A stretch of DNA of 64,000 nt, from the NCBI RefSeq assembly GCF_000524195.1, contig NW_020170383.1, positions 441,912 through 505,911 of the forward strand, given 5' to 3'. Made by a program: the position numbers and the translations under genes. Each line of letters starts with the position of its first letter. Within the stretch, counting starts at the first letter, position 1. Positions 1-64,000 of the stretch are shown here, piece after piece. The notes below the pieces were generated by a model. The model saw only the letters and a program-made list of their open reading frames with translations. It did not search any database and was not told the DNA's origin. Source of the stretch: Echinococcus granulosus. Taxonomy: Eukaryota > Platyhelminthes > Cestoda > Cyclophyllidea > Taeniidae.

Positions 1-228
1 GCTTAAGATATTAGGCTTATACAACAAAGGAGTAACAAATCTTTTCTTGTTTTAATTGTTCACATTTTTTTTATCAAAGTCATTAAGTAGTTAACCTGTT
101 TCTTCACAGTCTGCATCTCTCCTGGGCGCAGGTGTGATTCTTTAGCCTTTAGTGCATTTCACGTTTCCTCAAGATTTTGAGCCGTGTGTTGCTTTCGTGC
201 TATCATCTGTTTTTTGTTTCCCCTAGAA
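1..228. other. 5' flank of GPN1
   Basis: AT-rich sequence with no supported gene. Its right end is a pyrimidine-rich tract ending in AG at 225-226, two bases before the GPN1 start codon. This could accept a spliced leader or a short 5' UTR exon. Confidence 0.5.
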
Positions 229-2318
229 ATGGCTTCCGTTGAGAATAATGTTGAGTCGCAGTCACCTGCATGCATAATCGTTCTGGGTATGGCGGGGTCC
301 GGCAAATCAACATTTGTAAAGAAGCTGGTTGAACATCTTACCTTGGGCGAAAACAGCCAACCATACACAGTTAATCTGGATCCAGCTGTGTATCACCTAC
401 CTTATTACGCTAATATAGGTTTGTGTCTTGTGTGAGCCGTATCTACTACGTTGTCTTAGATATTAGAGATACCGTGAAGTTCAAAGAAGTCATGAAACAA
501 TATGGTTTTGGTCCAAACGGAGCGATCATGACATCGTTGAATTTCTTCTCTGCACGTTTTGACCAGGTTCTAAATCTTATTAACAAAAATGCTTGTCGTT
601 ATCGCTACGTGGTTTTTGATACGCCTGGTCAGATTGAGGTTTTCACATGGTCCGCTTCAGGGATGATAATAACCGGGGCATTAGTAGGTTATCTGCAACT
701 CTTCCGACCTCATTCTTAGGCAGCTTCGTATCCTACCCTTGTGGTCTATGTACTGGATACGCCTCGCAGTCATAATCCTGTTACCTTCATGTCAAATATG
801 CTCTACGCCTGTAGTGTCTTGTATCGAATGCAACTACCCTTCATATGCGTTTTTAATAAGGTAAGTTACTAGATGACAATGACTAATCACAAATAATAAT
901 TACCCTCATTCCCCTTAGTAATAACGATGTATATTATGTAAATGCATTGTTCTCGTCACCTATATTGATCTAAAAGTGTTTTGGAAAATGTTACCTGAAC
1001 ACATAAGCTAAGTTCCGATGCAAGTAATGTTAGGATATGTTGGAACTTATTTTAGAGTTTAATGGTTTATTAAAGAACCGGAAGTTGCAACTTTCGTTTT
1101 CTACTTGGATTTTTATTCAGTAATTTGTGCTCTGTTTTGCTTCAGACGGATATAATTGAGTGTGATTTCGCAATGGAGTGGATGCGAGATTTCGAGGCCT
1201 TTCAGAGAGCGTTGGACGCCCAGCGTTCCGCTGCACTGGACGGAGTAGACAGTGTGGACGGGCCTCTTGTGGACTGCGACTCATCACAGTATATGACCAG
1301 TCTTACCAGCTCCATGGCTCTTGTTTTGGACGAGTTTTACAACGATTTGAAAAGCTGTGGTGTCTCCTCAGTCTCTGGTGATGGCATGCCACGCTTTCTT
1401 GAACTGGTAAAGGACGCTATAGTGGAGTATTATAATGTAAGTTTATTTTCTAATAAATAAAATCTGTTCGACATGAGAAGCACTTTGCATCCTCATTACC
1501 ATCACTTCGAATTTACGATTGTTTCAGCGTTATGCTTTAAAAATAACCCCCTTTGTGTCTTTTTAAAACGTGCCTCACGTTGTAAGGTAAGTCGAGCGAA
1601 CATGTTGATGTCCCGATGTTGCGTTTTCGAGATTGTTTTTTTTTTTTTTTTACTAATAGGAGTATTTACCAGCACTTCAAGCCAAAAATGTTTCCCGAAA
1701 GTATCACAAGTCTCTTCTAACTCGAAAATGCGGTATGCTTATCTATTTTATATCCGATTTCTCACTCAATGATAAGTTCTTGGCGTTACTGCCACCTATT
1801 ATTGCCTCTGAGTTTTTGTTTAAAATACGGTGGTTAAATAGTAAATGTGTTTGTCATTAAATATACGGTGCATGACCATTGTTAAAGCCAGTCCGTCGCT
1901 GCTTTTATATTCTTGACACCAAATATATTCTCTCAACCACTCTCGAGGAGGCCTTGCATAAAAATGGATGTTTCATGCTGGACTAGGCGATGTAGACGAC
2001 GAAAGGGGCAGTGCAGTGGACAGCGATGATGACGAAGAGGAGGATGCCGTGGATGAAGGGAGAGGAAGACGTTGTGTGAAACCCATGCTGGTGGACTTGG
2101 TGGGCCACGACGACAACGCTGACTCTGATCCCCTCGTCCATCTGGACGGAGTCGAGCAGAAGCCCGATGATGTTGACCAAATAGATGGTTCGTTTACGTC
2201 CCTTTTTTGTTCAAGCCATTCATGAATTTGTGTCATAACTAATTAGCTTTCACATTCCACTTTAGATGAGACTTTTCAAAAGAAGTGTACAATATCACCA
2301 TCCGTGCAACCATCGTAG
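229..2318 (+). CDS. GPN1: GPN-loop GTPase 1 (GPN1/XAB1)
   Basis: GPN-loop GTPase that in other eukaryotes helps assemble RNA polymerase II and import it into the nucleus. Exons: 229-418, 460-683, 720-860, 1146-1436, 1660-1732, 1987-2187, 2266-2318; all phases join, giving 390 residues (human 374). Visible motifs are the P-loop GMAGSGKST (residues 20-28), the Gly-Pro-Asn loop (81-83, in GFGPNGAIM), the switch DTPGQIE (117-123) and FNKTD (183-187, split over exons 3/4). The C-terminus is Asp/Glu-rich and ends DETFQKK..., like the acidic tail of animal GPN1. The first ATG after the AG at 225-226 is taken as start. An in-frame ATG at 184 lies upstream of that acceptor and is not favoured. Introns 1 and 2 are only 41 and 36 bp. 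CCDC97 follows on the same strand 434 bp after the stop. Confidence 0.93.
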
Positions 2319-2356
2319 ACATCTCAGCTCTTCTTTTATGTACAGTTACGGTACCT

Positions 2357-2362
2357 AATAAA
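2357..2362 (+). promoter_or_regulatory. Poly(A) signal of GPN1
   Basis: AATAAA hexamer 39 bases after the GPN1 stop codon, the first such motif downstream. It places the GPN1 transcript end about 390 bp before the CCDC97 start. Confidence 0.6.
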
Positions 2363-2751
2363 ATTATGCTCGATGTGAACAAACGCTGGGTTTGCCTTTA
2401 TCTATTGTACGTTTGATTGGCTGACGGTGCACTTTTTCCCGTTAAAATTTACTGGCTTCTTATTCATCCAATCTCTAACAAAAACCTTTGACGAACTGCT
2501 TGCCGTCAAATACTACGTTGGTGTGCTGGCTATATTAACTCTGATGATGCGTGCTCTGGTTGATTTGTGTCGACATGTAGAGTGTGGCACTGTTTGCTGT
2601 AGTGGTCCTTATAAACAACGTCCTTTAACAGGACGCAGTGTTTTATCGGTGTGGATTTGTGACTTGACAGGTGTCTTGCAGCCCTGAGAAGATAAAAATC
2701 CTGAACTGAGGTGTTCGTTATGGTTGTGGTTAGATGATGCCTTTTTCAGGG

Positions 2752-5088
2752 ATGATGACTCATCTGAGTGGAATAGAACGGGCAATGCTTAAGCGTCTGG
2801 CGGAGCAGGAGGGACCGCACTTCCGCCACCAGACGCGTGACGAGGTATCACTCACGGTGGAGGAGAAAATCAATCTGGCTGGTGACCTGCTCAAGCGCAA
2901 TCCCGGCGAGTTTCTCGCACGCCACTACAGATTTCTTAGCTGGCCAGAGGATGCCGAGTGTTTCCGCGACCTCTGGGACAACTACACCGTGCGGTACTAC
3001 CTCAAGGAGGTGGTCGGAATTTCCTCTCCCTCTTCGACTTCGGCCGATGCGGAGATCGCGAAGGTGGAGTGCGAGGCTCATAGGCGAAGGAGAAAACTGC
3101 ATGTCAAAAACCGACGCCTGGTGGTATGCCTTGAGTGCGCTTACACACAGCAGAAGCGTCTTTCATGGTCTGGCCTGAAACATCTCAAGCACCATATTCA
3201 CCCGAATGTTGGTAAACATCATAAGTTCCAGGAGATCGTCGATTTTATGCCTCTGTGGTGTTAGGAATCAATTGTTCTTAACATGTGATTAGACCTTCAC
3301 CCACCTAAGGTAAAACTTGAGGTAATACGAAAGCAAATTCCTTTATGTTTCCCTTTTCCTCTCGTTCTCTGCTCTCAAATTGATTGATCTAGGCCGTAAC
3401 CAAGATGTAGAAGCACAGTAGGCTACTAATCAGTAATACAGTCAGGTCAGCATGTGAAATATTGAAAAATCGGGATGAAGGAGGTTCTTGGATGTCGGGT
3501 TTGATGTGGGAATCTAGGAAGATGAAACTGATGTGAAAAACACTAGATCAAAATGACACCGCAAAGGTTTAGAACGACGACTAAGTGATCCAAAACCGTC
3601 TATCAATAAGTCCGTGTCATTCACACCCTAAGTATCTTTCGATGTTTTTCTTCCTCGAGGCCTTGCGCAGAATGGAGGCGGAGGCGAAGGCGGACCCGAC
3701 AGAGGGCTTCTTCTCGCATGAGCAAATGCGTGAGCGCGCGCCGGAATTGTGGGAGCACATGGTTGGTCGATATCTCACGAATACTGATAGGCGTGCCCTT
3801 TTGGGTCACCAATACGAGTCCTTCAGTGGTATGCTCCTCTCCCAGTTGCTCGACACTGAACAGAGGCTCGACATTCGACCTGAAAACCTCGAGGTGAGAT
3901 AGCCGCTCTCCTGTCTTGCTCTCTTAGGCACGAATAACCCTTTTTTGCTGGTATTTGGGCGTAGGGTTTGGTCTAGGTTTTGCAGCTGCTTCTCCGGTAA
4001 ACGTGACAACATTCAGCGAAGGCATTATTACCTTATCCTTCCGTGTGTTGCGCTAGTTCACTGCATAGATTATTTTCTCAACCAGCTCCAATATTTTCAA
4101 AGACAGAATGCTTTCTGTTAATCACGCAGATTATCGTTCTTGGTTTACTCCTTTAGACAATGAGGCTTTCAAGTCGGCTGTTGTGATTAAAAATGCTAAA
4201 TTTATATAATCTGGCTTTTAAGAATGGTAGAATTTGAGGTTATCGGGGCTGAGAGCCATATTAAAAGATCAAATTAAAAACCTGAACTTAGGCTAAATTA
4301 CGATTTATAGGAAAATGTTACATAGTTTGATTAGTGGTAACATTATAGGAGGATTCTGATGACTCTGAAGAAGGCACTGAATCTAACCGAGACCGGCGGA
4401 AATCTCAGAAAGGAAGAGGTTTGTTAAGCCATTTGAAGCTGATATCTCTCCGTAGTGATCGCGGAGCAGGAGCGGTCGCGGCAGGAGTTTAGGGAGCTGA
4501 TGCATTTCCACTTCCTCGCTGGACTTGACAAGGAATTTGACTATGAGTAAGTTCTCACCATCCTTTTGATTATTAAGTTTGCTACTGCAGTACTCAAAAC
4601 GGCTACTAAAACCGATTTGACTAACGCATGGAGTGACTGCATTTATCCCGCAAAATGCATCCACCTTCCACTGCGATGCTCTTTTGAGACACGCAAGGGT
4701 ATTGTGGCACCACTTGTCATTGTTTCTGCTTGTAGATAAGGCACCATAAGGTATATTATCTATTAATAATTCCTTACCATGGGTCAAACCGGTGAAACAG
4801 TTTATAGCTCAATTACATAAGTTGCTAATGTGATCTAAATTCCTCCAAAATCTTGACGAAAATGGGGGCGTACTAAGGAGCCTTGTTCCACAACCAATAC
4901 TTATATTTACCGCTCTTTCAAGTGCCATCGACAATGACTCAGCACTTGATGATGAAATGGAAGAACTAGCTCATGACGCGGAGGACGTCTACTTTGACTC
5001 CGAGAGTCCTTCCGCAGCCCCTTCCGATGATCATTCAAACTTGACACTCAGCGCAGACTGCATAGGCGATCACACTTTACCCCATTGA
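2752..5088 (+). CDS. CCDC97: Coiled-coil domain-containing protein 97 (CCDC97)
   Basis: Homologue of CCDC97, a protein found with the SF3b/U2 snRNP splicing machinery in animals. Exons: 2752-3123, 3660-3893, 4349-4418, 4456-4546, 4923-5088; phases agree, 310 residues (human 343). Conserved blocks seen in order are the N-terminal helix with RNPGEFLARH, the basic VKNRRLVALRR (exon 1/2 junction, matching human NRRYAALRE), FFSHEQMRERAP, an acidic EDSDDSEEG stretch, EFRELMHFHFLAGLDKEFDYE, and an acidic C-terminus with DVYFDSE. The start is set at 2752, two bases after a TTTTTCAG acceptor; an in-frame ATG at 2734 also directly follows an AG. Intron 3 is 37 bp. Both candidate acceptors sit next to an ATG, which suggests trans-splicing of this downstream gene. 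Confidence 0.92.
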
Positions 5089-5635
5089 GCACTCACTTTT
5101 TTTCCTGTAGCATCAGTTCTTGTTTCAGGAGTTCTTTTTTTTTGAATAACTAGGTAAATGAGTATTCTAGCTTTTGCAATAATTTTCACATATAAAACAT
5201 CATGCATCCTCGACTCGAAATATAGTTTCACAACGGCAATGGGATGTTTGCAAGGCAGCTTACGGCATGTGCGCGACGGTGCTAATGCGGAAGGCTTACG
5301 CAGACGCTCACATCGGAACCACCGCTGTTGGATACGCCTTAGCCTGTAGACGAGCGTGAGACCCATCACAAGTAGCCTTTTCCGGTCATAGGTACTCACA
5401 ATGCCTAGTCGATCTGGCCAATATGCTTCGCAAGAGTAAGGTGGCCAGTTGTTCCTGAAGCATTTGAAAGAGGGTTCGGGGGTAGGTTTAAGACTGGTGT
5501 TCTTGATTGCTTTGGGACTGTGTGTGCAAGTTTGTGGCGGCTGCCGACCATACGCCAAGGGATAAGGGCATTATCCATGATAGTTTCATGTATTACCAGC
5601 ATAATCACAGTTGCATAGGAGCATGGGGGGTGATT
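5089..5635. other. Convergent 3' region between CCDC97 and RNF121-like gene
   Basis: A 547-bp interval between two convergent stop codons. Probably 3' UTR of both genes; no clear AATAAA on either strand inside it (one plus-strand AATAAA at 5911-5916 lies inside the opposing gene). Frames open across it on the minus strand show no family resemblance. Confidence 0.4.
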
Positions 5636-8043
<2,408 letters not shown>

Positions 8044-9552
8044 CAATGCAAAACATCTCCCACACCAAAAGCTACGGATCCCAAGGTTTAGCCAATAAGG
8101 TCTAAGGTATTTTGACCTATGACAATGCCATTTGCTAATGGTGATATGGAGCACTGCATTCATTTTCAATTCCACAGTCCAATAGATCATCAATACTTTT
8201 ATTGAAAATGAGGTGATTAATTTGATTGAATTGAGGGCTGGATACTACCTTCACTATAATCCTTCGTTTAGTACATGAGATGCGCTAACTGTGGTTGAGT
8301 TGAAAGTTCTCTTGTACTTTTCTGGATGTCATAATTGTTTCCCACATAGTTTCACACAAAAGCATATGAAAAATCTACGTTTCTCTTCAAAAAGTCAACA
8401 TTAGCCTTGCTGTAAGCTCGAATTCAATGCGGCCTTCAAAAGAAGTATTCCTAGTGCAGCGTCCCGAACCTTGGCTGACGTCGTAATAAACCGAAGTAAT
8501 ATGAAGGAATATATTTAGTAGCAACGTACAGGAGAGCCGAGACAATACTAGCATACCTCGAATTTTATGCTGCAGAACGGAAGCACAACCAGCACGCCCG
8601 CGTTGCTTAATGTCTACTCAAATAAGGTAATGAGTTACTTCAGCGGTATTTCGACTCTTCACTGATATTTTAACAAGTCAAAACAGTGTGGACAAATATA
8701 CACACTATCGCAGCAATTATCATGGCCCGTTGTCCATGCCGCAGAGTGGAAGTACAACCTCCAGAGACTGAAATGAAATTCCAAGTCCCTACAAGTCACT
8801 ATATCTAATTCAAAGTTTCTGAGTTTCGGCGACCTATCCAACACTAAAGGCGATAGATTTTAACGCCTTTAATAATTTGGCTCCGCTATCAGCTCATATT
8901 TGGTGAGAGGATGCTTATAATAGTGACCTTACCAGTCGTTTGTCTTCAGGTTTGCCTTTAACCAGTTCCTGTTAAATGTCAAAAGCCAAAGTTTAAAATG
9001 ACGCCAAATTTGGGTTACGATTACGATATCCCAACGCTAATAATGATCAAGATCCATTGGAAGCGTGTGGTTGAGATCCCCAATGTAGGCGTCTAGGATT
9101 GATCGTGATTTTCGTGCAGGAACTCCGCCCTTTATTTCTAGTAGACATAAGGCCAGACGGTCTCCATTCACACCACGTCAATCGTCCTAAGGGACACAAA
9201 GTAGAAATTTAGTGACCGTTACAACACCATCGTCAGGACTTTATTAAATGACGAGAACTGAAAAAGACCGCAAGGAGGCAAATATGCTCGAATGAAAAGG
9301 TCAAACGGTAAGTCCGCTTAAAAAATATAACATAGGCCAATTCACATCGTTCTCTAGTGCAATGTGTGCCGAACACGCCACGGATCATTGATAAGTGCGT
9401 AAAGGAAAAGGGGGTAAAAAGACCAAAAAAATAGTCCAGTCGAACGCTTGGAAGAAACAGTGGCGCGATGGGGAGGACGAACACAGGACAATAAATGCCA
9501 CAGACACACACTTGAACCGACAAATAATTGGGGAAAGTGGAAAGACGGAGAG
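8044..9552. other. Intergenic region, RNF121-like 5' side / INPP5F 3' side
   Basis: About 1.5 kb with no supported coding exon. It should hold the RNF121-like promoter and the INPP5F 3' UTR, which would end near the minus-strand AATAAA at 9240-9245. Confidence 0.4.
9240..9245 (-). promoter_or_regulatory. Poly(A) signal of INPP5F
   Basis: AATAAA on the minus strand about 308 bases downstream of the INPP5F stop codon; the plus strand reads TTTATT. Confidence 0.5.
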
Positions 9553-12500
9553 TCAAAATACGATAAATTGCGTTTGTATTATGCCTTCTGGGGAACAGAT
9601 GAGATGCCGCTCTTGATTGACTGCTAGGGCATTCGCCTCTTGTCGCTGATGCAGTCGAGACACGAACCGCGTGTTCGCAGACCCCTGCAGCCTACCTATT
9701 GATGCGATCGTAAAGGTCTGAAAGTGCTTGTCCAACACCTCCTGCAGGCCGCGATCAACCTCCCCTTGCGAAACGCGGAGTGATCTAGGTGGCGATCTCC
9801 GCCCTACAGCCAGTCCATATAATGTACGGTAGCAGGTTATCTGTGGATCGGATACCCCTTTTCGAGGACACGATAGACCGTGGAATGTTCGGGCGCTGCG
9901 ATCGTCATATGAATGACTTCGGGGGAGCAGTAATTGGTCTTCACTCGTCAAAACTGGGCGGGACAGTCTCTGTAGGTAACACAATGATAAGTTAAAAAAG
10001 ATTCATTCAGCCTGCTATAATCATTAAAAAGGTATTCACCGTATTAGTTTTAAGTCTATTACTGCTCTGTTCGTGGACTTGAGATGGAAGGAATGGGGGA
10101 AGATTGAACAGACCTCCGAGCAGGGGTGAGGAAGAAGGCCTGCAGACGGAAGCGACGACAGTGGTGTTGGTCAGTTGAGGCATCTGTCCGCAGCCCACGT
10201 CTTCCAGATGGGCGGGAACGGAGCGTGAGTGGCTTAAACTAATTCTTAACTTGCCTACTTTCTCATTTTCATCGTCCTCCCCTTCCACCCTCTCGTCCTC
10301 CTCCTCGGTTGCAATGGAGGCCGCGTCTTCCAACTCGTACATCAAGTCAGAAACTGGATAAAAATAGCGAAAAAACAGTACACGCGACGTGATGCCAGAT
10401 AGATCCTATCGACACATGTTTCAATAGAAAAGGCTTCATGCATGGATTGGGGGACTCTTAGAGTAACGCAATTTCAGTAGCCTACATTTTTAAGAAACAT
10501 TAACGGGGTAATTATTTTGGAATTATGCTTAAAAAAGCAAAATATCCCATCGAACAGAGGGGCTGTAAACTCTAACACCAAAGGTAGCTGATTATACAAT
10601 CTATTTTAAATGCTGGAACATTAAAGCACTTACTACCATGTACCGCGAAATGTAAAAGAGAGTATGTATGGAAATTCATCAAAGGTAATGTCTAAAAATG
10701 TTCCAATATGTATTTTTAACTAACACTCCCGCTCTCTAAATTCAAACCATGACACTTCGGTCATTGATTTTGAAATAGTGGGAAGAGTCAATTAATATGC
10801 ATAAATGTAGAAAATTAAAGCTTAGGAACATTTTTAGATGATGTTGTGCAGAAGTACGAGGCACCGGGGCGTCCTCATAGAGTTCATTGGGACATGATGC
10901 AAGAATAAGGGGATGGGACGAAAATGATGGAAGCTTAATAAAAAAGGACAAAAGGAGCCAGCGTACTTGAGGAGCAATGGCTAGGTTTTATGATGTGCGC
11001 GGGCATATCATCTACGTCGGAGCCAAAGGGAGGTTCAACTCCCTGTTCTGCGATGCCACACTTACTCCTCGACTCTTTTCCTTCCATTACCTCCGAGCTG
11101 TCCGGCGCCAACATCTCTTCGTCCGTCTCTTCTGTTGCTGCTTCAATACATTCCTCCGACTAAAATGAAGGAGAGAAGGGAGCAATCTGTACGTATTTAT
11201 ACTTACGAAAGTCATTCACAAGAGAAACCGAAAACGATTAGTAACTTAAACAAAATTATCATTTGAAAAAGAGCATGGAAAACACTGGTGTGCGAAATAT
11301 GACACGTCCCTTATATGGGAGCATATGTGCAACCTTGGCATTATTTTTGCCGTTGGTGAAACGGTGTATGATTATGTTTAAAGATCATTGCATAGTAATT
11401 AAAATTGATGCAAAGCCATAACGAATGACTTGAAAACCAAACTTCTAAAATGAATTTCACTCAAACGATAATTTGGGCCGAATTAACTAGGAGAACTAGC
11501 TGGCAAATCTGAACGGTCGACACTTGCCGATGAAAAAAAAAACTTAAAAGTATATGCAGGCAAAATCACATGAGCTAGTACATCACTCAAGCCATTCACG
11601 TGAGCAGACGGCTGCTCATTGTGCTTGACGAAACCAGGGGCAGCGGGAAAAACTTTTTCCACAAGCGGCAGAGATTGCTTCAACATTTGTCCAAAGGACC
11701 CTTTTATGCCCTGTGAACAGGAGAATGAATACTATCATTTGCCGAAATCGCGAGAAGCATATGAGTAAACAAAAATCATGATATCTAAAGCGAGAAAAAT
11801 AGAATGGCAATATGAAAAGCTACGTAAAATATTTTAAACAAATAATAATTGCCAATTATCCGTATTATGTGGCTTAGCAATAAATTACAAATCTAACCGT
11901 GCTTTGTAAAACCCTTGTCCCGTTTGAGGTACCGATCTCCTCAGTTTGAGAGACATTTAAAGGAGGTGTAGGTTTCAAAGAATTCTTCCTTTTGCAGATG
12001 CGCTGAGCCGGCTTGGACGAGTGGTTGAGGTTATCCACAGGGACACGTCGGGAGCGCCGGGGACGGCGAGGCGGGTGCAGGGAGAGAAGAAAGGGATACA
12101 GGCAATCGTGATGCTGCTGCAGAGCATTGCAGACAGCAGGGGCGAGTGGCCGCGTGAATTCTGTGGGTAGTGATGACGTGAAACGCCGCTGCATAACCGA
12201 AATGCCCGTCGCCCGCGTCTCCGCTAGCACCAACTGATCTAAAAGGAAAACAAATATTAAATAGAATTCAGGAATAGGGATCAAGAGTTTGCAGTTTGTT
12301 TCTTTGCGGGATATTTGGTAGCAAAACTAATCAATACACAGTGTGGTATCAACAGCTAAGTGGGAAACACGTTCAAACGCTATTTTGGAAAGGTTAAGAG
12401 CAAAGCAACCGGTAGACTGATCGATGGATTGAAGGAGCACAGTGATGGATTCGGCGACGGCATGGAGGGCATCTGTGGCCTCCTCCGCGCTGGAGATGGG

Positions 12501-15500
12501 GACCAGATAGTTGTTGAAGAGGCGGAAGGGAGCCTGACGTAAGGCCAGACAGTATTGACCGCTAGTACCCTGTTGGGGGGGGAGACGCTTGAGCACAGTG
12601 GAGGGAGCCGACACCCCACTCTCCCCACTGGCGTCGTCACTTGAACGAAACTCCACCTGGAGCACACGAAACACGTCTATGACCGTTGTGGTGGACAAAT
12701 TTTAATTGATCCTTTATAATCAGATCATTTCTGATGCCGTATCAATTGAACGCATATCCTGCAAAGTTATAGCAAAGAATCGAACAGAGACTATACCGAT
12801 ATTACTGAGATTGTAAAGTCGCCAGAATGAGTAAATCAAAATACGAGTGCACCAGGTGGCGCTTATGGCCACTTTTCCTAGCTCTGACATTCGAACAAAA
12901 TCAGTTGCCAAAAAAGTTTGATCAGAAATGAGAATATGTGATGCTAAATACACAGACCTCCGCACCAACTTGGGAAAATTGCACCTGAGATAAATTTCAT
13001 CTAGACGGTTCAACTGAATCACTCAAAATGATTTTCGACTACAATAGCGCGTATCATGTATCAAGTATGCATAGTGTGATCCAGATTAAAAGAGTAATCA
13101 ATTTCATGGGATACAGTTTGAGAGTGGCGTCAGTTTGTGGCATCGAAAAATTCACACTAATTGCAAGCGGTGCTTTCAGTAGGGGTTAGATAACATTCTA
13201 AAAATAAGTTCAGAGAAATTATTCCGGACATGACATAACTATGAAGGCAGTAAGTAATAGTGAAAGAGGAAGTCGGAAGTAAAGGCGTGCAACATATCAT
13301 TTTTGCACAAGATGTTTAAACTACTTTTATTGAAAGTTAAAGTAAATAGAATGCCAGGTAAACAGGAGTAAGGGCAAAAAATAGACACCGTCATCATTGT
13401 TCTGGTGGCCGACATACTTCTTTGGAAGAATAATTGCAGAAAGCCATGGGCGGTTGATTGGAATGCGGAGACGTTGTGGTGAAGTGAATATACAGGACAG
13501 GAGAAGCCTGCTTAAAGAGAGCGGATTCAGTGCCTACAATGTGACAACATAAACGACACATCGAAGCACAAAAAAGCGAGTTTATACACCGAATTGGGGT
13601 TATTTGTGAAGAAATCAATGCAGTATGAAAACTTTTGTAACATTCGTATGTGAAAGCAGATCATGGTCAATCAATCAACACACAAGAACAAGCTGTAAAG
13701 TGCCACTTCTGACCCATTACCATGCATCATCACTACCATTACGTAGGGCGTTTTTATGCACACGATTTTCATGTTATCGTCTCTCATACAGTTGGCGCTT
13801 GTGTCCGACGGGCACTTTGAAGGTCTACAAAAATGGTTATCCCATTCCCTCAACCATTTGAAAGTAGAGGCCTTACCACATCGTATTTTAGGACACAGCT
13901 GGAAAATACGATTAGAAGCAAGAACATCACCATATTTATAGCACATAAATAAATATGCGTCCACGTGAGCAGTCGAACTCATCCTAATTCAATGTAAGCA
14001 CACTATGAAAAAGTGACACTGATAGTTATGAGCAAATGTATCTGCCAAAATAATTCCCTTGGGGGTTATTGAAGTAAATAATAGAAAATAATGATAGGGC
14101 AGAAGCAGCCACACGAGTTAGGTCTTCGGATTCATATCCCTGGGAGAAAAATAGCGTATTTACGTAAACAAGATAATCTTTCACTCACCAAGGGCAATGT
14201 GTGTGATCGAAGAAACGGGAATATGCAGGTGTGCCTGTTGATTAGTGAGCGGATCATCAACGAATCTACAAGGCGGGCACATCAAAAAGCGAATTTTAGC
14301 AACGTTAGGAAAGGCTAGCTGTATGCAGGAATTGGTGGACGCTGTTACTAAACAGCCCACCTTCGAAACCGCGAATCTGAAGCTATTTTACACACGTATT
14401 GTCCGACTTGGGAAAATTGACAGGAATACTTCACCGTGTTTGAAAAACACAGTATGCGAGGAGTGGTTGAAATCCTGCAGACTGGGAATTCCGAGAGTTC
14501 AAAAATTCGGATTTCAAAGCAAAAAGATCGATTCATCAGTTTTTAACGAATGGATTTGTTTACACTTGGCACAGTTTACTCTGTGTGATCGTAGTCACAT
14601 ACGGGAAAAATAATGTGGATCAAATGATTTTCACTTCTTAAAAAACTCCCAAAACTCCTCATTTGCGCGCAGTATTGATAATTGGTATCTGAGGGTCAAT
14701 CCCCACGGTCTTTTCAACTTACTTGGAGGCAATTAGGAAAAAGTAACTCGAAATGGCATTAGAATTAGTCTAAAATGCTGGATTGAGTGGCTCTAACTTA
14801 ACAAAAACGAGGAACATTCACTAACGGAACAGCAAACTGCTTCACCTGACAATGTGGAGATATTTGCTGGTCAGCATCCCGAAGGCTCGTACATCTATGC
14901 GTCTCAGTTGCCTGAAAGGGAAGCATAGTAATCCGACCTGTCTGTGATACTCAACGATCGACATCTTTTGCAGCATTACTGTTAGGGTATTGGGCGTCTG
15001 AGGAGAAATTACAGAAGTTACTAGCATTGCAATAGTGATAGAATACACAGAGCTGCTAAAATTTGGGGAAAATTCAGTGATTTGTGATCCATGTTATGCT
15101 ACATGGAGATAAAGACGATACTTTGGGAAGTACAACTGAAAGTTAACCACTATCAAATTAAACCAAAATATGCTTTCCCCGAAAAACTATTTCAAAGACT
15201 ACTGACCAAAAATAAGATTAATTTTGTTAATTATATGGCATATTGCTGGTATGCTGTCATACTCCAAAGATGGGTACACAAACTCGACGCCTCTCCGTGG
15301 AGTGGCTAGAAAATCCAATAAAGGCTCTGATCCGATAAATTGCATTGTGAAATAAAGGAAAGCTGGATATTAGCACCGTTTCAATGTTGTTTAAATTAAA
15401 TTGAAGGTAAAGGAAAATAAAATTGTATTAAAAAATCGCGCCGATCTTGTCAAGTTAGACAATGGAACCAACTGGGGCAGTAAAGAGGGGAATTTAAAGA

Positions 15501-18500
15501 AAAAAAATGGATCCAGACCATTCAAGCGCAGTCTAAAAAAATTTTAAGGGGTGAAAGCTATATCTAGGGGTGCAAAGTAGAGCCCAGAAGCAAATTCTCC
15601 TGTTAAGATGTGTTAAAAAATGCACTAGTACTTTACCTCCTCTGTCGGAGATGCTTCCGGTTGGTACTTGATTTCAACAAATGTTATTCAATTACTATGA
15701 CGTATTTTAAAGCCAAAAAATGTCCATGTCAAATCGCAAATAACAAATAGGTCGATAAATATCTGGAACATAAAGCCAACTTGTAGAATCTAAATGCACA
15801 GAAATTTAGAAATTTCCACGGAATTATAAGGCGTTGTCTTTTCCAAGTGTAGAAATGTCATGAAAAATGAGATAGGGATAGAGCGTATCCTAGTGTAGGC
15901 TCTACGTGCTAGACGGCCACTTACATAACGGTACTGGAGGCAACGAACTCGAAGAATGGGTCTTCATCCACCTGAAGGCAGGAGGATCTCACCGCAGCCA
16001 AAAGGGATGATACTTCTATGCTCGAATGCTAAATAAAAACATTCAAAGCCATGCACAAACTGAGGCTGAAGGAGTTCTCCATTCAGACGAGCTAAGTTTT
16101 GTAGTGAATGCCTTATGGGCATATGTACCAGTTATTGCACCAATGCCGCTGTACAATGAGGCTGAAAGAGCATACAATTCTTGGTAGAAGGACAACAAAT
16201 TCAGGCACTCTTACTCATCACGCGTCTACTAACAAATGAAATAATAAGAGTTTATTTAAAATTCTAGCCTAAGAACTTTCAATCCATAACATCACCAGGG
16301 TTGTATCAAACGTTCAAATGCCAAAAAACCAAGCAAAAACGAAATTTAAACACTTAGAGGCAAAAAAAATTTTTGATCGCCGAATCACTGAAAACAACGT
16401 GGAAGTAGCCTTTAGAGAGTGCACACTGAGAGTTGCCTGTGGAGGCTGCAAGAGAAGTGGCGTTTACCTCCTTAACAGGTACGTCTGCAGTGCTGCAGTT
16501 CCGAAGGAACCGCAGCTCAGGACTGTTCGTGTGGCCAAGAAGAAAATCAATAGCGGCCTGACGTTTGATCTCACCGAAGCGTTGGTAGTACCTGCGAGGA
16601 AAAGTTTAACGCCTTCAGCTCAGGATTGGAGGGCACAAAAAGTAGCACACTTAAACTGCCGGCTAAATAATTAAGTAGATCACATGTAAGGCAAATTAAT
16701 CATGCAGTTTTTAGAAAAAAAGAGGGTCTACTCTGCCTGCTTTGGTCAAAATTCCTCACGTGAGAGGAGGTTGAGGCGACGAAAAGTGATGTATTAGTTG
16801 TACAAAGCACCTGTGAAATCTATCTGTTAGTGAACACCGCCTGCACATGCACGAAAATCAGGACGATTTACACACTTCAAAGAAAAATACGCTACCAAGT
16901 ATCCACATGGGCTGCTCCACACATACTTAAGTACATAAAAGGCTAAATAACCAATGTTTACGCATGTCCATTTACTCACTCTAGCTGAAAGATCGTGATA
17001 GGCATACACATATTACTCACAACAAGATTTCAATTTAATTAAGAATAACCGGGATGCACCGTACAGGTTTAAAATCTCGAAATCATACTCCCAAGTAATT
17101 TAAAAATAGATGGCTAGTTACCAGAGACTACAGTGCACAACTATCAGAAGGATTTAGAACGTTAGAATATTCAAGCGCTGAATTTAAAATTGAAAGCTGC
17201 AAAGGCCTAAATTGGCTTATTATGGCGAAATGGCACGCAAGACACATCCAACTAGAGCTGTAAAAAAGATAAGTTTGGATCCCTTGTTGCTTCACCGTGT
17301 ACTTTGACCAGAGTATGCATGCATACGTCATGTAGACGTGAAATTATGCGGTGGAAAAGAGCCAAATCCTCATGAGTTCCACTTTTAAATTTGATCGAGG
17401 CATCCTGCTAGAATTTAAAAAATTCAACAGAAAAATAATTACAACGGTAAACTTCATAAATTGACTACACATGCACTAACAGCATAATAGCACAACTGTT
17501 GAACACTCCGAGATTTCCACAAAAAGCTTCCCAACTTCGCCACCCTTCCAAAATACCACACTTTTGACTTTGTTTTCGCGGTAAGGTTCAACAAATTGCA
17601 CAAACTCGTGAGAATATTCAACTCTATCTTTGTGAGGGTCATACTGGTGACAAGACTTTACGGTCTCGAAAAATGTAAGTGTTACACCCCACCTGCTCAT
17701 CGATGAAACGCCGTCTTTCATCAAGCCATTTACTGTTCGGAAGCCAGTCCGCGTATAGTCGCCCTGAAGTGGAACAACCAAAAACACCAATGCTGGTGCA
17801 TTCTCTGAAGCAGGCGTACGTAAAAACAGGGTCAATAGATGTGGAACTGACCTTCATGGCGGCGGTGCCGGTATAGTGGCGAGAGAGGGCGTCGCCGTTA
17901 TCCGCCCATATCGATTGCACTGATCGCGAAAACTCCACTGGCAGATCCACCTCCGGTGGTAGGCGACCCAGCCTGCGCAACTAGGGTCAACAAGACGTCG
18001 GCTTCACGTGCGAGTGTTAATAGTAGTTAGCTATTGATAAACTCTCTGAATCCAGCACTTAATCACAATGCGTGGGCTAATCAACTTAACATCATAACCT
18101 TTGGATAGTACCAGCAACATGAATAAGGATTCAGTGGCATACAAGCATCCTTAAAAAACTCAAGATATCTGAATTAACTGGCGCAACCTGCATGACACCG
18201 CACGCCAATAATAACCTGTGTGTTAATAACCTAGTTTTCGATAATCTATCCCAAGCAAGCACTGCAATCTAAGGGATTATCTAAAAGCGATGTAAGTGTG
18301 GACGCTACAAGGAACAGATATAAATAAAAGTCGATGACAGAGAACGCAGTCGGCACCAAACACACCTAAATGGATACTACAAACTCTAAGAACATTAAGC
18401 AAGGGAAGATATGGAGTACCAGTGGTCATCAAACAATATGAGAAAGATGAATTGTTATGACCAGGAATAAAGTGGCGGTCAAACACAAGGTCGGTGGAAC

Positions 18501-21500
18501 ACTCTGCTTGGAAAGCCTGCAGATTGAGAAAAATACTCCTGCTCAAATTTCTAGAAGTTTCTATTTTCGTGGCTAGCTTCCAAGCATCCTAAAAATAACC
18601 CTCTTGCTCAGCCTCCCCTGCTTGGCTAAGATCGCGCGTCGATTAAGTACGCTAGTAATCGCTCCAAGTCCGAAGCCACTCAATGACCGAGTAACCAAGG
18701 TTCCGAAGCGGGCAATTTCTGCCTGCAAACTCGTAGGCACATGTGCCCACAACGCGCCCATTGCAGCCTACTCACATGGATTGATATCAATAAAGGCATC
18801 AGCACTGAGGCCTAATCTATCGACTATCAGTTGGGGAGTTCGATAGGATCTGGGCATTTGCATCGTAGAACGGGAATGTACTTCCAGTAGCACCGACAAA
18901 CCATGGTGCATGGATTTGCTAATATAAGCATAACAAACCATGCAAAAAATTGGGTGAATGTGCCTTAGTGCCTAACACTTTATACTGCGGCTAAGGAGCT
19001 AGAAGGGGCGGCGACCTATAACAAGCAAATGTGTCTATATTCCTGATCTAACTTGCGCGCCATATTGTAACAAGTAAAATCTGCTGTTGATTTGAGCGAA
19101 CATTATAAGGCAGCACCAAACAAGGGCTTTACTTGTATTTCTATCACAGAGGTTGCAAACACACTTTGCACGAGGTTTGTCCTATCCAGGCAGTCGATAC
19201 AGTTTACTCGAAAAACACTCTCCTGTTTGCACATGAGATTGTTCCTGTGTAGCCTATCAAGAAAGAATGGCGTAAGCGCAAAAAAATTTCGGGGCTACGA
19301 AACGAATGACACGCACTGACGTACAACGTACCAATAATATTGCATATCACGGATGATGTCCTTGATACCCTCCAAAAGAACGGAAACGTTTCCAAAGCGA
19401 AGATTTTTGCTGCGAGCAAATATTCAAATCAGACAATCATAACGGATTGATTACTTATGACAAGTAATATCAAGAAAGACCCATTCGATCTGCAGAGATT
19501 ATGGTCGCCTTGGTTTCTTCTCAAAATTGTGGACACGCGTTGGCAACATAAAAAAGGCCAAATGTATCCTGAAATGTATCCCCGAAATTGACCGCAAAAG
19601 TCCAAAAGACGTATCAAATGTTGCGGAATGTACAGCAGTTATTTCGATAAAAAACTTTCATGGTGTTTTGCACTATTCATACGACATTCATCAACACAAC
19701 CCAATGCCCATGAGGCAAAAATTTGAGGCCAAACCCTGCGGCAACAAACATGGAGCACTAAGAGTAAAGAACACATGGAAATCACGAGGGTAGTACTTTA
19801 ATAAAAGTACCGATTGTAAATGAGTGAACTTATAGGGAAGAAAAAAATTCGTCTTTAGCTCTGTAGCATGAAATAAAGTCGTGCATTAACGCGGAGACTT
19901 TAGAATATCAGGTAAAGCAGCGCTACGAACATGAGTACGAGACATGCAAGTAGCTCACCAATATTCGTGAAAATCAAAGCCGACGTATGTGACCTTAGGA
20001 TTGTTGAAAAGCAGGAGCTGTCGCACAAATGCCTCGGTGATTTTACTCTCCTGGCGACCTGGTACTGTCTCAGCCAAATTCACTACAACCAACCGGTCGA
20101 ACTTCCGCAGTGGACGCTCAATGTGCAAGCGAAAGGCCTCCCGATTCTCCGATAGACCTACGTGGATATAACAAGCGTGCTTAATTGACTTACGTCTTTC
20201 GATACACTTAATCCGATTGCTAGGTACTTGATTATGTTAACTTATTTCTACAAAACACGTCCCCTACATTGGACGACAGATCCTCTAATAGCCTAAAAGT
20301 AATAAAAGCACAGTTTTAACCAGTCAAGACGTTAAAACAAGACTGTTGATGTCAGCCGGACAAATATGAAGTTAGCGTTTGGTAAAAAAATTAAACAAGA
20401 GTTGCGACATTTGTTTTCGACTTCAAACCACTTAATAATAGCCATGACACTTCGTCAAACTTGGCTAAAGCTGCATAAAGCCAACAGAATTTTAGAATAC
20501 ATGCGATATTATTGAGTGTGATACATAATCAAAGCTATTGAAAGCGGTAAATTTCGTCAAAACGCATTATTAAACTAGGAAACTACTAAATTAATGTGAA
20601 ATATGGATCTAAGACAAAAAAGCATTTGGGAGATTGGGGTACACGAAATGCCACCCGTGAGGCAATAGAGTCCGTAAAAGGTGAGAAAGGAGCGTACTTT
20701 TGTGTAGTTGGATCGGGGGCTTGTATTTGATGCCCGTCTGGGTCCAGAAGACCGGCACGGAGCCGCGAATCTGCAGGAAGGAGAGGACGTGCACGCTCAC
20801 CTCGCTGGGCACCTCCAGCACCTGTAAACACAATTAGAGAAAAGTGTGCGACAGTAATGCCGGTTTTGCAACAATTTGAGCAAGGTTGGCTTTTAAAACA
20901 AAGTGTGAACGGGTAACCAGTTAGGTAAACAGCTGCTTAAATTTAGCTGACATTCAAAAACTCAATAAGACAGTAGTGCTTCAAACTGACATAGATACAC
21001 AGGAGAGAATAGGTTACTTGCAGAGAATGTTAAGAAACACAGTGAACGCTAGCATAGGGAAAATGGTTCAGAGTTTATCACAACAATAGAGAGAACACCT
21101 GTTCCGTTTCGACATAATTCGCCACATATCCCCTTTCATCAATGCCCCTTCGTCGATACCTACAGCCTAGAAGAAATAATAATCAATGAGTAAAATCAGG
21201 AAGGTTGTGTTGCTGAGGCTAAGGCAAAATATGAATGCGCTCCCACCAGCTCTGAATTGGCTCCTCCGAGAGATAATAGTCAGGGTGACGGGATCTGGTG
21301 TAGTTGGACTAATGCGACCATCCACATCCCACATATGGAGGGCTAGTTTGTGCTGCTTCACGAAACCGCTGATAATCGGTGGGAGCATGGACTCGAGAGC
21401 GCACAGGCACTCAGTCAGTCGAGTGGGCTGACCTGCCTCCGCAGCAACCTGCTGCCTTGTTTCATCCATCTCCATTCCCGCCTCCATCCTCTCACTCTCT

Positions 21501-24500
21501 TCGACAGGGGAGGGTGATCGCGATGCAGTGACGAGTTTGGGCAGCCCCTCCTCCACATGGAGGTACTGGAGAGCAGGAGCCACCAAATCTTGAAGAATAC
21601 GGTGATTCCACACGAAAGACTTGTCGTAACGACACCAAATGGGTGACCAACAGGTGCGAGGGCATACCTTCAAATCACCCCAGTAACACAGTTCACCCCG
21701 CAGACGTCGACATTCTCGTCGCTGCGTCCAAAGCGTCAAATCACCACCGCACCTTGCAAAGTAAAACTGGTCTGACTCGCCTTCGAAAAGCTTTTCCAAC
21801 TCCTACAGAGAGTCAATACTGGGATTTCCCAACGTGTTCTACTCACCAATGCACGCTTTATTAAGACAACAACTACTTGGGATTTTGTAAAGGCAAATCC
21901 AAACAGTAAGAACGTGGACAGAAAAAAATTACGTAAATACACGTTGCTTGCAGACTAAAGGAATGTAAAATACTCACTGACCTCTAGAATGCGCATTTCA
22001 AAGCGACTGGTTCCTTTTGATTTCTAAAAGCCCGCCAAATAAATCCATGTGTGAGATGCAGTACGTCAGCACTATATCCACTCAGTCAAAACCGTAAAAG
22101 AATCCTTTTGTTCTTGAGCTTATTAGCTTTTTAAATTAGCTGATGCGACGAAACTAACCAAACGTAGACATAATCTTTCACGCTATCCAAATGAACGATC
22201 TAAGTAGGCCAGCGACTTACAACTTCGAATCCTAAAGCATCGGTTAAAAAATGGAAAGATTCGTAAGCAGAACAAGAGTCAGAAGCCTGAGATCTATCCA
22301 GGTGTGAAAGTATATGTCAACTTTGTGTAAAGAAAAGCGATTTGAGGAGCAACAGGTGGAAAAAAGCTGACCTGTTTAAAATTTACAATATCAGATGCCG
22401 CTTTGATGGTGTTTTGAACTGCTTGCACGATTGCCGGCTGCTTTTGGGCTGACGGTTGCTCGTGTGTCAAAATCGACTCCTTGCCACTTCGTGAGGTCTT
22501 CTACATAGAATGCAACAAAGCAATGGACTTAAGTGCGGGTAGTTCAAAGAACCAGGTAAATTACATTACCAGTCAGCTACAGAGCTTGATCGCAAAAATT
22601 AAAAACTCACAATGTCAAAACAAAACCTTCATAACAAAACCATGTGAACACCTGAAATGCGAACGAGACTCACGTTGAGTTGAAATGTTTTTGGTAGAGG
22701 CGAGGGTGAAATGGGGAGAATTGCGATTTTCGATATTCGCCTGACCTCAATTCCATCATGGAGAGAGCACACAAATTCGCTTTCACTTATAAGGAGCAAA
22801 TGCCAGTTACTATCTGATCGAGGAAGAAAACACAAAGCACGCAACTTTGCTTGTAAGAAAAGTAAGGCGCAAAAAGTGAAAACACGAATTCGCGATACTG
22901 TGGTTAAGCATACCAAGATCAAAGTACTTGTTATTTATGTGCGCATGGACTTCACCATTTGATATGACAGGCAATAATAATGCTAGAAATTCGATGAGAG
23001 TCGTAATAACACCAAATATTATCACAGGGACATAAATGAATACAAATTGGAAAAAAATCCACGCTTTATAGCATCACACGAAACAGAACCCCAGAAGACC
23101 TATCCAACCGAAAGTAGCTCCACGAAAAGCGTGACTTACTTTACAGGCCATTTATGTAGGTCATATAATGGAGCACAGTACTACGTACGGATTCAATGCA
23201 CCAAGGACAGTAATTAAACATTATGGCAGAACACAAACATTGTCTTGCTTTTGCATCAAGGTGGAAGGAAATTAGCAATCCAGCTCAGTTGAATTAAATA
23301 ACCTGACTGAAAAAAGCAGCATAAACAATGAGCTAGCGATGTTTGAAATTGCAGGAATTCGATGAAACAGTGAAAGTAGTTGCATCATTTCCGAATGGCA
23401 TCTAGGAGGACCCAGTGGTAGGGCAAACACGATCACATAAAGCGCTCGCTCCAAAGAGAAGCAATTATTCTTACAAATGAATTACTGAACCATTCAATAA
23501 AAACAAGGAAGCGCGATTTAGAAGGACCTGACTTACTGGCAATACACTGAAACTTCCCGAGAACGCCCTCAACAACACCAAGATTGACGGCATCGGAAAG
23601 AGCTGCTATGTTCGTAGCTGAAGTGGGAACAGCGATTGCAAAAACATGAAATACCATGGGGCAAAGTACATTTTAAACGCAACGAAAGCACTAAAGTGGG
23701 TTACAAATGCACCATTTGGGAAGCAAACTGAGAGTAAGGAAAGCGACAAAAATGAAACACTTCTCGTGCGGTAATGGGAAGGCAACTAACAACACTCCAG
23801 GGCAGGGTAGGAAAGGGATATTTAACAATCAGGCAAGTGTTGAGCAAGACAATGGAAAGCAAGCACAAAAAGCGGAGTATTACATATTAAAACCTTTTAT
23901 GGACTGAGACTAATATGGAGGAAGGAGTACATCAGGTAGTAAGATCAATTTCCCGGACACAAAAATTGCTAACACATGGAAAACCAATAGGAAAATCCGG
24001 GCAAGAGCTACGATGCGATATTTGTGCGCTTATCATTAGTCCATTAATAAAACTACATTGGAATAAAATCAAGAACAATGAAATAAAAAACTGAGTAGTC
24101 AAATGCTAGTGGAATAATTTTATTATGAAACTGGTGGAATGCTAGACAAAAAGTACACATAACTAAATGAGTTTGTGAATAGCCTGAAGAACAGTCGGTT
24201 TAGTAACTAAATATTTACTGAACTCGACTTATTTCACCAAAAGTCAGATGAAATTTTTAATGGCGGCCATAGGCACGCATAAAAAATTACGAATTTTCTT
24301 AACACAAAACCTTATGTTAAACCATAATTAAACCAGTCATTAAATGATGAACAGCTTAAAATGGAATGGATTGGTTCTAAGGGAAAAAACAAATGAATGA
24401 TCAATAAATGAGCCTATTATACTTCGCAGTGGCGAGAATTTTACTAGTAGTCGTTACTAACCTTTGGAAAGAGCATCGCAACTTAAGGAAAGCAAACGAA

Positions 24501-25125
24501 TAAGTCGTTTGTAGTATCGTCAGGATAATACCCAATTAAAATCAACGAGTCATGAAAATAGTCAAGATATCAAACAAATACTACAAGCAAAATCTGCGCA
24601 ACATTTGGTTAAAAACAACGGAGTAAATCAAAATTCGAAACGTAAAAACAGGGTAAATTGTCGATTTTACTGCTATACTTGTAAGATTCGCTAGAACAAA
24701 AACCTCAGATTACATATTTTAACTCAATAGGGGCAACGTAGTTGCCGGTAGCAGTAAAAGCAAAGTTCAGCCAAGTCGCACCTAGATCCTGCATCTGTAT
24801 TTGGTGAGGAAGGGAAAAGAATTACGCTACGTAAGAAACTTATTCCGAAAATCGAATAGGGATCATCAAAGTGTAGCTATCAACCAACGACACAAGAATG
24901 CCCCAGTACGTTGCATGTCTTAACATGGGCAAAATGACTGCATTCAAAATAAGGCAACCAAATAAGGCTATATAATTGTAGAGGACATGCACAGCGTGCG
25001 ATATCATCTAGCTCACCATATTTAAAGGTAGCATCTCCGTTAATCCGATCTATGAACAATGCACAGGGCTTTCTGACCAATACATAAAAGCTATGAGTTT
25101 GAAAGACTTCCACAAACTGCTCCAT
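9553..25125 (-). CDS. INPP5F: Inositol polyphosphate 5-phosphatase F / Sac2 phosphoinositide phosphatase
   Basis: Sac-domain phosphatase; Sac2/INPP5F removes the 4-phosphate of PI4P on endosomes. N-terminal exons (minus): 25017-25125, 23537-23617, 22674-22813, 22372-22500, 21982-22023, 21247-21802, 21099-21166, 20698-20821, 19959-20157, 19332-19409, 19133-19253, 17852-17980, 17693-17763, 16468-16591, probably 15925-15971. They give NLGVVEGVLGKFQ, SRRSQFRAG, YVANYVETEQ, FLQIRGSVPVFWTQ, then the catalytic CX5R motif NCIDCLDRTN (19133-19253), SIWADNGDALSRHYTG, and YYQRFGEIKRQAAIDF. C-terminal exons 12410-12676 (hSac2 domain), 11913-12238, 11582-11710, 11091-11159, 10967-11042, 10259-10353, 9553-9969 are phase-consistent. 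The part between 12677 and 15924 (end of Sac domain to start of hSac2) is not resolved; a piece at 12.99-13.02 kb (IQLNRLDEIYL) probably belongs. Resolved exons total about 1,130 codons, comparable with human Sac2. Exon 21247-21802 carries a Glu/Ser-rich insert absent from the human protein. Confidence 0.9.
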
Positions 25126-25752
25126 AAAAATGAATGTCCAAAATGTGGAAACTATTCAGCAACAAACCCAGGAGCGAAGGTCTTAACTGCTCGGATTAGA
25201 TTAAGCGCCTTTAGTAGTAAAAAGAAAAAGCTGACTACTTTAAGAAGCGAAAAAATTCAGCTCAATTAGTCATAAAGCCTAAAAAACAGAGAATTGCCTT
25301 CGATAATTTTTAGTAATTTATTTGGGTTAACTTTTGACCATTCTATACCATGTAAACAGGAATGTAGAAGAAAGGTTGTATAGGTCTTATAAAAAACCAT
25401 TCCCCTTAGGGCACAGAATGATACAAATGCAGAAGATCAGTTGACAATCCCACATAATTTCATGCTTCCTAATTTAATTAACGTAGCAAAAGACAACGCT
25501 CTATGTTTTAACAGTTTTCCACGTTAAGAACCCTGTCTTTAAGCCTTTATTTTGTAAACCAGCCTCCTATCTATAACGGTAGTCCCGAACCCTTTTGTAT
25601 GTTGGTGACATGATGCTGGGTCTATTGTCTTTTCTGCCAGATCGACGACGAGTTGAGATAAAGTAGTGCTACTGTAACACAATGCTGGTTTATCCCTCGG
25701 TATTGGTAAGGCTCAATGTTTCTTCTTTCGAACTACCCTTCTTTGTAATACG

Positions 25753-25852
25753 NNNNNNNNNNNNNNNNNNNNNNNNNNNNNNNNNNNNNNNNNNNNNNNN
25801 NNNNNNNNNNNNNNNNNNNNNNNNNNNNNNNNNNNNNNNNNNNNNNNNNNNN
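25753..25852. other. Assembly gap (100 N)
   Basis: Exactly 100 undetermined bases, the usual placeholder for a gap of unknown size. It abuts the tandem repeat, so repeat copies were probably lost in assembly. Confidence 0.95.
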
Positions 25853-25866
25853 AATTAGCCCCTATG

Positions 25867-26130
25867 TACCTCGCTGGGTGGGCTGGCCTTTTGGGCCATG
25901 CCAATAGCCCAGACACCTTCTCCGTGCTAAATATATATATTCTGCACGAGTATTGTATCTTCTTTCGTCTTCAGGGAGTCTCGGGACGCTACATCTTGTA
26001 TCTCGCTGGGTGGGCCAGCCTTTGGGCTATGCTAGTAGCCCAGACACCCTCTATGCGCTGAATACATATATTCTGCCCGAGTGCTGTTTTTTTTGTCTTC
26101 ATGGAAGTGTCGGGACTCTACGCTACAATT
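25867..26130. repeat. 132-bp tandem repeat, two copies
   Basis: The motif TCGCTGGGTGGGC near 25871 recurs near 26003 (TCGCTGGGTGGGC), and each copy continues with AGCCCAGACACC..., an ATATATTCTGC segment and TCGGGAC. Spacing is 132 bp. The array touches the assembly gap on its left, so the true copy number is unknown. Confidence 0.8.
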
Positions 26131-26514
26131 CTATAACCCGGCGCTAGAGAAGACTACCGGATGATGTAACGATTTATCAGGCCCTAAGGGTAGGACCAAA
26201 GCTAAATCTGGCGGTTTAAAGCCGGTTTTGCATTCCACATCTTGATAAAAAAAGAAGGCTGCGCTGACGCTTCCACCAACTTCACATATTACGTTTTGAT
26301 TTCTTCCGCTTTGGCCTTCATACCTTTGAAAGAAGTAGTAAATGTGTTATGCGAGGATGGGATATATGGGTTGGTGCCTGTTACAAGTGGTACAGATGCT
26401 GCGGTCAAACGCGTTCTAGGTATGTTTACTCTTTTGTAGTCGGTGGCGTCTGATCCAATAGAAGATTCTCAAATTCTGGCTACCTCTCGCCTTAAAGGTG
26501 CGCTTAAACAAACA

Positions 26515-26590
26515 TTAAAAACATATATTCTCCCAGAGTACTGCATATATTCTTTAATCTTCAAAGAAGTCTTGGGACGCTATATTAATA
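26515..26590. repeat. Degraded dispersed copy of the 132-bp repeat
   Basis: Contains ACATATATTCTCCCAGAGTA... and TCTTGGGACGCTA, matching the second half of the 132-bp unit with substitutions. Confidence 0.6.
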
Positions 26591-27339
26591 GCAGCGGTAC
26601 ACAAAGCTGATTTTAAGAACAGTTGTTATAACTTCTATTACTGAATGACAAACCTAAGTATGGCGATGGAAGTGCGCGTGCTACGGGTGAGAGAATCAGT
26701 GGTGTCCCATAATTGAGATGTCAAAATGACGCCTACCTTTATAACTACTCAGTCTGCAGGAAAATTTTTAACAAGTGTAGCTACAAAAGCGGATCCTCAC
26801 TGCACCCCTATGGGTACAACAAATAAAAGAAAACGTGCTACCTTCTCTACATTTCTATTAGCTGAATAGAACACAGATAGATTATGGATGGGCAACACTA
26901 AAGTGAGAAAAACGTGTGTTAAGGAAAAGAAGAAGCGAAACCCTACCCCCACAAGACAGCGTTAAATCCATTTTTCGCTACGGGACTGCTTTGATGCCAG
27001 TGTTCCTACGACCAGCAATAGACGCGCGTGATGGCTAGCAGATTTCCCCACAGTAGAATTTTTAGGAGGTGTCAGTGATCTTACGACTGAGCATCTCCTC
27101 ATTCACATGGAATATTGATGACCGGCATCGTTGGTCTTTAGGCGTATCCTAACAGCATTGATTTTTTCATGATGGCCAATGTGGGGGTTGACCAAGGGGA
27201 ATGGTGGGAACGACGCTTAAAGAGAAGAGTAGTTGTGTAAGTCCTTGCATGTTTAACGCTCTATTTTGCAAAATCAGACACCCAGGTACTCCGCCTTTGT
27301 ACCACTACTAAATAAACTGGATTTAAGCCTTACTAGTAG

Positions 27340-27440
27340 TTCCACTCAATTTTGTATATTAAATGCATACATTCTGCTGGAGCCTTATGTCTTCTTTTGT
27401 ATTCAGGAAAGTCTTGCTTTGCAAATTTTGTATTCAGAAA
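27340..27440. repeat. Degraded dispersed copy of the 132-bp repeat
   Basis: Carries TGCATACATTCTGC followed by a TCTTCTTTTGTATTCAGG segment, resembling the second half of the 132-bp unit; more diverged than the copy at 26.5 kb. Confidence 0.45.
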
Positions 27441-27727
27441 GGTTTTTTTTGTAAAGCCTTGCATGGGCGAAGCAAATTGGAATTTTTTAACCTTTTTTGT
27501 TTGAAAAAACTGGAAATCTACATTAAGAATTTTCTGGATGTCTGATGAAAGTTAAAGTTTGATTTAGATCTAAATTTACTAGCGTTTATTTTTAAAAGTT
27601 ATTTTTCGGCTCTAACTTATAATTCTTGTTTTTATATTTTTAATATTCTATTTAACTGGTTAAGCACTTAAACCGTTTTTAAGGTCAAGTAAATAGCGGT
27701 ACATCTAAATCATTTTTAGTCTCTTAA

Positions 27728-30420
27728 ATGAAACAGTCTGATAGCCGGATTCAGCATGACCGCCTTCTAAATGAGAGTTCCCAAAGCAATGGGAAGAAGG
27801 GGAAAGCTTTGTGCTGCTCTCTATCATCGAGCTGGATAAAAACCTTCCTAATATTCTTTACTTCAATTATAACGGTATTTTTATCGCTCGTTACCAAGTT
27901 TAGGCTATTGCACTGGCTTTTATTGGTCTTGGAATCTATTTATCACTTGTTAGAAGTCCAATTCTACCACTCTTACTGGGAGAGACGGCCTACGTTAACA
28001 CTTACCTTCTTATATGCATTGGGATTTTGTTGATAGTCGTATGTGTATTCGGGTTTGTCGCAATATCTAAAAATGACACACCGTTTTTAAAATTGGTTTG
28101 CTGTTATAAAACTAATGTTATCGGAGCAGTACGCCACCATTTTAGCTCTGGCACTGATCTTGCAATTTTGTGCTGCTGCGGCTGCTGTGATTTACTATAA
28201 ATTAGCTTACGGATGGAACGCTGATGCGCTTATCTTGAAAATGAATAATGAATATCATTTGGCAGACACTGATACAACTCGTGCTGTAGACGATCTTCAA
28301 AAACAATTTCATTGTTGCGGAGCAAGAAATTATCGCGATTGGCATGGGACGGGTTTTGAAATTAAATCGAGGATTCCTTTAAACAAGAGTTCTACAATTC
28401 CAAGTGTTGTTCCAAGTTCGTGCTGCATTGGACCGCATGCAGAATGTGGCAGGATAATTCACCCTTCAAACATTTATTACAAGGTATTTTTCTGACCAAT
28501 TTAGCTTTATTCTGCTAGTTTCATGCATTTCATATTATAAAGCAATTATTTGCAGGATAAAATAACTTTAGTATAATTTTTTTATTTGGGCCTTACTTTA
28601 TAAGAATACCCTTTTTCAAAAATTCACTTAACGCATTGAACACTTTAATATGACAGTATTTCATTGATAGGTATTCTGCTACCTATCTACATAGTGTCCC
28701 CCAACTGGGGTTGTTTACTTTCACATTATTTCCTATGCTTTTTGGAAACTTTTACTTTATATTTTCGTAGAAACAGCAAAATTTATTAAGCTGAGGCTTC
28801 AAACGAAAATGTTCGCCGTTTAACTTCCCCAAAATCTCTGAACCTACCCCAAAAGTAATTTTTTATAGTTGATATCTATTTGTCAACCATTTTTATCATA
28901 ATGTGGGTTATTGGATTATATTTTATGGTACTATAGGAGATTCAGCCCGTTTTTAATAAAAAATAACTAATGTAGTCATTGCCTTTATTCCTACTCACAC
29001 GACACAGCTACAATTATACGGAATATCCCGTGCATAATCTTAAACTAGAATTTCTTATTGCACATAGAAATTGATATCTTTCTCCCAAAAATCTTGCTTA
29101 AAAGCGATATTGTGCCCTTTCCAAATAATTGCAGTCACTAACGTTCGAGCTTAGAAGTATAGGTGTTTCCTGATAAAATTCACTTTTCCTTGAGATTCTC
29201 AACGCATAAGACTGTTCTCATTGAAGGTGACACTAGCATTATATTTTGAAATCATCGACACAGAAAAATAATAAAATGCGGTCCTATACGGTATACGGTA
29301 CACAGTAGCGGAAGCATGCATGTGTTTATTCGACTGAGAACGTTCATTGCCTAATCAAGTTCCCTTCTTATGGTACGGTTCTTTGTTGCATATCATAAAG
29401 TGGTGCAGTTATTTTATCGGGAGCATGCAGTATTCGCTTGGTTGTTGAATTTCATTAACATATTTAGCACTTCGCTTGGCTGATAGGGTCATCCGTGTAC
29501 AGCGCTTTATTAGATGTTCTGCGGTCAGACGCTGAGTGACAGTTTGCTCCAAGATCAACTCTTAAATGTTTCAAGTTGGCATCTTGGTATGAAGCGTCTT
29601 TGTGCCAATTAGTTCTGCATTGGAGGCAGGACGTCAAATATACCCTCTGCGACCAGCGGTGTTGCTCCCGTAGGTGCACACCTACAGAAAATGGCTGCTT
29701 GTATCTATAAAATTGGGTTGAATTCTTAATATATATGATTATTTATTACTTAAAATTTTACAGAACATCTTTTGGGACATCAGCCTTAACGATCAACCAT
29801 GATGCAAACATATGTATTAGGCGGTAGATTGACATCTGTAAATAATTTCCTCTTAGGGTTGTATGTCAGCGATTACGGATGAACTGAACTCTACCCTTTT
29901 CATAATCTGTATTGTTCTTCTCGCTCTCGCGGTTGTTGAGGTGAGTTAACGGTCTATTAGTTCTCGCCCCCTCAATTTTTATTAATATATATCAGACAAG
30001 CATTGTCCGCTGTCAAGTTAACACCGTGTTCAAAATTGCATACCTCAAATTGGAATGTTTTTGTAGAATTAACCTGTAGAAAAACAACTAATTAGTTACT
30101 CCATTGTTGAAGCAAGAAATAGCTATTCACAAGGGATATCACATGACTTGAATTTGTTAATCCCTTAGGTTTGTGTCTATATTACAAATCAAAAGCCGAA
30201 TTCATGGCAATTGGTTTGTGCGTGGATACAATTCGATATGTTAGGCGCACCTATTAAACTCCAAATTCATCTATTTCTAGAAAGATGTGACTTAATTTTG
30301 AGACACTTTGTCCCTGCCAACGCAATATCAAACTTCTCTGTCAAAGAGAAGATCTGGCTTCCACTATGGCACAGCTACCAACTATGCAGCCAGTACACAT
30401 GTATATGCTGGTGTTTGTGA
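27728..30420 (+). CDS. Tetraspanin
   Basis: Four-pass membrane protein of the tetraspanin family, a group prominent on flatworm teguments. Exons: 27728-27874, 27904-28095, 28130-28483, 29857-29940, 30169-30420; 342 residues. TM1 about 37-62 is split by a 29-bp intron (WIKTFLIFFTSIIT then AIALAFIGLGIYL). TM2 is about 82-103 and TM3 114-136 (Ala-rich, QFCAAAAAVIYY). The large extracellular loop has the diagnostic CCG (175-177), CC (211-212), C219 and a closing GC (232-233) before TM4 (about 243-265). The second intron is 34 bp. The tail after TM4 is about 75 residues, longer than usual, so the last exon may be mis-ended. An AG lies 8 bases before the ATG. Which tetraspanin subgroup this is cannot be told. 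Confidence 0.88.
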
Positions 30421-30563
30421 GACTGCGAAAGGTAAACGTCAGGTCACTTTGCTATTTCATGAGAGCACAACCTAGATGACCACAGATGGGATTTAAAGCT
30501 GCTCACTGCTGAAGCACGACGTGTTTTATTCATTAAAGAACCTTTTAAATAGGAAGATCTGAA

Positions 30564-30569
30564 AATAAA
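30564..30569 (+). promoter_or_regulatory. Poly(A) signal of tetraspanin gene
   Basis: AATAAA 144 bases downstream of the tetraspanin stop codon; a second copy follows at 30594-30599. Confidence 0.5.
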
Positions 30570-31668
30570 TGGACAGACGGCACTTCATACCACAATAAAC
30601 TTCAAATATTTACTAATTCAGTTCTCATGCTTATTATTCCGTAACTACAGGTCGTGTTCAGCTTTTCACCCTCTTCATTTTTGGGGCCTCGAGAGATGGT
30701 CTGTGCGGCGCATTAGGAGTAGTTCTCTTTTAACTCCTTATCCATTGTTTCCTCTAGCTCCTTCGGTCAATTAAACTAGGGAACTTCCGTTGATTTAGTT
30801 CAAGTCAAAAGCGCTGAATACTGACTGCGTGGAGTGGCCACTAACTACCTCACCAAAGGAACAAATTTGAAGCTCAACAAGTCTATGTAAAGGTTATTTT
30901 GAGGGAACTGAGGTGAAATCCTATTTTTAATATGCAAAGGTAATCCACGCAAAGTGAAGTACTTTGACTCACGCCATGACAGTTTGCTGCCTTGAGAAAA
31001 AAGTTCAAAAGGCGCACTCCCGCCAAGAATGTTGATTAGACATACCAATCACAGCGAATGAGTTACAAAAAGCAGCAGGAGCGGTCTTAGAGGAGTGAAA
31101 CCAGGTGATACCCAACAGCACTTCCCCAGTATACAGCTAGGACCTTAAGAGCGAACATAATCCGACCAAATAACTCAGGGTGGTTGGTACCAGTGGCGAT
31201 CGAGTTTTTGACGCTGAATGAATATCAATCCACAACCCATTGTGAACCAATTTAGGACTCGTCACACGAATCCCGCCACACGCCAATGCGCCACGCCAAC
31301 CGAGTTCAAGTGTGCGGATAAGAGCGTCAAAATCCCCTATTCGGAGGGAGTGAACACGTTACCAGACGTTTGCTCCAAGCAAGAGATCCTCACATTACGC
31401 ATGAAATTCTGCAAAATCATGGATATTTTTTTTTCAACTTTTTAGCTTATTGGGATGATTCTCGCTTGCTGCTATTGGAGGGCTCCAAAATACACCTACA
31501 GCTGAAGATTTGCCTCAATCCTACTCCACTGTGACTTAGCATCAATCACCGCTATAATACACATTGTTACCAGGACAATTGCTTACCATGTTTTAGTAAA
31601 AAGGAGGGCAATTTAATACAGAATGATATTGACAAAAGTTGAAGAGTAAAAGGGGTGTGTACATGGAT

Positions 31669-31674
31669 TTTATT
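31669..31674 (-). promoter_or_regulatory. Poly(A) signal of SNRNP70
   Basis: AATAAA on the minus strand 26 bases after the SNRNP70 stop codon, consistent with a very short 3' UTR. Confidence 0.6.
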
Positions 31675-31699
31675 AAAAGCTGAATTGTTGACAGACAGA

Positions 31700-33680
31700 T
31701 TAGTAATCCCCATTATATTCCGCTTTAATCTCCGCGCCATACTCACCATACTGGGACATTTCATCCCGACGATATCGGTCTCTGCGTCCATGCTCGCGGG
31801 AGCGATCACGACTGCGTCTTCTTTCCCGGCTATCTGAAACGAAACGTGAGCTACAGTGCATAATTTACACCAATAACAAACGCACCCGAAGCAAAAGTAA
31901 TTCACGATGAAACCAGGGACTTAAGCAACCAAATTAAAAGTAGCTTACGGCTCCTACGACGACGATCCCGGTATTCGCGGGACCTACTGCGACGTCTTCG
32001 ATCACGATCGCGGTCGCGGTTCCTCTCGCGATCCCGGTCCCGATCGCGATCTTCATCTCGCCTCCTTTCATCACGGCGTGAGTCACTGGGGCCGCTGCGA
32101 GACTTACCAAGACCCTTACCTGTTAGCAAGCGGGAATCGAAAACGAATAATGTAGGCAGTCAAAACGACACACCGTCCAGTAGGAGGTGATGCTGAAATA
32201 CTGTTGCAAATGAAACGATTTTCTAAAGATTCAAGTGCCATAACGAATGTCTGTTAATGAATAGAAAATTGATAAATTGGCAAAGCAGACTTTAAAACGA
32301 ACCCAATCGCCTCGGTCGCCAATCCGGACGGGTCCTTCCGCGTTCAATGTCGGTAAGAATACGGTGTCCATCAATTTTCCGGCCGTTCGCATCCTTATTC
32401 GCAGCTTTACAGTCAAAGCAGGAGTCGAAGACAAGAGAGTTCAAGAACGGAACAAGAACGAAGTAACAGGTAAACACAAATGATACCCGACCTAGACCGC
32501 GCTTACCAAAACTACCGTTGGCTAGAGCGTCGTACTTTCCGTGGACATAAGTTGACGAAGTTTGGACCTATCCCAGTGTGGCTACTGCGTATTATCATGA
32601 GCAGTATTACCAGAGCAACCTTTTCCCTGGTAAATCTTACCCGGCTTACCAGAAAATAAGATTAAATGTTGCAATTTGCCTAATGACATTCAAACGCGGC
32701 TAGAAGATCCCAAGCCGGCAATTGTAATTCGGTCTGAATAAAAAAAGACAAGAAATCTTACATCAATGCCTTTTTGTCACAAACTAATGCTTTCCCTTAA
32801 ACCAGGTACCCAAAGAAAGATGCGAGCGCTTGCTCCGAACATAAGCCATACCTGACGCAAACTGATATCTAAGTATTTCTCATCCAGTCGTGCTGGCTGA
32901 TTAACTGTCATCTGCGCTTCAACAAATGGTCAGTACAAAAAATACAAGAGGGTATGACTCTACTCAGGCAGAGAAATGCGGTGAACATTGATTACAACAC
33001 TAGTTAACATACAAAAACCAAACTTACCATGCATGTCCCTTTCATGCTCAAACTCGATAAAAGCGTAACCCCGAGGCTTGCCAGTAGCTGCATCCTTGAT
33101 CATGAATATCTGAAACCGATGAAGTACCAGAACATGAAACTACCTTCTTGATCGGCCCATACACTTCAAACTCTCTGCGCAGCTTGTGTTCAGAAGTATC
33201 GTAGTTCTAGATTAATAGACTGAAAAAGGCACACCTATTTACCAGTCGAGCAACGAAGAGAGTGTTATAAGCATTTGTTGTACCAGAAACAAGTTTCTTT
33301 GGATTCCCTAAAGGAATAAAGTGGACAATCAGACATACACAGAGCAAGATCGCGTTCAAGTTTGTAATTAGCCTGTTCCTGTTTTTCCTTTCGTTTCCGA
33401 GCCTTCCTTTCCTCTCTAGTTTCGATTCGAGATGAGGCGGGAGTTTCGGAAGGATCCTGTGCGTCACAACAAATAATGATTTTAGAAAGGAGGGGTTAAA
33501 AACAGTAAATAACACAAAAACCCAACAGCTGAAAAATACCTCAAATTCCCCCAAAAACTGGGCAACACCGGTATATGGAAGTTTTCTGTGGTTTTTGTGC
33601 TTTTCTATTGGGGGCACATATGGAATCGGGTCGCGCGGAGCAAAAAGGGCAAGCAGATTCGGAGGCAGAAACTGAGTCAT
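31700..33680 (-). CDS. SNRNP70: U1 small nuclear ribonucleoprotein 70 kDa (U1-70K)
   Basis: Core protein of U1 snRNP; binds stem-loop I of U1 RNA and helps define 5' splice sites in the nucleus. Exons (minus): 33540-33680, 33339-33456, 33243-33307, 33144-33206, 33028-33109, 32303-32404, 31949-32119, 31700-31833; 291 residues (human 437). The start [20 protein letters not shown] is almost identical to human. ETREERK and NPKKLV lead into the RRM with RNP2 (TLFVARL) and RNP1 (RGYAFIEF), then [19 protein letters not shown] and WRPRRLG. The C-terminal part is a short run of alternating Arg/Asp/Glu and RS dipeptides ending in EYNGDY. The gene has introns of 31, 36 and 34 bp. ROPN1L starts 499 bp away on the other strand. 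Confidence 0.95.
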
Positions 33681-34179
33681 CCTTTAATGCAACAAAAACG
33701 CGCTGGAAAGCCAGTGACACTTTAAACAAGAAGACCTTTCTAGAGAAAAACGAAGTAACGAGTAAAACGAGGTGACATAGAGTTGCGTATGGTTTGCAGA
33801 ACAAAGTGCTGTTTTTGTTTCTACTAGGCCATTATACATCACAGTGCAACGGATTTCAAAAAAGTTCTTCTAATATGGTTAGTAAAACACTAATAACCTA
33901 ATAATCACCAAAAGTGTTTAGTTTTAGATACATGGTTTGCAGTGTTGAAATAGCCATAGGAGTGGGCAAGTTGTAAATTATGTCACTGTTAAATAACTTG
34001 TGCAACTTGAATAATTCCTTTAAAATCGTTGTGTTTTGTGGTTCAAAGACCTAATTTAAAGCTTTTACAGCACATGAGTCTACTGTACTTCGACTAATCG
34101 AAAATGTTGTGGTTGGTTTTAACGCATCGGCTTTGATGTTGTTATAGTGACTTTCGCGTGAACAAAGTATTTCTGAGGT
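33681..34179. promoter_or_regulatory. Head-to-head intergenic region, putative bidirectional promoter
   Basis: A 499-bp interval between the divergent start codons of SNRNP70 (minus) and ROPN1L (plus). No TATA or other element is claimed; the inference rests only on layout. Confidence 0.4.
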
Positions 34180-37100
34180 ATGCAAATTTCTGAGGAGCCC
34201 TATTATTGTCACGAGCAAATTGAAATTCCACCGCTTTTGCCTGATATTCTAAAGCAGTTCACTAAGGCGGCTATTCGAACGCAACCAAAGGACCCCCTTG
34301 TATGGTCATACGAGTAAGGTAGATCAGGTGGTGTTACCTGTAGGTACTTTAAGGCACTTGCACATAACGAGGTCCCACCGGTTAAAGAGCGTCTAGAAAT
34401 GGCCATTTCTTCGCAAAAAACTGACACAGGACTGACGCTCGGTCTTTTAAAGATATTGCACAACCAGGTATAAGAACTATTTTGAATTTCAGTTGATGGA
34501 TTTCGGCAATGCTTGCAACCTGCGTCGTTGCCAATTTTTGTAATCTACATATTTTGTTTAATACTAGGAAGCCCTTACCAGTTCTTATGTGTTTTTATAG
34601 CTTAAATTGTCCTTCGAAGATAAACCAGCTATTTTACTTGTGGCCGGTTGTATAGATATGCTTTTCTGACTTACACTCTTTTGTTTTGCTTTAATTAGCT
34701 TGGTGGCTTTCAACGTGTGAATTTGTGTAAAATTGAGGAGAAATGGCTTGCATTAGCACTGCCTTTAGAACGTCTTCAAGAAATTTGGCGCATCGGTAAC
34801 TTCGGTGATGATGCTCGTTGGCTTCATTTTTTTGCCCTAGCGGCCACTCAGGTTGCTCCTGTAGGTGTGCTTGAAGTTCATACCAATCCTGCAATCAATC
34901 GCTTTTAAGGGCACAACTCTTATTTCTGCATTTTTTACTCTGTTACATCCTTGGTGTCATTGGCAATGATTACTTTAGTCCTAACCTCGAGATTTTTTTT
35001 TGAAAAATGGTTGTTTCCTGGTTTTCTGCAACTTAAGAAGTAGCACAAAATTTGCCCGTCTAGTTAAGAGCTTCATATTTTCCAAAAGTATCGAAATTTT
35101 TGTGCTAGGTGGTGACAATATACAACCAACGAACGAGTTATTTGTCGATGGATTTTAGACTTTGGCAACCACAATGAAACTACTTTGTGAATTATTAACT
35201 TCCGATCCAGAGGGTGGTCATGCGCGGATTTCGTTCGAACTTTTTAGCGACCTCTACAGATACCTCGCACAGATTGATGGGAATGTCCCACTGGCGCACC
35301 AGGAACAGATTCTCACCTACCTTGCTTTTGATGTGTGCGTTTACGATTCCTTTCTTTTTCTCAAAACAAAATTTACTTTTGCCATCGGCTCTAATTTTCA
35401 CTAGTTTCTTTTTTTAGGTCGTAAATAATAAGAGCAGGTTCATTATGTACACCATCAATTTACTGGGTTTTTTAATAATTTAAACCTTTTCACTAGAACT
35501 CCTTTGTCTAATATTTGAACATATTTTGAAGTCAGTGGGGGAAGTTTATGGGAATTTACTGCTGGTGATTAACATTAGTGCACAATTACTTGAACCGTTT
35601 TACTACGGTACTCTTTGGCTATTCTTTCACCAGAGTACTGTTTATATATAGCAGACATTGCTGCATTGTGGTGTCATTTGTTCAGAAAACTACTTTTTGC
35701 TATTTTGCACTTTATTGAGCACCTTTTTAGGCCCCTCAAGGTTCCACATTGCTTGGGTAACCAAAAATTGATCGACTGTTAATTATTCAATGAATACATT
35801 TTCCAAAATTTTCTTAAATCATGTGTTTGCCCATGTCTCTATGTAATAGCTATTAAAACGGTCCCAGCTGATCATAAAATATTGTTCAAAAATATAATTG
35901 AGGGTAAGTCAGTTGAGAGGTGGATATGGTAGTGCTCTCCTCATAGCGCAACGCACTTTTTGTAGAAAATCAATTGCTTCTCTCTAGAATAAATGAAAGT
36001 GGTACTTCCCCATGCTTCTGCGACTTAATTTTGCCTGTGAATTGAGCTAAAATTCGCAGTTTGTCTATTGCACTGTTTTTCACACTATAATGACAAAAGA
36101 ACTCATGACTGTTGTATGGAGTAGCAAAAATACTGGACCCACTTTATAGGAATCCTTTGGAGGCAAATGTGGTTTGTGAACAGATATATTTGTCATTGAA
36201 GTTAAGAGGTCAATACAAATGTGCCTGTTTATAATTTTTATACTCAACACGGAAATGTAATCAAAATAGGCTTAACAAACGCATTTAAGGTTTATACATT
36301 AGCCAAACATTTATAACGAAAAATGTCAAATTATAAATGGAGGGCATGGGTGAGTTAAGCGGTCTGCCATAATTAGTGCGCAGCAAAGCAGTTTACCTTA
36401 AACACAGGCGGCATTCAAAACCGTACTTGCCGTCCGATTGGTTAACCTCGGTTTTATCCTCACTCATGTAGAGCTCTCAGCAGCATAGTCCACTATCTTG
36501 ACAGTGAAATTATGAATTTACAATAAGATAACTAGGAAAATATATTTTAAGTATCAAAAAGTCAATCCGACAGTGTTTGAGCACTTGCTATACCTGTGGC
36601 TTTCAAAATGGGTTTTTTTTCAGGAACAACTAACTTCTGTTGACATACGTGGGATTTGCCATCAGGTAGCGGAAAGGAGCTTATTTGTAGTACGAATTCG
36701 AGCAACATGGAGAAATCGTGGGTAATAAAAGTGCTATTCAAAACTTACTACTCGAGTTTTCCATTCTCGATTGGCTGGAGACTAAAGTTAGGTATTGTGC
36801 TGATTTTGAAATAATTCATAAAGTTCGTAGTGTTGGTAATCTTTCCGCAAGTGGGGTTTTCCTTCGAACTTATAAACCATTAGCATAGAGCGCCGAAGCT
36901 TTCTGGCGCACCACAATTTTAAATATCTACTTCGGATAAAAGGGTTTGCCAAATTACTCGGCTACGAGAATTCTAGTAATTTCTTGGATAGTTATAGACG
37001 AATGGATAACTAAGTTATGCTGAGAACATTGTGGTGGTCGGTAATTTCCTTTGACACGAGAAACTTTTAAAGGTGACTGTTTTTCTTTGCAGGCACGGCG

Positions 37101-37239
37101 CTTGTGGTTTAATTTCTCCAAGGGATTTTCTACGTCCAAGTGCTCCGAAGTTACACCCGAACCAATGCCAGTGAGGAGGCTGCCTTCACATAGTGTATTG
37201 GTTCGTGAAAGTAATATTCCGAAAAGGCTTTGTAAATGA
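34180..37239 (+). CDS. ROPN1L: Ropporin-1-like protein
   Basis: Radial-spoke and fibrous-sheath protein of cilia and sperm flagella with an RIIa-like dimerisation/docking fold at its N-terminus. Exons: 34180-34313, 34344-34467, 34699-34860, 35159-35332, 36624-36665, 37093-37239; 260 residues (human ROPN1L 230). The N-terminus reads IPPLLPDILKQFTKAAIRTQ, nearly the human IPPELPELLKQFTKAAIRSQ. Then come EVPPVKERLE, LGLLKILHNQ, EWL-like DDARWLHFFALAATQ and TMKLLCELLTSDPEGG followed by YRYLAQIDGNVPLAH. Exon 3 is ended at 34860 because this keeps the human spacing. The last two exons (divergent, basic) fit only by phase. Intron 1 is 30 bp. Conserved ropporin suggests flagellated sperm or cilia, as flatworms have. 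Confidence 0.9.
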
Positions 37240-37839
37240 GAAGCTTTGTGAAGCAGAATGATCAAGTGATGGGGAAGTCTGCGTCAGCCGTTTTGTGCCT
37301 GGGAAACGGTTTTGATTATTGGGTTTTTTTCGGTTTCTATTACGAAAATAGGGTTTTGAGCAAACTCTCGGTTTGAGATAAAAAATTTTGGGATTTTCTA
37401 CGTGGCTGAGACCTCACTTTTTTTGTGATGGTGTGGAATACGAAGTAATTGCACGTAAAATTGCATTGAAATTTGCGGACCCGGAAGACGTGAGCTAGCC
37501 TTGCCGCTTATTGTATTGTTAAGTGAGGTTAATGGGAGTAGGCTTCGTGTGATTATCTAGGATTTCCATTTGCACCGATTACTTAATGGAGTATTTTCAG
37601 AGTGGCCCAGCTTCTTGAAATGATTTTATTAAGCGGTTCTATTTCATATTTATGCTCTCAACAGAGAGAAAAGTACTCTGAAGCCTCATAAAGAAGGTAA
37701 TTCCAGTAAAGGTAAGGTATTTTCCTTCTTACAAAGGATTTGTTTTTCATTTTAATGTTATGTTAGCTCTTAAGACAGGTGCTCTTATGAAATTTGCAGT
37801 GTCCATTAACATTTTAAATTGTATAGCATCGTGTGTTTA

Positions 37840-37845
37840 AATAAA
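37840..37845 (+). promoter_or_regulatory. Candidate poly(A) signal of ROPN1L
   Basis: AATAAA 600 bases downstream of the ROPN1L stop; the nearest plus-strand hexamer found. Confidence 0.35.
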
Positions 37846-38792
37846 AATTTACTAAATTACGGACTAGGCACCTAGATAGGTATATTTGCGGAAACGCAGT
37901 GTCTGTGAAATGAGATGATGCAATCATCTCTCAACACACCCTTAGTAAGAAACTAGCGTAACCGAATAGTATAAACGTGGGCAAATCAAGGGTGCGTGAC
38001 GTAATTGGAGAATGGATGAAGTCGTACACAAACTGTTAGTGGAGTTCCTATTCTGGGCTCGCTCTGCACCATCCACCATTTTTTTGTGAAGAGGAGCATG
38101 CACACCTACATCGAGCTGGTGAGATACAACGATCACAGCATAAAAGGGATGGTGAATATATCTTGGACGATTTTTTGCGACGCGGCTCAGATAAATGGTA
38201 CGTTGAATGCTTACAGTTATCAAGGTCTGCCCCTGCTTGGAAGCGCCTGGATGGGATTTAATTAATGACCTGAAAACACTTAATTGCGTAAGATAATGCA
38301 CATACGTAAGCATTGCAATTCGTTTAGACAGTTTATTTAGAATGCTACATCTCATTCACAAAATTTGTCGTTATTTTACAATTGTCATCTTCATAAATAG
38401 AAATCATATGCCACTTAATATATTATCAAAAGCGTTTTAACAGAAGCTGTGGTCTTACAATCCAATTAAGCAGTGTTTTGAAGATTGACTATTTAAGTCC
38501 ATAGTGAAGAAGATGGGGGGTCTGCTGCAAGATTTTAACGCAAAGGTTTACAAATTACTGTTATCGCCAAGGCACGTTTTTCGGTAAGACGGCCAAACGA
38601 GGGATAAGTTAGGATGTCAAGCAAGTGTGCCAGCAACCCGATCGCTTAGTCGGACTATAGCTGCACAGACTTTTTAGAGTGATTAATCTGTTCAAGCTAT
38701 CTATGCAGTGAGTTCGTTCACTGAAGTAAAATTTATTTCTGCCTGTTTTCTAACACTTCTCGATATTTTTGTTTTATATGCACTAGAAGATT

Positions 38793-38996
38793 ATGCCTTG
38801 TGAAAGTAATCTAATGCTTGACGTTAAAACAAATGAACCAGTTCGTCTTATCAAAGTGAATTTGTGGTACCCCTGGCCGAGGGACAGCATAATTCCGTTC
38901 TTTAGGAGAAAGGAAAGTTTTCCGGTTCAAGTTAAATATATAGTCCTGAAAAAATTATTACCTAATTTTACGACTATGCCGCGAAGCGTGGAGTGA
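38793..38996 (+). CDS. Doubtful small ORF, 67 codons
   Basis: An ATG frame preceded by a pyrimidine-rich tract ending in CACTAG, six bases before the ATG, and followed by AATAAA (38999-39004) just after the stop. These signals would suit a tiny trans-spliced gene, but the 67-residue product matches no family I recognise and a chance frame of this size is common here. Confidence 0.2.
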   Translation: MPCESNLMLDVKTNEPVRLIKVNLWYPWPRDSIIPFFRRKESFPVQVKYIVLKKLLPNFTTMPRSVE

Positions 38997-41900
38997 TGAA
39001 TAAAAGCTGTTGAATGGCAGCTCCTCCTTGTTTCCCATGTGCATATTATCACCGACATTACTTATCAATCGAAGCACTTAATCCGAGAAGTGCGCTCAAG
39101 AGTGCAACAACCATGTTTTAGAACTTGAGGCACTTTGGCGCATGACACCATTGCCTTTCCAGCAGGCCGCGTAGGAAAGGTGATTTATTTTGCTTGAATA
39201 AAAATATCGCCTGCGTGCATGTGAGAGGTTCTAAATAGAAAGTTCTGAAGTCTCCCTTTACCAAAGGAAACAATAGTAGAAGCTTTAAGCTAAAGTCTCA
39301 TTGAAAAATAGCACAGACTGTTTGACGATTAATGAGTTAGGTATTTCAGACTAATACACACCGCAGCCTTACCTTCATTTCGGTGTGCAGACTCGGATAG
39401 TGTATACTATCAAAATTGTTTAAGCCAGATTCAGTAAATCGTAGCCAATTTTATGCAAAGGAGATTATTAATTGTTAAAAGCGATCCACTGTGACCAAAC
39501 GGTGGACTTAAATGACAGAAAATGTGTAAAAGTAACTCGACAAATAACTACAGCGTCACTAAAAATCCGCAATAAGTTTTCGATAAAGTAACCTTGAAAC
39601 ATAAGGGGGCATTGGACTAAACAAAAGCATCTGTCCTATTCACCGAGCGTTTCTCACAACATAGCTATAGCGGACGCTACCATAGGGAATCGGCAGAGAG
39701 AATTCTCGTCGTCATTTTCTACATGCATTTTTGTCCATTAACCATTAAAAGTAGATTATTTGATCACGTATCTTGCATGGTTCAACTTCAAGGTAAATTT
39801 TATGGGTAACCATACGCGAACGAGTATAGCTAAAGAGACGCTTTTTAGTGACCACGCGTATCTTGCATTCGAAGTCGGGTCAATACAAACGTGGAAGATG
39901 ATTGCTCGTGTGCATCATAAGAATCTGGTGTTCAAGTAGTTACAGAAAATTAAATGTAGAACAGGCTTATACCTCGAATTATACAACTATCGCCTTGGTC
40001 ATTATTCACCAATTAAGTATGCTCACCGGCACAACAGATAAGCAAAGCGGTGATACTGCGAGTGATCTTGAAGATTCTTGCCTGTCTTAATAGTAAATTA
40101 GGCTCGTACAAACCTTTTCCACTGATTTACACAATCTCAGACACATCATGAACAAAAAGCGGTCGAATGTCTTAGACTAATATTAGTAAAGGTGGGTTAA
40201 GAAGTTACGGGTCTTTTGGTAAGCAAGTTAGAGAGCATTTCAAAGTGTCTGGGTCCAAAAGCTAGCCCTATGTTCTATGTAAAATCGTTTATTACTAGTG
40301 TTGAGGGAATCAATTGTGGGATTCGATTGCACAAAATGAAGCGCAGTTAATTGCAACAACGTATGAGTAAAATAAACTAATATATCGATTTAATTAATGA
40401 AGTTTTTATTTTTAAGCCTGTAAATGAAATGCTTCTTTGTCGGCGTCATGGGATGCGCTCTGAGGCAGCCAATGGAGCTGTGGGCGAGACAGATAAAACA
40501 TTGTAATTTAAAAGGACTGTAAACTGCACTTTTTTATTCCAGAGGCAAGTAAGAGCTGGACAGATAGGTTTCACGAAAGGCAGCATAATACCTATATGCT
40601 TTCGGATAAAAAATGCTATTTTACTTGTCGTCATAAGGCAGAAGACAATTTCATTAGATGATTTCAGATTATGGAGCAATTGGGCATCAATGGACTTCAC
40701 ATAAGTGACTTGAAGCACTGCAGAAATTCACAGTAAATAATAGGGAATTTCGAACGAAAAATATGTCAATTTAATAGAAGACCGAGTATTCTTGGTACAA
40801 AGGTCAGAAAAATTACTTTTGAAGATAGTTTTTTTCTCGGATTCTTTTTAAAGTTACTCCAGTATTCATAGTTTTTTGAGTCATAGCCTACTTTATAAGA
40901 GCATATATACAAAAACTTCCAAGTATAATATTTTGAAAGCCAATTTGAGAGAAGGCGATTAACTTATGTATGCAATTGTTGCCGGGCTTGACCTTGTGAT
41001 GAATTTAACAGTTTTCCCTTATTCATATGGTAGAGTCGGTTTCCTCTTACTCAAGATACGACAACAATTACCGATGAAATAGTAGGTAGCGGAGATAGCC
41101 ATAGATGAAAGGGCCGGCGTGAGTGGGGCAGAAGCAGTTACCTCTAATGGGACTTGCTTAAGCAACCACATATGGAGATTTTAATTAAGCCACACATTGT
41201 AAATGTGGTGCGAAGCCCACATCAAACTAATTTGGTAAGCAGGATTAAATCGAGCACATATGCAACTGAAACATTAATAGAACTATAAAGGTGACATGTC
41301 AAGCAGAAAGGTGAAGATTGGAATGGGAGAAATCGCATAATCAAGCTAAAACATTTGAATTAAAACCAATTTAGGATATCTTTAGGCTGGCGATATCCTG
41401 CAGGTTTTTACAACAAACAACGCTTGTGAGGAATCGGCTACATTAATAGACTGTGAACTAAATGCTAAATGTATAACATAACATTAAATATCAGGTCATT
41501 TCATCAGTAGGTTTGAGATTTTATTAAACTAGGACATATCAGTGGACGTTTTGAAGACTGTAAATCCACGCTTCCTCATTAATACATTTTGAGAGATTAC
41601 TTCCGAAAAACAAGCAAGAAAAATTTATATTCACATACTGTATAAAATAACCAACTGAATAGGGAAAAAAGGATTGGCCTTGAATTTATCGTCTAGTGTA
41701 AAGTCATCTTTGATCCAAACGTTGAAAACTATGTTCAGTCATCCATAACGTGCATGGAATCTACATAAAGTTCGAAATGGTCTTCTATCTAACATTTCAA
41801 CTCATTTTATTCAAAAATCAATTTTGCAAATTAGCATATTCTTTGTAATTTCATTCAAAGAGTCGTCATGATATTAGCAAAAACCTGTTCCCCTAAGAAG

Positions 41901-43207
41901 ATTAACAGCTTTAGTAATGTCCCAAAACTACAACAAATTCTAGGCGCAAGAAGAGAGTGAAATTGATGTTTTAAAGCTCACGTTTTTATGATGAACCTTT
42001 TACTGCCTGCAAACCGCTAACACCTTTAATACTTTATATTTAAACTCATTCTACCACCTCTCAGATACTAAACACACCCATGAAATCAGTCGAATAACCT
42101 AACATAATAGCTCTTTTGTCTTGTCACACCTATTAAGCCCCAAGAGGGTCATTTCAATAGGAACTTCCCTCTCAGAGCAGAAAGCCTTCAACCAAAGTAA
42201 GCATTGGTGAATCCCCCTTAAAAAATTTCAAATTTAAAAACAATTTTCAAAAAATTATGTCGACTGCAAGTCAGTATTTGCACTGCAAAGGGACGAAAGC
42301 AGATTCTCAAGAGAAACAATGGGGCTTTATTTGCATCAATAAATTATAAGTCATCTTTGACCAATGACAACCGTAATGAAAAAGACCTACTGTCCATTCA
42401 TCATTAGCGTATTTCAATGGCTTTTAAGTTATGTCTCAAGCTCAATTGCACAGACGACTCTCGCGAAAAGTAAATAACTAATTTATAGGAAGCAAATCAG
42501 GTTACACGAACATCGTTTCTAATGGTAGAATTTATCGTCAATCGAATCGAGCTACAAATAAATGACTAACTCTCTCCGATATTGAAAATAATATGCCTGC
42601 AACCTTGCTTTTCATCACAAATAGATAATGGATAAGTTTTTTAAAAAGCGTTTGATTTAATTCGCTCAAGCTTATTAATACATTCCATAAAGTATAAGAC
42701 ACTGCTGACAAAAATTTGACCATAAGACAGCTGATCAAAAAACATTTCACTCGTCCCATAGAGTCACAACAACATGCTGTACAAGTTTTAATTTTTATAA
42801 TAAAATCAATGCTCGGGTATCCTGCCCTAATAAGAAAAGAAATGGTTTCTACAATCTTCTTCATACCAAATCTTCATACAATTTTTCTATATGCAAATTC
42901 ATCCAGCTACAAAACTAGATTAAGTTAATTTTAAGTAAAAACAATAAAAATTTGATGTAGCAAGTTAATTATAAAATGCAACACATGTACATACTTCCGT
43001 TTCTTAAACAAAAAAGTAAAAAGTATGCCACACATACGAAAAGAAAAGTACACAGTACACAGAAAACTTCTAAAATGTAAGAAAATGGATTTAATATCAT
43101 CGCATGCCTTTACCTTTAATAAAATCTAAATGAATACAAGAATCAAAACAATACTTGTAAACATCTAACAAATATATTTTAACCAAAACCAGACAGCACA
43201 CTACAAG

Positions 43208-44680
43208 TTATCTGCTATGCTTCCTTTGGTTAATTGGAGCATCTTCTCGATAAATATGGTTAAAAGTTTGCGAATGATTTGGCCAGTTACTGACTCTTCT
43301 AACGTAGAGAGCATCTCTTTCAGTCACCGACGTAATTTCTTCATCGTAATTGCCTGTCCGATCAAAAGATTTTGGAATGTTCACACTAGAGCTGTTATTT
43401 TCACGAACCCTTCGGCGATTCAAAACGGCGTAGTTAATGAGTTCTTCATTTTCCTTCTCCTTTACGTAAAAGTAGTTGAAATTGGAAACAATCACAGGAA
43501 CTGGAAGTGCGATTGTAAGAACTCCAGCAACGGCACATAAGCACCCAACGAATTTACCTAGCATCGTTTGTGGACGCATATCCCCGTAGCCCACAGTGGT
43601 CATCGTCACCACAGCCCACCAAAAGGAGTCGGGAATGCTGGTGAAGCTGTTTGGACGAGAGTCCAATTCCGCGTAATAAACTGCGGTAGCAAAAAGTACC
43701 ACACACACAATTACGAAAAATAGCAAAAGGGTAAGCTCACGACCGCTCGTCACCATAGTCTTGGCAAGCACTTGTAGGCCCTTTGAGTGACGGGAGAGTT
43801 TCAGAACTCGAACAACACGAAAAAGTCGCAGAAAACGGAAAAACCGTAAATAAACTGTAGGAGATGTAATAGGAATTTCAAAACACATCATTACCACCAA
43901 TGCATAAAATGGCAAAATGGAGGCAATGTCAAGGATATTCAAGGCACTTTTAAAGAATAAATATCTGTTGGGACAACTGTAAAACCGTATGACTATCTCA
44001 ATAGTAAACCATACCATACAAGCTAATTCTAGGTAAAAAAACTCTTCTTTGAAGAAAATGTTGTCAGTTGTAAATTTTGGAACTGAACTGCTAATATCTA
44101 CATGGTAGGTAATAAACATTGGTAGTGTCTCCAGACAAAAGCTCGCCACAGATATCAAAATCATTGTCATGGAGAAGAAATAAAACCACCTGGCGTAGCA
44201 AGAGCTCAAGGGATATTCAACAAACAACCACATATTTCGCCGAATAGCATCATCGGGCAATAAAATATCCTCGACAGATTTCAGACCTTCGTCCCTTAGC
44301 AAAATTCGTATAACTTTTTCCCCAAGCTGAAAAAACTTTACTTCTTCCAAAAACACCGCAAGAGATACTGTCAAGGGACGTTGAATAAGACCATTACTTT
44401 GGTAGTAAAATAAAATACTTTCAAAACTTTCCCGATGTCTGTCAAAAAAGTAGTGTCCACGATGAGGATCAAAAAATGTGGCGCGCTTCACGGGGTCACC
44501 GAGAAGAGTGCTTGGAAATCTATGCAGCGTGGTAGCATAGGTCTCAAACACTAGACCGCTAACATTAAAAACAATTCTCTCTGGAGAAACTGGTGAATTC
44601 TCAGTTGCAGCACCCTCTTGCTGGTGATATTGTTGTGGATCAGATGCGAGATTTCTTGGTCCACTTAAAAGGAATGGCAT
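43208..44680 (-). CDS. Shaker-type (Kv1) voltage-gated potassium channel subunit
   Basis: Single-exon channel gene of 490 residues. The T1 tetramerisation domain (about 36-125, NVSGLVFETYATTL ... FFDRHRESFESILFYYQS) is followed by S1 (165-188), S2 (212-233), S3 (245-262), S4 (277-298, Arg/Lys every third residue ending KLSRHSKGLQ), S5 (314-336), the pore with selectivity filter TVGYGDM (362-368) and S6 with the Kv1 PVP hinge (ALPVPVIVSNFNYFY, 391-405). Start chosen at the ATG at 44680; the open frame extends further upstream without an ATG, to an acceptor-like GTTTTTGTTTAG. The C-terminus ends NQRKHSR and lacks a PDZ-binding TDV. S4 has one arginine more than Shaker, and Arg369 sits at the external TEA position (Shaker 449). 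Confidence 0.95.
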   Translation of the reverse strand: MPFLLSGPRNLASDPQQYHQQEGAATENSPVSPERIVFNVSGLVFETYATTLHRFPSTLLGDPVKRATFFDPHRGHYFFDRHRESFESILFYYQSNGLIQRPLTVSLAVFLEEVKFFQLGEKVIRILLRDEGLKSVEDILLPDDAIRRNMWLFVEYPLSSCYARWFYFFSMTMILISVASFCLETLPMFITYHVDISSSVPKFTTDNIFFKEEFFYLELACMVWFTIEIVIRFYSCPNRYLFFKSALNILDIASILPFYALVVMMCFEIPITSPTVYLRFFRFLRLFRVVRVLKLSRHSKGLQVLAKTMVTSGRELTLLLFFVIVCVVLFATAVYYAELDSRPNSFTSIPDSFWWAVVTMTTVGYGDMRPQTMLGKFVGCLCAVAGVLTIALPVPVIVSNFNYFYVKEKENEELINYAVLNRRRVRENNSSSVNIPKSFDRTGNYDEEITSVTERDALYVRRVSNWPNHSQTFNHIYREDAPINQRKHSR

Positions 44681-47600
44681 ACATAGGTGAAACTTAAATT
44701 TGTATTTGTAAAACACTAAACAAAAACCGTAGCCTAGTTATATCTATAACAGGTAATTCTTGACGCACAGACTCCTGTAACTAGAAAGGCAATTAACGAA
44801 TATTAACAAATTAACGAACTCTGAAAATAAAAGGGTCAACATGCTTACAATTTTGCTGGTTTATATTTGCTTATTACAGGCCTATTTTTAGATGCAAGGC
44901 TTGGTATTTCTGGTACTTCTGAGTTACCAATCCAATTTACTTGAGACCACATGACGAGCGAAAACACCAAATGTGCTGTGGGTCGAAATTAAACTAATTA
45001 CGCATTCATTAATAAGATGGGAAGCTTAAAAAAACTACAAGGTCATATATTACCTTAGCAAAACCAGGTCTAAAACCGAATTTCTTAAAAGTTTGGAGCC
45101 AGTTAATAACGGCTGTGAAAGATACCAATTCACTGAGTGCCTATTTTATCCACGTAGATGGATTTATGCATATTACCTTCAGTTTTTTGAATAAGATTGT
45201 TGATGAACAGCTGTGATAAAGCTTTCTTAAATTTATGAATAAGCCGAAAGTTTTGTTCCAAGTTGTTAGTTACGCAAAATTTAGCCCAGTTTTACTCCTT
45301 CAAATGAGATCAATTTTTATATGAAAAATACATAATACATAAACGTCATGTAATTTTAATTTGATTGTGTAGACTCACAGTAATGTGTAGAATTCGAAGA
45401 TTGGGTACTTTTATGTACGCACTTAACGACTGTAATAAGGCATAACAGAGTGAAAGAAGCCTTATTATATCGTATGGAAGGGTTGAGTCAAGCAAGCCAT
45501 TGCAGCGAGATCATGTAGGCCTTCTAGTCTTATCGAAAGTGGTAATAAGCCATACTAGTGGGAGGCGGCCAAATATTGAATTAGGGAGGAGTTGAAAGGC
45601 TAACGGCATAACTGGAGCACCGTGCCACCGAGTGGAACACAACCTACGGAAACTGATGAGACTATGTAGTTAAGGAAGTTACCCAGACATTACGGTCACT
45701 TCACATGACTTTTGTGTATAACAAATTTTTTTTGTACCAACATTCGTTTTTACGATTCTGTCACAATAAGGTAGTATGTGACAGCTTCTATCCTCAAAGT
45801 ATTAGTTCCGAAAGACCAACTCCAGATGGATAAAAGGAAAGTTTTCTTTCTTGGTAGATAATGGGCTTAGTTTTATCAGATTTTCGAAGATTCCCCAATC
45901 GCAACTGAAAAGGCGCTATGGATAGTATGGATTAAGGAAGGTTTTTTGCATAATCTTAATCGAAATGCCAAATGTAAAAGCACGTGAAAGTTTCACATTC
46001 CTTAAAAAAAAACTCGTTTGTAACGTTTGCACAGTGGAAAAAAAACAATTCTGATGGCTATTAAGTGATTTACGAGAGATATTTCACTGCCACCTTTCCC
46101 TCATAAAGGATGCTCTGACAAACAGCACATATCTGATTGATATTCTGGTAGCTTTATCCCCACATATCAAAAACTCCTTGTTAAAAATAAGTTCCTTCGT
46201 ATTCGACAATAATAATACGGTAATTCAGTAATTTTTAGTATGTAAGCCACGTAGAAACATTGAAAATGAATCTGGAATTCGAATTATAGTGTTGTGGTCA
46301 TAGCCCTTCGGGCTGAGGATACTGCACTGGTGGGGATTTCTGCGGGTTCTTCGTCAACAGCTTTTGACAAATTACGCAATATTCAATCCACGCGTGGTTA
46401 ATAAGCTAAACTTCTAGAAATGGATTTTATGCGGCTGACGTCACGATCTCCAAACGCCAAGCAGCCCTTGGAAACGCATCATGAACAGCGGCGGTGGAGT
46501 AGTAGTTTGAGGTCGTCTCTGGATGAACAATGATGCCACGTATTACTGACATTGCACATTGTCTGCGTCAAAAGCTCGTGGGATTGTTGTGCACTCCCAG
46601 TTTTGCACCGCTTTTGTTCGTGAGAGCAGAAATTGAACAATTGCCAGGTTCCACAGTACCTGGAGGGAGAAGGAGGCTGGAACGTCGTCTCTATATGGAT
46701 GAATCTGAACTCCTTGGGGTAGGTTTGGAACTGTCTTTCTCCAGCCTGAACTAGAGCGACGTCAAGCCCGTGATTTACAATACATTTGGACCCAGTTGTT
46801 GCTGTTTGTGAGGTCGCAAAGGAACCCTGCCCGAACATGTCTGGGACCCAAGTGAAGGTGGAGCATTTGAACTGGTCGTCGGTCTCTTCCTTCAATATAA
46901 AGCTTTCGCACCGACGATTGATCCTCATAGTACTCATCACCACACTTTTCCAACTTCAAGCGGTTTTGGCTCAGATTGAACATCGAAGATTTCTCACTTA
47001 ACACATCCCCCGGGTATTGTTTCAATGTTGTCAAAGCTCATACCACTTGAGGACCAACAAAACGAAGTTAGTATGCTTCTCGTAGTAGAAATGGGGTTTC
47101 CTGCTCATGATCAGTATTAGCAAGCTCAGATCAGAAAGCATCATCATGCCCAATGAGCTAGAAATCGAATGAAGTACCGAAAAACGAAAAATGATGAGAC
47201 ATTATTATACTATTGACAACAGAATCGACAAAAATGACAACTGTGGTGAGATGATAACGTGGACTTGGCTCTAAGATTCTGAAGTGGATTCTCGAACACT
47301 TTGACTTGAGGTTGATCAATTTACACTTGCTGAATTTTCAGAGTATTATTTACTTAATCGACAGAGAAGGGAACGCCCCAGTTTCTTGAAGGATACTACG
47401 CCGCCAGCCGTAATGAACTGGTTCCTGTGTGTGTAGGCCTAAGCCCTCCCGAGTTTCCAACTCAAGTAATCAGAAGACAGACATTTTTTTTTTGTTTTCC
47501 GACGAGTAATATTTAAGCTGGGGTACGCCATGTGCGTGATTGACGGTTGGCTGACTGCCGAGGATACAAGGTGATTTCATTCTCACGTTTTTATTTTGAA

Positions 47601-50010
47601 TGGTCCTGATCCTTCAATGATTAATAGCACACTTGAAGTCTATTCGTTTCGAATACTGGCTAATTGGAGGACATGAACCGATCTGCGAGTTTTAGAATGC
47701 TAGACAAGAGAAAGATGCCTTCTTGAGAAGTGAGGCAGGAGCGTCCCCTATGGTTGCAGACATTCCAGAATAACCTATATGAAAATATTATCATTTTGCC
47801 ATGCGAGGCGAATGTCAGAAGACGTAAAAAATGGCTTGGCAATAACCGCAGAATGATGATACTATGCACTTAGGCTTTGATTTAAGAGTACAATTTTGCA
47901 TAGTATAAGAACAGTCTTTACAGTGCGCAATCAAGCAGGATGTACCTCGATTTCCGAGATGTTATAAACAGGGCCATTTAAGAGAAGTGGTGAGTGAGTA
48001 TATGGACCCTTCTCACTTCATAAAGGTCAGTTAATGAAATAACAACGCGATTTAAATGTTAGAAATACCGGCTTTGATCACAAGAGTCAGTGAATCAATG
48101 GAGTATTTAAGTCAGCTGTTTGTATTTTTTTTTGGTAACTTAGCAACTTGTAACTTTGTGAATACCTCACTAACGGACTGACATAATCGACTCCAAACTT
48201 GGAGCTTTCGGTGACTGATTGCTGAGGGTGTTGTGTTTGTGCATATTGCAATTTACCGCGGCAAGTGAATTTGTCTATCATCACATGGCGTTTTTGAAGC
48301 TCTCTTCAGATGAGTGAAGCGTGACTGTAAAGCATTATCTGCTTAAGGGTAATTGAATTTGCTTGGCAGACAGGCGAAAGCAGAACAAAAGTCCAAGTGA
48401 CTGCCGCATCAAGCAAAAAAAGCTATTTCCCACCAGTCAAACAAATATCGGCGTCAATCGTTTGAAGCAGAATAGGGTTTTGCAACGTTTTTTTTGTTAA
48501 ATAATAGGACATTCACCTATCACCTTTTCCACCAAGAAATATGGTTGATACTTTGTCGTGAATTTATAACTCAAACAGAGATGTATTAGTGAGGCAAATG
48601 CTTGTATAAGAGGAAGGTTAACAAACAAAACTTTGACTTTGTTGATCACCGAATGTGAAAGATATTCGACTGGAGAATGCCTGGATCAACGAAGAGCCTG
48701 GAAACTTTGTATGACTAAATATTGCAAGATTCTGGTTTATAACAGCCCGTTAGTTTAAATATTTACATGAATAACCATAAAACTTAGTTCTAAACGGACA
48801 GATGTTCCATCAACCCATTAACTTCGTGTAATATGTGCCCTGGAGGCAATGAAAGCTTAAGAGAGAAGTGGTTTGACCGTATCAATTTCTTTAGAACTGG
48901 CTATTAAAGATGAACTAAAGGGAATAATCAGGCAGAACTGGCAAGCAAGCATCTCATTTGCTTGAATTCTTCCTGGCTTAAAAGACTACTGTAACAGAAA
49001 ACCCATTAAATTGCAATATACTTTAACATTGGCGCATTCACTATGCAATTAAAACTTTTCAAATGTCTATGTAAAGCTGAATGAGTCCTAAATGGTAAAC
49101 CACTTTGTATTTAACCATAATTATGACATACTGCATTAACACCTGGCTATCATATGTAAAAACATAGTTGGAGTACCAAAACCAAGGGAACATCGGCTTG
49201 GTTGCAGTGGCAACTCTCGACACGACTTCATCTTGTGCGCAAAAGCACTTCGATATTTCATTTACCAAGGTGGAAGATAGTTACGTGAAGAGCGATGAGG
49301 CATACAAAATTATGTGACATCGCTATGACGAGGAGACCATCAATGTACTCCCGGCACAACCGATTACCAAGAATTTAGTTCAACGTGGGGCTGGCATGCA
49401 CAAACCTAGCGCATTCAAGCGGACAGAGGGCAGGCTCCATAAATGCATAATGCAAATTACCAAAGGCTAAATAGTTCAGAGAACATCACAGACTACTGAC
49501 TGACTGAAGTAGAGGATTTGCTTATTTTCCTTCCCTCCTCTACAAATCCCAGTGATAACCACTCATTCATAGAATTTAACACGACAACAGCTTTGTGGTC
49601 GAACAAAACTTCCTTGAACAATATGCACCACTACGCCGACAATATGACATCTGTCTACAAAAATGAAGGAACGAAAAAGCAGCTGATGACCAAACTCAAG
49701 TCAATTCGTCGATGACAAAGCGCATCACCCTTTGTGAAAAAAACTGCGGTTTTTTGAACCTACCTACACAATACGCACAAGAAGAGCTCGACCAGCAATA
49801 TTTATATGCCTCAGTAATGTAGAGGTATCTCCCCTGAGGGGGACGATCAAAACGAATCTTTAGGCAGGTAGCATGCTTTAGTGAGCCACAAAAGCGTCCA
49901 GCCAAGTGTCTAGCAAATCATAGTCACTTGCTTTGCTTATCAAAAATATGCTTTAACCCATACCAGAAGACTCAAAATATCGGAATGGTTGGCTGAAAAA
50001 GCATTTACTC
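44681..50010. other. Gene-poor interval
   Basis: About 5.3 kb without a supported gene. A less AT-rich patch at 46.3-47.1 kb is open on both strands but its translations match nothing known to me. Confidence 0.45.
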
Positions 50011-52841
50011 TCAAACCTCAATATCGGAATCCCTGTCTTCCTCAAGGGCGGTTTCAAGATTGTGTCTAAGACTTTCATCCACTTCCTCATCCTCGTCGTT
50101 CTCATCCTCCATCTCGGTGGGGCTTTTGGAATTTACCGGTGCGGGTACTTCATTATTTTCGATAGCCTTACGCAAGGCCAGGTAGGCGAAGTAGTCGAGG
50201 TAGTAAGAGGCACCGTACCATGACATCACCACCACCATAGCTACAATCATGATGGTGTGAAAGAGGAAGGTGCACCAGGCCAGCAGGGATATCATGTTCA
50301 AAACAAAGTTGACAATGATGTTCAGTCCCACCCATATCAACGTCTGAACTCTACAAGGGACCAAATAAGTACGTTCAAAGATCGCACCCACCCATCACTT
50401 TCACCACTTTGGTGATGGGATATTCACCTTAAGACAATTAGACTGCATCGAAAGGGGCAAATAAACATTAGCGGTTAATTCATGTTAAGATGCTACTTTA
50501 TGAACTAGTGAGTAAAGAAAACATACATTTTGGGGATGCGCTTGAAAAAATCCACTTTGGAAAAGTATTTTGTACGAAGATAGCGGTAATTGTCGTTGTA
50601 TTTTTCATTTGGCTTGATTATCACATGCACAATAATGAAGTAGAGTAGCTAAAAATAAAAAGAATCACCCACATCAATTGAACAGAACCGGTTTATGTCC
50701 ATGAGTAAAAAGATCACCTCGGACTGACAAATGCGTATACGAAAAGAGTAAACAATGGACACTCTTAGCAGATCAACTAAATTCCTGTGTTAAATTTCAG
50801 ACGCGAAATAGACTTGAGATTTAAAATGTGTCAACTATGTTAAGGCGCCTAAATTATAAGACAGTGATTTATTCAGCAGAAAAACTAAACAAACGAAGTA
50901 AAATATCCAAATTATGTTCAACATTTAACCAAGATTAAAAGAGAATTTGGGAAAAAAACAGATTTCCAAGTCAGTTATTCTAAGTTGAGTAGTGAATAGG
51001 GTCAGCGTGGTGTACCAGCACTTTCAACGCAGGCCCCTTGTATAAGAAAAAATTATCATAGCAATTACAAAAGTAGAAACTGGACGAGGATGCAAAACTG
51101 CGGGCATATGAATTTTAAGAGGACTTAGAGAAGAGCTTTGATTTGCTGCTAACTTTTTGGAATTAGACAAATAAATACAGCACAGAAGCATTCAACAGGC
51201 ACAATTGATGCTTGAAGTTCTACTTAACGTATTGTTGGTTTTCTGGGAAATGGCATTAAAATAAAAACAAACGACATAGCTATTGTGATTAAAGAGGATT
51301 TAGGCCCAATAAAAGGTGCGACACGCATGTAGATAAGTAGAGACTAATAAGTCACAATACCAAGCATAGTTATTGCATATTTTGAGACTTGAATAATCTT
51401 TTAAATAATGTGTGGTCTAAATAATGTAAATAGTACAGAAGACTACTTTAAGTCGAATACATGCAGCACATAACACATTATTGCCCGATGGCTACTTGCA
51501 GCAGTTTACTGGTGAGCTCAGCACATAGAATGAAGCTCTAAAATGATCTACCGTGTGTGCGATGAAGAAAGCGTTCGGGATGACAACTAGGTAGATCCAG
51601 TCATCCATGGGATTGAATACGGAGACATTGGTGCTTCCATCTGTATTAACAAAGCCTTTCCACCAAGGGTTAGAACAATTCTCAGGGAACCATCGCACAC
51701 TAAAAGCATACAAAAAACTGTGATATCACCACCTGATAAAACTTAGTTAATACATTTATATAGGTACGCAACCAAAAAAGTACTTGAATGACGGATCAAA
51801 CATGTTTACCTTTTACTTGTTTTATTAATTAACAAACAAGCATAGGGTACAACATCTAAAAATTAACGGACAACTATTCGATTTATTATTCAACGATAAA
51901 AACGTCAACAGTAATTAACTGCTAAAGCAGAATTTAGGGAAAAGAATAAAACATTAATTACAATAGAATGATACTTTATGAGGGTTGTAGGACTATTTTA
52001 GGGTCAAAATACAATAAATGCCTTACTTTTCTACAGATTCGTGATTCCTTTTATTACATCGGAATAAATAAAGGCCAAATAAAATACTGAAATTTAATGG
52101 CTAAAGAAACAAACAGTTAAATCTCGGAAGAAGAATTATCAGCAAAGAATGACAGGCACGCCGATGAACCACAATATTTTTATACAAATTTGGGAAAACA
52201 TGAGAGAGTTCTGGTAAGAATTGGTGCCGATTTGAACTGTGCATCATCTTATCTAAAATGTGGTTGCATTCAATGGATTATATTTGTGACAAAATGCAAT
52301 TAATTGTACGATTAGAGACTCACCAATATGATATGAGTGGCGGTAAAACATGAATAAAGCAGGAGGTCATTTTGTCATAGTTATGAAACACAAAAGAGTT
52401 CCGGAAAATAATTATTGCACTATAGACGGTTGAGTTGGCCAAACCAAAGAGAACGAGAAATACTGGACGCGAATCCGGGACTGCCCTATAATAACGTCAC
52501 AAAAGTGGATGTATTCCACTTACCAAATAAAAATAAGAGTGTACACATTAACGAAGTAACAGGGTCCCAACATGAATAAGATATTGTTTGATCGTCTAAG
52601 AATAATTATGTAAGATATGGCTTACGTGTAGGCTATAACGCGAAATATCATTAGGATAACGAATAAAATTGTCAAGATGAGAAACAAAGCTGGAGGGCTG
52701 TACACCGCACAAAAGACAAAAACTGTGAGCAGTGTAACAGATAGGACAAACGTGATTTTGTTGATCAGAACAGGTGGTATTAACTAAAAAAGATAGGCAT
52801 GCTATTGTAAAACATACTCTTTTTCGTTCTGTAGTACTCAT
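50011..52841 (-). CDS. Glycerophosphocholine acyltransferase family protein (DUF2838, Gpc1/GPCAT1-like)
   Basis: Multi-pass membrane protein of the family whose yeast (Gpc1) and plant (GPCAT1) members acylate glycerophosphocholine to lyso-PC. Exons (minus): 52818-52841, 52626-52783, 52524-52595, 52324-52485, 51552-51699, 50527-50648, 50011-50350; 341 residues. The family signatures are seen in order: INKITFVLSV (first membrane helix), GPCYFVN (equivalent of DFCYYAN/LCYFVN), FRNSFVFHNYDKMTS followed by FIHVLPPLISYCVRWF (the family's most conserved block), then WIYLVVIPNAFF and LLYFIIVHVIIKP. The C-terminus is a long Glu/Asp run after residue 295 that the plant enzyme lacks. Introns of 34, 30 and 38 bp separate the first four exons; without the 72-nt exon the conserved CYFVN would be missing. 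An AG 16 bases before the ATG may be a trans-splice site. Confidence 0.87.
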
Positions 52842-53726
52842 GAGTTTAAAGGTTGATCTATAAATAGACTTGTTTTGTAGAGGCGCTAGCACTTAAAAAA
52901 GGCAAGTAATAACCAAAGGGGAAACCACCAACCCATTATTATAAATGCTTAAAGAGACTCAAAGGTCAAACTGAAAAATAAAACAACTTCAAGGCCGAGC
53001 ACCACTTCCCATTATAGTTTAGCCCAGATTCCAAATTAAAAGTTTCATTTTGAATGTGATTTGAGCAGCAGCTGAGTAAATCCCTAAGTCAGGCACGGGA
53101 TGCAATCGTTAATTTATTACGATTTGATGATGCGATCACATAATATTGTACGAAGCTAGAATGTCCAGCATAAAAATGATATACATTTTGATTTAATGCA
53201 TGATTAAGTTTAACAGAGATTTCACAAAGGTCATTTCCTACTCTGTTTGTTACGCGAAATTTATCTTGCGCAATTGTTTTCTTTTTAACTTTAAGAGACT
53301 ACTGCAATTTGGTGCCCTAACTAAAGCGTTTAAGCATTAATATATATACTGCTACTGTAACGAAATCTACAGAAGCGCAGCTGGAGCTTAACAACATTAT
53401 GAAAAAGATGCCTTCTTATTAATTCAACCGCGGTTTACATACGCCCTGATGCCAAATTGTTGACATTGCGGTGATTGTCACGATACCTACTATCTTGGCC
53501 CTTGCTTCACCGTATTCTCATAATTGTATAGCTATATGTGTGCATAATGCAATTTAATTCCATTCATGCCGAACTCCTTGCTTCTGTTACGTTGAACAAT
53601 TTATGAGCTTGAATATCTTACACTTGGTCTAACTATTAGCCTTGCAACATGCATTCCTATTGATGCGAAGGGCGGATTGAGGATTATCTTGAACAGTTAG
53701 AGATTCACCACCTAACTCCCAAAGGT

Positions 53727-53826
53727 NNNNNNNNNNNNNNNNNNNNNNNNNNNNNNNNNNNNNNNNNNNNNNNNNNNNNNNNNNNNNNNNNNNNNNNNNN
53801 NNNNNNNNNNNNNNNNNNNNNNNNNN
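53727..53826. other. Assembly gap (100 N)
   Basis: Exactly 100 undetermined bases, a conventional unknown-size gap. Confidence 0.95.
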
Positions 53827-54455
53827 TTTTAGTTCTCCTATTTCTATAGCTAAATCTGATACTTTGGAATTTATTGACGCTTCCACTTTTGCTGTTAAAG
53901 GCACAGCTCGAGACGAATTGCAGTTAGTGAAGACCTCAGAACAACTCCGGGCCAAGCAACGGCGCGACAAATAGGAACCTTGAATATCTTGTAAACTGTA
54001 ACGTTGGTCAAGGCCTTTACAATACCTGCATTCTCTACCCTGATTCTACTATATAACTATATTTGCGTAGCTATTTGTGCGCATAACATAACTGCGTTTG
54101 AGTCATTCTGAGTTCTTTACGTCCACTTCGTCACACTGGCATTGTGTTTGGGTTGCTCTCTTATCTCCCAATATCATTATTTGTAGGATCGTATATGTAG
54201 TTAAAGGGTTTTTCGCAAAAATATGGTGTGAAATACGGGCAAATGAACTCAAAACGCCTTCTTTTTCAATATTTTTAATTAGAGGCTTTTCATTGGTATT
54301 ATAGACATAAAATTTTTTATCGGAAAAAATGGAAATCACCACTATAGAACTTTTCATTGGAAAATATGTACGTGGCAGTAGACTCGTGGGAGAGAACTGT
54401 GGGAGTCAGTTTTACTTACCAACCTTACATTGTGGACCTGAACTTACCCCAAAAA

Positions 54456-54461
54456 TTTATT
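54456..54461 (-). promoter_or_regulatory. Poly(A) signal of orphan gene
   Basis: AATAAA on the minus strand about 190 bases downstream of the orphan gene stop at 54650. It supports that gene ending before the GPC acyltransferase gene begins. Confidence 0.45.
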
Positions 54462-54649
54462 TGTTTGAAACAATGTCATCACAGTATAGTGAACACCAAT
54501 GCAAAATATTCGTAAGCAGGGATTCATGATGTATAATCGTTATTCTAAAATGTACATTTTACAAATAGCACTTTCAAATCCAGATAAATGAAAGGCGAAA
54601 CAGTGTTACTCACTCAAAAGAGGGCCATAGCGGACGTAAGTAAGATGTA

Positions 54650-56537
54650 TCACTCCAGGGTGGTTGTGCTGGTGTTTAATGACCCTGATTCACTGCCATT
54701 TCTGCTGAAGCCTAGGCTGCGAGTCTGTGGTTCCTGCTGAATATCAACCACTGTCTTCCAGTTCCTTCGACGCTGTAGACGCTCCATTCTGAAAGAGTCA
54801 GGATCAAGACGACAACCAGCTTCTAGCTGTCTGAGCAATTCACCGTTGGCACCCGAGTCCCACTCCAAAAGCGTTGCCGCCCACGCGTCATCGTCCAGGT
54901 AGTCCAAAATGCGCAGATTCCCTTTTTCGGAGAGCTAAATGATTAACACCTTGAAATTTAAATACAAATTTTACCAGTTAAAACCAAATACTAAACTTTA
55001 GATACAGAAAACTCAAGACAACACTATTTACATTGAGGTTTATTTTCCAGCAACCATGGTGTTGTTGTTGTCACTTGATAACATTTGAAACCTTAAAAAA
55101 ATGAACAGTTAGAATAGGCGGACTATGATAACATAAACATACGAACCAGGAATTGGAAACTAACACTTTGTCTACCAATAGTAGATGCTGGCAAGAAATC
55201 TAACCATGATTACAGCTTCGCTTGCCTGTCAAAATGTTGAAGAAATTATGAAATGCTTATAGCTTTGCAACGATTTTGTTGCTGCTGTGGTTACTTTATG
55301 GAGTTTAACTCTAGCATATTTCGCTTATGTATTACATTTCTACGCTTTTTTTTCTTAACATTAAGCCTAGCCTTAGCGCTGACTGAAACGGTTCAAAGTA
55401 AGGGCAAAATTGCGCAAACCAAATGGGCCTTCTGGTCCGATTTAGAATCTCCAAAAGCGTATACTTCGTATAACCGATTATCTAGTTAAGGTTTATGAGT
55501 TAACGGCCCATCAATATGCACACTTTGTGCCGTTACGCAACCAGGTAATTGACGTATGGGTTGCGAAGTCATTAAATGTGGCACCACATCGAACCACATA
55601 GATGACACACGGTATTGGTGAAACTGAGAGGAAAACTACTTCACTTGAAAAGCAAATCACGAGTCTGTTGCATGCGCGTTTTTTTACTAGCGGAATATAT
55701 CTGCCGTTTTTACAACGAGCCCTAACCTCAAGGTTGTTTTAGCTCTTACGGTGGAAATTTGATGAGACTGGGGTTGGAGGGGGGAGACGTGGTTTTAATG
55801 TGTGCTTTCACGTAAGTGGTACCATATGCAATAAAAATAATTTGTTTCTTCGTTCAAAGAACTAATTTGACACAAACTGAATGTCATATAAAACTACTAC
55901 TCTAATGACCTAGTCAAGATGAGTAAATGAATTGCCTAGATGACAGGAAATATGATAGCACATCGCGCTTATTTGCCATCGTATAGCAAGGGGAAAATCA
56001 TGCTACCATTTTACTTAGCCTTAGAGCACATCCGATAGAGGATGAATGATTTGGGCTAGTCAATGCACAGGTAAATAGTATTTTGATCAGAGGAATGTAG
56101 TTGAAGGAATTGCAATTATGATATCAAGAGGAAACCACCTTCTCCAAAGTGACCTCATCTCCACTGTCGGTAGTTGCCTCTCCCAAGGTTTCTAGAGTAG
56201 TAGTTGAACCACATTCTGACTTCCAGACATCAATTTCACCAGTTGGGGTAGTCACGAACTGCGGCAAGACGGAGTCAAAAGGATGCCTCACAGCCAGGCT
56301 TACGGTCACTACTTGCTTGTGATCGGCCGGCATTGAAGACTCTACCCGCCTAACGGCGATCCTCGTATCATCGGGCAGCACAAATTCACTCATATACTGC
56401 CGTTTTACCCTCTGACTAAGAAGGATGACAGAGGATTGAATGTCAGATCGAGTCTCACGAAAGTGAAAGTCGGCAAGTTGTTGATTGGGACCGATGTTAA
56501 ATCTTGATCGGACGTTTTCTTCTGCAAATTGATCCAT
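54650..56537 (-). CDS. Two-exon hypothetical protein
   Basis: Exons (minus): 56139-56537 and 54650-54934, both phase 0, joined by AAG|GTGGTT and ATTTAG|CTC; 227 residues. The ATG at 56537 lies 13 bases after a strong pyrimidine tract ending TTTCCTCAG, a good trans-splice or UTR acceptor. Not recognised. The first exon has no membrane helix or signal peptide and contains mixed charged sequence (VKRQYMSEFVLPDDTRIAVR) and a Thr/Glu-rich end. The second begins LSEKGNLRILDYLDDDAWAA, has a basic MERLQRRRNWK stretch and ends in a Ser/Thr-rich tail. Coding character is supported by two long frames with matching phases, a start-side acceptor and a poly(A) signal, not by homology. The whole could alternatively be parts of a longer gene. 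Confidence 0.5.
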
Positions 56538-59154
56538 TATTAATGGTTCCCTGAGGAAATGAAGGAGTAGGAGGAGGAAGAGAAAGAGGGCAAACGAAAC
56601 GTAATGATGCGAACCAATGCGGCCATTGATCGTGACCACTTTTCGACACGCGAACACGGATTTGCCCTGCTGCCTGATTGGCCCATTTGACTGCAAGCGG
56701 TGGGAAAATTGTCCATTCCCCACTGCAGGGAATTAATACTGCTTGCCGTACAGTTGAAGCACCTGAACTTGTCCTCAATGTATTATTTTAATAAATATTT
56801 TAGTATAACTCTTTTTAGCTCATTGGAATTTTGATGTGAATTGGGGCAGTTTTCCCATTTCTTTGAAATGCATTTCGGTGAGGCGTTTAGAATTGGGAAG
56901 CCATGTCATGCAAAAGAGGCCGCACTTTGTGGGGACTGTGTAGTGGAAAGCCACTTTCTTTAAGTCGTTCTCTACCCACATTACCACTATCACTAGTAAC
57001 TTAGCTTTTATTCTTCTCGAAATTGTGCAGTAAACTTTCTCGCAGAATAACTAGTTATACTTTTTATCAGAGCTGGTCACGCCTTTCCATTTCCAGAACC
57101 TGGTTACACTTAAGATTTGGCAATTAGGGTCGTTTTTTTGGTTCTCCACAACCAGCAAGCAAATATTCAATTGATGCCTATCTTTGATAAAGCATTTTTT
57201 GAGACTCAAATTTGCTACTTATTGCTACGAGTAAACAGTACTTGATTATCATTACCTTACGGCAAATTAACTGAATCCGTTCGTCCTAATAACTTTACTA
57301 ACTGAAAATGCATTCCTCTCATCTCTTGTTTTTTCCCAGAATTTCTCCATTTGGTAAGTGCACACCTACTAGTGTGCTGTGTCGATCCGTCCTTCATAAC
57401 AAGCAAAGCATAACATGACTGTATTATCAAACAGCAATGAATGCATGATTTGTAAAAAAATGGTTAATGCTTCTCTACGGATAGCGGAATTTCTCGTTCT
57501 TTGGTAAATTAATGAAGGAACAATTTTTTTAACCGGAAACGAAACTGGACTACATTTCATTGTCCCCAGATGTTTAAGTGGAAAAATTCAAATATAATAT
57601 GCGAATACTTTTAGCATTTATTCTACTTACACAAATTTTTATTATTTTAATTAAGGTAGGACTAAATTACTTTTTAATATAATTAGTATGCATTGCATTT
57701 GATCTGATATTTACCGTATGGTGTCGTGATACATCCTGGGAAAGAGGCTTTCAGCTTCCTAGATAATTCCAAATATTTCGTTTTCCGGAAATAGGAGAGG
57801 CTACCTCATTAAAAGTGAGAAGGAATCCTGTTGAAATCATCATCGATCACGTTAGCATTCACAACCAACCGGTCTACGTTTAGGGTGAAAAAGACTGCAA
57901 TAGGTGCTATTGAGGTGTTATGGGTAGAAGGAATAATTTAGTCATGAGTTCTACAGCTCAAAGTTATTGTTAAGGCAACCGGTGATATTTAATGAGCAAT
58001 TCCAAGACTCACTTGCTGCACTTGATAAGCTCCATACACCACCCTTGTTACATTCTGCAGTCATGCTTATAGAGGTGCAGTTTTTAATTTCGTCTCCAGT
58101 TGATGGCTAAATAGTGAAAATAAAACTAACTTAATGCTTTTCAGGGCAGCGATTTCTCATATCAGCTGCATCGGGCACCGCTGATTCTAAAACACATTTT
58201 GAAATATCTAATTGTTGAGATAGATAAACTAATGTAGCAGCCTGAAACTCTGCTAAAGACGAAAGAAGACATGATACTCGGGCAGAATATGCACTGTTGA
58301 CGTACATCAGGACCTAAAGCTACCGGCATGGCCGGAGGCTAGATTGACAAGCAAAGATACAAAGGCGGATGCTCAAAGTGGCCTCTTTCCCTTATTCGAG
58401 AGTTAGATATTCAACGCATTACGCTAACGCTATTACATGAAAGTCAACTTTTCAAAATGCTAATCATTTCCCGACCTAGTTATTTTAGACACTAAAAATG
58501 GCACATTTAAATGGAACCGTTAGTTATAATGTACATATATTTTTATTCCGATTTTTCGGGTAGCAAAAGAAAGATGTGGGGAATGTACTGGGGTATTACT
58601 TGTATGTCTAGGCAGAGATGTTGAATATGCCGAATTCCGGTTGTGGCAATCGCTAAGAAACACGGTGATCGAATTTGCACTGACCGAGTGAATAAGTTCT
58701 TAAGGATGTCAATGACATCAGTTACGTTTGTCAGTGTAGACCCCTAACACGTAGAGGGAGAAGAGTCCGAAGACTCACATAATCACACTAGCGCTGCATA
58801 AGACCTTTCTCTCATTATGCCTTCTAACTCTTTACAAGTTTGTGAACTCCCTTGACATCAGACAAAGTACAAATTGAATGGTCTAGCACTGAGCCAAAAC
58901 TCAAGTAAATCTATAGAGTCGTCTTATAAATGTGATTGTAGAGCGTTGAAAAATTACAGGGGATAGCGCTTGAGAAGTGAGTTAAGTGTGAGTTTGGTAA
59001 AGTTATCTTCAGGATTCCTTATCGAAACGATCAATTTAGAATGGGGATATTCTTTAGTAGGGGACTAATTGGCCTGCTAAGCCTTAACTAATAGCTGCGT
59101 CATTTACTGCAAAGCACTCCAAACAAAAAAAGCCGAATCACAAAAGCCATTTCA
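56538..59154. other. Intergenic region
   Basis: About 2.6 kb, AT-rich, between the divergent orphan gene and the GC-rich island before the micro-exon gene. No exon, RNA gene or repeat recognised. Confidence 0.45.
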
Positions 59155-59340
59155 TGTTGGTGACGCACGAGCGGAGCAGGTAACTCGTGATGTCGGCGCT
59201 TCGCGAAGGCATGAGGTGGGTGGCTCAACCAATGGGGAAGAGGTGATTCCTTCGGCGAGCCACACTGTGCCCGCGAGCATTTAATTTCACGTCAAGCGCT
59301 CCATCCTACCCTCCATAGGGTGTAAGTAAGTCCGCCTATC
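59155..59340 (+). repeat. GC-rich structured island, candidate terminal-repeat (TRIM/solo-LTR) or SINE element
   Basis: A short GC-rich block standing out from about 35% GC flanks. It begins TGTTGG and contains nested inverted repeats: CACGAG (59166-59171) with CTCGTG (59184-59189), the palindrome CTTCGCGAAG (59199-59208), and GTGGCTC (59220-59226) with GAGCCAC (59257-59263). A consensus splice donor GTAAGT lies at 59322-59327. Tapeworms of the family Taeniidae are known to carry abundant non-coding terminal-repeat retrotransposons in miniature; this block could be such an element, but no second terminal repeat or target duplication was found within the window. Confidence 0.4.
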
Positions 59341-59475
59341 CATCTGCTCATTTCTTCGATTTTCTCTGTTAAGTTTTACTTTCATTTTGTTCATAAACCC
59401 TCTAACTAGTTAAATAATCGAGTCGCGTGCTAAACCGAGATACTCCATCGTTATATTGCGGATAGTCTGTTTATC

Positions 59476-62400
59476 ATGAAATTCTTATTCTTAAATATGG
59501 TAAGGTTTAATAAGTAATTACGAAAAAGGTTGTAAAAGTTTGCAGTTTCATTGTGGCAGTTGTGTTTTCAGTACAAAAGACATTTAATTCGGATTATTAC
59601 ATTTGCAAGAATATAAATGCTTCTGTTTAGGTATAATGCAAAATATTTTACCCAATACCGCGGCCATTAATAGTTCAATTTGCGCATGCGTTTTGAAGGA
59701 GAAATATTAATGTGCGAGAACTCAGATCTCCGCAAGAATTACTGTTGTGAGGTTTTTTGGTGTAATGGAAAGTATTGGGTGAACCGAAATCATGATAATT
59801 TGCAAAAAGAAGTAGTTTTGGTCAAGATTATTCCAACAGTTGGTGTTGTAGGTTAATCATGACTGTCTTGTACGCAACCACTCTGAATAAGCACAGCTCT
59901 TCATGTGATGTCATTTGAAGCCCGTCATGCCAAGCATTATTTTTGAGCACGATTTCTCCGTGCGCACTATTAAAAACATTACCTACTTCAAATGAATTCA
60001 CCTTAAGAAGCATAAAACTGGTGCTACTCTTTTTGAAACATCGAATGGTAAATTTTGGGCCACAGTTTAACAACTAGCCTTAACTCCATCGAAGGACGTT
60101 GAGGTTTAGGTAAACATTGGATTTTACTATTTACAAAATAATTATTCTTCTCAAATTAATTAAGCTCCTTTAATCTAATAACCTAAAATTAGCCAAAAAT
60201 AGTTTTGTCAAATTTTAACACGAAACATTAACGCAAATATGTTTTCATTCTCTTCAAATTTCCTCCCCATATTATAAAAAATACTCTAATTTGCTTTTAG
60301 AGCATGGTAGATCGACATTTTAATTCAGGTAAGCAAGCGGAGCAGCAAACAACACCCTTCCTAATGACAATAAAGTCAATTCAGAGAAAACAAAAAGTAT
60401 GCAAACTAAATACACCTGCATTTCATTTGAGACGTTTCTCAAATGCGTCTTTAAAATGCCGATCAAAATAAGTGACTGTGCCTTAGAGAAAATGCATTTT
60501 ATACTTTATCCACCACTTGACCGTTCAGTGTTGCATTTGATTATTACGCTATTTACCATCTCTCGCCAAATTATGCATTCAGTGACTGCAGAAATCATCC
60601 AGCAGGAATGATTCTGGCCCAGCACGGCCGTTAAGGTTGAGATCGGAAAAAAGCGAGGCCAAAATCGGTGTGAGCCAGAATAGGAAAGTGAGGGCACAAA
60701 AAAACAAACAATTAAATATTATTAACCGTTGTTATATTGTATACAGGTGACGACTGGTATCAGGGTAAGCCGTCGACAAAAATTTGAGCGCCTGGTTTCA
60801 CATAAACACTTGAATTTTCAACAGTGTAGCTAATCATTTGAAATTTAAGTGAGATTAGGCTATAACCAAGTGATGCTGTCATTGCCGAATAAGGTTTGAC
60901 CTAACAATCACTACCACTTTAGGGGGCTATCGAAGCACTGGAGGCACAAGACTTCGAGAAGGTACTTTTTGTTTCTATAGTACTATTAGAATAAACACAT
61001 TCTCCCCTTCTCATAAGCAAATACTAATTCAATTTTATATTAGAATTACAGCAGATAAAGCTGCTTTTAAGTCACTGACATGATCAAAGTGATCAGAATA
61101 TAATATCCTTTGATCGCCTCTAAGCAAGAGGTCTAGGGCTGATCGCTGCTGCCAAGTAATCAGCAATTTCTTGCACTAAACTCGCTCACCCTTTACCTTC
61201 ACCTCAATTGGCTGTAAACACAATAATCTTCAGCCGGTCTTAAAGTGTAGAAACCCTCATAAATGCACACAAATTCACTTACAAGCTTTCAATCGAAAAA
61301 TGGGGATATCACTGGATTCCATCGACAACAACCATCAAGGCATGAGGACATCTGATTATTGGCGCCTACATTTAAAAGACACCATTGTCGATGCACATGA
61401 TTGATGACTCCTCGATTTTCACTACTTTGCAGCTCCACAGCTCAGCGGACCCCGTAAGTTTTGTTTTGATCTGTAGCTAAGTAAAAAGCACTAGTATGAA
61501 CACAGAAGAGGCGTAACTGAGCTTATTAAAAGGAAACTAAAGTTACGGTTTTAATTTAAATTCTTCTCCTTTATCAGGCAACTATTTCGGTGAGTTGTAC
61601 CTTTTACTTTCTAAACTTTGAAGCCAAAATTCACGAGTCTTTCTGCTGAGACCAATGGTTCCGTTTTAGATGACTCAGATTCTTATTATGGATACTCAAG
61701 TGGTATGTTGTCAGCGATTTTACAATGTTGTAAATTTGTCAATACTTAGTTGCAATAATGGTAGTAGTAGAGACACTGTAGATTTTATCCAAAGCGACAC
61801 CTAAAGTGTTGTTGGTACTGAGATGTAGGATGATGTACTCACCTCAACTGCTGCGTCGTTTGCTGCGCGGAGCAAGATGAAGATGCAATCGCTAACACTT
61901 TTATCCCACGCATTTCTAGTTGGTCAGCCGTACAGCACCAGCAACGGAAATGTAGCATATTACGACTCAGGTAGAGTTTGTATTCACTATTTGGGATTTG
62001 AGACTTCTTAATCTAGTTCTAGTTTGGCAATATTTGCTTTCTTAAAACTAATTATGTTATTATGAGGTAATACCTCCATTTGCCCCTTGAAAATTGCTCA
62101 ATGCAAATCTTGCTATCCTTTAATGCTACATTTTTACATAATGTCCGAGTTGTTTTGTCTCCGTACATAAAATCAGAGTGGAAAGTTAGTTGTAATGGTG
62201 GAATTATACATGTAAGGGATATTGCTTTTTCAAGTAGGAGATAAAAAAGTCGATTGTTGACTTCTTTTATTGAAAATGTAATAATTTCCTGCAATAAGCA
62301 TATTGCAACTGAAAAGCGCACTAAAACAAGTGTTCTGATTCAATATTTGTAATAAATTAAATCCCCCTTTTTAAAGTCCAATTTTACCCTGTGCATTAAG

Positions 62401-62859
62401 AGTAACAATTGGAAATATTTCAGCTGACTGGTACCGACCGAGAAACCCCACGTATTCTGCAGGCTACAACTCCGGTGTAAAGGGTTCTTTTTATACTGGT
62501 GAGAAAAACAAGACATTCAATGATACCTTAGTCACTAGTGGGGAATTACACGCTTTGCTGATCCAACTCCATCAGTGTTAACGTGCGTAAGGACATGCTC
62601 TGCAATTAGAAATGTTAACTGCATTTACATTCATGCGTCCTGCCAAAAGCATGGGCCTTTTTCGAAAATGCGGACATCTCCCGCATCCTATAGGCACTGC
62701 CATTCTACAAAAGCATCGGGCACTTGATTTGAAAAGCCTACCAAACGTAGTCGATTGTGTATGACATTCCCTTATGCACACGTTTGTACGTTGATCGCCT
62801 TTGTTTCTGTTTTAGGCGATATGCCGTACGGAGTAAGAGCCGTTAAACTCACCATTTAG
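59476..62859 (+). CDS. Micro-exon gene for a secreted Tyr/Gly/Ser/Asp-rich protein (MEG-like)
   Basis: Exon chain: 59476-59504 (29 nt), 59546-59624 (79, or 59546-59570), 60301-60328 (28), 60747-60764 (18), 60923-60961 (39), 61433-61453 (21), 61578-61589 (12), 61670-61702 (33), 61920-61970 (51), 62424-62498 (75), 62816-62859 (44, with stop). The seven exons from 60747 to 62498 are all multiples of three and phase 1-1, so any can be skipped without breaking frame. The N-terminus MKFLFLNMVSFIVAVVFS is a clear signal peptide; the rest is low-complexity and hydrophilic (NSDYY, DDWYQGGYRS, DDSDSYYGYSS, YYDSADWYRP). About 142 residues with the long exon 2. The design equals schistosome micro-exon genes (secreted, variable by exon skipping); no sequence family is recognised. 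The 3' end is uncertain: an alternative donor at 62833 would lead to an 18-nt exon at 63637-63654 and onward out of the window. Confidence 0.75.
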
Positions 62860-64000
62860 TGTAGTACCACCCTATATTTAAATGGATTTTCTTCACTTTA
62901 AAATAGAATGGCAATTTGGTAAGTAAAAAATTAAAGGAATTGCTGGGAAATGACACTGTACAACATTTTATGCCGTTTGAAGGTGTGTTTTTTTGCCTCT
63001 AGTGGCTTTTCTTTGTAATAATCACGAGTTAGCAATTAGCATTCGACACAATTATTTAGCAGACATTATAATTGGAATCATTTTTTCAATAATTATAGAA
63101 TTACCCTTCACAACCTCCCGTAAGTTGTTGCCATTATGATGGACCGCAGATTTGTAAAAGCTTTAATGCTCGAGTAATCTGTGAAGAAGGAATGCCATAC
63201 TCAGTGGTATATGCTCGTGTACTGCAACACTACTCTACGCCTCTAACAAATGCTGCATTTTCCATCCCAGCACATTCGTTGGTATAACCAGGGCCAACCG
63301 GTAGAACGCGTAAGAACAAATTTTGGTGTTCTGCTATATGACCCAATGCTAACACTCTCAGACCAATTATGGCCAAATATGAAAGATCCATTCTTTTCTG
63401 AGAACCACAAAAGGAGTTGATCAATGACAGGACCTTTTTTTAACTGATTTTTTTTCTTAAAACCATAAGTCATGCCTTAAGAATACTGGATGTTTGAGTA
63501 ATTTAGAAGGAAGAGAAGTTTTAAAGGCATTTTATAGTGCAAACCCCAATGATCCTGGACAACTGCGGAATACGCACCTATTTCATGGTTTATGATTATT
63601 GCACTCAACTGGAAATTTTCGCCTTATTTTTGCAGCCAGGATCCAGGGGAGAAGTAAGCATTCCTGCCTGCCATATTCCTCATATTGCTGTAATTTTAAT
63701 GCGGCAGCTAAAGCTACTTATCTCCATAATCTGTAACCTTTGCCAAATAGCCTCACAAGTGCCCAGTCATTTGAGAACTCATTCACTATTAAGCTATCAA
63801 ATGACTCCTCCAAACATGCTTTTTGTGTGCATCTGATCAGATCGAGTAGCGGGCAGTAAGGCACTTTCCAAAAGCGCTTTCAAATATGTGCGGAATTACT
63901 TACGAAAAGAATTATAAAATGTGCCACAGAAAAGGGCTTTCAGATTACATGACATTCACGCTGACTTGAATAAACGAAACTTATGGGTTTTCTTAACTTT
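62860..64000 (+). other. Possible 3' continuation of the micro-exon gene
   Basis: No independent gene seen. An 18-nt exon candidate, PGSRGE, lies at 63637-63654 between a strong TTATTTTTGCAG acceptor and a GTAAGC donor. It joins in frame to a shortened exon 62816-62832, so the micro-exon gene may extend past the window edge. Confidence 0.35.

Follow-up and report, generated by a model that had tools for sequence, protein, structure and literature searches.

The locus at 59476-62859 of the window (the whole 64,000-nt stretch of DNA that was analysed) raises the question of whether a series of very short segments constitutes a genuine micro-exon gene (MEG) for a variable secreted protein and, if so, where such a gene begins and ends. 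A sequence-only reading had proposed eleven exons running from a signal peptide to a stop. All eleven segments (29, 25, 28, 18, 39, 21, 12, 33, 51, 75 and 44 nt) were recovered, the internal ones preceded by AG and followed by GT, and together they translate in one frame to the stop as 124 amino acids. The 79-nt variant of the second exon (59546-59624) is likewise present, and the seven consecutive exons of 18-75 nt are indeed divisible by three and in phase 1-1. The core of that gene model was retained, whereas both of its ends are probably wrong, given poor donors at the 5' end and, at the 3' end, a GTAAGA donor with in-frame micro-exons downstream. The locus is quite likely a cestode MEG of about 14 coding exons with ends revised as in Table 1; its transcription, splicing, secretion, exon skipping, disorder and role are predictions made from the DNA.

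The revised model comprises 14 coding exons spanning 6.4 kb and 438 coding bases. Splice sites were scored with generic metazoan weights that were not trained on this organism. On that scale the donors of the 12 internal exons (60301 to 63653) were all above zero (12/12; 0.9 to 7.6), with core acceptor scores of -0.3 to 4.2. Acceptors at the locus have only a short TTTYAG-like core and were scored by it, a threshold based on a long pyrimidine tract having given zero candidates. Weak sites are the donors of exons 60923, 62816 and 63271 (0.9-1.3) and the acceptor of 63099 (-0.3), and several exons of the model were identified post hoc.

Table 1. Coding exons and signals of the predicted gene, with the first two exons proposed earlier (positions in the window; splice scores on the generic scale).
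Feature	Position	Strand	Description
Proposed first coding exon	57599..57655	+	57 nt, phase 0 to 0; predicted signal peptide MRILLAFILLTQIFIILIK; donor AAG/GTAGGA
Exon 1 as proposed earlier	59476..59504	+	29 nt; doubtful; may be an alternative first exon
Exon 2 as proposed earlier	59546..59570	+	25 nt; doubtful; 79-nt variant is 59546-59624
Asymmetric exon	60301..60328	+	28 nt, phase 0 to 1; acceptor TTTTAG, donor GTAAGC (7.6)
Micro-exon	60747..60764	+	18 nt, phase 1-1; DDWYQ
Micro-exon	60923..60961	+	39 nt, phase 1-1; GYRSTGGTRLRE; weaker sites (acceptor 0.8, donor 1.3)
Micro-exon	61433..61453	+	21 nt, phase 1-1; PQLSGP
Micro-exon	61578..61589	+	12 nt, phase 1-1; NYF
Micro-exon	61670..61702	+	33 nt, phase 1-1; DSDSYYGYSS
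Micro-exon	61920..61970	+	51 nt, phase 1-1; GQPYSTSNGNVAYYDS
Exon	62424..62498	+	75 nt, phase 1-1; DWYRPRNPTYSAGYNSGVKGSFYT; strongest match when the protein was searched against its own genome
Asymmetric exon	62816..62832	+	17 nt, phase 1 to 0; switch joining the two blocks; donor GTAAGA (0.9)
Added micro-exon	63099..63119	+	21 nt, phase 0-0; NYPSQPP; donor GTAAGT; weakest acceptor (-0.3)
Added micro-exon	63271..63309	+	39 nt, phase 0-0; HIRWYNQGQPVER; acceptor ATCCCAG, donor GTAAGA (0.9)
Added micro-exon	63636..63653	+	18 nt, phase 0-0; PGSRGE; acceptor TTTGCAG, donor GTAAGC
Proposed terminal exon, coding part	63944..63952	+	IT, stop TGA; acceptor GGCTTTCAG (2.3)
AATAAA polyadenylation signal	63969..63974	+	begins 17 nt past the proposed stop

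The ten skippable exons fall into two phase blocks, seven in phase 1-1 and three in phase 0-0, held in place by the two asymmetric exons of 28 and 17 nt. Since skipping either of the latter shifts the frame, these two are predicted to be constitutive and the other ten skippable. Omission of the 28-nt exon (60301-60328), which was found by hand to be open in phase 0 alone, leads to a stop at residue 72 of 136. The last base is G or C in the 28-nt exon and throughout the phase-1 block, so that no skip can create a stop at a split codon. All 1024 of the 1024 skip combinations are open to the same stop and yield 1024 distinct proteins of 36-145 residues. A variable MEG would be expected to have such a design, skipping itself being predicted from the frame.

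The core protein (124 residues) contains 14% Gly, 13% Ser, 13% Tyr and 9% Pro, no Cys, a single Lys and few Leu or Phe, with a GRAVY value of -1.27. This composition is consistent with a disordered secreted protein, and secretion is predicted from the hydrophobic N-terminus that is present with both first-exon options. MEG products in general have a signal peptide and are either secreted or anchored in a membrane. In the proposed mechanism, exon 1 would supply the signal peptide and the 28-nt exon would move the phase from 0 to 1; the seven phase 1-1 exons would follow, and the 17-nt exon would restore phase 0 for three 0-0 micro-exons and a short terminal exon. The mature product would have about 126 residues and be cysteine-free, hydrophilic, rich in Gly, Ser, Tyr and Pro, probably disordered, and secreted. 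Any of the ten frame-neutral exons could be retained or left out during splicing by the spliceosome, each omission removing a few residues, usually with Tyr or Trp among them, and a single locus could in this way supply the host interface with a range of secreted variants. A further and rather speculative proposal is a two-block splicing device with the 28- and 17-nt exons as obligatory phase switches, in which exon choice inside each block would set the number of Tyr/Trp "stickers" on the secreted, disordered protein and thereby tune its self-association or its binding at the parasite surface, beyond epitope variation.

A structural Tyr-rich secreted protein, such as an eggshell, gland-cement or Tyr-cross-linked matrix precursor, could share the Tyr, Gly and Ser content and the hydrophilic, cysteine-free character of this core, and its small exons would then be incidental, with no variation device. 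Tyr-rich eggshell precursors exist in flukes. The single Lys of the core and the short length of about 126 residues argue against such a role, however, and ten frame-neutral exons in two phase blocks exceed what a structural protein would need. This explanation is considered unlikely.

At the 5' end, the earlier model takes its signal peptide from 59476-59570. The resulting MKFLFLNMVSFIVAVVFSS has the hydropathy of a good signal peptide (3.10), the frame joins that of the core, and the second exon has a good acceptor (2.7). The 29-nt and 25-nt first exons are nevertheless doubtful because they need very poor donors, namely GTTTAA (-4.7) for the first and GTACAA (-7.0; 25 nt) or GTTTAG (-11.1; 79 nt) for the second, as against 0.9 to 7.6 for the 12 internal exons. 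The first exon also passes over GTAAGG at 59500 (5.1), five bases earlier, which is a good donor but loses the frame if used. Direct joining of a 24-nt form of this exon (59476-59499) to 60301 was tried by hand and rejected, with only an 8-residue hydrophobic start.

Scans of 54001-60300 and 45001-60300 turned up a single further signal-peptide exon whose phase fits, at 57599-57655; it joins 60301 in frame and has a donor of 4.6 and a peak 9-residue hydropathy of 3.12. Exons of this quality (donor of at least 4, hydropathy of at least 3, phase 0) numbered three in the scanned stretches, itself included, or about 0.006 per kb-strand, and about 0.02 would be expected within the relevant 2.7 kb. 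Its weaknesses are an AT-rich sequence (19% GC), the lack of an obvious cleavage site and a position 2.6 kb upstream. No further phase-0 symmetric exons were found between 57655 and 60301 at the thresholds used. From these signals, 57599-57655 is more likely to be the first exon than the two exons proposed earlier, and at least some use of it at the 5' end is modestly favoured.

At 58145-58237 on the plus strand, TTTTCAG is followed by a phase-0 stretch, noted by eye, that reads GSDFSYQLHRAPLILKHILKYLIVEIDKLM and then a stop; splicing of the signal-peptide exon 57599-57655 to this stretch could provide an alternative terminal exon. Its 3' edge overlaps an interspersed repeat (58223-58429), which lies inside the proposed intron 1 and has at least 46 partial matches of 70-92% identity elsewhere in the genome, on both strands. 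An Echinococcus spliced-leader sequence, sought in the same genome with up to 3 mismatches, gave no match, and no evidence of trans-splicing was obtained.

At the 3' end, the 44-nt last exon proposed earlier, which ends at TAG 62859, runs through a GTAAGA donor; cut there, it is 17 nt long and ends in phase 0. Downstream of 62832, three exons lie in exactly phase 0, each closed by GTAAGN, and are left unexplained by the earlier model. After 63653, an acceptor leads into ATT ACA TGA, followed by AATAAA at 63969. This terminal exon was chosen because its acceptor at 63944 scores highest (2.3) among the seven listed past 63653 (63708, 63767, 63841, 63850, 63857, 63930 and 63944) and has AATAAA behind it; other terminal exons, for example 63841 (IE, stop), are possible. 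The gene thus modelled probably extends past 62832 to 63952 or beyond. Bases 64001-72946, directly after the window, are N (8,946 bases), and the gene may run on into them.

Beyond 62498 the chain can also continue in phase 1 by way of 63063-63119, which is AT-rich, encodes a hydrophobic peptide and appears in the best automatic chain described below; 63099-63119 was preferred because, in our judgement, the extra part resembles AT-rich intron. The HIRWYNQGQP of the 39-nt exon 63271-63309 echoes the DDWYQG and GQPY of earlier exons, a post hoc impression.

Two polyadenylation signals (AATAAA or ATTAAA) occur in 62491-64000, AATAAA at 63969 and ATTAAA at 62930, the latter of which might serve a shorter alternative 3' end. 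The ATTAAA would also suit the earlier model exactly as written, which is nonetheless distinctly unlikely in view of its 5' donors, the GTAAGA within its last exon and the micro-exons beyond it. Use of both starts and both stops is similarly improbable; the two candidate first exons would be alternatives to one another, and reading on beyond the 17-nt exon would give a shorter C-terminus with its own ATTAAA. Both first parts do enter the 28-nt exon in phase 0 and two polyadenylation-like signals are present, but the upstream donors would still be very poor and ATTAAA is a short motif within AT-rich DNA. The revised ends are preferred to either arrangement.

To evaluate the core chain, 294 kb of this genome (the window together with 200 kb of upstream DNA, of which 31,041 bases are N, and 30 kb of downstream DNA) was scanned on both strands for phase-consistent chains whose exons measure 9-78 nt and are multiples of three. 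Within 60001-64000 the top symmetric chain had seven exons and scored 16.3; the runner-up location, with either strand of the 294 kb considered, reached 10.7. Dinucleotide-preserving shuffles of 60001-64000 did not reach 16.3 in 500 trials (0/500; maximum 14.1) or in 20,000 (0/20,000; maximum 14.0). Because the best symmetric chain at the locus outscores both 294 kb of genome and 20,500 shuffles, the core chain 60301-62498 is very unlikely to be a product of chance. With a looser scan setting, applied to the window and 200 kb upstream, the locus again ranked first (32.4 versus 25.8). A scan permitting asymmetric exons returned long chains everywhere, with no discrimination, and was dropped as a test.

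Five of the seven exons in the best automatic chain match the model (60747, 61433, 61578, 61670 and 63636), exon 63636 being read in phase 1 in the chain and in phase 0 in the revised model. Exons 62463 and 63063 of the chain use alternative acceptors and share just their donors with model exons 62424 and 63099, and three symmetric model exons (60923, 61920 and 63271) are missing from it. The 12 internal exons of the model total 372 nt, or 124 codons, and are free of in-frame stops; translation in the two remaining frames meets 4 and 5 stops. GC content is 50.3% in exons and 36.7% in introns, and the exon value was reached by none of 20,000 random placements of equal length. For the four added or shortened exons (62816, 63099, 63271 and 63636) it is 54.7%, a value matched or exceeded by 20 of 20,000 placements. 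Single exons vary, with 36% at 60301 and 33% at 61670. A fortuitous line-up of splice-like sites, or a gene in decay, would fit the empty homologue searches as well as the indiscriminate asymmetric scan, but is very improbable against the symmetric-chain score, the open frame, the GC contrast and 12 internal exons without an in-frame stop or a lost GT or AG.

Searches for relatives of the protein agreed with the initial impression that it resembles no family. Against 5.8 billion proteins, the earlier model yielded 2 candidates sharing words and the revised model 6, none of which scored, and no match was found in Pfam or among PDB sequences. The window's tetraspanin, used as a control query against the same protein database, retrieved 4 proteins, one of them a named flatworm protein, so the empty result is not wholly uninformative. 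Short-exon genes are often unannotated. A protein search of the gene's own genome (103.6 Mb, 272 contigs) returned only three of its own exons. In a DNA search for a second copy, with 40 of 666 candidates scored, the matches listed apart from the locus itself belonged to one interspersed repeat. Among the listed papers on tapeworm MEGs, none describes such a protein in its title or the opening of its abstract. The locus looks new, while the gene design is already known.

The window is animal DNA: the ten ORFs scanned in it include a Kv-type potassium channel (BTB_2 and ion-transport domains), a tetraspanin, the N-terminus of U1-70K and a fragment with a Sac domain. The closest named relative of the tetraspanin is from Hymenolepis weldensis (65% identity), and an unnamed assembly protein is 85% identical. 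An Rfam match to K_chan_RES (RF00485, potassium channel RNA editing signal; 43481-43594, minus strand, 91.7 bits) falls inside the Kv channel ORF at 43208-44737 (minus strand) and may reflect coding conservation only. The window's second-best symmetric micro-exon chain (30044-32897, minus strand; score 10.7, 6 exons) lies downstream of the U1-70K N-terminal exon and may be a chance result or reflect genuine short exons of that gene. A decayed cox1 copy (C84:42156-43243), similar in its reading to a flatworm mitochondrial gene, is found in frame pieces inside a larger contig, with TGA read as Trp; its AGR codons stand at positions which are Ser in cox1, and the copy probably derives from mitochondrial DNA inserted into the nuclear genome. 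With the tetraspanin relative, it is taken to indicate a cestode.

In parasitic flatworms, the group to which the tetraspanin relative and the reading of the cox1 fragment assign the host of this locus, few genes are as poorly understood as MEGs. The locus contributes a tapeworm case whose exons are precisely listed, and suggests that the visible stop of a MEG can be intronic. In the available text of the tapeworm survey (PMC7653826), MEGs are defined as having 7 or more exons, of which no fewer than half are micro-exons (shorter than 70 nt, with a length divisible by three), and a run of 4 or more of these. The revised model has 14 exons (11 in the earlier one), 11 of which are shorter than 70 nt and divisible by three by coding length. 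Micro-exons account for 9 of the 14 when the first and terminal exons, which would also include untranslated sequence, are left out, and for 6 of the 11 in the earlier model. Six are consecutive (18, 39, 21, 12, 33 and 51 nt). The MEG architecture proposed by the sequence-only reading thus conforms to the published definition as far as that text gives it.

The same source counts 52 MEGs in Hymenolepis microstoma and, in Echinococcus multilocularis, at least 8 and later 35 (PMC7653826). As described there, tapeworm MEGs resemble the present locus in their run of many exons shorter than 70 nt and divisible by three and in being hard for gene finders, for which reason its authors call MEG curation across flatworms a high priority (PMC7653826). 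Unlike in H. microstoma, where ten of the genes form one tandem family by that account (PMC7653826), no second copy was found here. The one H. microstoma MEG family motif given in the part of that paper available, 21 residues long, had no match in this genome in a search run without a positive control (PMC7653826).

Comparison with schistosome MEGs, as far as the cited texts are available, reveals both differences and similarities. About 80% of the coding sequence of schistosome MEGs lies in symmetric exons of 6-36 bp (PMC5825161); here, out of 438 coding bases, 132 fall in symmetric exons of 6-36 nt and 327 in symmetric internal exons regardless of length, and the exons are longer (12-75 nt). 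The core is rich in Gly, Ser and Tyr, with 9% Pro, in contrast to the prevalence of Pro, Phe, Leu and Lys in schistosome MEGs (PMC10526429), individual proteins of which are reported to be disordered (PMC10526429). The MEG-4, -8 and -9 families were reportedly not found in cestode transcript databases (PMC5825161). In common with the schistosome families (PMC5825161, PMC10526429, PMC4350168), the predicted gene would begin with a signal peptide, continue in small symmetric exons with few conserved motifs, and permit exon skipping.
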